From Diacronema lutheri (taxonomy: Eukaryota > Haptophyta > Pavlovophyceae > Pavlovales > Pavlovaceae): 64,000 nt of DNA. Where the stretch lies: NCBI GenBank assembly GCA_019448385.1, contig JAGTXO010000065.1:117747-181746 (forward strand), in the 5' to 3' direction. The position numbers were made by a program, and so were the translations under genes. Below, in pieces: positions 1 through 64,000 of this stretch (the first letter of the stretch is position 1; every line of letters starts with the position of its first letter). The notes beneath the pieces are model-generated. The model saw nothing but the letters and a program-made list of their open reading frames with translations. It was not told the DNA's origin and made no database searches.

Positions 1-1
1 C

Positions 2-2514
2 GGCGACGACGGCGACGGCGGCGGCGGCGACGACGGCGGCGACGACGCCCACGCCGCGCTGCTCGCGCTACGGCTGCGCGTGCGGCGCGGTGCGTTCGTG
101 GCGGTGTGCGGCGCGACGGGCAGCGGCAAGTCGGCGCTGCTGCAGGCGCTCCTCGGCGAGCTGAGCGCTGCGCCGCCCACGCCGCGCGCGCGCGCGCCTG
201 ACGCGCGCGGAGGCGACGCGGCAGCCGACGTCGACGCCGACATCGACGCCGACGCCGACGTCGACGCCAACGGCTGGCGCGTGGGCGCAGCCGCGCAGCC
301 CGTCGTGCGCGGGCTGGTCGCATACTGCGCGCAGCGGCCATGGCTGCCGCCCGGCCCGCTCTGCGCCACCGTCGCCCTCCTCGCGCCCCCACTCGGCGAG
401 AATGCGGGCGCGGGCGCGCCCGGCTCGCCGCTCGGCGGCGCGCTGTACGCTGCGGCGCTGTCGGCGTGTCTCCTCGACGCGGAGGTGGGCGCGCTGCCTG
501 CTGGCCACTGGTCGTGGGTGGCGGACGGCGGCGCGAACCTGTCGGGCGGGCAGCAGGCGAGGCTTGCGCTCGCGAGGGCGTGCTATCTTGCCCTCTGTGC
601 AGAGGCGCGCGCCGACCCCATGGCGGCCGCGGCCGCGGCGGCGGACGAGGCGGCGCTGGCCGCCGGCTGCGAGCCCGCCCTGCTTAGCGCGCGCGGAGAT
701 GGGGGCGGCTCGGGCGAGGCGGCTCCGTCCGCGCGCGCGGCGGACGGCGTGCATGACGGCGCGACGTGTGGCCGCGGCACGGGCGGGGGCGGGGGCATTG
801 GCGACGTGGTCTGCCTGCTCGACGATCCGTTCGCCGCGCTCGACGCGCCCGTCGCGGCAGCGGTGCTGCAGCGCGCCATCGTGCGTATCCTCCTCCGCAG
901 GCGAGGCGCGCGCCCAGCCGCCAACACCGCCGCCGCCAACGACGACGACCACACGCCCACCGCCGCCGTCGGCACCGCGGCGGGTCGCGGGACGGTTGTA
1001 ATTGCCACGCACAGCGAGCACGTGCTGCGCGCGGCGGACCGCGTGCTCGTGCTCGCCAACGGCGCCATCGTTGCCGACGGGCCGCCGCACGCCGTGTGGC
1101 ACGCCGTGCACGCAGCGTGCGGCCTACGCGGCATGGGCAGTGCGAGCACGCGCGAGCGCGGCGGCGGCAGCCACGGCGACGACGGCGACGGCGACGACGA
1201 CGCGCCATTGGTTGAAGGCGCGCCGCCCGACCGGCTCGCCGCGGCGTTGGGCGGTGCGGGCGCGGGAGGCGCGGGAGGCGCGCGCGACGCCAACGATGCG
1301 CTGCGCGCGCGCGCGGCGCACGCCGCCGCGCGCGCCGCGGACGAGGCCCATGCCGCCGTGCTCGCGCAGCGCGGCGCGCGCGGCGGCTCGGCCGCGCTGT
1401 GCCTCGCGTACGTGCGCGCGGCCGGCGCGGGCCGCGTGGCGCTCGCGCTGCTCGCGTACGCCGCGTCGGGCGCGCTCCGCGTCGCCGCCGACCTCTGCCT
1501 CGCGCGCTGGTCCGCCGCGGCATCGCACGAGGCGCTGATCGCGGCTGACGCGCCACCCGCGCGCGCGCCTGGCGACGGCGGCGCGCGCACGCGACGTTCG
1601 CTAGAGTTGGCGTGGCTGTACGTGTGCCTCAACGGCGCGCAGCTCTGCGTGCTCGCGTTGCGCTACGTGGCCGTCTGCGCCGCCGCGCTCGCCGCCGCGC
1701 GCGCGCTGCACGCGCGCGCGCTGCGCGCGCTGCTCGCCGCGCCGCTCGCCCTCGCGCGCGCCGTGCCGGCCGCGCGGCTGCTCGATGTGCTCACGGGCGA
1801 GGTGGCGCGGCTGGACGGGCCGGCGCGGATGGGCGCGGGCCTCGCGCTCGCGTACGCGCAGCTCCTCGTCGGCAGCGCCGCCGTGCTCATCTGCGCGTCG
1901 CCCGCGTCGCTCGCGCCCGCGCTCGTCGCCGTTCACGCGTACGTGCGAACGGGCGCGCTCTACCGCGCGGCGGCGGCGCACGTGCAGCGGCGCGAGGTGG
2001 CGGCGCGCGGGCCGGTGTACGCCGCCGTTCTCGGCCACGTGAACGGCGCCGGCGTGCCCACGCTGCGCGCCGCACGCGCGCGCCGTGCCGCGCGCGCCAC
2101 GCTCGCCGCCGCGCTCGACGAGCACAGCGCAGCATCCTACGCCATCGTTGGTGTCGAAGGATGGCAGGCGGTGCGCGTCGGCGCGATCGGCCACGGCCTC
2201 GTGCTCGCCACCGCCGCGCAGGCCGTGCTCGCGCACGCGCGCGCGCTCTCCGACGCGGCCGACGCAGCCGTGGGCGGCGCCGAGGCTGCGGCGCGCGGCG
2301 ACGCGCTCGCCGCCGCGGCCGCGCTCGCGCGCGCGCGCGCCGTGCCCGGCGCCATCCTCGGCGCCGCGGCTTTCTCCGGCCTCTGCGTGCTGTGCGCGCG
2401 TCGCCGCGCGATTCGCCGCCGGCCGCCGCTCGACCGTCCCCGCCTTGTGACCACCGCCGCGGCGCTGCCCACCGCCCACCGCCCGCCCGACCGCCTGCGC
2501 CAACCTCCCCCCCG

Positions 2515-2545
<31 letters not shown>

Positions 2546-3977
2546 CCCTCACAGGTACGCGTGCCTCGTCTCGTTGCAGGTGTGTGCGCTCGCCGCGGCG
2601 CTTTCGCAGCTTGAGCTCGCGCTCGGCGCGGTCGACGGCCTCGTCGCCCTCTCCGCCGTGCCGCCCGAAGAGGCCGAGGCGGAAAAGGCAGAGCAGAAAA
2701 CAGGCAACGATGGCGGTCGGGCGGCGGACGGCGCAACGTCCCGCGGCGGCGGCGGCGACGGCGGCGGGACGTGGCTTGGAGACTCCGCGCCCCTCGTCGC
2801 GCGTGCTGCGCGCTTCTTCGGCTGGCGCGGCGGCGCGCGAGCCGGGCCGGGCGACGCGGAGCTGGCGTTGTGCGCGCGCCTGCTCGACCCGCCGCCCCTC
2901 GCGCGCGCGCACACGCAGCCGACCGCCGCGGCGCCGGGCGTGCGCGACGGCGACGGCGCGGACGAGGGCGCGCGCACGTCGGCGGGCAAATGCGCCGCCG
3001 TCCAAGGGCGCGCGCGTGGTGGTCTGCAGCTCGCGGCCATCGCGCTGCGTGCGCCGCGCCGGCCGCCCGCGTCGCCCGCCGACTCGCGCGCGCACGCCGA
3101 GCCGCCGCCGCCGCCTCCACCAGACGTGACCTTCGTGCGCGCGACTGTCCAGTACGGCCCCGGACTGCCACCCGCGCTTGACGCGCTCTCGCTCGCGCTG
3201 CGGCCGGGCGAGCGCCTCGGCCTCGCCGGACGGACGGGCGCAGGCAAGTCAAGCGCCTGCCTCGCGCTCATTCGCCTCGTCGAGCTGAGCGGCGGGCATG
3301 TGCTCATGGGTGGGCGCGATGTGCGCGATATGCCACTCGCCGAGCTGCGCGCGCTCGTCGCGCTCGTCCCGCAGCAGCCGCTCGTCCTCTCGGGCACCGT
3401 CGCTCACAACCTCGACCCGCCGCTCGCCCTCCACCCGGCCGAGCGGCCGCGGCTGCCGGCCGCACGGCGCGAACAGCTCGCGGCCGCGCTGCGCCGCGCC
3501 GGCCTTGGCCGCTGGGCGGACGCGCACGGCGGCGTGGACGCCGCGCTCGACGTCCAACTGGGCGACTGCGCCAGCGGCATCGCCGACGGAGAGTCGGAGG
3601 CGGTGCCGAATGCCGCCGCCATCGCCGTAGGGTGTGCCCCTGCGCGCGGCTCGCTGTCGGCGGGCGAGGCGCAGCAACTGTGCCTCGCGCGCGCGCTCGT
3701 GCGGCGCGCGCGCATCCTCGTGCTCGACGAGCCGACCGCGGCGGTGGACGCTGCGACAGAGGCGGCGCTGAGCGTCGCGCTCTCGCACGAGCTGCACGGC
3801 GCGTCGGTGCTGCTCGTCGCGCATCGCGTGAGGACGCTCCTTCGCTGCGAACGCGTCGCTGTGCTCGCCGCTGGGCGCCTCGTCGAGGAGGGCACGCCCG
3901 CGGAGCTGGTCGCCACGGTTGGCAGCGCAATGGGCGCGCTCCTCAAGCGGGCCGCTGGGCGTGAGGCTGGCGAGTAG
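2..3977 (+). CDS. ABCC-type ABC transporter, 5' end outside window
   Basis: The frame is open from the window start, so the N-terminal membrane domain is missing. Visible in order: nucleotide-binding domain 1 with Walker A (GATGSGKSALL), signature LSGGQQARLALARA and Walker B VVCLLDDPFAALD; a second hydrophobic membrane domain at about 1,390-2,390; then domain 2 with Walker A GRTGAGKSS, a degenerate signature LSAGEAQQLCLARA, Walker B ILVLDEPTAAVD and the H-loop LLVAHRV. The NBD1-TMD2-NBD2 order and the Q-loop contexts fit ABCC/MRP exporters, which move conjugated organic anions out of the cytosol or into vacuoles. An intron is inferred at 2387-2579 (donor TGC|GTGCTG, acceptor TTGCAG, phase 0), because domain 2 continues in another frame after it. 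That intron contains 30 consecutive C. Substrate cannot be told from sequence. Confidence 0.88.
2387..2579 (+). other. Intron of the ABC transporter gene with a C30 tract
   Basis: GT-AG intron inferred from the frame change between the last TMD2 helix and the linker to NBD2. A run of 30 C (2515-2544) lies before the acceptor and may serve as an extreme polypyrimidine tract. A second AG at about 2554 would give a different frame that does not lead into NBD2. Confidence 0.7.
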
Positions 3978-4095
3978 CAGGCGCGGGAACAGGCCCCGGA
4001 CTGAGCCACCGTGTCACGAAGGGGTGCCGAGCCCAGTGCATCATCAGTCGTCGCGCTTCACGCCTCTGACTGCCCCGTGCCCTGTGCAGCTTTTC

Positions 4096-5397
4096 TTAGT
4101 TGTGCACGCCAGCGGCCTCTGCGCTCACGCCGTCGGCGGGCGGCGGCGTGCAGAGCGCGCGCGCGATCCGCGTGAAGAAGGCGCAGCCCTCGCGCGGTGC
4201 AAACGAGATTCCCGTCGGTGGCAGCGCCTCCGCCGCCGCGCCGCGCAGCGAGCACGCGATGATGTCAAACTCGACCTCCGCGCTGCCATCTGACTCGTGC
4301 GCGCGCGGCGAGCATGGCGCGCTCTCCAAATTGGCTGCGCATCGCGCGAGCTGCTCGGAGAAGAGGGAGAAGCGGAGCTCATCACACGCACGGCCGCCAC
4401 GCTGCGTGCCGCGGCAGATCACGGCGGGGCCTGCTCGCGTGCAGCGCGCAATGGCGGCGGACGCGCTGCGTCAGAACGGCAGCGACGCTCGCGGCGCGCG
4501 CGGCGCTCGCGGCGCTCGCGGCGCGCGCGGCGCTCTCGGCGCTCTCGGCGCTCTCGGCGCGCGCGGCGCGCTCGCCATCGTCCGCCTGGACCACGTCGAG
4601 CGTCAGGCCGGTGAGAATCTCGTACATGCGCAGCCGCAGCACCACGCCCGCATCGAGCGGCGCGGCGCCTTGCGTCGTGGCTGGCGGCCGCTCCGCCGGC
4701 GAGGCTGGCGCTCCTGGCGGCGCCTTGCGCACGCGCTCGAGCTCGGCGAGCAGTCGGGCATTGTCGGCAACGAGCGCGTCGCGCTCGGCCACGATGGCCT
4801 CCACGCCGCCCACCGCGCCGCTGAGCTCGCCCATGTCGTCGAGAAGCTTAGCCTTCTCGGCTCGCAGCTTCCGGACGAGCACATCCGCCGCGCGCGCCGC
4901 GTCCGCGGCGCTTGCGAGCGCCTGGGCGTGCAGACGCTCAGGCTCAGTCTCACGGATTGCGCGGAACGCCGCGTGCTTCGAGCGCAACAGCTCGAGCTCT
5001 GCGGTGAGCTGCGCGCGCGCGAGAGCGCGCGGGGCGAGCGGCGCGCGCGCCACGTCGGACCGAGCGCGAGCGCCAGCTGCGCGCACGGGCTCGGATGCGA
5101 CGCAAACGGGAGGGGCGCTCGCGCATGCGCACGCAAGCGCCGCGCGCGCCCTACCTGCGCGATCTGCGCGTCCTTGTCGCCGCGCGCACTGGGCGCCACA
5201 GGCGCGGCCGGGGCGATGTCCGCCACGCCCGGCGCGCCAGCAGCGCTGCCGGCGAGGACGGGAGCGAGGCGGTGCTGGCGCTTGAGTACGCGAGCCTTGT
5301 ATTCGTCGAGCGCCGACGCGGACGGCAGCTCGCCGGTCTCGCCCGCCGCCGTCGCCGGCTTGCCCTCGGCGGCGCGTGCGCGCTTCTGGCCTGCCAT
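4096..5397 (-). CDS. Csm1/Pcs1-like chromosome segregation protein
   Basis: Three exons are inferred: 5397-5155, 5008-4463 (less certain 3' border) and 4401-4096. The first intron is clear: donor CAG|GTAGGG, acceptor GCGCAG, phase 0 on both sides. The spliced protein (about 364 residues) has a basic, disordered N-terminus (MAGQKRARAAEGK), a coiled coil from LTAELELLRSKHAAF to LLAELERVRK, and a C-terminal globular domain with LRMYEILTGLTLDV, DELRFSLF, VEFDIIAC, and LPPTGISFAPREGCAFF. The LYE-LTGL signature, the FxL strand and the LP...F...FF end match the Csm1/Pcs1 family (PF12539), RWD-like kinetochore crosslinkers of the monopolin complex. A low-complexity Ala/Glu/Ser stretch interrupts the globular domain near the second intron. 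Family call is by motif; a Spc24/25-type RWD protein is the main alternative. Confidence 0.6.
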
Positions 5398-5523
5398 GCG
5401 GCCAAGCTTTGCCTCGCCGCAAACTTTTCAAACGAGCGAGGCGGACCCGGACAGCCCCAAGCATGGGCGAGGGCCGCTCGGAGTGAACCAGTCCTCTGGC
5501 TGGCTTTCCCCATCGCCTCGCGC
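5398..5523. promoter_or_regulatory. Divergent promoter region between two start codons
   Basis: Only 126 bp separate the ATG of the Csm1-like gene (minus) and the ATG of the small membrane protein (plus). No TATA box is evident. Any control elements must be shared or lie inside the coding regions. Confidence 0.4.
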
Positions 5524-5886
5524 ATGGGCGAGGGCCTAAAGTGGGCGCTCATCGAGCTGGGCGGCTTCATCATGCTCATCGCGTGCGCGCGCCTCGCCGC
5601 CATCTATGAGGCCTCCAAGCACGGTGGCATCCGACCGTCCGAGCTCGAGGGCTTGATCGCGCAGCCCTCTGGCCCGTCCAACTTGCCCGCGGGCGGGCGC
5701 AGCGCGGACGAGGCTAGCGCGGACGAGGCTGAGAGGCCCGCCAAGACGCACAGCGTCTTCTCTGGCGTCTCGGTCAGTGCCAACTGCTGGCCCGCAAAGC
5801 CCAAGGGCCGACCGAGGGGCCGCGCGCGCGACTATGCGCCCGAGCTGGCGCCGCGCGAGACGGACCCGGAGTCGCTCGACGAGTGA
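5524..5886 (+). CDS. Small single-pass membrane protein, unknown
   Basis: 120 residues from the ATG at 5524. An N-terminal hydrophobic helix (WALIELGGFIMLIACARLAA) follows only six residues, then comes a hydrophilic tail with an Ala/Asp/Glu-rich patch (SADEASADEAERPAK) and a basic patch (KPKGRPRGRARD), ending in acidic residues. The layout suggests a signal-anchored protein with a cytosolic or lumenal tail. The frame is open further upstream, but in that part it runs antisense to the neighbouring gene and lacks protein-like composition. I do not recognise the family. Confidence 0.6.
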   Translation: MGEGLKWALIELGGFIMLIACARLAAIYEASKHGGIRPSELEGLIAQPSGPSNLPAGGRSADEASADEAERPAKTHSVFSGVSVSANCWPAKPKGRPRGRARDYAPELAPRETDPESLDE

Positions 5887-6252
5887 GCGCGCGCGGCCGC
5901 CGCCATGCGCGCGTGCGGGTGGCGCACGTACGCGTTGGCGCGGGCGACGCGCATCCGACTCCTCGCAGCACGACGCCTCGAGCCCGACCCCCCGGCGGCT
6001 GCGCGCTGCACGATGAGCGCGTGCCTCTGCGCCGCGCTCGGCCGTGCTGCTTCCGCGCCTCGCTCGGCCGTGCTGCGTCTTCGCGCTGTGCTATGCATGC
6101 GGCCGGCTGGTCGGCGCGCACCTGCCGGCACAGCGCGCCTAGCCACCATTGAAGCGGGGCTGAAAGCTGATCATCTCAGGTTCACGGCATGCACGTCAGA
6201 TCTGACGAGACGGGTGGTGCACGGCTCGCGACATTCTTCCCATCGACGTCAC
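5887..6252. other. Intergenic region, convergent 3' ends
   Basis: 366 bp between two convergent genes. It contains an imperfect short tandem duplication (CGCTCGGCCGTGCTGC twice, near 6038-6075). I see no gene in it; the long plus-strand open frame here is a GC-driven shadow. Confidence 0.5.
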
Positions 6253-6852
6253 TTAGAAGAGCTTCTGGCCGGTGACCAACTCCTGCGCCGTCATGCCCGC
6301 CACAGCGAGCATCGCGAGGCGCCCGTTGTTGATCTCGCGCGTCTGCATGCCCTTGAAGCCAGCCGGGTCGGACTTGGCCTTGGCCGCGCCGCCAAACAGG
6401 CCGAGGTCGCCCGGCACGCGGCCCGCCTTCATCTTCCAGAGCGCGTCGTTGGGGTCCTTGAACGTCGGCACGCTCGTCGCGATCTCGACGAGGCCGATGG
6501 CCGCGACGACGAGCGGCCAGAAGGTCTGGAGCGGCGTCTGCTGGAAGGCGAAGGCGGAGGGCGCGTCGATGTTGCCGCCGAAGAGCGGGTGGAACTGCTC
6601 GCCGACCACGAAGCCCGTCGCCGCGAGCATGGCCAGGCGGCCGTGCTTGATCTCGACCTCCTTGTAGCGCGCGTAGTCCGCCTGCTGCTCGCCGTTGGAC
6701 ATGAGCCCGGCGGGGTCAAAGTAGCCGAAGGGCGCCGACACGCCAGCATCACTCTTGATCTGCGGCGGCACGCTCGACATCGCGACCTTCGAGCTGCGCA
6801 CGGGCGCGGAGCCCGTGAAGGCGAGGAGCGAGGTGGAGAACGCGGCGATCAT
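6253..6852 (-). CDS. Light-harvesting chlorophyll a/c protein (FCP/Lhcf-like)
   Basis: 199 residues, intronless. Three membrane helices of the LHC family are visible. Helix 1 carries E67-I-K-H70-G-R72 and helix 3 carries E173-I-N-N176-G-R178; these are the paired Glu/Arg bridges and chlorophyll ligands typical of the family. A central helix (PLVVAAIGLVEIATS) lies between them. The N-terminal 25 residues (MIAAFSTSLLAFTGSAPVRS) look like a short plastid-targeting presequence; the mature part starts near SSVPPQIKSDAGVSAPFGYFDP. The protein collects light for the photosystems in the thylakoid. It is clearly distinct from the five-copy family at 30-36 kb. Confidence 0.95.
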   Translation of the reverse strand: MIAAFSTSLLAFTGSAPVRSSKVAMSSVPPQIKSDAGVSAPFGYFDPAGLMSNGEQQADYARYKEVEIKHGRLAMLAATGFVVGEQFHPLFGGNIDAPSAFAFQQTPLQTFWPLVVAAIGLVEIATSVPTFKDPNDALWKMKAGRVPGDLGLFGGAAKAKSDPAGFKGMQTREINNGRLAMLAVAGMTAQELVTGQKLF

Positions 6853-7145
6853 CGTGCGTGTTCGATGCAGGAATCGGCCGGCGCAGAATTAATTCGGGTG
6901 CCGACACTTTGTCCAGGATCTCGAAACCAGTGTGTGGACAGCGTGACTCGATACGCGCGTCGACGCCCTCGACGGCACGGCCGAAGGCTGCAAATCTCGC
7001 CGCCCGCGCTGGGTGCCGCACACGTGCACGCCATCGCGGCGAAATGCACAGAACGGACCAGAAGCCCTCTGAGCGGGCCGACCGCGCACACCGCCGACGT
7101 GTGGCACTTAGCGCAGCACCAGCTGCCAACTCCTCAATCGCATCA
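6853..7145. promoter_or_regulatory. Upstream region of the light-harvesting gene at 6253
   Basis: 293 bp between the ATG of the light-harvesting gene and the stop of the helicase gene, both on the minus strand. It must hold the promoter of the former and the terminator of the latter. It is less GC-rich locally (AGAATTAATTCGG near 6887). No further gene is seen. Confidence 0.4.
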
Positions 7146-8991
7146 TCACCACCTGGAGGCTGACCCGGCCGCGAGGCTCAGACCGCGCAGCACGAGGGCC
7201 GTGTGCGCGCGCGCGCGCTCCAGTCGCCCGGTCTTGCCGATCGCGCCGCGCCGCGCTCCGGGCGCTGTGCGCGCCGCTGTGCGCGCGCGCGCTGCCGCCA
7301 AACTCGCGGGCGCGCGGCGCGCCGCGGTCGCCGGTCGCGCCAATGGGCGTGCGCGCGCTCCTTCGGCGACGCGCTCGGCCGCGCGGGCTGAAGCGACGGC
7401 CGTGCGGAGTGGGGCGACGGCCGCTCGTGCGCGCGGCGCCACCGGACGCCGTCCGACAGCCGGACGCCATCCGACAGCCGGACGCCATCCGACAGCCGGA
7501 CGCAGTCCGACAGCCGGACGCCATCCGACAGCCGGACGCCGTCCGACAGCCGACGGCGTGGGCTGCACGGCGAGCACGCACGTGCGCTTGGACGCGCGGC
7601 TGCCGCCGGCGTCCGAGCCCGGCCAAGCTCGCGGCCGCGCCGGCGCGTGGGGCGTGCGCGCCTCAGGTGGGCGCGGCGCGCGCTCTACAGCGGCGTCGTC
7701 GCCGACGCGATCGCGCGGCGGCGCGCCGACGGGCTCGGCGGCGAGCGCGGCCGCAAAGCTGGTCTCCGCGTGCAGCAGCCCGCGCGCGCGCAGGTTGGCG
7801 ACGAAGTCGCGGATGCCCGGCGGCTCGGCCGCATCTGCGCCAGCAATAGCGGGCGCGGCGTACGGTGCGCGTGCCTCGAGCGTGGCGGCGTGGCCGAGGA
7901 GCAGCAGCGTTGACTGCGCGCGCGTGAGCGCCACGTTGAGCCGCCGCCCGTCCTTGAGAAAGCCAATGGTGCGCCCGCCGCCGCCGCTGCTGCCGCCGCC
8001 GCGGCTCTGCGATGTGAGCGGCGCGCGGACGCACGAGAGGAGGACAATGCGCGCCTCGCCGCCCTGCGCGGCGTCAACCGTCGAGACGGCGACGCCCGCC
8101 GCGCCCGCCTCGCGCAGCGCCGCGCGCAGCGCCCTCACCTGCGCCGCGTAGAAGGTGAGAACGAGCAGCTCCGACGCGCAGCCCACCCGCACGCGCCACA
8201 CGTCGCGGAGGTGCGCGACGACCACCGCGGCGAGCGCGGCCTCGGTTCGGTTGAGCAGCGAGCGGCCGTCCGCCTCCATCTCCTCTCGGCCCGATGCGAC
8301 GTCGACAAAGCCGACGGGGCCCAGCGCCGGCACGGACGGCGGCGGTGACAGCGGCGGCCGCGCGTGCCACGGCTCATGCCGCGTGAGGGCAGCGCCGGCA
8401 GATGCGAGGCCGGTGGGTGGGTAGAAGCTGGCACCGGGCCACGCGGCGATCTGCGGGTGCATGCGGTACTGCGCGGAGAGCACGCTGTACGCGTGGCCGC
8501 AGCGCAGCGCGAGCCGCTCGAAGGCGGACGCGCACAGCCCGGCGCGCGCGGCGGCGGGGGAAAGGAGGGTGGCGGGCAGCTGCTGCGGGTCGCCGACGAG
8601 CCACACGCGGCGCGGCGGGCACGCGCTGATCGGGATGAGCAGCTCGGGCTCGAGCGCCTGCGCGGCCTCGTCCACAAGCAGCAGCTCGCACCCGCACCCT
8701 CCCACACCCCCGTCGCCGCACTCTGCCGGCGCGCCGGGCTCGGTGGCGGCGGCGGTCTGCGCGTGTCGCGCGCCGCGCCAGCCGCCGCCACCGCCTCCGC
8801 CGCCGCCGCTGCCGCCACACGCGTCGCGCACAACTTGCCGCCCGGCGGAGCTGAGCGTGCAGAAGAGGAAGCGGGCACCGCGCACCAACTCGAGCACGAG
8901 CCGCTCCGCCTCGCTGACGCGCGCGCCGCCGCTTCCGCCACCGCCAACGCCGCCGCCGTCTGCGTCGGCGTCGCCGCCACCGCCCGCGCGC

Positions 8992-9037
<46 letters not shown>

Positions 9038-11027
9038 CGAGCGCGGCGCGAGGCGCGGTCGCGCCGCGAGCCGAGTCGGCGAGGGCGAGCGCGCCAATCA
9101 GCTGCGCCCACGCTTCGTTGGCAGCGTCGGCTGCGCGCGCGCGCTCGGCCGGCTGCGCGCCGCGCGACCTCGCGCGCGCGCGCAGCGCACGCCTTAATCG
9201 GCTCATCGGTGCGGAGACGACACGCTTCCAAAAGGCGGGCGCGCTGCCGCGCAGCAGCAGGCGCAAGGCGCCGAGCCGCTCGAGCGCCGCCGCGGCCCCC
9301 GCCGCCGCCGCAGCGTCGGCGGCGGCAGCCGCGCGCGCCTCGTCCGCCACGCTGCGCGCAAAGCTGTGCACGAACGCGCGGCGCACGGCCTCGCCCATCC
9401 CGCGCGGCGCGCGCTCGCCAATCGCCGCCGGCGCCACCGCCGCCGCCGCGCCCTCCACGCTCGCGTCGCGCGGCGTGAGCCGCTCCTCCACGCCGACGAG
9501 CGCGATGCGCGCAAGGGGCAGGCCGCACGCCGCGCCCGGCAGCGACGACCACGACCACGCGAAGCTCGCGTCCGGTGCGCCGTCGGCGCGGTGGGCGGCG
9601 GCGTCGTCAGCGCCGCCCGGGGCGCGCGGCGTGAGCTCGGCAAGCAGGCGCGTGAGCAACAGCAGCACCGCCTGGTTGGACGGCGCGCACACGAGCACGC
9701 GACGGCGGCCGCGCGGCGCGGGCCGTGCGGCGAGCGCGCACAGTAGCGCGACTATCGTCGACGTCTTGCCCGTGCCGGGCGGGCCCTGCAGCAGGCTGAG
9801 GCGGGAGGCGCGCGCGGCGCAGCCCGCGTCGAGCGCGCTGCTGCCTCCACTCTCAGCGTCGAGCGCGCTGAGGAGGTTGTCGACGACCGTGCGCTGCTCC
9901 GCCGTGAGCGCGGCGCGCGTGCGCGCCGCGGCGTCGGCGAGGGCGGCCGCGGCCGCCGCGCGCGCGCTGGCGTCGGCGTCGGCGTCGGCGGCCGCGTCGC
10001 CGCCCGCGTCAGCCCCGCCGCCGCCGGCGGCTCGGCCGACACCGGTCGTCTCGCGAGCGCCTCGCGCACGCGCGACGCAATTGCCGCCATCGTCTTCGGC
10101 GCAAAGGCCCTCGCCCATGGCCTCCGCCTCCACCTCCACCACCGCCTCCGCCTCCGCCTCCGCCTCCGCCTCCACCTCCACCTCCACCACCGCCTCCGCC
10201 TCCGCCTCCGCCTCCGCCTCCGCCTCCGCCTCCTCCGACTCCGAGTCGAAGCGCGTGTGCAGCGGCGGTGGCGCGCCGAGAAGCTCCGCCTCGAAAGGCA
10301 GCGCGCATGGCATGTGTTGCGCAGCTGCCCACATGCGCGAGCAGCTGAGCAGCGAGCAGATGCTCTCGCACTGCCACGCGCTGCCCACCCACGCGGCGGG
10401 CGCGACGCGCGAATCGTCCGCGCGCGCCAGCGCGCCGCCCGGCCGCGCGAGCCACCGCGACGAGAGCAGGAGCGCCAGGCGGACGCCGAGCGAATCCGCG
10501 CCGCGCGGCGCGTCGGCGGCCGAGGGCGCGACGACGATGCCGATGCGGCAGTCGAGCGCGCGCGCGCGCTCCGCCCCCTCGGCTCCTCCGCGCGCGCGCG
10601 CAGCGGCGGGGCGGAGGAGGAAGCAATCGCCCGGCCTGGCCGGCCGCGGCGGCGCACGCGCGCGCGCGCCGCCGAGCCCGCTGCGCGCGCTGCCGGAGAA
10701 CGCGCGGAGAACAATGCGCGCGGGCGGCGCGGAGAGAGGCGGCAGCGGCTGTCCGGCGTCCTCGTCGCTCTCGACCACCTCGAGCAGCGCGCGTCCGCCT
10801 CCGCCGGCGTCGCCGCGCGCGCCGCGCATTACGCCGTCGGCAAGGGTGAAGCGCGCCTCCTCGACGACAGGCGCCTGCATCGCGGCTCGGTACTCGGCGC
10901 GCGAGGCGAAGCGCGCGGGTAGCGGCACGAGCGGGAGTGGCGGCCGCTCGCCGAGCAGCTCACCGAGCGGCAGCTGCAGGAGGACCCGGGTCAAGGTCGG
11001 TGGGGGGTGCTTCCGGCCGCGCGCCAT
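7146..11027 (-). CDS. UPF1/Sen1-like superfamily 1 helicase
   Basis: 1,293 residues from the ATG at 11027. Helicase motifs in order: Walker A GPPGTGKTSTIVALL (about 9750-9790), DEAAQALEPELLIP (about 8650), GDPQQLPATLL, QYRMHPQIAAWP (about 8460), VDAAQGGEARIVLLSCVR and LNVALTRAQSTLLLLG (about 7920). These define the SF1B group with UPF1, Sen1/senataxin and IGHMBP2, which unwind RNA or RNA:DNA hybrids 5' to 3'. An acidic (EA/EV)n repeat precedes the helicase core, and Gly- and Ala-rich inserts break it. The C-terminus carries a hexapeptide repeat (AVGWRP) encoded by six 18-bp units. Senataxin-like function in transcription termination or R-loop removal is an inference; zinc-binding CH domains of UPF1 are not seen. 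Confidence 0.9.
7443..7550. repeat. Six 18-bp tandem repeats
   Basis: The unit CGGACGCCATCCGACAGC occurs six times with single-base variants. On the minus strand it encodes the C-terminal AVGWRP hexapeptide repeat of the helicase. Unit length is a multiple of three, so copy-number changes keep the frame. Confidence 0.9.
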
Positions 11028-11074
11028 CGCTCCCGCCAAGAAAGTCTCGCGGTGCGCGCCGGGCTCTCCGAAAA
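11028..11074. promoter_or_regulatory. 47-bp head-to-head promoter
   Basis: The start codons of the helicase (minus, 11027) and the reticulon-like gene (plus, 11075) are 47 bp apart. Both 5' leaders and any core promoter must fit here or overlap coding sequence, unless upstream exons were missed. Confidence 0.45.
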
Positions 11075-12142
11075 ATGCCGCACTTGCGCTGGCGCACGTG
11101 CCTCGCGGCGTGCGTGCTCGGCGCGTGCAGCGGGCGCGAGGCGGCGGGCTGGCGGCGCGCGCAGGCGGACGCGCCGCGCGCGCTACTTCTTCGCACGCCG
11201 TCGCGCCTCTCCGCCCTTCGCGGCGGCCATGCGGCCGCGCCCGCGCTTGGCGCAGAGGCGGTGGCCGACGCGGCGGGCGCGACGCACACGCCGCCGGCAG
11301 CGCGCGTGGTCGGCGCGAGCGTCAAGGCGAGGCTGGCGAACCTCGTGCTGTGGGAGGCGCCTGCGCTCAGCGCGGCCGTCTTTGCCTTTGGCAACGCCGT
11401 CTTCTACCTCCTCCTCCTCAAAAAGTGGTCGGCGGTGAGCGTCGGCTCGTGGTTGCTCTTCGTCGCGACGCTCTGCGGCTTCGCGTACACGACGTTTGCA
11501 AAGTTCATGGTCGGCTTCCTCGGGCCGGACGTGGTGCGCGAGCCGACGCTCGGCGTCGCCTACCTCACCCCCGCGCACGTCGCCGCCCTCGCCGAGCCGC
11601 TCTGCGCGCTGTGCAACGCGGCCATCGAATCGGTGCTGCGCGCGTGCTGGTGCGTCTCGTATACGCACTCGCTCAAGTACCTCGCCGCCTCATACGCGCT
11701 CTCCAAGCTGAGCAGGCACGTGTCGCTCTGCGCGCTGAGCTACGTCGCCTTCGTCGCCGCCTTCGCGCTGCCCAAGGCCGCGCAGGCCCACCGAGAGGAG
11801 CTTGATGCGGCGCTCGCCATCGCGACGGAGCGCGCGGACGAGTTCAAAACCGCCGCGCGGCGCGAGGTGGGCGCGCGGCTCGACGCGCTCAAGGCGCGGC
11901 TGGATGAGGCGAAGGGCGAGGCGCTCGGCGTGTGGACGCGCGCCACCACGCTCTACTCCAAGACCATCTCGACCTTCGCCGATGGCATGAAGGCGGCGGC
12001 GGGCAAGGCGGGCGGCGCGGCCGGCGCCAGTGGAGCCGCGGCCGCGCGCGGCGCGGCCGACGCGGACGACGCGGGCACCGAGCTCAACGACGAGAGCGCG
12101 GCGGAGCCCGCGCCGGCGCTCGACGAGGAGGAGGAGGCGGCG

Positions 12143-12179
<37 letters not shown>

Positions 12180-12190
12180 GCGCGGACTGA
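11075..12190 (+). CDS. Reticulon-like membrane protein
   Basis: 371 residues from the ATG at 11075. The centre (residues about 90-240) has LANLVLWEAPALSAAVFAFGN, then two long hydrophobic hairpins, matching the reticulon homology domain (Leu-x-x-Trp start, two hairpins separated by a hydrophilic loop). Reticulons bend ER membranes into tubules. A helical charged region follows, then a run of Asp/Glu at the C-terminus (EEEEAADGDDDDDDDDD). Unusually, the N-terminus looks like a cleavable presequence (LAACVLGACSG, then an Arg/Ala-rich stretch), which would send the protein into the secretory pathway or the plastid ER rather than leave it cytosol-facing. Family call by pattern only. Confidence 0.65.
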
Positions 12191-12484
12191 GCTGTAGCCG
12201 CGTGGCCAAGCTCGCGTCGCCGGGCGGCCACACAGTAACGGCTCAGTAACGGCTGCACGCGGCTGGTCGCGGCCGCGCGCTGCGAAGCTCCGACGGCGTA
12301 GCCGACGCAGGCGCTGCTCGATGATGTCGGCCAAGCTGTTGCCATAGCCTTTCCCTCCGCCATTTCGCTAGCATAGATGAAAGCAGCGCGCCTCATCCAA
12401 GCGCGCGTAGGGGCCTTGTGTGAGTTGACGATGTCCATTTGAGTCTGGTCAGTGCCCCCGTTTGCAACAGGCAGCCGCTACGTC
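12191..12484. other. Intergenic region, convergent 3' ends
   Basis: 294 bp between two convergent stop codons. It contains a short direct repeat (AGTAACGGCT twice, near 12234-12252) and a locally AT-richer stretch near 12360. No gene is supported. Confidence 0.5.
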
Positions 12485-15400
12485 TCACGCAATCGAGTCA
12501 GCCGCGCCCGCTGCGTCCGCAGGCAAAGGCGGAGCGCGCGCTGTGTCGTTGCTCCAGTTCGGTGCAGGCGCCGGCCCCACGCCCGCAGCGGCGTCCACCG
12601 CCGTCGCCGCATGACGCCGTGCGGCTGCAAGGCCGGCGCTCGCGCGCGTAGGCGCGCCGAGCGCCGCGCCGCGCGCGCTCAGCTCGGCCGGCACGCTCAA
12701 GACGGCAAGGCTGCCGTCCAAGCCGCCGAGCGTCGACGCGTCAGCGCCGGGCTCCATGGCCTGCGCTGACGGGCCCGTGCCGTTGGCAGCGCACAGATGG
12801 GGCGCGCTCGCGCCGAGCTCGGCGCCGAGCGCGGGCGCGAGGCGGACGTGCGGTGGCGGCGCGTTCGCGCGCAACGCCGCGTCCGCGCGCTCGCCGCCCG
12901 GCCGCGTCGGCGCGCGCGACACGGTCGACGGCGACGGCCCGGGGCCCGACCGCGTCGCGGGGCGCGAGCCCGTGACCGGAAATCCGCACCATCCGCCGGC
13001 CACGTCCAACTCGGCCGCGTCTGCGAGCCGGCTGGGGTGGCCGCTGCTCAGCGCGCCGTACGAGGCGGCCAGCGCCGACAGCGCCGATGTGGACGCGGAC
13101 GCGGACGCGACGTACCCGCCCGCCGACGAGAGCGCGGCGCACGTGGCGGCGGAGTTGCCCCGCTCGCCGCGCCGAGCCACGGCCGCGCCGCTCGGCGTGG
13201 CTGGCGTGCCAAGCGCCGCCTCGTCGCCGCCGGCGCGGCCGCCTCCGAGTGTGCCGTCGGCCGTGCGCGGCGGCGGTCGGCCGTCGGAAAGGCGCGTGCC
13301 GAGCGCAACCGCGCGAGAGTGGTGCTTTGGGTTGCGCGCCACGCCGACGCGCGTGAGTGCGGGCAGCCGCGCGAGGTACGCCGAGGCCGTGCCCGTGGCG
13401 GAGGGCGGCTGGTGCACGGGTGAGGCGAGCATGTCGAGCACCGGGCTGCGCACGACCGAGCGCGGCAGCGATACGCCACGTGTGCGCGCACAGCGTTGAG
13501 CGCACGGCGCGCGACGGGCGGGCGCGGCGCGGCGCGGCGCGGCGCGGCGCGGCGCGGCGCGGCGCGGCGCGGCACGGCGCGGCGCGCGCACCGCGGCTGG
13601 GAGAGCAGAAGCCACGGCGGCGAGTGAGCGGCAGCCGCGGCTGCGGCAGCCGCGGCGCTCGCGCGCGCCGCACCGCCGCCGAGCCCAAAGCCGCCCACGT
13701 CCACGGCCGCGTCCTCGAGCGCGCGCGCGCCGCCGTCGCTGCGACGGCGAACGCTCGCGCGCGCCACGCCGCGCGGCTCGGCGCGCTGCGCCCCGCCCTC
13801 GCCGCCGGCGGGCGCAGCCACGTCGGCGTCGGTCGGCGCGTCCGCGCCGCCCTCCGCCTCGTCGTCGCTTGCCGTCGCGGCCTCCGCCTTGAGCGCCGCC
13901 GCCTTGTCGAGCAGCGCAGCCTGGACCTGCAGGTGGAGCGGGTAGTTTGCGAGAAGCGCAGGCGGCGCGTATCGGCCGCGCGCGCCAACCTCGCGGCCGC
14001 CGCCGCCGCCGCCGCCGACGGCGCGCCCAGGCGCGTCCGCCGCCCATACGTCCGCATCGCCGCCCGCCGCCGCTGCCGCCGCCGCCGCCGCCGCGCGGCT
14101 GTGCGCGTGCGCCGTGACCGCTCGGCGCAGATGCGCCGCCGCGTGCGCGCGCGCGCGCTGCGCGAGGGCCTCCTCCTCGCTCCAGAAGGGCGCGCGCGGG
14201 ATGGCTGCTGCGCGTGCACGCGCGGCGATGCGGACGGGCACGCAGCGCGCGTGAGCAGCGCACAAGCGTGGCGCGGCGCCGCGCGGGGGCGGCGCGGCGC
14301 GGCGCGGTGCGGCGCGCGGCGCACCGGCGTCGGGCGCGCCCAAGCCGACGGCGCGAAGCCGGCGCACGTCGCCGCCGCGCGTCGAGGGTCGCGCACGCGC
14401 CGCCGGCTCGGCAAGGTACGCCTCGTCTGCCGCCTGCATGCCTGCGTCGCGCGTTTGGCGCGGCACGGCGGCGACGGACGGCGCGCCATTCGTCGGCGGC
14501 GCGCGCGACGCGCGGAGCAGCGCGCCGTCCGCGCCGCCGAGGAGCGCGGCCAGATCGTCGAGCGCCTCGCCGTCCGTGGCGAGCGCCTCGCCCTGCACGT
14601 CGAGCGCGGCGAGCGTGCGCGCCACCGACGACGCGGCGAGCTCGGCGGCGGGCGCGAGGCGGAGGGCCTCGTCGACAGTCGGCCAGTTGAGCGCGAGCCG
14701 CGCATACGCCGCCGCTTCGGCCGCTCTGGCCGCGACGCCGGCGGCGCTGTCGAGCGCGGCGAGCGGCGAGGCGCGCACCGAGCGGGCAGAGGCAAGGGCG
14801 ACGTTGCCACCACCGTCAGCGACAAGCGCGTCGACGCGCGCCGACGAGCGCGGCGCGCCGGCCGAGCCGCCGTCCGTCCCGTCGTCGGCGCGCGCCGACG
14901 CGCCTGCCGCCGCGGGCGCGCCCGGCGCGTCCAACGCGCGCTGCTCCACCGGCACGGGCGGCTCGTGCTCGGGCGGCAGCATGGCGCGCGACACAAACTC
15001 GTTGACGAGCGAGAGCTGCGCGTCGTCGTGCCCGTCGTTGTACGCGAGCAGCGCGCCGGACAAGTCGCGCGCGGCGAGTGCGCAGCCGGGTCCGAGGAGC
15101 CGCGCGACGCCCGTGACGCCGCTCGCACGCAGCGCGCGCTGTAGCGGCCGCAGCCGCACCCACTGCGTCGCGCCCGCGGGCACGACGAGGCGCGGCCTCG
15201 CGGCGCGCAGCGCGGCGCACAGCGCGCTCTCGGCTGGGAGCGCGCCGTCCGCTTCGAGCGCCTCCGCCTGCGCGCACAGCGCGTCGTAGATGGCGATCGC
15301 GTCGAGGCCGTGCACCACAAAGCCCTGCTCGCGAGCGTCGGCCGCGCCGTCGGCGGCGCTTGCGGCGAGCGCGACGGCCGAGCTCACCTCGCCGGCGCGC

Positions 15401-18400
15401 ACGCGTGTCGCGGCGCGCGGCCCGAGTGACGCCGCCGCCGCCGCCGCGCCCGCCGCGCCGGGCTGCGCGGCGAGCAGGGCGCGCGGCGGGAGCGGTGTCG
15501 CGTCGGCGAGCCGGATGACCGCGTTGAGCTCGGCGAGCGTGACGCCGTCGCGCCCGCCGGCGTGCGCGCGCGCAAGCGGCAGAAGCGTGCCGAGGCGCAG
15601 CGCGCGGCGCGGCCCGAGCAGCCGCGCGTCGTCGCGCACGCCCGCCGATCGGAGCGCAACGACAACGCGGTGCACGTCGATGCGCAGCTGTCCATTGGGC
15701 GAGCGCGCAATCAGGGGCACGGCTGCGGCCGCCAGCGCCGCCGCGTGCGGCGAGACGAGCGGCGCGGACGACGCGCCCGCGGGCGAGCCGCCCGCCACGC
15801 CCGCGCGCCGCAGCGCGCGCAGCGCGCCCGCCGCGGCGTCCGCCGCCGGGTGGCGCGCGAGCGCGAGCGAGCGTCCGATCGTGTCGAGGAATTCGTCAAA
15901 GGACGGCACGTCCGCGCGCTCGGCGCGCGATGCGCATCGCACGAGCGCGTTCAGCGCTCCGAGGGAGACGGTCAGCGACGCCCGCCGCGCGCGCTCGCGC
16001 GGTCGTGCGCCGCCGCCGCTGCGCCGCGCCACGCGCGGCGCCTCAGCCGGCGCGCCGCCGGCCGCGCCGCCGCCGCCGCCGTCAACATCGTCGCCGGCCT
16101 CGCGCGCGTCGTAAAAGGTGCGCGCCGCCCAGCGCAACGCGCCGAGCGTCACGTGCGCGCCGGGCAGCACCTCCCACTCGTCGCCCGGCGCGCCTAGCGC
16201 GGCGTTGGCGCGCGCCGCGCGGCCGCCGTCGTCTTCTGCGTCCGCGCCGTCGCGCGGCGAGCCACCGTCGGCCGCGTCGGCCGCGCCGCCGTCAGCGGCG
16301 CCGGCGCGCAAGTCATCGAGGAGCCTGCCCAGGTCGAGAAGCGGCGCGGCGCCGACGCCCGCGAGTAGATAGGCCGCACGCTCGCCGAGCCGCGCGTCGG
16401 CGCGCGCCGGCTGCGTGCCGAGCGCGTCGCGCGTCGCGCGCAGCAGCGCGTCGAGCTCGGGCAGGTCAGCCGGGCCGTACGTGAGCGCGGCGCGCACGAG
16501 CGCGCCGAGCTGCGCCTCGTCCACCGCCTCGCCGGCCGCGACCTCGGCCGCGGCCGCGGCGGCGGCGGCCGTGGCGATGGGCGTGGCCGCCGCCATTCCT
16601 GCGGCCGCACCCTCGCGCTCGGCGGCCGCATGGCCGCCGCTCCCGCCCATCGCGCCCGCGGCGGCGCATGCGGCATCGTCGGCGTCGTCGTCGGCGAGCG
16701 CAAGGTCCAAGCTGCCCAGCGCCGCCACGCGCGACGCGGTTGCCGCGGCGGCCGCGGCCGTGGCCGCGGCCGCGAGCACGTCACCCCCGATCGGCGAGCG
16801 GCCGCCGGCCGCGGCTGCGCCCGTGCCCGCGCTCGAGCGCGCGCCGCCCGTGACACGCGCTGCGCGCGTCAGCGGCCGCGCGCTACCCGCGTCGAGCGCG
16901 TCCGCGCCGCCATCGACGCGCAGGCAGCGCCACGCGAGCGCGAGCGCGCGTGGCGTGAGCTCGGCGCCGCCCGCGCCGACGAGCAGCGCGGCGTGGTCGG
17001 CGAGGCGCGCGGCCGCAAGCCGCCCGAGCAGCGCGCGCGGGTGGAGGAGGAGGGGCGGCGGCGGCAGCCGCGCGAGCGCCGCGGCGGAGAGCGCGCCGCC
17101 CGACGCGCGCGCAGCCGCCATCGCGGCCGTTGGCGGCGCGCGCGCTCCGAATGCCGCCCAGTCGACGGCGACGAGGCGCGCGGCGCGCTCGGCGGATGTG
17201 CGGGCGGCGGCAGGGGCGGCGCGCGGCACGGGCGGCCACGTGTGAGCAGCGAGCGCGGCGGCGAGCGCGGCGCTCGCCTCGTCCGCGGCCGCGAGCGCGT
17301 CCACGCTCAGCGCGTGCTCGAACCGCGCCGCCTCCGCCGGCGCCAGCGCGTTGCCACACACGCGCGCAAGCGCGAGGGGATCAGCCCAACCATAGAACCC
17401 GCCGCGCGCGCTGCGCGCACCCTCCGGGTGCGCGGGCAGCAGGCCAAGTTCGACGCTCAGCCGCGAGCGCAGTGCGAGGCTCAACTCGCCCGGCCGCAGC
17501 GAGCGCGCGGACGCCGACGCCAACACAGCCGCGCGCTCGCGTGGGCTCGACGCGCGCGCGCCGCCCGCCGCGGCGCCGGCGTCGCCGTCGTCGACCGGCG
17601 CGGCAGCGCTAGCGACGGCGTCCGCCGCGGCGGCGGCGGCGCGCGCGGCGGCGTGCGGCGCGAGCTCGGCGCCAAGCGACGCAATGTCGTCCACCGTCAG
17701 CGTCGGATGCGCGTGGCACACGTGCGCGCGCGCCGCGCCGCCGAGCACGCCCGCGCGCGCGAGGCCGGCGCGCACGAGCGCGGCAAGCGCCGCGGGCAAG
17801 AGCTGCGTTGCCTCGCCCGCGCCGACGCTCGCCGGCTCGGCGCTGCGCGGGGGCGAGGCCGTCGCCTCGGCCGTGTTGTCGCGCGCCGGCACGAGCGCGC
17901 CGCCCTCGAGCCGCCGGCGCAGCGCCGTCCTGCGCAGCATCCACACGTGCGACGCGGCGGCGGCGGGAAGCGTCGCGACGACGGCAGCGACAAACGCCTC
18001 GGCGCCCGCGCCCTCGGCGAAGAGTGGCGGGAGGGCGGAGGCGGCGTGGATGAGGAGGGCAAGCGGCTTGCCCGCACGCACGATCTCCTCGCCGCCCGAG
18101 TAGCCGCGCGCGAGCGCCGCCTCAAGCTTTTCGATGGTGAGCGCGCCGAGGCCGCTGCCGAGCAGAGGGTCGCGCGCGTGCGCGCCGCGCGCGCGCAGCC
18201 GCGCGCACAGCGCGCGCACGTCGAGCGCGCCGCCGCCGTCGAGCGCGCACGCGCGCAGCAGGTGGAGAACCTCAGGCGCGCGGCTCAGCGTCGAGCCCGC
18301 GAGCGCAAGCGCGGGCGGCGCGCCGTCGGACTGCGGCGCGAGCACCGCGGGCACGTCGACGCCGCGCGGCGAGAGGCCGCCGATGCCGCCGCCGAGCGCG

Positions 18401-21400
18401 CGCGGCGCGCCGGCTGCGGGTGAGCGCGGCGGCGACGTCGTCACGGCGAAGCCGTCGACCGGTGCGCGCGCGCGCACGGCCGTCGCGAGCGTGTGCGCCA
18501 TCGCGGTGAGCAGCCTGAGCAAAGAGCCGCCGCCTTCGCCGTATCCAAACCCAAAAGGCGCGCGCGACGCGCCGCGGTGCCCGCCGCGCGCGCCACGCCC
18601 GCCGCCGTCGCCACCGTCGCGCGCGCGCGCGCCGAGCTCGGCGTCGGCGCGGTCGAGCGGCCAAAGACCCGCGGCGATGCGCAGCGCGCCCGCCGCCTGC
18701 GCCGCGGACAGGAAGCGCGCCGCACGCCGGCCCGGCCCGCCACCGACTGGCGCGGGCGCGTAGCGCGTCGCCGCGAGCTCGAGCGCGTCGAGCGTGATGT
18801 GCGCGGTGACCGCTCCTGCGCTGCCGCCGCCACCCGCGCGTATGGGCAGCACGGGCACGTGCGGCGGCACGCCCGCCTCGCGCAACAGCCGCGCGATGCC
18901 CGCCAGGTCGATGAGCTCGGCAATCGCACCGCCGCCGTCGGCCATCGGCGCCTCGCCCGTTCGGCGCGTCCCGTGCGCGCCGCCGCCGCCAGGCGGGCGC
19001 GCGGGCAATGTGAGGAGCGTGAAGGTGGGCTGCTTGCGCAGGAGGAGCGCTGTCGCGGCCGCATCGCCCCTCACTGTCCGCTCGATCACCGCGTGGAGCA
19101 ACGCCTCCACCGACGCGAACGGCGCGCCCACCGCCGCCGCAGATTGGCGCGCGCGCGCCCCGGCGAGCGGCCGCAGCCGGACGGCCGTGGCGGCTCCGCC
19201 GCTCGGCAGTGCGTCGGCGGCCGTTGCCGCGCGCACGCCGCCATATTCGGCGACGGCGCCGCCGCCGCCATCGCCGTCGCCGCCGTCGTCGCCGCCGCCG
19301 CCGCTCCCGCCACCACCGCCGCCGTCCGCGCCGCCGTCTGCGGCGAGCGCGCGCTCCGCCACGCGCGCGTGAGCGGGGAGCAGCGCGACGCGCACGGCGG
19401 CAAGCGCGCGAGCGAGCTTAGGTCTCAGCTCGGCATACTGCCCGTACCTGCGTTTCGATCAGCGGCGCGACGCGCGCGGATGGTCAGCGAGCGGTGGCGG
19501 CGCGTTGTGCCCGAGCGCGCGGCGCGGCGCGGCACGGCGCGGCGCGGCGCGGCGCGGCCCTGCGCGCACCGCGCGAGCGCGCGCGCGCGCAGGGCCGACA
19601 CGACGATGGCCTGGTGCACGGCGCCGCGCCGCGCGGCGAGCAGCCGCGCCTCGGTGCGCGCGAGCCGGTGCACGGCGCCATCGTGCGTGGCCGACTGCGC
19701 TGCGAGCAGCACGAGGGCCCAACGGCGCGTCGTGTCGCGTGCGCTGGCCGCGGCGGCGGCGGCGACGGCGGCGGACGCCGCGTCCGCGTCCGCGTCGGCG
19801 AGTGCGTCGACGAGCGCGCGACACGCAGCACGCGCCACGTGCCCGCCGTCGCTCTCTCCGTCACGGCCTGCGCCCGCCGCCTCCGCTTCGAGCGCGCGGA
19901 GCAGCACGGCCTCAACGAGCTCGACGCGCGCGAGCAACTCTGCCATTCCGGCCTGCACGCGCCGCAGCAGGCTTGTCACGCCGTCGAGCACGGCCGCGGC
20001 GCTGTCGGGCGCGTCCGGCGGCAGCATGGCGGCGCTCAGCTGCTGGCCGATCGCGTCCGCAGCGATCGTCTCGCGCACGTCGGCGCACAGCTCGACGACA
20101 TTCCGCAGCAGCTCGGCGAGCGCCGGATCCGCCGCAGCGGCCGCGGGCGCACGCTCGACGCCGTCCACCGCCGAAACGGCTGTCGAAATGGACACGCGCG
20201 GTGGCGACGGCCGCGAGAATGCCGCGTCGTCCACCGCCGGCTGCTCGGTCTCGGTCTCTTCGGCGAGCGCGGCCGCACGATCGGCGGACGAGCGACGCTT
20301 CGGCGCGCCGCTCAGCCTGCGGTGCGCGTCCTCGAGCACGGCGAGCGGCTCTTCGCCACGATACAGCCGCGCGAGGTTCTCCTCGCCGCCAAGGGTTGCG
20401 AGCAAGATGCCGTGCTGCTCCGCGGCGAGCTCGGACGCGACCGTCACGTCAGCGAGCGGCGTCGCGTCGGTCAGCCGTGCAAGCCGCAACGCGGCGCGCG
20501 CCTTTGCCCCCGCCTCCGCCTCTGCCTCCGCCTCCGCCTCCGCGAGCGCGGCCGCGAGGCTGGCAAGCGCCGCGCCGCGCTCCGCCTCGCGCTCACTTTC
20601 GGCGGCGGCTGCTGGTTGGGCGGCCACGCGGCCGGCGGCCGCGCGCTGCGCGGCGGACGCCGCGTCGCGCGCGAGCGCCGTCCGCACGTCTCGCACGCGC
20701 GCAAACGCGCGCTCGACGCGCGCGCGCAGCCGCTCGACGCGCGCGCCGTGCGCGACGAGCGCCGCGTCGACGCGCGCGTGCGCGTCCGCCGTCGGCGCGT
20801 CGTCAGCGAGAGCGCCGCCCGGAGCGAACGCCGCGCCGAGCGCGCTGACCGCCTCACGCACAAACATTGCGCTCGCCTCAGCCAGCGCATGACCAGCGCC
20901 CATCCCTCGCGCGCGCAGCTCGAGCGCGTCGCGCGCCGCCGCTTGCAGCAACGGGATGAGCGCCTCACGCCGCGCGTGCCGCGCCTCTGCCGCGACGTCC
21001 GTCACCGCGTCCAGCGTCAGCGTGGACACGGCCACGCCGCCGAGCGCGATGGCGGGCGCGGCCGTGCCGGGCGATAGCACGTCAGCGGCTCGCAGATCAT
21101 GGCTCGCAGCCGGCGCGCCCGAGCCCGCGCCCTCGCCCGCACCCGAGCTCGCGCCCGCGCCCGCGCCCGCGCCCGAGCTCGCGCCCGAGCCCCCTGGCAA
21201 GTCGACATTAGCGCCTGTCTCGCTCTCGCGCGCACGCACGACGCGCGCGCGCGCGGGCGGTGGCAGCGACGGGCGGCTGCGTGCGCGCGCGGACGGGCGT
21301 GCGCGCTCGGTCGTCGTCGTCGCCGCGATGGGCGCGGCGGCCGCGACGGGCGCGATGGGCGCGGCGGCCGCGACGGGCGCGTCCGCCGTGTCCGCCGCGC

Positions 21401-24400
21401 CCGCGTCGACGAGCGCCGCGCGCCTTGTGTCGCCGCCCGTCCGCGCCTCGCCGCGCTGGTCGTCCGACGGGTGCGCGTCCTCGCGCATGCCGGCCGACGA
21501 GGCCACCGGCGGCACGGCCGAAATGCGCGAGCGCGGCGAAGCGTGCGACGCGGTGCCCCCGGCGGTGAGTGGCGCGGACGGCGACGCGGTGGCCGCGGCG
21601 GCGCTCTTCGCGAACGCGGCCGCTGCGGCGGTCGCGACGGACGCGAGCTGCGGCACGGCCGGCGACGTGTTCGGCGCGGGCGGCGCGGCCGCGGCGGGCG
21701 CCGCCGCGTGGCCCGGTGTGGCGCTGGGCGCGAGCGCCGAGCGCAAGCGCGCGCGCGCGCTCGCGGCAGCCGCGGTGGCAGCAAGCGTGGTGGGCATGGT
21801 GAGCATGCCCGTCCACGTGGCGAGCACCGCCTGCGCCTCGGCGAGCTCGGCCGCGCGCGCCTCTGACGCCGTGAGCGCGGCGCGCAGTTCTGAGCGAACC
21901 GCCTCCGCCTCAGCGCGGCTCGCGCGCGTCGCGGCGAGCTCGGCGGCGAGCGACGCGCGCGCGCCGTCCGCCTCGCTGAGCGCCTCGCCGAGCAACGCCA
22001 CGTCGATCTCGCGCAGCTCGCGCGCCCACGCCACGGCCGCGTTCGCCTCGCGCAGAGAGCCGCCAAGCGCGGCCGCCGCGGCATCTGCACGCACGCGCTC
22101 CGCTGCCGCTGCGCCCAAGGCCGTGGCGAGTTCGGCGCGAGCCGCGTCCGACCTGGCGGCGAGCTCGGCGCGAGCCGCGTCCAACGCGGCGCTGAGTTCG
22201 GCGCGCACCGCGTCCGATGCGGCGGTGAGCTCGGCACGAGCCGCGCCTGACGCGGCGGCGAGCTCGGCGCGAGCAGCGTCGCGCTCCGCCGCGGCGGACG
22301 CGAGCGCGCCGAGCTGCGCACGCGCGCTCTCGAGTTCGGCCTCGGCGGCCTCCGCGCGCAGCCGCGCCGCCGAGCCGTCGCGCTCGGCGGCCGCGTGCGC
22401 CGCGCGCGAGTTGACAAGATCGGCCAGCGCCGCGTCTGCGCGCGCGCGCTCGGCGATCGCCACATCCTCCGCCGCCGCCTTGGCCGCCTTGGCCGCGTCC
22501 ACGTCGGCGTGCAGCCCGCCCATCTCGGTGCCGCGCGCCGCGACTGCGTCGGCCGCTGCGCTGATCTGCCTGTGCGCGCGCGCGAGCTCGGCGCGCGCCC
22601 CACCGAGCGCGAGCTTGACATCGGCCAGAGCGCGCGCGGACTCGTCCGCGCGTCGGCGCGCGTCGAGCGCCTTCTCCGCCTCGGCGGTGCGGCCGTTCAT
22701 CGCGCGGTGCACCTCCGCCTCCATGCTCGCCACCATTGTGCGCGCCGCCGCCGTCAGCCCCGCCTGTGCCGAGAGCACAGCCTCCTTGCGCAGCTCAAAA
22801 TCCTCGAGCAGCGAGTTGAAGGGCGACGACGACGACGGCGACGGCGTCGGCCCGCTGCGCCGCCGCGTGCGCGCGCCACTCGACGAGGGCACGTCGCCGC
22901 CAAGGAGGGCGAGGGTCGGCAGCGCACCGTCCTCCTCCTCCTCCTCGTCGTCGTCGCCCTGCCCGCCGACGTCCGAGCCGCCCATGACCTCGTACATCTC
23001 ACCGGCGGAGGAGTCGAGCCAATGACCAACGGCCTCGAGAAGGTCCGCGCGCTCGGCTGACGAATCACCGAAAGTGTCCGCGAGCAGCGCGGCGCGGCTG
23101 CCCGCCTGCGCGGTGAGCTCGCGGCGGCGCTCAAGCGGCAGCGCCTCGTCGCCCACGTACGCGCCGCCACCGCCGCCGCCGCCGCCGCCGCCACCCGGCC
23201 CGCCGTCAAACCCGCTCGGCTCGGCGCGCGCGAGCGCGGCCGCGACGGGCCCTGCGATGGCGGCCTCCGTCGATTTGGCCCACGCGCCAAAGGAGGTGAG
23301 GTGCCCAGCAACCGCCGAAAGCGAGTCGGCAACCGTCGAATAGGAGTGCGACGACAGCCGCTGTGCGCCGAGCACCTGCAGCGCCAGGCCGAGCGAGCGA
23401 CCGGCGGCGCGGCGCGTTCGGCGCGGCGCGCGCACGCGCGCGCGAGCGCGTACGGGCGGGCGGGCGGATAGGCGAGGCGGGCCAAGGCAGGGGTAAGGCA
23501 GGGGCAGGGCAGGCAGAGGAGGGGCGAAGGGGCAAGACAGGTGCGCTCGCTCGCACCTCGTGGATGCGCTCGAAGGCAAAGTGCGGCGAGACCATGCCTT
23601 CCGCATGCGCCGAGTAGCTCGCCATCGCGCGCAGCATCAGCTCCGCGTGGTGCAGGATCTCGTGCACGTTGAGCCTGGCAGCGGGTCACGAGAGAGTAGA
23701 GCGGAGCAGGGAGGGGCGGTGTTGTGCGCGCGTCCGCGCGCGCGCGTGGTCGGCGTGCGGCGCGGCGTGCACGGCGGGTGCGTGCACGCCCGCCAGGCCG
23801 CGCTCCGAGTTGCGGCGCCATGCTTGCCGCACCTGCGCTCGAGGTTGGGCATCACCTTAAAGACCGTGCGCGCCGATGCCTCGGAGGGCGCGTCGCCCCC
23901 CGCGCGCATGCGCCCAGAAGCGGCGCCTGCCATCGTGAGGCCGCGCACGCGGAGCTCGGCGGCGGTGGGCGGGATCAGACCGTAGTGCAGCACGCCGTGC
24001 GCCTGCCCATCCGCACCCGCCGCGCCGTACGAGCGCACGACCGGCCTCGATCCAACGCTGCCGACAACGCTGCCGCCGCCGCCGCCGCCGCCGCCGACTT
24101 GGCCCGAGCCGCTGTCGACGCGCGCGCTCTCCGCGGCCGTCGTGGGCCGCGGTGAGGGTCCGTGGCTCGCGCCGCCGGCCTCGTCGCCCGCTGGATCGCC
24201 CACGTGCCACGTGACGCCACCGACGCGCAGATCGGCCCGGCGTGGCTCGCTGCCGTCCGTCGTCGTGGTGTTCTGCGCCAGCCGTGCGTGCGCGCCGGCG
24301 CGGCCGGCCGCGGGAGGCGCGGCGGCGCGCGCGGCCGGCGACGCGCTCGTCGTCGGCCGCGCGCCCGCGCTGACGCTTCCGCCACCGCCGCCCGACGTGG

Positions 24401-24443
24401 CTGGGCGCGCCTTGGTGGGCGCACCCTTGAGAAAGTTGTACAT
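12485..24443 (-). CDS. Giant coiled-coil repeat protein, six exons, unknown function
   Basis: Exons inferred: 24443-23833, 23674-23557, 23375-19570, 19447-14325, 14207-13592, 13445-12485. All introns are GT-AG and phases agree (2, 0, 2, 1, 2), giving about 3,744 residues starting MYNFLKGAPTK. Residues 1-200 are disordered with Gly runs; a helical block follows (NVHEILHHAELMLRAM, then GHLTSFGAWAKS). Exon 3 encodes a long coiled coil including five 11-residue repeats of the type AARAELAAASD. Exon 4 encodes many degenerate helical modules with the pattern of a hydrophobic strand, then LRxxGV and LLG (for example VDVHRVVVALRSAGV and LQRALRASGVTGVARLLG), faintly EF-hand-like but without calcium loops. 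Size and repeats suggest a structural scaffold, perhaps flagellar or centrosomal; that is inference. Two genes read as one is the main alternative, but the 19.5-kb junction fits in phase and sequence. Confidence 0.6.
13446..13591 (-). other. Intron with a GCGCC pentamer array
   Basis: Intron 5 of the giant gene. Donor CG|GTGCGCGCG, acceptor GTGCGCAG|C, phase 2. The 5' half is a tandem array of GCGCC with single variants, starting a few bases after the donor. Splicing moves the frame into the last exon (PVLDMLASPVHQPPS). Confidence 0.7.
14208..14324 (-). other. Probable 117-bp intron, frame-preserving
   Basis: Donor GCCG|GTGCGCC, acceptor GCGCAG|CA, phase 1. The length is a multiple of three with no stop, so retention would add 39 residues. 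It begins with the same GCGCC-type repeat as introns 13446-13591 and 19448-19569, which is the main reason to call it an intron. Confidence 0.5.
19448..19569 (-). other. Intron joining the two long exons of the giant gene
   Basis: Donor CG|GTGCGCGCAG, acceptor AAACGCAG|G, phase 2. The joined codon restores ...LARYGQYAELRPKLARAL, a continuous helix. A GCGCC array follows the donor and CTGAC/CTGAT branch-like motifs lie 20-45 bases before the acceptor. Confidence 0.7.
22122..22300 (-). repeat. 33-bp repeats encoding hendecads
   Basis: Five imperfect 33-bp units encode 11-residue blocks such as AARAELTAASD and AVRAELSAALD in the coiled coil of the giant protein. Eleven-residue periodicity fits a right-handed or straight coiled coil. 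Confidence 0.7.
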
Positions 24444-24620
24444 GCGGTCACCGCTTCGGCGGGGGCACCCGCACACCCCGCCGCCCGGGCCCGTCGGTCA
24501 CGACGTCGACCCCACCCGCTCGCTGCGGCCACAGGCGAAACGAAAATGAAGAACGGAGGAAACGAACAACGTAGAACGCGCGCGCCGGCCTCCCGAGGCC
24601 TGCGGGTCGGGTTCGCGCCG
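24444..24620. promoter_or_regulatory. Divergent intergenic region
   Basis: 177 bp between the ATG of the giant gene (minus) and the ATG of the SVIP-like gene (plus). It includes an AT-richer patch (GAAACGAAAATGAAGAACGG near 24537). No recognised motifs. Confidence 0.4.
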
Positions 24621-24893
24621 ATGGGCGCGTGCCTCAGCGCTTGCCTTGGCGGCGCAAGTGGCGCACGCGCGCGTGCTGCCGAGACGAGCGACGAGGACAA
24701 CGACGCGCGCGCCCTGCTCGACGCGGATGCGCGCCGCCTGGCGGCGGCCGCCGCAGAGCGTCGGCAGCTCCAATTTGACAGCTCGGCGCACGGGCGCGCT
24801 GCACGCAAAGCGGCGGAGCGCGAGCGCGTGCGCGCCGCGCCAGGCCCGTTGGGCAGTGCAGGCCACGCACCCATGCGCTGGCAGCTCGGCTAG
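24621..24893 (+). CDS. SVIP-like p97/VCP-interacting small protein
   Basis: 90 residues starting MGACLSACLGG: Gly2 for N-myristoylation with Cys4 and Cys8 available for palmitoylation, so a peripheral membrane anchor. Residues 41-51 (ARRLAAAAAERR) fit the VCP-interacting motif R-x5-A-A-x2-R, a helix that binds the N-domain of the AAA ATPase p97/Cdc48. A second Arg/Ala helix follows and the chain ends in MRWQLG, resembling the conserved RW end of animal SVIP. Length is close to SVIP (77 residues). In animals SVIP restrains ER-associated degradation. Start chosen because the Met-Gly acylation signal is only meaningful at the N-terminus. Confidence 0.6.
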   Translation: MGACLSACLGGASGARARAAETSDEDNDARALLDADARRLAAAAAERRQLQFDSSAHGRAARKAAERERVRAAPGPLGSAGHAPMRWQLG

Positions 24894-25317
24894 GCCCGTT
24901 GGTGATGGCCAGTGCGGGCTGCGCCGTGGCTTTCGCCGCTCATCTGCAGCGCTCGTGGCGTGCCAGGCGCGCCCCCCCCTTCCCCCACCGCGATCCTTAT
25001 CTGCGCAACCCTGTTTGACGTCGGTGCAACGACGCGACAGAGTCTCAGACTCGGACTCGGTCGCCATTGCTGGTGCACATGCGCCGCGTCGGCCGCGCTC
25101 CCGCGCGACGCGCGTCGAGCAGGTGCGTAATGCAGCCGCGCGCGTCGATCGCGGAGGCGTCGGACACGGCTGGGCCCTACACAGCCGTCGAGTCGTCGAC
25201 GATCGAGGCCGTGAAGGTGCCGCCTGCGCGCGTGAGATGCAGGTGCCGTCGCTTTGCGTGAGGATGTCACGGCTCCAAGCTGACGAAAGCGAGAAAGGGT
25301 TGCAGTGCGCGCGCAAC
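24894..25317. other. Intergenic stretch with frame-broken coding-like pieces
   Basis: About 420 bp. On the minus strand, short segments look protein-like (GTFTASIVDDSTAV and SDASAIDARGCITHLLDARRAG) but are separated by stops and frame changes. They may be the tail of the decayed gene at 25318-25986. Nothing intact is seen. Confidence 0.35.
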
Positions 25318-25986
25318 TCAACTACTTAAGGCTGGGCTGCCACCCGCGCCGTTGACCAGGCCGAGGCCGTCGAGTGCGGGGATCCGCGCCTCGCCGGCCG
25401 CGGGCGGCGTCTGCGTGTGCAGGCTGGCCAGCGCTGCTTGACAGCTTGGCAGCCCGCTCGCTTTCGCTCTCCGGCCATCAGCGGGCACGGCGACGTCGCC
25501 AGGTTGGCCCCAAGGCTCGGCACCCGTTAACAGGGCACGCGGCGATGGGCGGCACGTCCCCGCGCGGTTCGTCGGGCTCCGCGCCCAGCTGCCAAGAGCA
25601 GGGATGATCGGCAACACGTGTGGACGCACAGCGGCTCGGACAGCGGCGGCGGGAGCACGACCGCGGCGTCGATGTACGCGAACGTGCCGGCGCGCTGCAG
25701 CTGCGCGTCCTGAACGCCGCTGCGCGTCTTAAACGCCGTGTAAAGCCGCGCAGACGAGCTCGAGCACGTTCGCGTGCCCCTTCAGCACGTGCAGCAGGCT
25801 CTGAGCACGCGAATGTGCGCTGCGGAGCAGCGTCGGCGGTGGCGACGACGACGGTGCGAGGATTCAAGGGCGCGCGAGCGATCGACATTACCGCTTCCAG
25901 AGCGCCAGCCGCGCGCGCGTGTCGCCCACGGCGCGCCGCGCGATCGATGTAGACGGGTCATCCATCGCCTGGAAAAACGTCTTCAT
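25318..25986 (-). pseudogene. Possible decayed ARM-repeat gene
   Basis: From an ATG at 25986 the minus strand reads MKTFFQAMDDPSTSIARR then RAAGALEAVMSIARA, which resembles the start of armadillo repeats. The next plausible repeat (SLLHVLKGHANVLELVCAAL) is in another frame and soon meets a TAA. A third piece (AGTFAYIDAAVVLPPPLSEP) is again in a different frame. Small introns could reconcile some changes (a GTAATG donor follows ALEA) but no consistent set of splice sites was found. I read it as a relic; a short multi-exon gene is the alternative. Confidence 0.3.
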
Positions 25987-25992
25987 GACGAC

Positions 25993-26160
25993 ATGGACGC
26001 GAGCCCTCGCGTGATCACGCTCGCTGCTGCCTACGAGCCGGCCGGCTCGTCCGTGGTGGACCTCGCCCTCGGCGTGCTCTTCGCCGCGCTGCTTGCCTTC
26101 TGCGCCGTTCGCTGCCTACTTGAGCCGCGCCAGTGCGCCGCCCGGCCCAAGGCGCTCTGA
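25993..26160 (+). CDS. 55-residue single-pass membrane peptide
   Basis: MDASPRVITLAAAYEPAGSS is followed by one clear hydrophobic helix (VVDLALGVLFAALLAFCAVR) and a short basic tail ending RPKAL. It ends 37 bp before the tRNase Z start codon and starts 7 bp from the ATG of the decayed minus-strand gene. It could be a genuine small membrane protein or part of the tRNase Z leader. No family recognised. Confidence 0.35.
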   Translation: MDASPRVITLAAAYEPAGSSVVDLALGVLFAALLAFCAVRCLLEPRQCAARPKAL

Positions 26161-26197
26161 CGTGCCGCAGCTACGCGCGCGCGCGCCAGTCGTCGGG

Positions 26198-29174
26198 ATG
26201 GCCGACTGCGCTGTGCGGCCGTTCGCGACCGGCTGCGCCGCCCATCCAGCGCGCACCGCCGCTGCGTGGCTCGCATCTGGTGGTGGCGTCGACGCGGGCC
26301 CGCCGCCGCAGGCGCACGCCGACGCGCGCTCGGAGGACGACGGCGCGCACGCGCGCGCGTACGAGTCCGCGGCTGAGCTCGTGTGCATCGGGACCGGCGC
26401 GGAGGCGACGGGCCCGTGCGCGATGCTCACGCTGCCGGCTGCGCTCGTCCACCGCGTTGCGGCTCGCGCCCGTGCGAGCGCCACCGCATCTGCCGCCGTC
26501 GCTGCGCCTGGCAACCGCCAGCCGCGCGCACCCGGCGACCGCGCACTGCCCGACGTTGGCTACGTCGGCGCGGAGGGCCTCTCGTGCCTACTCGGGAGCG
26601 GCGAGGGCGTGGGCCGGCTGTGCGTCGAGTACCGACTGCGCCCGCACCGCTCGGTCCGCGCGGTGCTCGTGCCCGAGCTCAGCGCCGCCGCGCTGGGTGG
26701 CCTGGGCGGGCTGGTGCACGCGCTCAGCGCAGCGGGTTCAGCCGAGCTGCTGCTGCTCGGGCCGCTCGGGCTGGGCGAGTACGTGCGCGCGATGCGCGGC
26801 TTCGTGCGCCCGGCCTTCCCGCGCCTCGTCGTGCAGGAGCTGCTCGAAGGCGCGGCGATCTCGCTGTTTGGCGGCGCGCTGGCCGTGCGCGCGCTGCGCG
26901 CTGAACGCCGCCCCGTCCGCCGGTGGGCGGCCGAGGCGGCGTGCGGCGGCGCGTGCGCGCGCGCGCGCGCCGCAACGGCTGCCGATCGCGCATCGCGGCG
27001 CGCGCGCGCGGCCGCCGGCCGCGCGACAGCAACCGAGCCGCAGCCCGGCTCCGCGCCTGACTCGGACTCGGACGTGGGCTCGGATTCGGACTCGGACTCG
27101 GACGCCGACTCGGATTCGGACTCGGACTCGGACTCGGATGCCGACTCGGACTCGGATTCGGACTCGGACTCGGACGCCGACTCGGACTCGTCGAGCTTGG
27201 ATGCTGCACGTACGGGCGCGCACGGCGGCGCGGCTGCCCCTGCGCGGATCCTCGCCCTCGGGCTGAGCATCGCCGCGCCGGAAGATGGGCGGGCGCGCTT
27301 GCTTCTCCTTCCCGCCGCCATGCGCATGCGAGCGCTGCAGCTGCCCGCCGGCTGCGGCGCGTGCGCACGGCGCGCGCGCGCGCGCGCGGCGCTCTACGGG
27401 TCGTCGTGCGCCGCTGCTGCCGCCGCGCCGGCCGCTGCTCCCGGCGCGGCGGGTGGGCGCTGCGCTGAAGGCGTGACGGACGCAGCACCGCACTCAGGCG
27501 AGCCGTGTGCCGCCCCGCCTCTGCAGCTCGTGCTGCGATTCGGTGGGCCCGCGCTCGCGCCGCTCGGCCATGCGTGCTCTGGCGCAGAGGAGCGCCGTGC
27601 GCGCCCGCTGGGCACGCCATGCGCGCAGGCGGGCCCGGCCGCCGGTGCATCCATCGCTCGAGCGCCAGCGCCGGACGTAACGGCGGACGTAACGGCGGAC
27701 GAAACGGCGGACGAAACGGCGGACGGCGGTGCGCGCTCGAGCGCGCTGCTGCTGCTGCCCGCACCCGTGCAGCTCGTGATGGGCGTCGAGGCGGTGCGTG
27801 AGCTTGGCGTCAGCATGCCCGCCGACGCCCCCACCCGCCCCGCTGCCATCTCGCGGCGCGACGTCGCGCGCTCGCCCGCGGCCACACGCGGAGGCGCGCC
27901 CCTGCGACCCGCAGCCACTCGTGCCGCGCCCTTGCCCGCGCCGCTGCCTCTCCTTGCCTTCAGCGCGTCCGCGCACGCGCTTGCGACGCTCCACGCTCTC
28001 GTCGACGGCGCGAGCGCGAACGCACACTTCCCGTCCCCCGCGTGGGCGCGCGGAGGCGGTCCGCCATTGTTGGTGCACTGGCCGCCGCCGGCAGCCGGCA
28101 CGGCGGCTGGCGGCGGCGATCCGACGCGCGCTCGGCGCGCGTGCATGCCGTGCGTCATCGCGACGCCGCTCCTCTCGGTGCGGCTGTGCGGCCGCGCCGG
28201 CCACGCGCTGTGCTGCGACGCCACCGCGTGTCCACGCGCGCCGCCGCAGCACAGCACGGCCGCGGGCAGGGAGGCGGGTGCGTTTGCAACAGCCGCCGAG
28301 GCGCGCGCGCGCGAGGCGCGAGACCCGATCGCGGTGGATGCCGCCGCGGCCATGCTGCCCGCGCACTGGCGCGCGTGGCTGCGCGATCCGTGGACGCCCC
28401 TCGCGCAACCACACGCGCCGCCTGCCGTCGCAGCCGCGTCGGCCGCGCGTGCCGACGCGGACTCGGCGGCGGCGGCAGCGCTCTACGCGCGCGCGGCCGG
28501 CGTCGTCTCGCCGCCGTCGCCGAGCTCGCGGCCGTCCTCGTTCCCGAACACCGCGTCACCCGCGACGCCCGTGTCTCCGCTGCCCATGCCCCCCTCCGCG
28601 CCCGCCATCGTGCCGCCGCCCCTGCTCCCCGCCGCCCCACACATGGCATGTACGCTCCTCGGCACGGGCTGCGCGCAGCCGTCCGCGCACCGCGGCTGCT
28701 CGGCTCTGTACCTCGAGCTGCTGCGCGCACGGCCGAGCGCACCGGCTGCCGGCGCCATACTCGTCGACTGCGGCGAGGGCGCGCTGGGTGCACTTCTGCG
28801 CGCGCACGGCGGCTGCGGCAGCGCGCAGGCGGAGCGCGCCATCGCCTCGCTGCGGCTGGTGTGGGTGAGCCACATGCATGCTGACCACCATGCGGGGCTG
28901 CCCCTTCTCTTGCAGCGCGCGGCCCAGGCGCGCGCCGCCGAGGCGGCCGTCGCGCGTCGCGCCGCGCGCACGCAGCTGGCACAACCGCTGCCGCCTCCGC
29001 CTCCGCCTCCGCCTTCACCTCCGCCCCTCGTCGTCGGACCCGCGCGGCTGGGCGCGTGGCTCCGCGCGGTCGCGCCGCTGCTCGGCCTCGAGTCGGCGTT
29101 CCGCTTCTGCGAGGCGGATGAGCTGAACGAGCTGCTCGGCTCTGCGCGCGCCTCTGCACCGACCGACGCGCGTG

Positions 29175-29205
<31 letters not shown>

Positions 29206-30286
29206 GCCGCCGCCCGCGGGAGCGCGCACACGCGGCGCGTGGGCATGGGCGCGCGTAACGGTCGAAGATGCGCGCGCCACGCTCGCCTCGGTGGGCGCGC
29301 GCCGTCTGCTCTCCGTGCGCGTGCAGCACTGCGCGCACGCGTACGGCCTGGTCATCGATGCGGCCGCGCACGACGCGCGCACGGAAGTGGGCGGGTCCGT
29401 CCGGGGCAGTGGGTCCGTCCGGGGCAGCGGCGATGGCGGCAGCAGCCCGTACGAACTCGCACATGCGCTGGCGCACGCGCATACGCCCATGCGTTTCGTC
29501 TACTCGGGCGACACGCGCCCGTGCGCTGAGCTCGCCGCCGCAGGGCGTGGCGCGACGCTGCTCGTGCACGAGGCCACTTTTGCAGACAGTGAGGGAAGCC
29601 ATGCCTCTGCCAAACGCCACTCAACGCACTCAGAGGCGGTCGGCGTCTGTGCTGCAATGGGCGCGTACCGCACCATGCTCACGCACCTCTCGCAGCGGCA
29701 CACGCCGGAGCTTCTCGCCGGGCCCGCCGCCGCACATCGCGCGCCGTGCGCGCCGGTGACGCCGCGTGAGCATGCACGGGCGCAGCGCCAAGTTGGCGGC
29801 CGTGGCGACATTGGTGCGATCGTCAAGCGTGCGCGGCACGCGAGCGGCGAGTGGGCAGGCGGCTCGCTCTCGGCGCCGCCCGAGACGCGAGCGGCGCAGC
29901 CTGGCGCGCCGTCGCTCTTGGCCGACCGTGGCACGATGGAAGCCGCGCGCGGGAGGTGCCTCCTCGGCGTCGATGGATTCCGCGTCGATCTGTGCGCTCT
30001 GCCCGCGCTGCCGGCGCTCGAGCCGCTGATGGCGCGTGCAGCGCGCTCGGGTGGAGTGGACGCGCGCCAGCGCAGAGCACAACGTGCGCGCGCCACCGTG
30101 GAGGAAGGCGACGGCGACGCCTTGGCCACGGCCGCGCGTCGCGCGCGGCCTACGCCTGCGCTCAGCTCGGGCGTGTCAAGTTCGGCGCGTCTTGGCGCGA
30201 ACGAGTCCGCCGATGAGAGTGACGGTGCGGAGGCGCGCCCAACGAGCGACTCTGGCGGCGAGGCCGACGGCGCTCGAGACAGATGA
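26198..30286 (+). CDS. Long-form tRNase Z (ELAC2/RNase Z-L)
   Basis: 1,362 residues from the ATG at 26198 (MADCAVRPF). It removes 3' trailers from tRNA precursors in nucleus and organelles. The C-terminal half has the catalytic metallo-beta-lactamase site: LLGTGCAQPSAHRGCSALY, DCGEGALGALL, and HMHADHH (motif II, about 28871-28891). It continues with YSGDTRPCAELA, HEATF and the AKRHSTHSEA exosite, and ends with LTHLSQRH. The N-terminal half is the non-catalytic lactamase fold with the usual lost ligands (ALPDVGYVGAEGLSCLLGSG, VPELSAAALGGLGGLVHAL). Large low-complexity inserts, including a 45-residue Ser-Asp repeat, make it longer than the usual 800-930. The last 220 bp are also found, decayed, in the spacers of the neighbouring light-harvesting array. 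Confidence 0.93.
27055..27192 (+). repeat. GACTCG-type repeat encoding (Ser-Asp)n
   Basis: Tandem hexamer GACTCG/GATTCG with interspersed GACGCC encodes a Ser-Asp repeat linker in tRNase Z, a potential casein kinase 2 substrate. Confidence 0.9.
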
Positions 30287-30443
30287 GTGTTGCGAGTGAA
30301 GCGCAGGGGCAGGGCGCGTGCGTGTTCAACTGTTGACTGTGGAGTGTGGAATTGTCATTCCCCATCTCCGTGTTCGGAAAAGGGCGGCAAAGCTATTCCC
30401 AAATTACAAACTCGGACCCGCCCGACCACCGCCGCTGTCCGCC
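30287..30443 (+). promoter_or_regulatory. Leader and core promoter of the light-harvesting array genes
   Basis: The 157 bp between the tRNase Z stop and the ATG is repeated without visible change before all five copies. It is AT-richer than its surroundings, with TGTTGACTGTGGAGTG, GGAATTGTCATTCCCC and TTCCCAAATTACAAACTC. Conservation together with the array makes it the likely promoter plus 5' UTR; no TATA box is evident. Confidence 0.5.
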
Positions 30444-31064
30444 ATGTTCGCGCAGATCGCCGTCGCCGCCCTCGCCTTCTCGGCTCCGGCGCTCCGCTCG
30501 CGCACGCCGGCGCGCTCGCAGGCGATGATGACGTTCGAGGAGGAGATCGGCGTCGTCGCGCCGCTCGGCTTCTACGACCCGCTCGGCCTGCTCGACAGCG
30601 CGGACCAGGAGCGCTTTGAGCGCCTGCGCTACGTCGAGCTGAAGCACGGCCGCATCTGCATGCTCGCGGTGCTCGGTCACGTCGTGACGGCGGCGGGCAT
30701 CCGCCTGCCCGGCGAGATCTCGTTCGGCCTCCCCTTCGCCGACGTGCCCGCCGGCCTCAAGGCGCTCGAGGTCGTGCCGGCGGCGGGCCTTGCGCAGATC
30801 GTCGCGTTCGTCGGCTTCCTCGAGCTCTTCGTGATGAAGGACGTGACGGGCGAGGGCGAGTTCCCGGGCGACTTCCGCAACGGCTACATCGACTTTGGCT
30901 GGGACACGTTCGACGACGAGACCAAGGAGCGCAAGCGCAACATCGAGCTCAACCAGGGCCGTGCCGCGCAGATGGGCATCCTCGCGCTCATGGTGCACGA
31001 GAAGCTCGACAACAACCCGTACGTGATCAACTCTCTCCTCGGCTACCCCGTGCCGTTCAACTAG
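30444..31064 (+). CDS. Light-harvesting chlorophyll a/c protein, array copy 1
   Basis: 206 residues, intronless. Presequence MFAQIAVAALAFSAPALRSR, then FEEEIGVVAPLGFYDPLGLL. Helix 1 has E65-L-K-H68-G-R70, helix 2 is LAQIVAFVGFLELFVM, and helix 3 has E168-L-N-Q171-G-R173; the usual Asn/His ligand of helix 3 is Gln here. It serves as a thylakoid antenna protein. The frame is open 42 codons upstream, but the ATG at 30444 is preferred: it follows the conserved leader and gives a typical plastid presequence. Copy 1 lies 158 bp after the intact tRNase Z gene and is probably nearest the ancestral locus. Confidence 0.95.
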   Translation: MFAQIAVAALAFSAPALRSRTPARSQAMMTFEEEIGVVAPLGFYDPLGLLDSADQERFERLRYVELKHGRICMLAVLGHVVTAAGIRLPGEISFGLPFADVPAGLKALEVVPAAGLAQIVAFVGFLELFVMKDVTGEGEFPGDFRNGYIDFGWDTFDDETKERKRNIELNQGRAAQMGILALMVHEKLDNNPYVINSLLGYPVPFN

Positions 31065-31231
31065 AGCTTACGAGCTTGAGCGCGCCCAGCCCGGCACGTG
31101 CACGCCTCGCCCTCGAGCGGAGTATGTGTGCACGTGCACGCCTGCGCGCGAGCCACTGATTCTGTCCCGACCTTCCCGACCTCGTCGGCCGTCGGCGGCT
31201 CGCTCTTGAGCTTGGCGGCCTTCGCGCCGAG
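31062..31231 (-). pseudogene. Membrane-protein last-exon fragment in spacer 1
   Basis: Antisense to the array and similar to 36447-36616, the last exon of the small membrane-protein gene. The upstream exon and acceptor are absent, so it is a dead copy carried by the duplication. Confidence 0.75.
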
Positions 31232-31416
31232 CTCTGCCGATCGCCCGCGGAGAGCATGCTAGGCACTGCTATCTTCCACACGCGCTTGGAGTAGCATATT
31301 CGGACATCGCGGTGCCCATGCAAGCGTTGAGCGCGTGGGCGTTTCCGCCAACGGCGCTGTCCACGTCGGCGATGGTGCGCGCAATGCGCGCAGGAACTTA
31401 GCGAGTGCGCATCAGC

Positions 31417-31636
31417 GCAGAGCTCAACGTGCGCGCGCCACCGTGGAGGAAGGCGACAGCGATCAGCGACGCCTCGGCCGCGGGCGCTTGACGCGCGCCG
31501 CTCGCGCCTGCGGGCTGCGGCATACGCGCAGCGAGGGCGTGCCGGCGCGAACGAGTCCGTTGATGCGAATGACGGCTCGGAGGCGCGCCCAACGAGCGAC
31601 TCTGGCGGCGAGGCCGACGGCGCTCGAGACAGATGA
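31417..31636 (+). pseudogene. tRNase Z 3'-end fragment in spacer 1
   Basis: Matches tRNase Z from about 30070 to its TGA. Both ends are nearly identical to the parent while the middle has diverged with small indels. No frame remains. It is now simply upstream DNA of light-harvesting copy 2. Confidence 0.8.
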
Positions 31637-31793
31637 GTGTTGCGAGTGAAGCGCAGGGGCAGGGCGCGTGCGTGTTCAACTGTTGACTGTGGAGTGTGGA
31701 ATTGTCATTCCCCATCTCCGTGTTCGGAAAAGGGCGGCAAAGCTATTCCCAAATTACAAACTCGGACCCGCCCGACCACCGCCGCTGTCCGCC

Positions 31794-32414
31794 ATGTTCG
31801 CGCAGATCGCCGTCGCCGCCCTCGCCTTCTCGGCTCCGGCGCTCCGCTCGCGCACGCCGGCGCGCTCGCAGGCGATGATGACGTTCGAGGAGGAGATCGG
31901 CGTCGTCGCGCCGCTCGGCTTCTACGACCCGCTCGGCCTGCTCGACAGCGCGGACCAGGAGCGCTTTGAGCGCCTGCGCTACGTCGAGCTGAAGCACGGC
32001 CGCATCTGCATGCTCGCGGTGCTCGGTCACGTCGTGACGGCGGCGGGCATCCGCCTGCCCGGCGAGATCTCGTTCGGCCTCCCCTTCGCCGACGTGCCCG
32101 CCGGCCTCAAGGCGCTCGAGGTCGTGCCGGCGGCGGGCCTTGCGCAGATCGTCGCGTTCGTCGGCTTCCTCGAGCTCTTCGTGATGAAGGACGTGACGGG
32201 CGAGGGCGAGTTCCCGGGCGACTTCCGCAACGGCTACATCGACTTTGGCTGGGACACGTTCGACGACGAGACCAAGGAGCGCAAGCGCAACATCGAGCTC
32301 AACCAGGGCCGTGCCGCGCAGATGGGCATCCTCGCGCTCATGGTGCACGAGAAGCTCGACAACAACCCGTACGTGATCAACTCTCTCCTCGGCTACCCCG
32401 TGCCGTTCAACTAG
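31794..32414 (+). CDS. Light-harvesting chlorophyll a/c protein, array copy 2
   Basis: 206 residues, identical in protein sequence to copy 1, with the same leader. Its spacer carries TTGATGCG where copies 4 and 5 carry CCGATGCG before the leader. Confidence 0.95.
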   Translation: MFAQIAVAALAFSAPALRSRTPARSQAMMTFEEEIGVVAPLGFYDPLGLLDSADQERFERLRYVELKHGRICMLAVLGHVVTAAGIRLPGEISFGLPFADVPAGLKALEVVPAAGLAQIVAFVGFLELFVMKDVTGEGEFPGDFRNGYIDFGWDTFDDETKERKRNIELNQGRAAQMGILALMVHEKLDNNPYVINSLLGYPVPFN

Positions 32415-32581
32415 AGCTTACGAGCTTGAGCGCGCCCAGCCCGGCACGTGCACGCCTCGCCCTCGAGCGGAGTATGTGTGCACGTGCACGCCTGCGCGCG
32501 AGCCACTGATTCTGTCCCGACCTTCCCGACCTCGTCGGCCGTCGGCGGCTCGCTCTTGAGCTTGGCGGCCTTCGCGCCGAG
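32412..32581 (-). pseudogene. Membrane-protein last-exon fragment in spacer 2
   Basis: Same antisense fragment as in spacer 1, 1350 bp further on. Confidence 0.75.
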
Positions 32582-32766
32582 CTCTGCCGATCGCCCGCGG
32601 AGAGCATGCTAGGCACTGCTATCTTCCACACGCGCTTGGAGTAGCATATTCGGACATCGCGGTGCCCATGCAAGCGTTGAGCGCGTGGGCGTTTCCGCCA
32701 ACGGCGCTGTCCACGTTGGCGATGGTGCGCGCAATGAGCGCAGGAACCAAGCGAGTGCGCATCAGC

Positions 32767-32986
32767 GCAGAGCTCAACGTGCGCGCGCCACCGTGGAGGA
32801 AGGCGACAGCGATCAGCGACGCCTCGGCCGCGGGCGCTTGACGCGCGCCGCTCGCGCCTGCGGGCTGCGGCGTACGCGCAGCGAGGGCGTGCCGGCGCGA
32901 ACGAGTCCGTTGATGCGAATGACGGCTCGGAGGCGCGCCCAACGAGCGACTCTGGCGGCGAGGCCGACGGCGCTCGAGACAGATGA
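32767..32986 (+). pseudogene. tRNase Z 3'-end fragment in spacer 2
   Basis: Same decayed fragment as spacer 1, differing from it by only a few bases, far less than either differs from the parent gene. Confidence 0.8.
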
Positions 32987-33143
32987 GTGTTGCGAGTGAA
33001 GCGCAGGGGCAGGGCGCGTGCGTGTTCAACTGTTGACTGTGGAGTGTGGAATTGTCATTCCCCATCTCCGTGTTCGGAAAAGGGCGGCAAAGCTATTCCC
33101 AAATTACAAACTCGGACCCGCCCGACCACCGCCGCTGTCCGCC

Positions 33144-33764
33144 ATGTTCGCGCAGATCGCCGTCGCCGCCCTCGCCTTCTCGGCTCCGGCGCTCCGCTCG
33201 CGCACGCCGGCGCGCTCGCAGGCGATGATGACGTTCGAGGAGGAGATCGGCGTCGTCGCGCCGCTCGGCTTCTACGACCCGCTCGGCCTGCTCGACAGCG
33301 CGGACCAGGAGCGCTTTGAGCGCCTGCGCTACGTCGAGCTGAAGCACGGCCGCATCTGCATGCTCGCGGTGCTCGGTCACGTCGTGACGGCGGCGGGCAT
33401 CCGCCTGCCCGGCGAGATCTCGTTCGGCCTCCCCTTCGCCGACGTGCCCGCCGGCCTCAAGGCGCTCGAGGTCGTGCCGGCGGTGGGCCTTGCGCAGATC
33501 GTCGCGTTCGTCGGCTTCCTCGAGCTCTTCGTGATGAAGGACGTGACGGGCGAGGGCGAGTTCCCGGGCGACTTCCGCAACGGCTACATCGACTTTGGCT
33601 GGGACACGTTCGACGACGAGACCAAGGAGCGCAAGCGCAACATCGAGCTCAACCAGGGCCGTGCCGCGCAGATGGGCATCCTCGCGCTCATGGTGCACGA
33701 GAAGCTCGACAACAACCCGTACGTGATCAACTCTCTCCTCGGCTACCCCGTGCCGTTCAACTAG
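33144..33764 (+). CDS. Light-harvesting chlorophyll a/c protein, array copy 3
   Basis: 206 residues, one difference from copy 1: Ala114 to Val (GCG to GTG near 33483), just before helix 2. Otherwise identical, so function should be unchanged. Confidence 0.95.
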   Translation: MFAQIAVAALAFSAPALRSRTPARSQAMMTFEEEIGVVAPLGFYDPLGLLDSADQERFERLRYVELKHGRICMLAVLGHVVTAAGIRLPGEISFGLPFADVPAGLKALEVVPAVGLAQIVAFVGFLELFVMKDVTGEGEFPGDFRNGYIDFGWDTFDDETKERKRNIELNQGRAAQMGILALMVHEKLDNNPYVINSLLGYPVPFN

Positions 33765-33931
33765 AGCTTACGAGCTTGAGCGCGCCCAGCCCGGCACGTG
33801 CACGCCTCGCCCTCGAGCGGAGTATGTGTGCACGTGCACGCCTGCGCGCGGGCCACTGATTCTGTCCCGACCTTCCCGACCTCGTCGGCCGTCGGCGGCT
33901 CGCTCTTGAGCTTGGCTGCCTTCGCGCCGAG
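33762..33931 (-). pseudogene. Membrane-protein last-exon fragment in spacer 3
   Basis: Same antisense fragment, with a few private substitutions (for example GGGCCACTG for GAGCCACTG). Confidence 0.75.
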
Positions 33932-34116
33932 CTCTGTCGATCGCCCGCGGAGAGCATGCTAGGCACTGCTATCTTCCACACGCGCTTGGAGTAGCATATT
34001 CGGACATCGCGGTACCCATGCATGCGTTGAGCGCGTGGGCGTTTCCGCCAACGGCGCTGTCCACGTCGGCGATGGTGCGCGCAATGAGCGCAGGAACCAA
34101 GCGAGTGCGCATCAGC

Positions 34117-34329
34117 GCAGAGCTCAACGTGCGCGCGCCACCGTGGAGGAAGGCGACAGCGATCAGCGACGCCTCGGCCGCGGGCGCTTGACGCGCGCCG
34201 CTCGCGCCTGCGGCGTACGCGCAGCGAGGGCGTGCCGGCGCGAACGAGTCCGCCGATGCGAATGACGGCTCGGAGGCGCGCCCAACGAGCGACTCTGGCG
34301 GCGAGGCCGACGGCGCTCGAGACAGATGA
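34117..34329 (+). pseudogene. tRNase Z 3'-end fragment in spacer 3
   Basis: As the earlier fragments but 7 bp shorter: one of two adjacent GGGCTGC-like units is lost. This marks the 1343-bp unit type. Confidence 0.8.
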
Positions 34330-34486
34330 GTGTTGCGAGTGAAGCGCAGGGGCAGGGCGCGTGCGTGTTCAACTGTTGACTGTGGAGTGTGGAATTGTCA
34401 TTCCCCATCTCCGTGTTCGGAAAAGGGCGGCAAAGCTATTCCCAAATTACAAACTCGGACCCGCCCGACCACCGCCGCTGTCCGCC

Positions 34487-35107
34487 ATGTTCGCGCAGAT
34501 CGCCGTCGCCGCCCTCGCCTTCTCGGCTCCGGCGCTCCGCTCGCGCACGCCGGCGCGCTCGCAGGCGATGATGACGTTCGAGGAGGAGATCGGCGTCGTC
34601 GCGCCGCTCGGCTTCTACGACCCGCTCGGCCTGCTCGACAGCGCGGACCAGGAGCGCTTTGAGCGCCTGCGCTACGTCGAGCTGAAGCACGGCCGCATCT
34701 GCATGCTCGCGGTGCTCGGTCACGTCGTGACGGCGGCGGGCATCCGCCTGCCCGGCGAGATCTCGTTCGGCCTCCCCTTCGCCGACGTGCCCGCCGGCCT
34801 CAAGGCGCTCGAGGTCGTGCCGGCGGCGGGCCTTGCGCAGATCGTCGCGTTCGTCGGCTTCCTCGAGCTCTTCGTGATGAAGGACGTGACGGGCGAGGGC
34901 GAGTTCCCGGGCGACTTCCGCAACGGCTACATCGACTTTGGCTGGGACACGTTCGACGACGAGACCAAGGAGCGCAAGCGCAACATCGAGCTCAACCAGG
35001 GCCGTGCCGCGCAGATGGGCATCCTCGCGCTCATGGTGCACGAGAAGCTCGACAACAACCCGTACGTGATCAACTCTCTCCTCGGCTACCCCGTGCCGTT
35101 CAACTAG
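34487..35107 (+). CDS. Light-harvesting chlorophyll a/c protein, array copy 4
   Basis: 206 residues, protein identical to copies 1 and 2. It belongs to the 1343-bp unit type with the shorter spacer. Confidence 0.95.
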   Translation: MFAQIAVAALAFSAPALRSRTPARSQAMMTFEEEIGVVAPLGFYDPLGLLDSADQERFERLRYVELKHGRICMLAVLGHVVTAAGIRLPGEISFGLPFADVPAGLKALEVVPAAGLAQIVAFVGFLELFVMKDVTGEGEFPGDFRNGYIDFGWDTFDDETKERKRNIELNQGRAAQMGILALMVHEKLDNNPYVINSLLGYPVPFN

Positions 35108-35274
35108 AGCTTACGAGCTTGAGCGCGCCCAGCCCGGCACGTGCACGCCTCGCCCTCGAGCGGAGTATGTGTGCACGTGCACGCCTGCGCGCGAGCCACT
35201 GATTCTGTCCCGACCTTCCCGACCTCGTCGGCCGTCGGCGGCTCGCTCTTGAGCTTGGCGGCCTTCGCGCCGAG
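35105..35274 (-). pseudogene. Membrane-protein last-exon fragment in spacer 4
   Basis: Same antisense fragment as in the other spacers; it overlaps the stop codon of copy 4. Confidence 0.75.
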
Positions 35275-35459
35275 CTCTGCCGATCGCCCGCGGAGAGCAT
35301 GCTAGGCACTGCTATCTTCCACACGCGCTTGGAGTAGCATATTCGGACATCGCGGTACCCATGCAAGCGTTGAGCGCGTGGGCGTTTCCGCCAACGGCGC
35401 TGTCCACGTCGGCGATGGTGCGCGCAATGAGCGCAGGAACCAAGCGAGTGCGCATCAGC

Positions 35460-35672
35460 GCAGAGCTCAACGTGCGCGCGCCACCGTGGAGGAAGGCGAC
35501 AGCGATCAGCGACGCCTCGGCCGCGGGCGCTTGACGCGCGCCGCTCGCGCCTGCGGCGTACGCGCAGCGAGGGCGTGCCGGCGCGAACGAGTCCGCCGAT
35601 GCGAATGACGGCTCGGAGGCGCGCCCAACGAGCGACTCTGGCGGCGAGGCCGACGGCGCTCGAGACAGATGA
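35460..35672 (+). pseudogene. tRNase Z 3'-end fragment in spacer 4
   Basis: Same 213-bp form as in spacer 3. Confidence 0.8.
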
Positions 35673-35829
35673 GTGTTGCGAGTGAAGCGCAGGGGCAGGG
35701 CGCGTGCGTGTTCAACTGTTGACTGTGGAGTGTGGAATTGTCATTCCCCATCTCCGTGTTCGGAAAAGGGCGGCAAAGCTATTCCCAAATTACAAACTCG
35801 GACCCGCCCGACCACCGCCGCTGTCCGCC

Positions 35830-36450
35830 ATGTTCGCGCAGATCGCCGTCGCCGCCCTCGCCTTCTCGGCTCCGGCGCTCCGCTCGCGCACGCCGGCGCG
35901 CTCGCAGGCGATGATGACGTTCGAGGAGGAGATCGGCGTCGTCGCGCCGCTCGGCTTCTACGACCCGCTCGGCCTGCTCGACAGCGCGGACCAGGAGCGC
36001 TTTGAGCGCCTGCGCTACGTCGAGCTGAAGCACGGCCGCATCTGCATGCTCGCGGTGCTCGGTCACGTCGTGACGGCGGCGGGCATCCGCCTGCCCGGCG
36101 AGATCTCGTTCGGCCTCCCCTTCGCCGACGTGCCCGCCGGCCTCAAGGCGCTCGAGGTCGTGCCGGCGGCGGGCCTTGCGCAGATCGTCGCGTTCGTTGG
36201 CTTCCTCGAGCTCTTCGTGATGAAGGACGTGACGGGCGAGGGCGAGTTCCCGGGCGACTTCCGCAACGGCTACATCGACTTTGGCTGGGACACGTTCGAC
36301 GACGAGACCAAGGAGCGCAAGCGCAACATCGAGCTCAACCAGGGCCGTGCCGCGCAGATGGGCATCCTCGCGCTCATGGTGCACGAGAAGCTCGACAACA
36401 ACCCGTACGTGATCAACTCTCTCCTCGGCTCGCCCGTGCCGTTCAACTAG
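35830..36450 (+). CDS. Light-harvesting chlorophyll a/c protein, array copy 5
   Basis: 206 residues with Tyr201 to Ser (LLGSPVPFN end) and one silent change (GTTGGC near 36198). The stop TAG overlaps by three bases with the stop of the convergent membrane-protein gene, so its last codons and 3' UTR are antisense to that gene. This explains why the 3' end of copy 5 differs from the others. Confidence 0.95.
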   Translation: MFAQIAVAALAFSAPALRSRTPARSQAMMTFEEEIGVVAPLGFYDPLGLLDSADQERFERLRYVELKHGRICMLAVLGHVVTAAGIRLPGEISFGLPFADVPAGLKALEVVPAAGLAQIVAFVGFLELFVMKDVTGEGEFPGDFRNGYIDFGWDTFDDETKERKRNIELNQGRAAQMGILALMVHEKLDNNPYVINSLLGSPVPFN

Positions 36451-37194
36451 AGCGTCCGCGCTCGAGCGCGCCTAGCTCGGCACGTGCACGCCTCGCCCTC
36501 GAGCGGAGTATGTGTGCACGTGCACGCCTGCGCGCGAGCCACTGATTCTGTCCCGACCTTCCCGACCTCGTCGGCCGTCGGCGGCTCGCTCTTGAGCTTG
36601 GCGGCCTTTGCGCCGAGCCATGCCAGCTTCAGCCCTGCGAGTTTTTTTCGTCGAATCAATTGGTTTGAAATTTTCGGAAATGATTCCCCCCCCCCCCCCC
36701 CCCCCCCCTCCCCCTCCCATGAGTTTTCATGAGTACGCCGGGAAGCACCCGGCACGCCTCGACTGGCCAGCGGTCGCGAATCGTGCGAGCCCACCGATCG
36801 TCTCGAGCCCGACAAACGTGTCGAGCGCCGGCAGGAGGACGGCCGAAAAGTAGAATCGCGACACGCGCTGCACGGGCGTGTGCCAGCCGAACACGGCTCT
36901 CAGCACGACGAATGTGACCAGCATCAAGCCAATCTGCGCGCGCGCCATATGCTCGGGCCGCGCGAGGCGCGGCAGCACCGCGCCCTTGGCGCCCTCCCAA
37001 AGCACGAGGCTGCAGCCAAGCCACGCCGCCCAGCTGCAGAGCTGCACGAGCACGCCCCAGAGCGGCTGAACGAGGACGAGCGCGACGATGATGAGCGCGA
37101 GGACGGAGAGGGGCGAGGTGCGCTTCGCTGGTGGCAACGCACCCGCCTTGTGCGGCGTGAGCAGCTGCTCGGCGACAGGGCTCATCGGGCTCAT
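36447..37194 (-). CDS. Small multi-pass membrane protein, two exons, unknown
   Basis: Exons 37194-36795 and 36634-36447, phase 1, donor ATCG|GTGGGC, acceptor ACTCGCAG|GG, about 195 residues. Exon 1 has three to four hydrophobic segments (LSVLALIIVALVLVQPLWGVL, CSWAAWLGCSLVLWEG, IGLMLVTFVVLRAVFGW, FYFSAVLLPALDTFVGLE). Exon 2 continues LKLAWLGAKAAKLKSEPPTA and ends in a Cys/Thr- and Arg-rich tail. The intron holds a 23-base G run on the sense strand. Exon 2 is the source of the antisense fragments in the array spacers. An additional 5' exon is possible. Family not recognised. Confidence 0.6.
36686..36708. repeat. C23 homopolymer (G23 on minus strand)
   Basis: Homopolymer in the intron of the small membrane-protein gene, about 50 bases before its acceptor on the minus strand. 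Confidence 0.9.
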
Positions 37195-37670
37195 GCCTCG
37201 GCGCTCCTCGACGCGTGCGCTGCGAGCGTGCGGCGGGGCGAGGCGGAGGGGGGGAGCACAGAGCGGCGCGCGGGACCCAACGTGACTGGCGCAAAGCCCG
37301 AAGCATGTCGGTGCGTTCTCGCCGCTCGGCCAAGGCGCGGACGCGAGGCGCCCCCGCCGCGTACCGGAGGCGGGAGAGGCGGCAGCCAGTTTGACCACAA
37401 CCGACGTCAGGGAAGGGCGCCTGCCTCATTTCGCCGCTCGGGGGGACGAAACTGAGTGATGGCCGGTGACTGTACGACGCTTGGGCGAGCCAGGGACGCG
37501 AGGCAGCAGAAGGGGCGTCACAGGGTGGGACTGGGAGTCCACCCATTGGCGGCCGGCGCCACCGCGCCCACGCTCGCCGCTGCGGCGGCAAAGCCGGTCG
37601 CGCCGGCGGTTCTGGCGCGAGGGCTGTGAGCGCGGCATGGCCGCATGGGCGGATGGGCCTGAGGGCTGGC
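37195..37670. other. Intergenic region upstream of the small membrane-protein gene
   Basis: 476 bp between two minus-strand genes. It contains the 3' region of the transporter and the promoter of the membrane protein. The open frame running back to 37398 is not protein-like and lacks an ATG, so no gene is called. Confidence 0.5.
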
Positions 37671-39563
37671 TCACTCCGCCTTGGGTCTGGCGGGCGTGCT
37701 GCGCGCCCCGGCCGCGCGCGCGGGCTGCTCGCGCGGTGGCGGCGCGACGGTCGTGTACGCCATCGTGCCGAGCAGCACGGCGCACGAGCCGAGCCAAACG
37801 CACGGCGAGCGCCGCGCCGGGTCGTCCGCCTCGGCGAGCAGCAGCGTGGTGAGCGCAAACGAGAGGAACTTTTGCAGCGTGAGCATAAGCGTCGCGGTGA
37901 GCGCCGACGACGCGCCGATAATACGCGTCATCAACGCCTTGCAGCAGTAATCCATCACGAGGTTGACGCCGAGCAGCAGCCACGCAAGCGGCCAGCGCAA
38001 CCCGCCCACCTCCGCGCCGCGCCACTTGTCCGCGTGCGCGCGCACGGCGCCGAGCCGCGCGCCAAACGCGGGCAGCGCGAGCGCACTGCGCATGAACAAG
38101 ATCTCTGAGACGGATGCGCGGCCGTAGCGCGCGAAGGCGGACTCCTGCAGCGCGCCCGTCAGCGCGCGAGAGAGCAGAGAGCAGCATAGGCAGCCAATCC
38201 CGAACGCAGCGTCGCCGCCGCTCAGCCCCGCGCCGCCGGCAGCGGCGCGCGCGCCGCCGCTCGCCGCCTTGCCCGCGAGCGCCGTGAGCACGAGGCCGGC
38301 GGTTACGGCGAGCACAGCGCCGACCTGCCCGCGCGAGTAACGGCGGCGGAGCAGCACGAGGCCGACAGACATGTTTGCCACCAGGTTGCCGTTCTTCAGC
38401 ACGAGCAGCACGGCGAGCGGCAGGCCGGTCGCGAGCGCCGCGTTGAGGAAGAAGGTGAAGCCGACGCACGTCGCTGCGAGCGCGAGGTGGACGTGGATCG
38501 GAAACTTCCACGCGCGCTCGCGTAGCGCGGCGGGCGCGCTCGCCGCGAGCCCGTACGCGTACTCGGCGAACGAGATCAGGTCGGCGCAGCCGCGGTCGCG
38601 CGCGTGCAGCAGGTCGGACGGCGCCTGGCAGCAGACGCCGCACACGACGAGCAGCGCGCACAAGCTGCCGACGCCGAGCGCGTCGGAAGGAGGCGCCGCG
38701 CACGGCGGCTCGGAGAGCGCGCCCGCCGATGGGTCCGCCGGCATGGATGCCGATGCCGACGCTTCCGCCGCCGCTGCGCACGGCGCCGGCCACGCGGCAC
38801 GGCTCGCGCCGCCGGCGCGGGCGTGCGGCAGCGGTTTGGCTGCGGCAGCAGCCGCCGCCGCCGCCGCCCGGCGCGCGTCGGCAATGCGCGCGGCGGCAGC
38901 GAGCACGGCGGACTGCTGCGACGGGAGCGGCGGGCTCGCAAATACTACGCGCGGCGAGCCGAGCCGCCGTCGGAACGAGTCAAGCAGCGACTCGCCCGCC
39001 GGTTGGTCGTCGAGCGCGTCGTCGTCGTCGTCGTCGTCGTCATCGTCGTCGTCGCCGCTGTCCCATTCGGAAGGATGGGACAAGGCGGCGTCGGCGCCCT
39101 CGCCGCGCGCAGTCTGGCGGCGTCGTCCACTGGCTGCGCCTGCTAGCTCGAACAGGTTTCCCTCGAGCAACCCGAGCGCGACCGACGTGTGCCGCGCGCG
39201 CAGCCGCGCCGTCTGTCTCTGCGCGGCACTGTGCAGCCGGCGGAGCTCGGCGTGGCCGTCGCCGATCGCGATCGTGCCGCGCCGAGCAAACTGCCTGGGC
39301 TGTGTCAGCCGGCTAGGTTGCCCGTCGGCGGGCGACGCGAGCGCGGAGGCGGAGTTTGAGCGGCGGAGCCGCAGCGCCGGCGCGGTGGCCGGCGTTGCGA
39401 CCGGCGACGAGAGGCGATCGCTGCCCGGTGCAGAAAGCGGCGCTCGCGGGGGCTGGACGGGCGTGCGGTGCACATACGCACGCGCGTCGAGCTCCGCCAC
39501 AGCATCCTCGTCCTCGCCCGCGCTGACCGACGTGAGCCGTACGCGCGCGTCGAGCGAGGACAT
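37671..39563 (-). CDS. Nucleotide-sugar transporter, SLC35B4-like
   Basis: 630 residues. The N-terminal third is cytosolic and disordered, with a run of 12 Asp and Ser/Arg phosphorylation-like motifs (RLRRSNSAS). The last 350 residues contain about ten membrane helices. Diagnostic stretches are VCCQAPSDLLHARDRGCADLISFAEYAYGL and LVLKNGNLVANMSVGLVLLRRRYSRGQ, which correspond to the Cys-Cys/Gly-Cys start and the K/R-x-G-x-L-x-A-N-M helix of SLC35B4/Yea4. Such proteins exchange UDP-GlcNAc or UDP-xylose for UMP across Golgi or ER membranes. The N-terminal extension is much longer than in the family (about 330 residues in total). Substrate is inferred. Confidence 0.85.
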   Translation of the reverse strand: MSSLDARVRLTSVSAGEDEDAVAELDARAYVHRTPVQPPRAPLSAPGSDRLSSPVATPATAPALRLRRSNSASALASPADGQPSRLTQPRQFARRGTIAIGDGHAELRRLHSAAQRQTARLRARHTSVALGLLEGNLFELAGAASGRRRQTARGEGADAALSHPSEWDSGDDDDDDDDDDDDALDDQPAGESLLDSFRRRLGSPRVVFASPPLPSQQSAVLAAAARIADARRAAAAAAAAAAKPLPHARAGGASRAAWPAPCAAAAEASASASMPADPSAGALSEPPCAAPPSDALGVGSLCALLVVCGVCCQAPSDLLHARDRGCADLISFAEYAYGLAASAPAALRERAWKFPIHVHLALAATCVGFTFFLNAALATGLPLAVLLVLKNGNLVANMSVGLVLLRRRYSRGQVGAVLAVTAGLVLTALAGKAASGGARAAAGGAGLSGGDAAFGIGCLCCSLLSRALTGALQESAFARYGRASVSEILFMRSALALPAFGARLGAVRAHADKWRGAEVGGLRWPLAWLLLGVNLVMDYCCKALMTRIIGASSALTATLMLTLQKFLSFALTTLLLAEADDPARRSPCVWLGSCAVLLGTMAYTTVAPPPREQPARAAGARSTPARPKAE

Positions 39564-39854
39564 CGCGGGCGGCGCCCTGGCGGACGATACTGTACGGTTT
39601 TACGAGTTTTCAAAACCAGCTCGGAGGTTTGAGTCGGAGCTGAGCGCCGCCTGCGTGGTGCCGCTGCTGGTGCGACATCACCGCCCGCGGTTTGCGCTGT
39701 GGGCCAAAGCGGCGGTGTCGCCACGAATTTTGCGAGCAGCTCTTGCGCTTCAAGGCAGATGAAGCGGAAAGCCCGGCGCCCTTTTCGCCGTCCGCGTGTG
39801 TCCAGGCTCGATCAAGCCTGCGTAGTGAGCACGGTCTGGCGGTTACTTTTTCCC
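39564..39854. promoter_or_regulatory. Divergent intergenic region
   Basis: 291 bp between the transporter ATG (minus) and the small acidic protein ATG (plus). AT-richer patches occur at 39590-39615 (ACTGTACGGTTTTACGAG) and 39845. It is presumably a bidirectional promoter. Confidence 0.4.
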
Positions 39855-40238
39855 ATGGCGGAGGAGGAGGAGGAGGTCGAGGTGGAAAACACGGAGCTCG
39901 AGATCAAGATCGAGTCGATTGGCAAGGAGTTCGATGCGCTACGCAAGCCCGTTGAATTGAGCAAGGCCCTCTGGGCCAGTGAGCTCGCCAAGGTTGACGG
40001 GTTTGCTGAGTCGGCGGCCGGCCCGCTCAAGCTGGCGGGCGACACGTCGATCGACGCGCCGACGCAGGTTGCCGCGCTTCTCGGCCTCTCGCTCGTCTCG
40101 GTGAAGGCGCGCGCGCGGCACGAGGTGGCGCTGGCCAATCTTGCGGAGGTTGATCGCGCCCTTCACGTCCTCGCCCTCGACCAAAGCCGCGAGGTCGAGA
40201 AGGCGCGGCTCGCGCTCTCGCCTTCGGAGGACGAGTGA
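39855..40238 (+). CDS. Small acidic helical protein, unknown
   Basis: 127 residues starting MAEEEEEVEVENTELEIKIE. The chain is predicted mostly helical, with no Cys or Trp-rich sites except LWASELAKVDGF. A central hydrophobic helix (PTQVAALLGLSLVSVKARAR) precedes a last charged helix ending SPSEDE. Start chosen at the ATG after an AT-rich leader; upstream in-frame sequence is not protein-like. No membrane segment or signal peptide. Family not recognised; a small subunit of a chromatin or microtubule complex would fit the shape but has no direct support. Confidence 0.65.
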   Translation: MAEEEEEVEVENTELEIKIESIGKEFDALRKPVELSKALWASELAKVDGFAESAAGPLKLAGDTSIDAPTQVAALLGLSLVSVKARARHEVALANLAEVDRALHVLALDQSREVEKARLALSPSEDE

Positions 40239-40414
40239 GCGCATGGGCGGTCGGAGCGACGGGGGCCTGGGCGGCGAGGGCCGGCGGGTGGGCCGGCGCG
40301 TGCCCTTTGGCGAGCTGTGGGGCTGGCCGCGCGGATGGGCTGCGTGGCCGGGCGCGCCCGCGGTGCAGCGGTGAAGGCAAAGGCGTTGGTGGTGGTGGTG
40401 GTGGTGGTGGTGGT

Positions 40415-40470
<56 letters not shown>

Positions 40471-40714
40471 GAAGAACTCTGGGCCATGTACGGCACGGGG
40501 CCTGTGAGTCTGAGCTTGTCAACGCAATTATAAGCCGCCGTGGTGCGGCGAGCAGCCTGCCCAGCTGCAGATGAGTCTCCTCAGCCGTTGCCACGCCGCC
40601 CGCGCGCCATGCGCGTACGTGGAGCTGCATGAGCACGGACGAGCGGTTGCATGCAGCATTGTCCGCGCACCCGCATGCCCGCGTGCCCTGAAAGCCGGCG
40701 CACGGAAGGCAATC
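40239..40714. other. Convergent intergenic region with (GGT)n and G54
   Basis: 476 bp between convergent genes. It contains (GGT)n at 40386-40414 that runs straight into 54 consecutive G (40415-40468). No gene is supported. Confidence 0.6.
40386..40468. repeat. (GGT)n followed by a G54 homopolymer
   Basis: Longest homopolymer in the window. It may form G-quadruplex structures. True length is uncertain because such runs are hard to sequence. Confidence 0.85.
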
Positions 40715-41485
40715 TCAGAGCGGTGTCGTGAGCTCCTTGCCGTCGAGGTAGTCGAGCACGGCGACGGCGGCGTCCTCGATGGCCTTGGCCGCGGTGTGCA
40801 GATTCTGCACAAACTCGTCCGCCGTCGGCTTATCCCCGTCCACAATGTCCGTCACCGCCTTGAGGCAGATGAGCGGCACGCCATGCAGGCCGGCGGCGTA
40901 CGCAACTCCGCCCGCCTCCATCTCCTTGGCGGAGGCGCCGAGGCGGATGAGGTGCTCGAGGTCGACGCTGGCGCACTCGAGCGAGTTGCCTGACGAGACG
41001 ACGCCCGCCTTGAAACCAAGCGCCGCGGCGAGCGCGCTCGCGTCGTGCGTGGGTGTGAGGTAGTCGCCGTAGCGGTCAAAGCCTGGAATTGAGATTCGCC
41101 GGTCGTGGTTGACGCTCTCCGTGGAAACGTAGACGTCACCGATGGCGCCTCCGCGCGCCTTGAAGCCGCCCGCCGTGCCCGCCGAGATGAGCAGGTCCGG
41201 CTTGAGCGCGACGCACGCCGCGTGCGTCGTGAGCGCGGCGGGCACGGTGCCCACGTTGGCCACCGCAAAACGCGCGTCCTTGCCGTTGACGACAACGTCG
41301 ACGGTGAGCGAGCCGCGCGTGCCCTCAAAGGCAAGGGCGGGCAGCGGAGGCTCGAGCAAGCCCTTTGGCATGAGCCCGAGCCGCGCGATTGTCGGCGCCG
41401 CCTCTTGCTCCATCGCAAAGAGGAGCGCGACGCGCTTGAGAGGCGCCATTGGCTTTTGCGATGGAGCGCGCGGTTTGTCATCCAT
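40715..41485 (-). CDS. MTA/SAH nucleosidase
   Basis: 256 residues, intronless. It cleaves 5'-methylthioadenosine (and perhaps S-adenosylhomocysteine) to adenine and methylthioribose in the methionine salvage cycle. Family marks: VALLFAMEQEAAPTIARLGL at the start, NVGTVPAALTTHAACVALKPD, ISAGTAGGFKARGG, a MEAGGVAYAA segment with the catalytic-site Glu, and AVTDIVDGDKPTADEFVQNL with the catalytic Asp. The last two match plant MTN enzymes more closely than bacterial Pfs, including the TDIVDG wording. No targeting peptide is obvious, so a cytosolic location is likely. Confidence 0.93.
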   Translation of the reverse strand: MDDKPRAPSQKPMAPLKRVALLFAMEQEAAPTIARLGLMPKGLLEPPLPALAFEGTRGSLTVDVVVNGKDARFAVANVGTVPAALTTHAACVALKPDLLISAGTAGGFKARGGAIGDVYVSTESVNHDRRISIPGFDRYGDYLTPTHDASALAAALGFKAGVVSSGNSLECASVDLEHLIRLGASAKEMEAGGVAYAAGLHGVPLICLKAVTDIVDGDKPTADEFVQNLHTAAKAIEDAAVAVLDYLDGKELTTPL

Positions 41486-41539
41486 CGGCTTGGTCGCGAT
41501 GACAGACTGCCTGGCATTAATATCCTAACGACGCTTACA

Positions 41540-41680
41540 TTAATGGCATTAATATACTAACGACGCTTCCGACGGGTCAAGAAGTGCGGGGTCAGGAAGT
41601 GCGCAGCGAGGCGCCAGGCGAAGCAGGCCCAAAGGCCCACACGCGCCTAGCCACCGCGCGCCGCCGCCCGCGCGCCGCCG
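41540..41680. repeat. Direct repeat, left copy (about 140 bp)
   Basis: Begins TTAATGGCATTAATATACTA and ends GCCGCCGCCCGCGCGCCGCCG. The right copy at 42274-42412 is about 95% identical. A partial third copy of the head (TTAATATCCTAACGACGCTT) lies just upstream at 41517. Confidence 0.85.
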
Positions 41681-41943
41681 CACCGGTGGCCGCCGTCAAC
41701 CACACCACCGGCCGACGCGCACGCGCACGCCGAGGCCCGAAGATCGTCGACGACGACCGCCACCCCCGAGCCGCCGCCTGCCACGTCGCCAAGCCGCCCG
41801 CCGCCGCTGCAGAGCGCGACGCCCGCCGCCAGCGAGCCGCCGCCCTCCCCGCCGCGTCGCAGCCCCCTGCCGCCGCCGCGAAGCGCACCGCCACCCGCCG
41901 CCAGCGTGGCAAGCGCCGCGATGCTGGCCGCGTGGCCGCGCAC

Positions 41944-42275
41944 GCGCGCCCCGCCGCCCCCAAACCCACCGACCGGGGCGAAAAGCACGTTGTTCGCGGT
42001 GCCGGCGCAGTCGATGGGCAGGGGCGGCGGGGCGCCCGGAGCGCGGCCATCAGAGCGCGAGGGCGCAGCCGTCGCAAGCGAAGGTTTCGTCGTAGAGAAG
42101 GCCACGCCGCCGTCGCTCGTGCGGCCGTGCGCGCGCGCCCCGCCACCCCCAAACCCACCGACCGGGGCGAAAAGTACGTTGTTCGCGGTGCCGGCGCAGT
42201 CGATGGGCAGGGGCGGCGGGGCGCGCGGAGCGCTGCCATCAGAGCGCGAGGGCGCAGCCGTCGCAAGCGAAGGTT
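41944..42275. repeat. Internal tandem duplication, 144-bp units
   Basis: Two near-identical units at 41944-42087 and 42132-42275 (CCAAACCCACCGACCGGGGCG near each start, GTCGCAAGCGAAGGTT at each end), separated by about 44 bp and lying inside the larger direct repeats. Confidence 0.85.
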
Positions 42276-42412
42276 AATGGCATTAATATACTAACGACGC
42301 TTCCGACGGGTCAACAGATGGGGTCAGGAAGTGCGCAGCGAGGCGCCAGGCGGAGCAGGCCCAAAGGCCCACACGCGCCTAGCCACCGCGCGCCGCCGCC
42401 CGCGCGCCGCCG
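42274..42412. repeat. Direct repeat, right copy (about 140 bp)
   Basis: Same sequence as 41540-41680. It contains TACTAAC followed 23 bases later by CAG, resembling a branch point and 3' splice site. Confidence 0.85.
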
Positions 42413-42642
42413 ATTAATATTGGCCGGCTTTGAAGGCGGAGGTCAGTGTGGCGAGAAAGGCGTTGGCACATCACGTAGCTTGTCGCCTTGCCCTCGGCTT
42501 GCCCCCGGCACGTGGCCTCGCCGTTTCGCGCCCTCTTCCAACGCAGCGCCAGCTGCGTCACCTTTGCAGTCGCCCAACCCGTCGACACGTGGAAGTCGCG
42601 GAGACTTCGAGTTGCCGCGGCGAAACCCTCCGAAACGCCAAC

Positions 42643-44335
42643 ATGGCCGGGCCGGCGCAGCAGGGCTCGCACGACCAGGACCCGCACCCAGGCGCAGGCT
42701 CCTCGCACCCAGGCGCGGATCTGCGCGACCTTGTGCCACTCATTCAGGGCACCGCAGACTCCGTCCGCCGCATCCGCGCCATTGTCGAGCAGGACAGCGC
42801 CGTCGTGGGCGCCGACGAGCTACGTTACGTTTCGCCGCTCGGCCAGGGCGGCTTTGGCGTCGTCTTCAAGTGCAGGTACACGCCCGCGCCGGGCAACATG
42901 CGTGCGAGCTTGGAGAAGCTCACCGGCCGGCCCGCCGCTGATGGCTCGTTCACCGTCGCCGTCAAGAAGCTCAAGGGCGCGGCGGAGACGCGGCTCGGCA
43001 TGGAGGCGGCGCACGCGGCGGCGAACGGGACGCCGGGCGAGGACCTCGCGGCCAAGGCGGCGCGCGAGCACGCGGAAGCCGTCGCCGAGTTTGCTCACGA
43101 GGTGCTCATGCTCAAGAAGCTCGCGCATCCCAACGTGATCGGCTACGTTGGCTGCGCCGTCTTCCAGGGCGCGCGCGCGCCCGGAGGCGCCGACGGCGAC
43201 GACGAGGACGGCGACGAGCAGCTCGCGCTGGTGCTCGAGTACGCGCAGTACGGCTCGCTCAAGGACATGATTGCGCGCAGCTCGCGTGGCCTCGCCCACG
43301 CCTACCAGCTCGCCGAGGGCCTGCAGTGGTGCCACGACATTGCGCGCGGGATGGACTACCTGCATCACTGCACCCCGCCCATCATGCACCGAGACCTCAA
43401 GCCGGGCAACGTCATGCTCTGCGCGGTGGACGGGCGGCGCGTTGCAAAGGTGGCCGACTTTGGCCTCGCCGCCCTCTGCCTCGAGCGGCGCAAGATCGTC
43501 GCGCGCCAGGCGACCATCGCGCTCTCCCGAGCCGGCGACGGCCAGCGCTCGCGCGTCTACAAGCAGTTCAACACGACGGGCGGCGTCGGCTCGCTGCACT
43601 ACATGGCACGCGCGCGCCCGCGCGCGGCTCAAGCGCGGCGCACGCGCCACGCCGACGCGCGTGAGGCCGACCGCAGGCGCATTCACGCACGTTCGGTCCT
43701 CGCCTGCCGTGCGTCACCTTTCGTCACGCGCGCGTCACCCCCGCCGCCGCGCGCAGGCCCCGGAGAACTACAGAGGCGAGCCGTATGGCGACCACGTCGA
43801 TCAGTATTCATTTGGTGCGCGCCTCCGCCCGACGCGTGACCCGTTCGTCACGCGTGACCGCGTGACCGCGTGACCGCGTGACCGCGTGACCGCGTTGGCG
43901 CGGTCACGCGCGCTGTGCGAAAGCGCGCGCGCGTGCGTTGTGCAAAAGCCGCGCGTGCGCGTGCGTCGGTCGTATGCCCGTCCGCGCCTAACCCGCTCGC
44001 CGTGCCTTCCGCCTGGCCGCGACTTTGGCACCCTGCCTTCCCGCGGCGCGCGCCCTGCACGGCGTCAGCCATCATCCTGTACGAGGTGCTCCTGCGCCAG
44101 CGCGCCTACGCGGGCGAGTACTTGACGGAAGTGCAGATCGCAGATGCGGCCGCCGGCGCGAAACAACTGAGGCCAGCGCTGCCCAAGAAATGGCCGACGG
44201 AGGTGAAGGAGCTGCTCGCCAGGCAAGAGCGCGCAGCGCCACACATCGCATGAGCGGCGCGCGCCGGGCGAGCGTGGCGGGCAGAGGCTGGCGGCACAGC
44301 TCCACTCCCCAACCGCCGCGCGCCACCTGTCGAAC

Positions 44336-44371
<36 letters not shown>

Positions 44372-44564
44372 TTCCCCAACCGCACCCCTGCGCGGCAGAT
44401 GCTGGCATCCATCCCCCGCCGAGCGCCCGTCCTTCAAGCCGATCGCCGCGCAGATCAAGGAGCTGCTCGCGTCGCCCTCCGCCGATCGCGTGCTCAAGGC
44501 GCTCGCCGCCGGCGGCAAGATGGGCGTCCTCGAGAAGCTCGGTCTGCGCTCTGTGGGGCAGTGA
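42643..44564 (+). CDS. Raf/TKL-like protein kinase, four exons
   Basis: Exons 42643-43605, 43757-43814, 44069-44222, 44399-44564; 446 residues. Kinase motifs: GQGGFGVVF (Gly loop), FTVAVKKLK (Lys), EVLMLKKLAHPNVIGYVG (alpha-C and HPNI), HRDLKPGNVML (catalytic loop), DFGLA, then GVGSLHYM|APENYRGEPYGDHVDQYSF, AIILYEVLLRQRAY, and ARCWHPSPAERPSF (subdomain XI Arg). The last three motifs and the HPN motif fit tyrosine-kinase-like Ser/Thr kinases. Two of the three introns need GC donors: ATG|GCACGC and CAG|GCAAGA, both ending in AG; the second intron is GT-AG. Intron 3 contains 35 C before the acceptor. Target pathway unknown. Confidence 0.88.
43851..43895. repeat. 8-bp tandem repeat CGCGTGAC
   Basis: About five copies inside intron 2 of the kinase gene. 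Confidence 0.9.
44337..44371. repeat. C35 homopolymer in kinase intron 3
   Basis: Lies 28 bases before the acceptor GCGGCAG, in the position of the polypyrimidine tract. Confidence 0.9.
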
Positions 44565-45074
44565 AGCAGTTTGCGATGTGGCCCACTGTTGGGTGAACAA
44601 AACTGCTGCCCGTGTGTGCTCTCGCCTGCTCCCCCCTGCTCCTGGTGCCACCCCCATGATACGTGCTACGTATAGATGGTCAAGCCAAATCCGATCAGGG
44701 GCACGATCGCGCCCCGAGTGCAGCGCGGGCCGTTCGGAAGGACGTCCTTGTGAGGGAGCTCTTCGCGTTTGGCGAGCGGGGGAGCACGACGCGCAGCGTT
44801 GCTGCGGCGGCGTGCGGGCGGCGAGCAGCGGTCGGGCTGCTCGCGACGAGGCCGGAGCAGACGGCGCCGTGGCCGCTGGCGCAGGTGACGCGCGCCGACG
44901 AGCCGTAGCGAGCGTCCGTGATCCGCACGGCGGTTGGAGCGGGCCGGCTGGTGCGGCGCGCTCGGCCACGGGTGGCGGCGTGCACGGTCGTGCCGCGCGC
45001 GGCACGCGTCGCCAGCCGCGCGCGACCTGGGCAGAGCCCGCAAAGCGTCGACCGCTGCGCGGCTCGGCCGTGCG
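44565..45074. other. Convergent intergenic region next to the Fanzor gene
   Basis: 510 bp between the kinase stop and the Fanzor stop. A guide (omega) RNA and element end would be expected near the 3' end of a Fanzor gene, but I cannot identify either by eye. No protein gene is supported. Confidence 0.5.
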
Positions 45075-48000
45075 TCAACGCCGGCCGCGCTTCGGCCCGC
45101 GCGCGCTGCCGCCGCCGGCACTGGCGCTGGCAGCTCCGCGGGCGGGGGTGCGGGCGCGAGAGCCGCCGCCGCCACCGCCGCCGCGCCCGCCGCCGTCGTC
45201 GCCACCGCCGTCGCCGCCGCCGCCTCCCCCGCCGTCATCGTCGTCGTCGCCGCCGCCGCCTCCGTCGCCGTCGCCGTCGCCCTCGCCGTCGCCGCCGCCG
45301 CCGTCGCCGCTGCCATCGTCGTCGTCGTCGTCGTCGCCCTCGTCGTCGCCCTCGTCGTCGCCGTCGCACTCGTCGTCGCAGTCGTCGCCCTCGCCGTGCA
45401 CCATGCGCTCCTCACGCTCCCACACCTCGCCGCGCGCCCACCAGGCGAGCACGAGGGCAAAGCGCTCAGGCGTCGACGTGGTGTCGCGCCCGGCCGCGTG
45501 CGCCGCCATGTCGTGCACGTCGTAGAAGATGTTGCGCGCGGCGTTGTAGTCGCGGTGCACGGGCTTCTTGCCGCCGTTGCACGCCGGGCAGATGACGAGC
45601 GCGTGCACCGTGCGCGTGCCGCCCTTTGCCACGGGCAGGCGCGGGTTCTGCGCGAGCTCCGCGCCGCAGCGCTGCAGCCTGCCGCCCTTGGCGAGCCGCG
45701 GCATCGAGCAGTGCATCGACGTGTACGGCTCGGGCACGAAGACGGCCGCGACGCCGCGCCGCCGCAGCTCGCGCAGCAGCCCCACCTGGAAGGCGGGCGG
45801 CGCGCCCTTGGGCTGCGCGCCCTTGTGGTCGCGCAGCCACTTGCCCACGCACACGAGCAGCCGGTCGCGCGTCACGCCGTCGACGCAGTGCGCCGCGATG
45901 AGCGCCTCGGCGACGCGCGCCGCGTTGGACCGCCCGCCGCTGTCGCGCCGCCAGCGCTCCTTCCGGCGCGCCGGCGCGTCGTACACGTGCTCGGCGGCGC
46001 GCTCGCGCACCCGCGCGCTCTCGCGGTGGAAGGCGATGTATTTGCCCGCGTCGAGCACCTTGGCGCTGTGCGCCTCGCCAAGCCGCGCCTCGTCCGCCTC
46101 CACGCTGAACTCCTCGCCGCGCCCGTCCTTGCGCACGCGCCGCCGCGCCGCGTTGGTCTTGGCCGTCTCGCGCGCAAAGCCCGCGGCGCGCGCGCGCGCG
46201 CGCTGCGTGAACTGCCGCCAGACGGCCGCCCGCCCGACGTGCGCAGAGTAGGTGGTGATGTTGCCCATGTTCGGGTCGGCCGCGACGACGACCGCCGCCT
46301 CGACGTCGATCGCCCGCCGCAGCTCGGAGCCGAGCGCGACGGCGATGCGCCCGTCCGGCCGGCGCCAGCGGTGCAGGACGCCCGAGCCGCCGGCCGGCGC
46401 CTGCGCCTTCGGCACGAGGACGGTCCCGACGGCGTGCACGGCGACGCCATCTGTCACCACCGACTTGACGGGCTGCCGGCCCGGGAGCGGCACGCGCGGC
46501 AGCGGCGCGAGGCCAACCCACGAGCGCCGCGCGTGCCACGGCAGATCGGCCGGCGGCCGCTCGCGCCCGGCGTAGTCGAAGACGCGGTTGGAGATGTCGA
46601 AGCGCGTCGCAAAGACCGCGTACCTGACGCGCACGTCCGACATCGGCGGGGTGTTGCCGTTTGTGCCTGTCCACTTGATCGGCTCGCCATCGTGGTCGCG
46701 CAGGTCCAGCGCCTTGAGCCGCGCGCGCAGCTCCTTGCGCTCGTCATCCGAAAGCGTCACCCAGATGGCGCTCGCGGCGAGGCGCACGTTGCGCGGCACC
46801 TGCGCGCAGCGCGCGGCGCGCGAGCGCGCGGGCGCGTGACCAACCTGGCCGCGGGGCGGCGCGCACGGCGGCGGCGCGCGCGCTTGGGCGCTCGGCGGCG
46901 GCAGCGGCAGCCACGCCTCGCGCGCACATTGTGCGTGCGCAGCGGCGCCACATTGTACCGCGGCGGCCGTCCGGTCAGCTGCGTGTGGATGTGCGCGAGC
47001 CGGCAGAGCAGCGCCTGCCCCTCGGCCACGTGCTGCAGGGTGCGGATCTGCACGAGGAAGTAGCGCGTCGTGTGCCGGTCGTAGTTCCACCTTTTCGTGG
47101 GCGTGCACTTGTAGTCGATCTTGTGGAGGACCATGTCGGGCAGGTGGCGGTCGAGCGCGGCGGGGCAGCCGACGCGCGCGCCCTCCACGTCGCCGCGCAG
47201 CAGCCGCTCGCACAGCTCGCGCACGCGCGCGTTTCGCTGCATCTCGGGCAGCGCGACGAGCGCCTCGTCGCGCTCGACTGCCGCGCGGACGACGTCGCGG
47301 AGCAGCCCGTTCACGACGCGCGATGGATGCATCAGGCACGCGGTGGACACCTGCGTCGCCTCCGCCTCGAGGATCTCCGTGAGGCCCACCGCGCAGACGG
47401 GCTGGACGCCCTCGGCCATCTCGCCGACGGCGCGCGCCGTCGCCGCCTTGGTCTGCGCGGCGGCTTGCTCGGCGGGCTTGCCTCGGGGCGCTGCACCGTA
47501 CGTGCTCTCGTCCTTGTGCCAGCCGATGGCCGAGAAGATCGCACGGACGGTTCCCTTGTCCATCGTGGTCGACGTGTGCACGCTGGTCGACGGGCCGCCC
47601 GACGCCGCGCCGACGGCCTGCGCGCTCGCCACCGCAGCCTCGTCGCGCACCACCTTGTTGATGACGCGGTACGCCTGTGTCGTGAGCCTGTGCACGGCCG
47701 CCGCGATGCGCCGCAGCTCCTTCCGCGCACCGGGCTGCGCCGTCACCGCCTGCGGCCCCGCGTTGAGCGTCGAGCGCTTGACCACGAAGCCCGGGAGCAC
47801 GCTGACGCGCGTGCGCGCCGTCGCGCCGCCGGCGGCGCGCGCGCTCGGCGCAGCGGGCTCGTCCACGCGCGCGCGCTCGACGCCGCGCGCGCGGGGAACG
47901 CTCGGCGCGCGCGCGCCCGCGGCGTCGCGCGCGCTCGCGGCGGCACCCGCCGCGGCGCGCTTGCCCGCGGCGCCCGACTCGCCGTGCGCGCGAAGCGGCG

Positions 48001-51000
48001 CCGACGCCAATGCCGACGCCGCGCCCGCGCCGCCGCTGCCGCTGCCCGATACGCCCGCGCGCCGCTTCTGCTCGTCGCGCGTCTTGCGGAACTGGGCGAC
48101 GAGGTCGCTGCTCACGTTGGCCTCAGGCTCCCACGTGTCGGCGCTCTCGTCGTAGCCCCGCCACCTGATCCGGAACTGGAACGTCACCTTCTTGCCCGCC
48201 TTGCGGCGCTCGTCGACGACCGCCTCGACCTCGTACGTGCGCGCCTCCTCGTCGACGCTCGCGCCCGCCGCGCTCGCGCCCGTGTCCGGCCACCCAGCGA
48301 CCGTGCCGCCCAGCCTCTCGGCGGCCGCGCGCAGCTGCCGCTCGCGCTGGGCGGCCGCGGCGCCTCGCGCGACCAGCGCGGGCAGCATGCCCGCGCCGCC
48401 CGCGAGGCCGTGCGCGCCGACGCTGGCGGTCATCAGCGCGTCGAGGCACGCGAACGTTGCGAGCGCACGCGCGCCATCGTCGCCGCCGCGCGGCTGCGAG
48501 CGCACGACGGGCGATGGCCGCGGCTCCCCCTCGGCCGCGAGCAGCGGCCAGATCGCACTGGCCAGCGCGACGGCATGCGCGCCGACCGCGACGGCCACGT
48601 CCGCGTCGAGCGGCGCAAAGTCGTAGCGCACGAGCGCGGCCGGGCGCGAGTCGTCCGTCGGCCGGTCGGCGACGAGCAGCCCGACCGGGCGCGGCGGCTC
48701 GCCGGACGGCGCGGCGACGGGCACGCAGAGGAGCACGACGAGCAGGCGCGGCGTGCCGCCGAGCAGCGCGCGCGCGGCATCCGCCCCGTCGGCTCCGCCG
48801 CGCGCGGCCGCGGCGAGCAGCTCGGCCGCGCGCGTCGGGCCCAGCGCCGTGCGCGCGTCCTTGCGCGCGCGTGCGCGGGCCGTGTACGCGGCGCAGGCGT
48901 CGTCGAGCACCGCCGCGCTGGGCGCGGTGCCAGTCGTCGCCCACGCGCGCAGCGCGTCGCGCACCCGCGTGACGATCGCCTGGTCGACCGCCGCCTCGCC
49001 GGCAGCGTGCGCCGGCGCGCACGCCGGCGGTGCGGCGGCAGGCGCGAGCGCGGGCGCGCCGTCGGCGCCGTCAACGCCGACGGCGCCGTCGGCGCGCCGC
49101 CACGCGAGCTTCGCCTCGATCTGCTGCCGGACGGCGTGGCAAAGCCGGTCGATGCCGCGCGCGTCGTCGAGCGCGGCCAGCGCGTCCTCAGCGGCGGGAC
49201 GGCCGCTCGCGTCCGCGACGGCCTGCAGGCAGAGCAGCGCGGCCGCACGCGCGTTGCACGCGCTCTGCGGCTCGGGCGCGAGCGCGAGCTCGAGCTCGAG
49301 CGGCGACGCGCCTCGCGCCGCGGCGATCGCGTCCATCAGCACGTCCAACCGCTGCACCAGCGCCCTGTGCGCGTCGCGCGGCGCGCCCGTCGACGGCGCG
49401 CGCGAGCGCGTCGCCACGAGCCCGAGCGCGCGCGCCGGCGCGCCCGCCGGCGTGTGCAGCACGAGCAGCGCCGCGCCCGCCAAGCTCGCGTTGCGCGTGA
49501 CGAGCGCGAAGATGCGCGTCGCCTCGTGCGCGCCCACCGACGCCCAGATCGCAGCGCGATCGGCGTCCGTCTGCGCGTCGCACAGGTCGCGCACGTCGTC
49601 CGGCGCGAGCAGCGCGCCGCCGCCGGCGGAGCGCGCGACGATCGCCCGCGCCTCCGCCACGAAGACGGCCTGCGGCAGGTCGGCGTGGCGCGCGTCGACG
49701 ATGGCGCGCGTCGCGTGCACGCCGAGCTCCACGCCGCGGTAGAAGGCGCGCGCGTTGGCCGCGCGCGCGTGCGCCGGCCGTCCGTCCGCGTTGCGCCTCG
49801 CGCGCGCCTGCTTGCTCGTGCGCGCGAGGCCGTCGCGTGGCGGTGGCGGCAGCGTGGCGAGGAAGCGCGCGGCGGGCGGCGGCGCGCGCACGCCGCGCTG
49901 CCGCCGTGCGATGGCCGCGAGCCGCCGGCCCGCCGCGCTGCCGCCCGCGCCGACGTGCTGCCGGCGGCCGAGCGCCGCCGGTGGCGGCGGCGGCGGCGGC
50001 GCGGCGGCGGGCGGCGGCGCGACGGCGGGCGGCGGCGCGGCGGCGGGCGGCGGCGCGGCGGTGGGCGGCGGCGCGGCGGCGGGCGGCGGCGCGGCGGCGG
50101 GCGGCAGCGGCGGCGGCGCGGCGGCGACGGCAGCACCAGTCGGCTTGTCCGCCCACGCACCCGAGACTCTGTCCCAGACCTTGCCCCATGGCGCGCGCCC
50201 ACGCGGCCGCGCGAACTGCCCCGGCTCGAGCGCCTGGCCGCGCTTGGCGGCGGCGGCGGCGGCAGGGGGCGGGCGGCCGGCGCGCCAGTCGAAGACAGGT
50301 GCAACCGTGGCGGCAGGCGCCGAGTGCCGCGCGTCGGTCACAGAGCGCGTGGTGCGCGCGGCGACCGTGGCACGCCTGGCGGGCGGGCGGTGAGCAGCGC
50401 CCGCCGGCGCGCCGGCGGGCGCGGCCGCCTCGAGCCCGGCGGAGGCGCCGCGCTTGCGCTTGCGCGTGCCGCCGCGCGTGCGCCTGCGCGCGCGCCCGCC
50501 GCGCGCCCGTTCGGCCTGCGCGTCGCCAGCCGCGTCGCCGGCCGCGTCGCCGCGCCGCACGTAGACGACCGCGAACGCCTCCTCGCCGGTCCCGTCGACG
50601 CCGCCGCGCGCGCGGCGCAGGACCGACCGCCACTGCAGCCGCCGCGCGCGGCCGGGCTCGCACGCAAACGAGCGCCCACCGCGCCTGACGACGGCCACAA
50701 AGTCGTCGTCGCGCCGCCCGCGCCGGCGCGTGCGCAGCAGCACGCACTGCACGTCGAGCCAGCCCTCGTGCCAGTCGGCCGTGCTGGGGGCGACGCGAAT
50801 CGACTGCGGGAGCTCGACGCCAAAGCCGGCGAGGCGCACGATGTGCGCGACGATGACGCTCGAAATGGCGGGGGCGCTCGACGGGTCGCCCGCTGCAGCG
50901 AGCACCGCCCCGCCCCAGTGCTCACGCGTGACGCAATCCGCGTCCTCGACGTGCACGTGCGCCACGCTCGCGCCGAGCTGGTGCAGCAACGCGCAGATGT

Positions 51001-54000
51001 CGGCGTCGACCGTCCTCTCCTCCTCGGCCGCCTCGGCCGTGCCGCGGGCGGCGGCGTCGCCTGCCGGCTGCCCGAGGTACGCGATCGCCCGCTCGACGGC
51101 CGCGCGCTCCGCACGCGCTGCGCTGTCGATCGCCGCATTGCCGACGGGCGCGCGCAGCGCCGCGATCGCGTCTTGCAACGCCGTCGCGTCGCCCGTCGCC
51201 GCCGCCGCCGTCACCGCCGCCGCGCTCGCGGTGCCGTGCGCGACGGCGTGCAGCGCGGCGGCGCGCGCGGCGGGGATGCGCCCGTCCAGCGCGAGCACGA
51301 GCGGCGGCCCGGCCGGCGTCTGCTGCCGCCGGTGCCGCCGGCTCGCAGCCGGGTGGTCGGCGCGCGCGCGCTCGAGCCGCGCGCGCCGCTCGACGACGCG
51401 CGCCCAGAAGGCCTGCACCCTCGGCTGCGCGAATGCAAGCCAGCCGGCGCCGCGCGTCACGACGTGCACGACGATCCGGTCCTCGTGCCTGAGGTACTGC
51501 ACGTAGAGCGCTTTGCTCACGCCGAGGACGTGCATGCCGAGCTGCAGCTGATCGCGGTGCGGCTGCGGCGGCCCGTCCTCGTGCGCCGTGGCGCCCGCCT
51601 TGGTGAGCGTCTTCACCTCGACGAGGACCTGCTCGTTGTTTTCGGGGAGGATGGCGAGCCCGTCCGGCGAGAAGGCGAACGGCGCGCTCTTGTCGTGCGG
51701 GTCCGCACGCACCATCGGCAGGTTGCACACGACGGTGATGCCGTACGCGGCCGCCAGCTTGCGCAGCGCGACGGCCTCGCCGAGGATGCCCGCGGTCGTC
51801 GCCTTGGTCCGCACCTCGCGCCGCCGCCGGTGCACGTACTCGTCGGTGAGCGTCTCGTGCGCGACGCCGGCGTTGTCGTTCACGACGTCGCCAACCTTGC
51901 TGCCCGTGACCTCCTCCCATCGCTCGTCGTGCCAGCGCGGGCTGCGCTGCGCGGGCGCGCCCGCGCCGACGGCGTCGAGCACGCGGCGCAGCGCTGTGCC
52001 GTCGGGCGCAGCAGGCACGCGCGCGCGGTCCTGGGCCTCGCGAGCGTCGAGGACGCGGCCCGGAGTGGAATCTTGGGGTAGGTCGAGCTTGCTCGCCTCG
52101 CCGTAGCGGCTCTCCAGCTGGCGCGGTGCGTCGGCAGGGCCGCCGTCCGTGCGCGCACCCGACGCGCCCGCCAGTGCACGCGGCGCAGCGTCCGAGGCGC
52201 CCGCCGCGCCCGCGCCGCCGCCAATCGCGCCAGCGCACGCGCGCGCCGCGACCTGCGGACGGCCAGCCGCAGGGACCTCGTCCGCTCGGCCGGCCGCTGC
52301 GTCGGCCGTCCGCTTGGCCACCTCGCGCACGTCTCCGAGCGCGAGCGTGGCTGGCGCCGTCGAGCTCCCGTGGTCTTTGTCCCAAAATTTGAGCAGCCCG
52401 CCAAGGAAGGGCGTGCCCGTCGGGCGGTCCTCGGGCACCTCCGCCAGGATCGCGTCGACGCGCAGCGCGGCCGCCACATCGCAAAACGCGCGCGCGGCGC
52501 GCGCCATCCGCTCGGCGCGCGCGCCGCCGTCGTCCGCCGCGCGGCGGATGGCGTGGCTCACGTGCGCGACGCGGAGCGAGACGACGGCGTGCGCCGGCGC
52601 GTCGGCGCCCGTGCCGAGCGTGTGCCGCCGGATGGCCAGCTGCCCATCGCCCATGCGCGGCGGCAGCGACGCGCACGCCGCGACGGTCGTCGTGCCGGCC
52701 GCGCTGTCGCACAGCCAGCTCGCCTCGCCGCCGCCCGCAAACTCAAAGGTCGCGAAGCCCTCGCGGCCGAAAAGCGCGACGAAGTGGTCGAGCACCGCCT
52801 TGTTGATCGCGCGCGCCGCCGGCCGCGTCGATGCGCCGCGGGCAGCGCCACCCGCCGCGCCGCGCGCATCGCTGCACGTCGCAGGGCAGGTGCAGCCGGA
52901 CGCGCGCACGCCGTCCGACCGCGTCCGCGGCAGCTCGAGCTCGCGCACCTTGGGGCAGAACCAGAGCGGGTTGGACGCCTCGAGGCACAGCACGACGAGC
53001 CGCCCGTCCGTGCCGGCCAGCGCGCGCGCGTCGCGCAGCAGCTCGACGGCGAGCTCGGACGTCGCCGCGTGCACCGCCGGCTCGCCCGTCGCGCGGTCGG
53101 GCGGGAAGAGGCCACCGCCGACGAGCGGGCTGGGGCAGCGGCCGAGCATCACGAGCAGCGGCGGCGGCGGCGTCTGCGGCGCCTGCTGCCCGACCGCAGC
53201 CGCCGTCAGCCCGGCCAGGTCGGAGCTCGTGCGGAGGGCCTTGAGCGCGACGCGCGAGCCGGTGCCCGCCTGCTCGGAAAACGTGGCGAGCATGGCGCAC
53301 GTGCTCGCCCTCGCGCCGCACTGCCAGCTGACGCGCGCGAGGAGGCCTTCCAGCGTGTCGTTTTCGCGCGGCCGCGTGACCGCGTCGAGCGCCGCCGGGC
53401 CGAGCTGGAGGCTGCCGGGCGTGACGCACAGCACCGCCTCGTGGTAGGCGCGCAGCAGCTCCCTCGGCAGCTGCTCGGCGGGCGTCGCCGCCTGCCCGCC
53501 CACCCACCGTGCACCGTGGCCGCCGTCGCCCGCGCCCGCGAGCCGCACCGCCGGCCCGCCCGTGATCGCCGAGGTCGGCGGCGTGCCGAGCGCGTCGACG
53601 AGCGCGCGCACGGGCGCGACACGCCTGCGCGCAGCGTCCGCGCCGACGGCGAGCGCGGCGATCTGAGCGCCCTCCCATGCGCGCTCCCTCGCGTCGTCCC
53701 GCGCGGCCGCCGGCGCGGCGCCCGGCCGCGCGCCGGGCGGCACCGCGCACGCCGCCGCGACGACCTCCGCGCGCGCGCCGGCGGCGTCGGGCGCGTGCAG
53801 CTGCGCGATCGCGCCAAAGAGCGCGGCGGCCGAGCGGTAGCGGCCGTGCGCCGCGACGAGCGCGTAGAGCACGCGCAGCGCGGCCACGCCCGCCTGGTCG
53901 GGCGCGTCGTCAGCGATTTGCTCGACCTCCCACGTGCGCGTGGGCGGCGGGCTGCCGTCGGCCGGGTCCGGACGCAGCGCCCACGCGCGCTCGACGATCG

Positions 54001-55648
54001 CGTTGAACACGTCGCGCGCGGCGCCCTCGTCAAACTCGGCGGCGCCCGCCGCGTGCGCGCACCACCCGTGCACGCGCGACGTGGGCGCGTCCACGGCGCG
54101 CTGCACGACGAGCACCGCCGGCCGGTCGACGCAGCCGAGGCTCACCGCCGCGTGCTTGCCCTCGAGCAGCGCCGCCGCCGCAGCCTCGACCAAGGCGTCA
54201 CCAGGCGCGTCGCCGACGACGACGGCACAGCCGTCGCCGTACTCGGCCTGCATCGCGGCGACGCACGACGCGACAAAGTCGCCGCCCGCGGCCGCCGCGT
54301 GTCGCGCCGCCAGCATCCGGCGCGCGATGGCAAGCCAGACGTACTCGGCCGGCGCGCGCGCGGCGCGCGCGCGAGGCGCGCCGGCCGCGCCGCGTGCGCC
54401 CGCGCGTGCGCCTCCAGCGGCCGCAACGGCCGAGGCGGCTGGAGCGGCGGTGAGCGTGCGCCGCGCGCGCTTCGCCGGCCGCGCGATGGGCGATGCACCC
54501 GCCATCGCACCGCCCGCAGCAGCCGGTGCGGCCGCCACAGCGCCCGCCGCAACGCCACTCGTCACGACGCCCGTGGCGGGCGGCGCGGCGTCGGACGCGG
54601 CCGCCTCGACGGGCGTCGCGCAACTACCGCCAGCGGTCGCGGACGCGCCCGGCGACGCGTCGGCGAGGAGGTGGCGCAGCACGCCGCGCGCGAGCGCGAC
54701 TCGCACGGCGAGCGTCAGCGCGCGCAGGCGGTCGGAAGGCGAGGCGTCGCGCTCGGCGTCGGCGGACGTGGCGGCAGCAGGCGGGGCGGCGGGCGGCACG
54801 GCGGCGGACTGGGCGGCCGCCGGCGCAACCTCGTCGGCCTTGGCCAGCCAGACGAGCCCGGCGACTGCGAGCACGACGCTGTACGCGCCGACATCGTCAC
54901 CCGCAACGCGCGCCAGCCGGGCGTGGGCGTCGGCCTCGGACACGGCGACGTGGAAGAGCACGTCGTCGCGGGCAGCTTGCTCGGCAAACTGACGCAGCTG
55001 CTTGGCCATCGTCACGCCGGCGACGGACGCCTCGCCCGCCTCTGCCTCGACCTGCTCGTCCTGGCCGATGGCGGACGCGCCGGCCTCGGCGCCAGCGTCG
55101 AGTGTCCGGCGGCGCTCGAGGGCAAAGCCACGCACACAGACGCTCTGGAGGCCGCCGAGCGCGCCCGCCTTCTCGTGCAGCGCGCACGACAGCTCGACCA
55201 CCGAGTCCACGCGCCTCGCGGCGGCGCCCCCCCGCTCGCCGCGCGTGGCCGCGCGCACGACGAATACCGTGAATTGCGCGCGCTTCGCCGCGCGCGCCGA
55301 CGCGCACGCGTGCTTCAGGAGCCGGCAAAGCGCGGGCCTTTGCGCCGCTGCGCCCCGCGTGCACAGCAGCAGTTGGCCGCGCTCGTCGCCCAGCTCCTGC
55401 TCGACGGCGGCCTCGAGCGCGTCGTCCGTCAAATCGCCGTGCTCCGTCGAGGCGAGCGCGCGCGCAGCCGCGAGCGCCAGCTCGCCTGCGCCCGCGCGCC
55501 GCCGGCGGCGCGCACCGGCGGGCGCGTGCGGCGCCGACGCGTGTGACGACGCCGCCGCGTCCGCGCGCGCACACGCGGCGCGCAACGCCTCACGCGCCGA
55601 GGCGGCCGCGCGCGCCCTGGGCGCGAGCTTCAAGAACGTGCGCGCGGC

Positions 55649-55712
<64 letters not shown>

Positions 55713-58700
55713 TCGCCCGCGTCGCCGGCCGGCGGCGGCGGTGGCGGCGGTGGCGGCGCGGCCACGGCGGCGGCAGCAGCGGCGGCGGCGGCGGTGGCGG
55801 CGGCGGCGGCGCCCAGCGCGGGCGGCGGCGGCGTGGCGGCGGCGGTGGCGGCGGCGGTGACGCCAGCGGCGGCCTTGGCGCCGCGCGTCTGCGGCGGCGT
55901 TTCGGCGCCATCGGGGCTGCCCCCGCCGCGCACCGCGCTCGTGACCGCGCAGACGCCGCCCGGCGCACGATCGCTGGCCGCGCCGGTCAGCGCGACGCGG
56001 AGGCGCTCGCCGACAGCGTACATGTCCGCCACGCTGAACGTGCGCGGCGCGGACGAGCAGCCCGCCGCGGCGAGCGCGTCGTTGAGCGCGCCCACTATCG
56101 CGAGGCCGCACGTCGCGCCACGCTGCGCCGCCTCGTTGAGCAGCAGCGCGCGGCGCACGCGCGAAATGTCGAGACCCGCCGCGTGCAGCGTGGCAGTTAT
56201 CGCCTTGGCGAGCATGAGCGCCTGCCTGCAGGGCGACGCGAGCGTGTCGACGAGCACCGCGTCGTAGCGATGCTCGCCCGCGCGCGCGACGCGCACAAGG
56301 CGCAACGCGGTGAAATGGCCGGAGGCGAGCTGCGCGCCGTCGTCACCGCCCGCGCCGCCGCGCTCGTCCGACGGGCTCCACACGCCGATGACAGCCTGCG
56401 TTGTCGCCTCGCTGCGCAGGCGGTGCAGCAGCGCGGCGCGCTCGGCGTCGTCCTGAAACACCGCGGGTTGCGCGGCGAGCGGCACGTGGCAGACATGCCC
56501 GCCGCCGGCCTGCCCGTGCACGCGCAGCACGACCTCGCAGCACGCGTCGACGGTTGAGGCGAGCATGTCGCCGCTGGCGATGCGCTCCACCTCTGCCTGC
56601 GGGAGGCCGGCGCTCGCGGCGGCGGCGGCCAGCCGGCGCGCAGCCGCGTCGCCCGCCCACGCAAGCAGCGCCGAGTTGGCGGGTTGGAGGGGAAGCTCAA
56701 GGGCGGCTGGTTCGGTGGCGGTAGCCTCGTTGGCAACGGGCACGTTGGCGGTGCGCGCGTTGGCGGCGGGCGCGGCGGCGATGGCTGGTGGGGCGGAAGA
56801 CGCGCCCGCGGCGGCGGGCGCGGACGCGGCAGCGGCAGCGGCTAGTGGGGCGGGGAAAACGCCGTCGGTGGCAGGCGCGGAGGCGAATGCAGGAGCAACT
56901 AGTGGGGCGGGAAAATCGGCGGCAGGCGCGAAGGCGGATGCAGCAGCGGCTAGTGCGGCGGGGAAAACACCGTCGGCGGCAGGCGCGAAGGCGGATGCAG
57001 GAGCGCCCAGCGGGGCGCAGAAAACACCGTCGGCGGCAGGCGCGAAGGCGACAGCAGCAGCGGCCAGTGGAGCGGAGGCGCAGGGCCACGCGCGCGCCAG
57101 CCGTGCAAGCCCAAGCCGCGCGCGAGCGACGCACGCGCCGATGGCCGAGGCGGCGGCGCAGGCCACGACGTGGCCTGGCACCGGTGTGGCCAGCCGCTCG
57201 CGGGTGTGCACGTCGAGCCGCGCCCCACGCCAAGAGCGGCGGCGCGCTGAACGGAGGCGCGCGACCCCGATCGATCCGCCCGCGCACGCGCGCGCCGGCT
57301 CAGTGTGGCCAACGCGCGCCGCTATGCAAGGCGCGCGCGCGATAACGGCGGCTGTCGGCCGTGGCGTGCGCGTGGCGGCGCCGCGGCGACGGGCGCGGCA
57401 CACGAGCCGCTCGGGCGCGCCGCCGCCGCGCGGCACGATGTCGAGCAGCACGGTCACGCCGCGCGCGCGCGCGACCGCCGTGCACGCGAGCCGCACGGGC
57501 AGCGGCGGCCCGTCCGGGCGCGCGAGCGCCGCCACCTCGGCGTCGGTGAGGCTGTGCAGCTCGCGGCGCGCGCGCGCGAACGCGGCGATGTCCGCGCGCA
57601 GCTCCGCGTCCGTGCCGAGCGCGGCACGCGCGTGCACGGGGAGCGACGCGCGCAGCGCGTGGAGCACGCCGCCGCGCGCGCCGCGCGGCGCCGGCGCGCG
57701 CTCGCGCTCAGCGCGCGCGGCGCGCGTGAGCTCGCGCACCGCGCGCGCGAGATTGCGCCGCGCGGCCGCGACGGGAGGGCTAGGTGCGCGCGCGCGCCGG
57801 TTGTAGCGCGGCCGCGCCGAGTCGAGGGGCGGCGGACGCGGTGCGTACGCCGCGGCGCGGCCCGCGCGCCAAAAGGCCGGCGGCGGGCGCAGCTCCGTCG
57901 CGTCGACCGCGGCCGCGAGCGCGCCGAGCGCGGCGTCGCTGTCGCCCGCCGCGTCGGCCGCGTCGACGAGCACGAAGAGCGCGCCGAGCGCGCGCGACGC
58001 GGCCGCCTGCGCGGCGGTGGGGCGGGCGCAGGCAGCGACGCATGCGGCCGCCATGCCGCGCGCCGCGGCGAACGCCGGTGACGTGACGGCCGCGCCGATG
58101 GCAACGGCGGCGGCGGCGACGGTGGAGGCGGCAGCGCCGGCGATGGAGGTGGCAGCGGCGGCGGCGCTTGCCATCGCGCGGCGCGCGAGACGCGAGGCGC
58201 CACCGACCGCCGCCGCCGCAGCGCGCGCTGCGCGCGCGCCGGTGGCGCGCATCGTCGCCGCGCCAGGCGCCGCCGCGCCGACGCCGCCGGCGCCCGCGCC
58301 GTCGCCGCTCTCGGCCGTGCAGGGCTCCGATGGCGAACCCGGCGTGCGCTGGCGCGTGATGCGCGCGCCGAGGCGCGCGCTCCGCGCCGCGCGGCCGGCG
58401 ACGTCGAGGAAGCGCCGTGCGCGCGCCGCGCGCAGGCCACGCGCGCGCGGCGGCGCACCGACAGGCGCCGAGCGCCGCGGCGCGCACGCCGGCGCGTCGC
58501 TGTCGGGTTGCGCAGCGCGCGCGCGGGAACTCGGCGCGGCGTGTGCGGGCGGCGGGCGCGCGCCCGCGCGGCGCAGAGGCGCGAGGCGCCGGCCGCAGAC
58601 GAGGCGTGTGCGCAACCAGGACGGCGAGGGCCGCAGGGCGCCGTCGACGTCGCGCATCGGCGGGCCGCGAGCCCGCCGCGCAGCCGTGCGGCGCGCGCGA

Positions 58701-61700
58701 GGCGCTCGGCGGCGCGCGCGCCGCACGGCGCGCGCGGCGGCGCGCACGCCAGCGACGGCTGCGGCCACGCCGCGCGCCAACACGGCCGCGGCGTGCGCCA
58801 TCGCACCGAGCACGGCGCGTGGCGCGCCGAGCAAGCGCAGCAAGCGCGACGCCGTCGCGCGCGCCGGCGCACCGTGTGCAGGGGCCTCGCCAGCGCCAGC
58901 ACCGACGCCGCCATCGCCGCAGCCGCAGGTGGCGTCGCCGCCGCCGCAGGCGTCGCGACGGACGCCGCCGCCGCCGAAACAACCGCCGCACACGTCGCCG
59001 CCGACGTTGCCACCCCAGCCGCCGTTGCGTGCGCAGGTGGCTGCGGCGCGTGCGTGCGGGAGGCGTGCCGTGCGGCGCGCATCACACGGGCTGCGCGACG
59101 CGAGCGACGCCGCCGGGGTCCCCGCTGCGCCAGGCGCGCCGTGCGCGCCAGCCTCGCCGGCCTCGCCGGCGCGCGGTCGCGCGCTCGCCTCGACGTGGCC
59201 GCCTCCGCCGCCATCGCCGCCGTCGAACCGGGCGGCGGAGGGCTGCCGCTCGAACCGCTCGTCGGCGTCGGCCGCCACCGCCGCCTCGCGCTCCGCCGCC
59301 GCGGCGGCCGCACGGCGCGCGTGGCGGAGCGCGCGGCCGCCGTCCGCTGCGCGGCGTGGCGGCGCGGGCGCGGGCTTCGGCGCGCGCGGCCCCTCGGCGC
59401 GCTCGCGGAGCACGGCGAGCGGCGTGCCCGTGGCGACGCTCGTGCAGACGCGCCGCAAGGCGGCGCTTACGCACGCGTGGACGACGCGCGCCGTCCGCTT
59501 GTCGGCGGCGCGCGCGGCGCGGCGCGCGGCCTTGGCGGCGGCCTTTTTGGCGCGCCTCTGCTCCGCCTGCTCCGACAGCGCGCGCGCCTGGCGCTCGGCT
59601 GCGAGCGCGTCCTCGGGCGAAACGGTCGGCCTCGGCGGCCGCGCGCGCGCGCTGCGACGCTGCGCGCTGCGGCGGTCGGACGGCGGCTGCCGCGGCGGCG
59701 AGGACGGCGAGCGCGAGCTCGGCGTGGGCGACCAATCGCCGCTGACGGTTGCGAGCGGCGCAAACGGGTTGTCGTCCCCGCGACCCGCGGCGTGCGACAG
59801 TGCACGCGGCGTCGGGCGCCGGCCGACCGCTGGCGGGCCCCACTCGGACGGCGGCTCCGAGGGCGAGCGCGCCGTCGGCGCCGCGCGTTGCGCGGCCGGC
59901 GGCGCCTCCCGGTCCAGCGCCGCCTGCTCTCTCGCCGCGGCCTGCTCGTCACCCTCCGGCACGCCACGCGGCGCGAGCACCGCGGTGGCGCAGCGCGTCG
60001 CGTTGAGCAACGCCGCCTCCATCTGCCGCACGCTGGCCTTGGCGCACGCCACACCCTGTCTCGCCCGGCGCAGCGCCTCGTGCGCGCGGCGCACATCCGC
60101 GTCGGCATCTTCGCGCATGCCAAAGTGCGCCTGTTGCAGCCGCAGGTCCGCAGGGCGCCCCTGCGCGCGAGGGGCACGGGCGCGGCGGCGCGCAGGTGAC
60201 GGAGCTGGCGCGCCGTTCTGCGCTGCGCGCACGCCAATCGACGGGCGCGCGCGCGGCGGGGCGCGCGCGCGCGCGCGCGCGCGCGCTGCCTACCCAGCCG
60301 CCGGCCGGCTCGCGCGAGCGCGCCAGCTGCTCCGCCGCCTCGGCGTCGAGCACGCGCTGCTGCGCCTCCTCCTCGCCCAGTGCAGCGAGGTGCAGCCGGC
60401 GGGCTGCCTTGCGGCAGTTGCCCTCCGCCTTGCCCACGGCCTTGCGCGCCGCGTCGACGGGGTCGTCGTTGGCTCTGGCGCGCCTGCGCTTGCCCTTGTC
60501 GGCGGGCGGCGGCTTGGCGCGCTGCAGCGTGCCGAGCGCGTCGTCGGCTCCGCGCGCGGCCGCCCGCGGGCGGCGGGCCCCAAAAAGCGCACCGGTCGCC
60601 GTGCGCGCCGCGCAAGCAACGACCAGCGCTGACATGCCGGCGAAGACCGCACCGCCCAGCGCCACGGTTGCCACGATGCGCAGCGTCCCGTGCGCAAGCC
60701 GCGCTGCCTCCGCCGCTTTGGCGGCCTCGCGCGCGCGCGCATCGGCGGCTCTCATCTCGTGCAGCAGCCCGGCCGCGCCGCTCGCGCCGTCGCGGCCGCG
60801 CGCGAGCTCGCACAGCACCGCCGCCGCGCGCCGCGTGGGCTCGCGCGCGAGCAGCTGCGCGCCGCCGTCGGGGCGCAGCTTCTCAACGAACTCGACAAAC
60901 GTCGCGTCGCGCCAGAGGGACATGCGGAAGGCCCTGTGCACCGCCCCCTCCTGCTCGCGCATCCGCCGTGCCGCCCGCCTGCCGTCGCGCGCGTGCGCGT
61001 GCGCGGCCGCGTCGAATCCCGCGACGCCGCGCTGCGCGTCGCGCGCGGCCGACGACGGCGCCGCCGCGCTGCCCGCCAAGGGCGCCGCAGCGGCGACGCG
61101 CGCGTGCGGAGCGACGGGATCGCCGGCGGCCGGCGGCTCGGCGCGCTGCGGCGTGCCGTTTGCTCCGCGCGCGGCCGTCCCGGGGGAGATGGCCGCGATG
61201 GCGCCGCCAGCCGCGCCGCGCGCCAGCCACGCGCATAGGCTGCCGACGAGCTCGCCGAGACCCCCGACGGTCGCCGCGGCGGCGAGTGCGCCGGGCTTGC
61301 CGGCCGACAGCGGCTCGCGAGCGTCGTCGTCGCAGCCGCCGGCACCCGTCTTGGCGAGTGCGTCGCGCTCGCCCTCGACGCCCGCCACGACCGCCGCCCC
61401 TCCGTCGTCCGCCGCGCCGGCCGCGCGCGCGGCCGGGCGCAGAGGAGGCGTGCCGGTGCAGCCGTCGCCGCTCGTCTTCGCCGTTTCCTCCACTTTGGTC
61501 ACTTCGTCGCCACCTGCGCCATCTCCGACGCCGGGGCCCTTGGTCACGCTTGCCGCCATGCGCGCCGTGCCCGCCGGCCAGCCCGCCGACTGCTCGAGCG
61601 CGGCGGCGAGCGGCGCGACGCGCGTCGACTCGGGCGCGCTCTCGTCATCGGGCTCGAGCGCGTTGTGCAGGCGCGCGAGCGCGCGCTCGACGGCCGCGGC

Positions 61701-62033
61701 GCCACTGCCGGGGGCGCGGCTCGCCGCGCGCACCGCGCGCCGCCAGGCCGGCGCGAACATGAGCGCCGGCTCGAGCGCCGCGAGCGCGCGCGCCTCGCGC
61801 GCGTCGCTCGCGCCGAGGCGCGGCGGCACGCGCGCGGCTCCGCGCGGCGCGGTGCCTCGGAAGCGTGGGCTCAGCGTGTAGGCGAGGTGCTGCGGCACGC
61901 CGCGCGCCTCCGCGCGCGCGCGTCCGTCCTCGACCTCGCGCCGCGCCTTCGCGATCGCCGGCGTGGCGCGCGCGAGCCAGTCGGGGTCGGCGGGCAGGTG
62001 GATCACGACGAGAATCGGCGCCCAGTCCCAGCC
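45075..62033 (-). CDS. Giant polyprotein: Ulp1-like, YqaJ, chromodomain, Fanzor nuclease
   Basis: Three clear exons: 62033(or earlier)-60294, 60160-46928 (13.2 kb, 4,411 codons without a stop) and 46799-45075. Introns are GT-AG, phase 0: GGCTGG|GTAGGC to GCGCAG, and AAT|GTGCGC to GCGCAG. Splicing joins the end of the long exon (LTGRPPRYNVAPLRTHN) to VPRNVRLAASAIWVTL inside one Fanzor domain, so the nuclease and all upstream domains are on one chain of more than 5,500 residues. Order: unknown N-terminal domain, membrane helix near 60.65 kb, Arg/Ala-rich regions, Ulp1-like protease (56.1-56.4 kb), degenerate Ulp1-like modules, YqaJ exonuclease (51.5-51.95 kb), chromodomain (48.1-48.24 kb), Fanzor (45.4-47.8 kb), acidic Asp/Gly tail. 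Poly-Ala and PPPAAAP linkers separate modules. The upstream part is frame-broken. Mobile element or domesticated gene is undecided. Confidence 0.7.
45430..47795 (-). other. Fanzor (eukaryotic TnpB-like) nuclease domain
   Basis: Begins about LPGFVVKRSTLNAGPQ and spans the 46800-46927 intron. Marks: helical N-part (AAVHRLTTQAYRVINKVV), VVTDGVAVHAVG (the TDG strand typical of Fanzors), RuvC-I VVVAADPNMGNITTY (Asp, near 46275), RuvC-II FVPEPYTSMHCS (Glu, near 45735) and RuvC-III HRDYNAARNIF (Asp, near 45550). A Cys-rich insert with CPAC stands where the zinc finger is expected; the first knuckle has one Cys rather than CxxC. Known Fanzors are RNA-guided DNA nucleases. All catalytic acids are present, so activity is plausible. 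Confidence 0.85.
46800..46927 (-). other. Intron inside the Fanzor coding region
   Basis: 128 bp, donor AAT|GTGCGC, acceptor GCGCAG|GTG, phase 0. It is needed to join the N-terminal helical part of the Fanzor to its RuvC part; reading through gives an Arg-rich tail and a stop at 46757. Confidence 0.75.
48070..48240 (-). other. Chromodomain
   Basis: TYEVEAVVDERRKAGKK, then FQFRIRWRGYDESADTWEPE and a C-terminal helix (SSDLVAQFRKTRDEQ). Tyr, Trp and Trp sit at aromatic-cage positions, so methyl-lysine binding (for example H3K9me or H3K27me) is expected. It lies about 90 residues before the Fanzor N-terminus. Confidence 0.9.
48430..49600 (-). other. Two degenerate Ulp1-like modules
   Basis: Module at about 49.5-49.2 kb: strands around ALLVLHTPAG and ALGLVATRSR, then PEPQSACNARAAALLCLQAV. 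Module at about 48.75-48.4 kb: LLVVLLCVPV, GLLVADRP, ALVRYDFAP, then VRSQPRGGDDGARALATFACL. Both repeat the strand-strand-helix-Gln-loop-helix order of C48 proteases, but the catalytic set is incomplete (second module has Asp in place of Cys). Assignment is by pattern. Confidence 0.4.
50010..50115 (-). repeat. PPPAAAP-encoding tandem repeat
   Basis: A GGCGGCGGCGCGGCGGCGGGC-like 21-bp unit repeats about five times and encodes a PPPAAAP linker in the polyprotein. Confidence 0.85.
51460..51955 (-). other. YqaJ/lambda-exonuclease-like nuclease domain
   Basis: QRSPRWHDERWEEVTGSKVG, TAGILGEAVALRKL (Glu), FAFSPDGLAIL (Asp), VLVEVKTLTKAG (Glu-x-Lys) and HRDQLQLGMHVLGVSKALYV (Gln-x-Gln). These are the ordered active-site motifs of the PD-(D/E)xK YqaJ/lambda exonuclease family, which resect DNA ends for single-strand annealing. 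Confidence 0.88.
53870..54260 (-). other. Third degenerate Ulp1-like module
   Basis: KHAAVSLGCVDRPAVLVVQR, a spacer with GWCAHAAG, a helix (ARDVFNAIVERAWAL), then EQIADDAPDQAGVAALRVLY. The helix start matches the DCGV segment of C48 proteases with Cys replaced by Ala. Pattern-based. Confidence 0.35.
55633..55712 (-). repeat. GGC-type triplet repeat encoding poly-Ala
   Basis: A long (GGC/GCC)n run encodes more than 20 Ala in a row between the protease region and the rest of the polyprotein. Confidence 0.9.
56060..56410 (-). other. Ulp1/SENP-like C48 protease domain with intact site
   Basis: AVIGVWSPSD, GHFTALRLVRV (His, near 56316), YDAVLVDTLAS (Asp, near 56250), then ALLLNEAAQRGATCGLAIVG (Gln and Cys, near 56120). 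Order and spacing fit the C48 catalytic set His-Asp-Gln-Cys. Members remove SUMO-like tags; several large eukaryotic transposons carry such domains. Polyprotein self-processing is a possible role. Confidence 0.7.
60161..60293 (-). other. Intron before the 13.2-kb exon
   Basis: 133 bp, donor GGCTGG|GTAGGC, acceptor GCGCAG|GGG, phase 0, joining LARSREPAGGW to GRPADLRLQQAHF in a helical region. It starts with a GC dinucleotide array. Confidence 0.7.
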
Positions 62034-63913
62034 GCGGGTTCTTGTGACGGTCGGGCACGACCCACACGAGCAGCACCGTGCCCTCCGCGCCGCACGCCGC
62101 CTCGTAGAATCCTGGGCTGCGAGCGCCAATCGGGCCTGACGCGCAGCGCCCGCGCGTGGTCGATGGCGGCGGCGCGGTCGCCATTGAAGTGAACCGTCGT
62201 CACCTCGCCGATGACGGACCGGCCGGACCGCCAGCAGAACACCGCGTCCGCCGACCCGCCGGCGATGGCCGCGAGCGATTCGGGCGCGGCGAGCCGCGGC
62301 AAGCCCTCGAAGGCGGCAAAGTCCTCGTGCGCATTGTACACGCCGCCCCAGCCGTCGTGCGCGTACGCGCGCGCGGCCGCTCGTACCGCGCGCGGGCTGG
62401 TTCTCCACGCCCGACGTCATGTGCCATGTCGTCCCCGCGAAGCCGGGCTCGCCCAGCTCGGCCCGCACGACGGCACCGTACCCCGCGCCCTGCGTCGGGG
62501 CGGCGAGGTGGTGCATGCCCGCGCCGGTCACAGCCCTCCGTGCGCTGCCGCGTGACGATCGTGCCCGTCGCGTGCGCGAAAAGCGTGTCGACCACGGCGG
62601 GCGCGCGCCCGCTGTTCGCCCGTAGCCGCGCCCTGCCCGCTTTTAGCTGCTCGGGGTCCTTGGCGTCGTACACGCGCGCGTCCGCGTCGCCCTCATCAGG
62701 CGCAGTGTAGACGCAGCGGCGTTCGAGCGGCGCCGAGCCACCGCCGTCCGCCGCCGCCGGCGAGGTTGGCGCCGCGCCCGCCGCCACCGCGCTCGTCGCC
62801 GCCGTGCCCGTCGCCACCGCCGCAGCCGCCGCGCCCGCGGGGTCGTCGTCCCCGTCCTCCGCGCCCTCCCCGTCGTCAGCGGTGGTGGCGTCGCCATCGT
62901 CCCCGTCGCCCTCGCCCCCGCCGAGGCTGCTGAATGGTCGGGGCCCCACGCCGAGGCGGCGCGCCGCTGCGGCGCACGCGGCGGTGGCGCTCGCGACGGC
63001 GGCCTTGGCGCCGCCGCGCCGCGCGGCCTGGCCGCCGTCGACAGCGCGCGGCCTGCAGCGCCCGTGAGCGCGTCGAGCGCGGGCCGTGCGTGCGATGCGG
63101 TCGTCGGGCGCGCGCAGCGCCGCCTCGACGGCCTGCAGCAGCCCGTCGGGCGCGGATCCGCCGACCACTGGCATCGCACGCCTCGGCGAGCCGCGCGGCC
63201 TCGGCGAGCCGCGCGGCCTCGCGGGTGAACGGGCCGAAGCGCCTGGCGCGGTCGCCGAGCAAGAGCGCCGATGGCGGCGCGGAGCGTGCGCGCGCGGGTC
63301 TCCTCGTACGCGGCCGTCGTGAGGCGCGCGAGGCGCGCGTCCAAAGCCTTCTTGATGTCGACAAGGACACTCGCGCGGCGGCGTAGAGCGTCGATGCGCT
63401 CGCCACGACCTCGGCCGCGACTGTTGCCGCGGCGAAGCAACACACGCGGCCCCACTCTGCGGGGCGCCTTGAAGGCATCGTGGGCGGCGCTGTTCTCTGC
63501 CGATGCGCTGCGCAAGCTTCTTGATGAGCACGCCGGCGCCGTGGCGTACGCCGATTCGCCGTTGCCCAAGGTGCGCGAATCGGCGAGCAGGGCGAGCGCG
63601 GCCGGCGCGGCGCGCGCCGCGCTGCGCGGGCGGCGCGAGGAGCGGTACGCCGCCGTCCAGTGCACGAGGCCGCTGGACGCGCGGAGGCAGAGCGGTAGCA
63701 CGACCACGAGCACCTGCCCAAACCGGTCCGCATCCGCGCATGCTTTGCGCAGGTTGCGCAGCGCCACCTTGAGCGCATGCTGCGAGCACCCCGTGTCGCC
63801 CACCCTACCCTGCTCGTGCCGAAATCCGCGTAACGCAGCAGGGCGATGAGGCAAGTGGATGGGACCACGTGGGGTTGGGTATCTCCCGGCGACAGAATGG
63901 TGCTGAGGGCCAC
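62034..63913 (-). pseudogene. Frame-broken 5' part of the polyprotein gene
   Basis: Protein-like segments follow each other in order but in changing frames: CSQHALKVALRNLRKACADA, LLLGDRARRFGPFTREAARL, PDGLLQAVEAALRAPDD, AVVDTLFAHATGTIVTRQR, GMHHLAAPTQGAGYGAVVR, YNAHEDFAAFEGLPRLAAPE, GFYEAACGAEGTVLLVWVVP, then PILVVIHLPADPDWLARA. Some shifts need only one base (for example near 62533 and 62375, within G or CG runs). No splice sites fit most of them. Either the 5' part is decaying or the sequence has indel errors here. The gene may extend beyond the window. Confidence 0.5.
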
Positions 63914-64000
63914 GAGAAACTGTCCGAGCCGCCCCGCCCGCCGTGCAAAGCGTCCTTCACGGAGTCCTCCATCTGCAGACTGTTGGCACGTCAGTGTCCG

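Follow-up and report, generated by a model that had tools for sequence, protein, structure and literature searches.

A chromodomain and a Fanzor nuclease in one open frame of a multi-copy mobile element of Diacronema lutheri

In the haptophyte Diacronema lutheri, a chromodomain and a Fanzor nuclease that keeps its active-site acids share, as read from the genome sequence, one open frame that continues across a single phase-0 intron. The window analysed is a stretch of 64,000 nucleotides (contig JAGTXO010000065.1, positions 117,747 to 181,746), and the pair is encoded on its minus strand. The preliminary description had located the pair at 45075..48240, on one chain across the intron, and had noted that Fanzors occur inside diverse eukaryotic transposons. 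The pair, the shared frame and the intron are real, and it sits in a multi-copy mobile element of ~31 kb with both ends found, but it does not stand alone: it forms the C-terminal part of a 13-kb open frame. We consider it rather likely that the element, which carries a helicase of the Helitron lineage and multiplied recently in D. lutheri, encodes a long multi-domain protein ending C-terminally in this pair. The features, in window positions, are:

44670..64000, minus: mobile element in gene orientation, the part in the window (19.3 of ~31 kb); the remainder is cut off by the end of the contig
44670..45074, minus: 405 bp from the Fanzor stop to the element 3´ end, the expected place of a guide RNA
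45075-45077, minus: Fanzor stop codon
45078..46799, minus: Fanzor RuvC/TNB exon (exon 2)
45078-45423, minus: acidic, Gly-rich tail at the end of this exon
45549..45551, minus: RuvC-III Asp (HRDYNAARN)
45729..45731, minus: displaced RuvC-II Glu (VPEPYTSMHC); the first zinc-type Cys follows six residues later
46275..46277, minus: RuvC-I Asp (AADPNMGN)
46446-46451, minus: DG of the Fanzor “TDG” strand
46800..46927, minus: phase-0 GT-AG intron, 128 bp
46928..47809, minus: Fanzor N-terminal part, in the exon of the chromodomain
46928..60289, minus: long upstream frame, open for 13 kb
47810..48082, minus: Ala/Arg/Ser-rich linker of ~90 residues, open frame
48083..48235, minus: chromodomain, HP1/CDYL type
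51524..51934, minus: YqaJ/lambda-exonuclease-like nuclease domain, below curated cut-offs

The two domains

Both domains pass their Pfam cut-offs, the Fanzor narrowly. The chromodomain (residues 4019-4069 of the frame 46757-60289, minus strand) matches PF00385 at E 7.5e-12 (45.4 bits, cut-off 25.1), and a sequence search of the PDB returns the CDYL chromodomain 2dnt as best match (2.8e-11) with CBX5/HP1 next. As first described, it carries aromatic residues and stands about 90 residues before the Fanzor. These residues are Y, W and Y at 48233-48235, 48161-48163 and 48152-48154 (Y15, W39 and Y42 of the joined chain), in aligned positions that we take to be those of the aromatic cage. They are kept in 15 of the 16 copies that reach the chromodomain; copy L023 has a stop codon at the cage Trp.

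The Fanzor matches PF07282 (TNB) at E 4e-6 (27.3 bits, cut-off 26.3) and falls far short of the NCBIfam model guided_TnpB (12.1 bits, E 0.085, cut-off 100). All three RuvC acids and the DG of the “TDG” strand, claimed at the outset, are in place, as are four Cys of zinc-finger type. The position of the displaced Glu relative to the zinc finger follows a published rule (available text of PMC10711439). Regular expression and spacing also recover the C-terminal Fanzor motif with its C4 zinc finger, given for Fanzor1 as D-X(125-275)-[TS][TS]xx-C4-X(5-50)-RD in the available text of Bao and Jurka (2013, PMC3627910). The D, E, D and four Cys are kept in 22/22 copies examined (24 family copies were fetched). 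They are also kept, with the DG, in a relative, P0002, which begins where exon 2 starts and has identities of 55% (TNB region) and 50% (whole alignment). Because no Pfam match was found in 46928-48082 (linker and Fanzor N-terminal part), 46928-47809 was assigned to the Fanzor by position, size and the joined gene model; copy L027 has a 21-bp in-frame deletion at 47629, within this part. Sequence searches of solved PDB structures with one copy or a profile returned no Fanzor, only Cas12f1 at 0.015, and the sister Fanzor family L002 is likewise without a Fanzor match there. Two AlphaFold models (pLDDT 41.6 and 45.2) were too poor for a comparison with the Fanzor fold (WED, REC, RuvC, TNB).

One chain and its alternatives

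The frame of the chromodomain is free of stops down to 46928, where a GT...AG intron (46927-46800) leads in phase 0 into the Fanzor frame; its GT and AG are kept in 22/22 copies examined. The junction THN/VPRN is present in the D. lutheri GenBank protein KFE25_006464, encoded by another copy. This protein backs the intron only, since its first residue is an internal Met of the Fanzor N-terminal part, past the chromodomain. G+C at codon positions 1/2/3 is 0.66/0.47/0.97 at 48050-48223, which covers most of the chromodomain; the N-terminal part of the Fanzor has 0.72/0.51/0.94 and the core of exon 2 has 0.75/0.54/0.96. This coding-type pattern is present on both sides of the linker and lost in the intron (0.81/0.91/0.88). 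In the linker itself (0.84/0.81/0.93) the codon contrast is weak, because GC2 reaches 0.81 despite the high GC3. The pairing of chromodomain and Fanzor is not chance. With 150 candidates scored per search of the genome, 90 of the 146 chromodomain matches of the family have a TNB match 2447-2476 bases downstream on the same strand, at exactly 2468 in 62 of the 90; 56/146 chromodomain and 30/120 TNB matches have no partner among the matches listed.

The chain is probably translated as one protein. It is unlikely, though worth weighing, that there are two: a long upstream protein that includes the chromodomain as well as the YqaJ-like nuclease, and a Fanzor that acts apart from it, being expressed from its own internal promoter or start, or released by a protease. 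The internal Met of KFE25_006464, the weak codon contrast of the linker, and the UCH-type hydrolase and Ulp1-like stretch of the element (below) would fit such a division. Against it, no stop or frame change occurs between chromodomain and intron in the window and in 13 of the 14 copies L015-L028 (the exception is L023), GC3 remains high through the linker, and the spacing of chromodomain and TNB is fixed across paired copies.

Still less likely is a dead fusion, in which the domains were once joined and present copies are relics or passengers, with a chromodomain that has no role in Fanzor action. The dN/dS among copies is near or above 1 (0.67-2.5 where computable), so the copies within the genome give no hint that selection acts on the fusion. 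Besides L023, other copies are damaged: both exons of L056 are interrupted by a stop, exon 2 of L054 is thrown out of frame by an insertion, and the tail of L012 lacks one base. In addition, 44/146 chromodomain matches listed lie in frames under 4000 aa. However, copies of any transposon are expected to diverge neutrally once inserted. The first 20 copies fetched are 97.5-99.9% identical to the window and 102/146 of the matches listed have frames over 4000 aa, so the spread is recent and its source had the fusion. That stops are rare in DNA of more than 70% G+C, so that unrelated stretches seem joined, is a hardly credible explanation: the opposite strand does hold a 1787-aa frame without a Pfam domain, but the codon-position pattern, the independently seen splice junction and the significant domain matches on either side of the join speak against it.

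The same fusion, looked for in related genomes as first proposed, was seen in one species only, since the relatives P0001 and P0002, on contigs of 2435 and 2305 bases, cover just exon 2. A protein search aimed at other species, with 8000 candidates scored, returned only the D. lutheri protein KFE25_006464. A regular expression for the chromodomain motif found none at four loci of two other Fanzor families here, over at least 3 kb upstream.

The mobile element

The long frame shows the coding-type G+C pattern over most of its first 9.7 kb, up to ~56.6 kb, with dips near 50, 54.5 and 55.7 kb, and more weakly beyond. The YqaJ-like domain scores below cut-off with both TIGR03033 (E 3e-5, 24.2 bits, cut-off 68) and PF09588 (E 0.0012, 19.6 bits, cut-off 22). 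An Ulp1-like stretch was noticed in the long frame, by eye only. The element also encodes a ubiquitin hydrolase of UCH type and a helicase, which matches PF05970 at E 1.8e-24 and has Helraiser, a Helitron transposase, as its nearest PDB match (4e-25, versus 6e-6 for PIF1 chains). By these matches we read it as a Pif1-type helicase of the Helitron lineage.

The element is present in at least ~100 copies listed in the genome. Its 3´ end is sharp at 44670, and similarity stops at 44665-44671 in 14/14 fetched copies with a 3´ flank (L015-L028); the 5´ end was found at C6:31052. The 3´ end reads CTATAC in 19 of the 20 flanks that a pattern search recovered and CTATAA in the remaining one. Hairpins occur near both ends, that at the 3´ end being 7 bp long and ~28 nt from the terminus. 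A sequence rule is visible at insertion, since TATATA is common to 8/9 distinct 5´ junctions; the 5´ flanks of L042 and L044 stop at the terminus of another repeat family. By eye, three of four copies with both flanks have no target-site duplication and the fourth has one of 13 bp. Pairing of end matches suggests shortened copies with both ends, of 26.5 kb (C3), 21.6 kb (C4) and 12.6 kb (C28).

A canonical Helitron was set aside because no Rep was found. The Helitron Rep profile (HUH, PF14214) matches one place in the genome, on C63 and outside the element, and no Rep domain was found in the frames scanned with Pfam, although a Rep that is highly divergent or broken up could escape such a scan. 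Scattered hits to loose regular expressions for HUH and YxxxY, including one in the long frame near 50963, are taken as chance, and no other transposase was recognised in the element. The CTRR 3´ end of Helitron1 is absent. By exact matching, no stretch of at least 8 bases shared between the 5´ 70 bp and the 3´ 200 bp points to the asymmetric terminal inverted repeats of Helitron2. A non-LTR retrotransposon was considered, since the match of L019 breaks off at 48698 on the 5´ side and a duplication accompanies one copy. The fixed position of both ends, and the apparent existence of shortened copies that retain both, led us to set this reading aside. Telomere association was considered too: contigs C1 and C12 start exactly at the last base of the element, C6 does so with one differing base, and C26 and C29 start within 13 bases. 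These starts are read as assembly breaks at the repeat boundary. Viral origin was set aside, as searches of viral contigs confirmed no relative of the helicase, of either the chromodomain or the Fanzor exon, or of P0002.

Possible mechanism and known systems

By analogy with TnpB systems, a guide RNA could be transcribed across the element 3´ end and take its guide from flanking DNA. The Fanzor would then cut the matching empty or rejoined site beside a TATA-type sequence, and repair would copy the element back. We regard this cycle as plausible, if short of probable. The structured RNA that had been suggested near 44.5-45.4 kb did not emerge: folding of 44670-45120 in five pieces gave z of -0.2 to -1.1 relative to shuffles, without excess structure, and Rfam gave no match at E 0.1 in 44000-46000. 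More tentatively, the chromodomain, first suggested as a guide of integration or cutting to marked chromatin, might tether the nuclease, or the whole machinery of the element, to methyl-lysine chromatin, for example near old copies or repeats. The full scheme, in which a giant Helitron-like element is moved by one long YqaJ-like nuclease/chromodomain/Fanzor protein whose chromatin-placed, flank-guided cutting of empty sites next to a TATA-type sequence restores or spreads copies, is more doubtful again. Why eukaryotic transposons keep RNA-guided nucleases, and how such nucleases cope with chromatin, are questions for which a natural chromodomain-Fanzor frame, in an element that spread recently, is a testable object; it is also a natural model for the fusion of compact RNA-guided nucleases with chromatin readers.

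The comparisons that follow extend to the available portions of the papers cited. No published description of a chromodomain-Fanzor pair was found in the literature searched, in line with the first impression that none was known; papers that use both words do so unrelatedly. Fz1 proteins are mostly 600-700 aa (PMC11423790). The nuclease resembles Fanzor1 (PMC3627910; Saito 2023, PMC10432273) in its C-terminal motif, TNB, displaced RuvC-II Glu and carriage by a mobile element. It differs in that its frame also holds a chromodomain and extends very far upstream, and in having C-x13-C as its first zinc-type pair instead of CxxC. CRe-1, -2 and -3 of Chlamydomonas are Fanzor1 elements borne by Helitron2 (PMC3627910). 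Shared with these are, as far as the four copies judged by eye show, the lack in most cases of a target duplication (though one copy here has that of 13 bp), and also hairpins near both ends, a short constant sequence where the 5´ end joins the flank, an intron in the Fanzor gene and, if TATATA is counted to the element, a 5´ end in T. Unlike them, the present element is 31 kb long, carries a chromodomain and a Helitron-lineage helicase without a recognised Rep, ends in CTATAC at the 3´ side, has TATATA in place of TTTT, and shows no asymmetric inverted repeat by exact match.

Chromovirus integrases carry a chromodomain. The rve integrase of adintoviruses also bears one, at its C terminus (available text of PMC11071296). 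In both, as here, the DNA-cutting enzyme of a mobile element is carried with a chromodomain; there it lies C-terminal to a DDE (rve) integrase, whereas in D. lutheri it lies N-terminal to an RNA-guided RuvC nuclease.

The chromodomain and its Fanzor partner

Two domains lie on the minus strand at the 3´ end of the element, and judged by sequence both are real:

48083–48235, minus strand: chromodomain (Pfam E 7.5e-12), residues 4019–4069 of the frame 46757–60289
Within the frame 45075–48122, minus strand: TNB domain of a Fanzor nuclease (Pfam E 4e-6, barely above the cut-off)

The preliminary description had placed a chromodomain upstream of an intact Fanzor in 45075–48240, and both identifications were borne out. 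The cage positions of the chromodomain are occupied by tyrosine, tryptophan and tyrosine, and a sequence search of the PDB gave the CDYL and HP1 chromodomains as the nearest solved structures. In a motif test the Fanzor sequence matched the C-terminal pattern of Bao and Jurka (PMC3627910), and it follows the displaced-glutamate rule as stated in PMC10711439. The three acids, all four cysteines and the TDG-strand DG are conserved in P0002, a relative with 55% identity in the TNB region and 50% across the alignment. The profile checks proposed earlier succeeded for the Pfam chromodomain and TNB models and failed for the NCBIfam TnpB model, which gave only 12.1 bits. This low score is one weak point of the Fanzor; the others are that PDB sequence searches returned no solved Fanzor, that a Pfam scan of P0002 gave no match, and that the first zinc-type pair is C-x13-C. 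Another Fanzor family of the same genome has 28–29% identity to the element's Fanzor across the TNB region. The D. lutheri genome contains at least two more Fanzor families (TSQDCSKC and TSKLCSRP types; L001–L008, L055, L059, L060 and other loci). RGG-rich sequence occurs in the TSQDCSKC type, and the 3 kb upstream of one of its loci lacks a chromodomain motif.

The two domains share one frame, about 90 residues apart and with a phase-0 intron in the joined frame, as had been proposed. From the chromodomain the frame is stop-free to 46928, where a 128-bp GT...AG intron of phase 0 leads into the Fanzor frame. GC at third codon positions is 0.93–0.97 in the chromodomain, the linker and both Fanzor parts; the codon-position pattern is absent in the intron and its contrast is weak in the linker. 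The junction THN/VPRN recurs in KFE25_006464, a D. lutheri protein in GenBank that includes part of another copy; this model begins downstream of the chromodomain and supports the intron only. According to PMC8379373, the D. lutheri annotation was made by BRAKER2 using RNA-seq. KFE25_006464 (P0003, contig C69) combines part of the N-terminal Fanzor region, including the splice site, with three SAM domains, and is apparently a host gene model with captured transposon exons. P0002 starts at the residue corresponding to the first of exon 2; this agrees with conservation of the exon boundary but may instead reflect the gene caller's choice of start.

Extent and copies of the element

Similarity to the window ceases at 44665–44671 in all 14 fetched copies with a 3´ flank (L015–L028), and the flanks differ; on the opposite, 5´ side, similarity of L019 reaches 48698 only. 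The element is still running at the contig end (64000). Comparison of contigs C6, C1 and C2 located the far (5´) end at C6:31052, giving a length of about 31.05 kb. Two further copies are approximately full length (31.0–31.1 kb):

C9:2907807–2938842
C4:9299–40362

The genome searches for TNB and for the chromodomain scored 150 candidates each, and the family counts are therefore minimum values: at least 120 of 148 listed TNB matches, assigned by score alone, and at least 146 of 150 listed chromodomain matches, the four strongest, which lie elsewhere, being dropped. Among the matches listed, 90 of the 146 chromodomains have a listed TNB 2447–2476 bases downstream and 56 have none, frames of 4000 aa are reached in 102/146, and 30 of the 120 TNB matches are without a listed chromodomain. 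One of these 30, at C29:418955, does carry a chromodomain when its sequence is read; a regular expression found none in two others, on C59 and C53.

Residue-by-residue comparison covered 22 of the 24 fetched family copies, L057 and L058 being excluded for poor alignment outside exon 2. D, E, D, the four cysteines and GT/AG are intact in 22/22, a count that leans to Fanzor-bearing copies because the copies were chosen from the TNB list. Y, W, Y are intact in 15 of the 16 copies extending to the chromodomain, the exception (L023) having a stop at the Trp. Other copies are damaged as well: both exons of L056 contain a stop, an insertion shifts the frame in exon 2 of L054, and the tail of L012 has lost one base. 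dN/dS between copies gives no evidence of selection: 0.67–2.5 where computable for the window against L054 or L056, and likewise above 1 for exon 2 of L057 and L058.

Termini, flanks and other genes

No exact inverted repeats of 8 or more bases occur between the element ends. TATATA, belonging to either the element or the target, lies directly at the 5´ end in 9 of the 10 flanks compared; with L047 and L049 counted once, as they represent one flank, this is 8 of 9 distinct places. In the exception, the C6 copy, the 5´ end is partly repeated and TATATA follows that repeat. Inspection by eye of four copies with both flanks found three without a duplication and one with 13 bp. In L042 and L044 the element directly abuts another repeat family, whose terminus closes the 5´ flank. 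That family (window 41552–42412; L019, L058, L060, L021, L027) has copies ending in AAGCGTCGTTAG-like sequence, then TAT. Near the 3´ end are a long C run (about 44337–44371, ~300 bp away) and a protein-kinase gene (42418–43839, plus strand; PF00069 6.7e-22; ~0.8 kb away). Beside the C6 copy, some 130 bp off its 5´ end, a minus-strand frame (L032:1883–3151) reads by eye as the plastid ATP synthase gamma subunit. A near-perfect palindrome of 870 bp (92% self-inverse; L029:8889–9761, equal to C6:28188–29060) lies ~2 kb from the element 5´ end, with 57–62% G+C against >70% in most of the element.

Other genes recognized in the element are:

L029:5985–8392, minus strand, 5´ side: helicase in two overlapping frames (PF05970 1.8e-24, PF21530 6e-13)
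5´ side: UCH-type ubiquitin hydrolase (PF00443 4e-8)
51524–51934, in the long frame: YqaJ/lambda-exonuclease-like domain, under curated cut-offs

By sequence search, Helraiser is the nearest PDB relative of the helicase (4e-25); PIF1 chains match it at 6e-6. The only match to a Helitron Rep profile in the whole genome lies outside the element, so no transposase is recognized in it and we withhold a Helitron classification. A Ulp1-like stretch near 56 kb was seen by eye only, and a Pfam scan gave no match there.

Proposed mechanism and known systems

In agreement with the preliminary description, the literature searched, mainly open access, yielded no account of a Fanzor or TnpB paired with a chromodomain, the terms co-occurring only in unrelated contexts; in the same literature, a review that mentions both Fanzors and haptophytes does not appear to cover haptophyte Fanzors. 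This is not proof of absence, and the element's Fanzor itself may well figure already in a survey's supplementary list.

The anatomy, the splice junction, the element ends and the 5´-junction sequence were observed directly; the activities discussed here are proposed by analogy. Cut-and-copy by TnpB is treated in PMC10432273. From the usual role of the domain, the chromodomain would tether the protein to methyl-lysine chromatin. At TnpB loci, the guide RNA exits the 3´ end of the element and the 5´-junction sequence is the neighbour motif. The 3´ end of the present element lies 405 bp beyond the Fanzor stop. A structured RNA had been suggested there as a check, and RNA folding and an RNA-family search at this end gave no structure signal backing a guide RNA. 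If the likeness to TnpB holds, a guide RNA would run past the Fanzor stop and out through the element 3´ end, and the 5´-junction sequence would act as the Fanzor neighbour motif, in which case the motif would be TATA.
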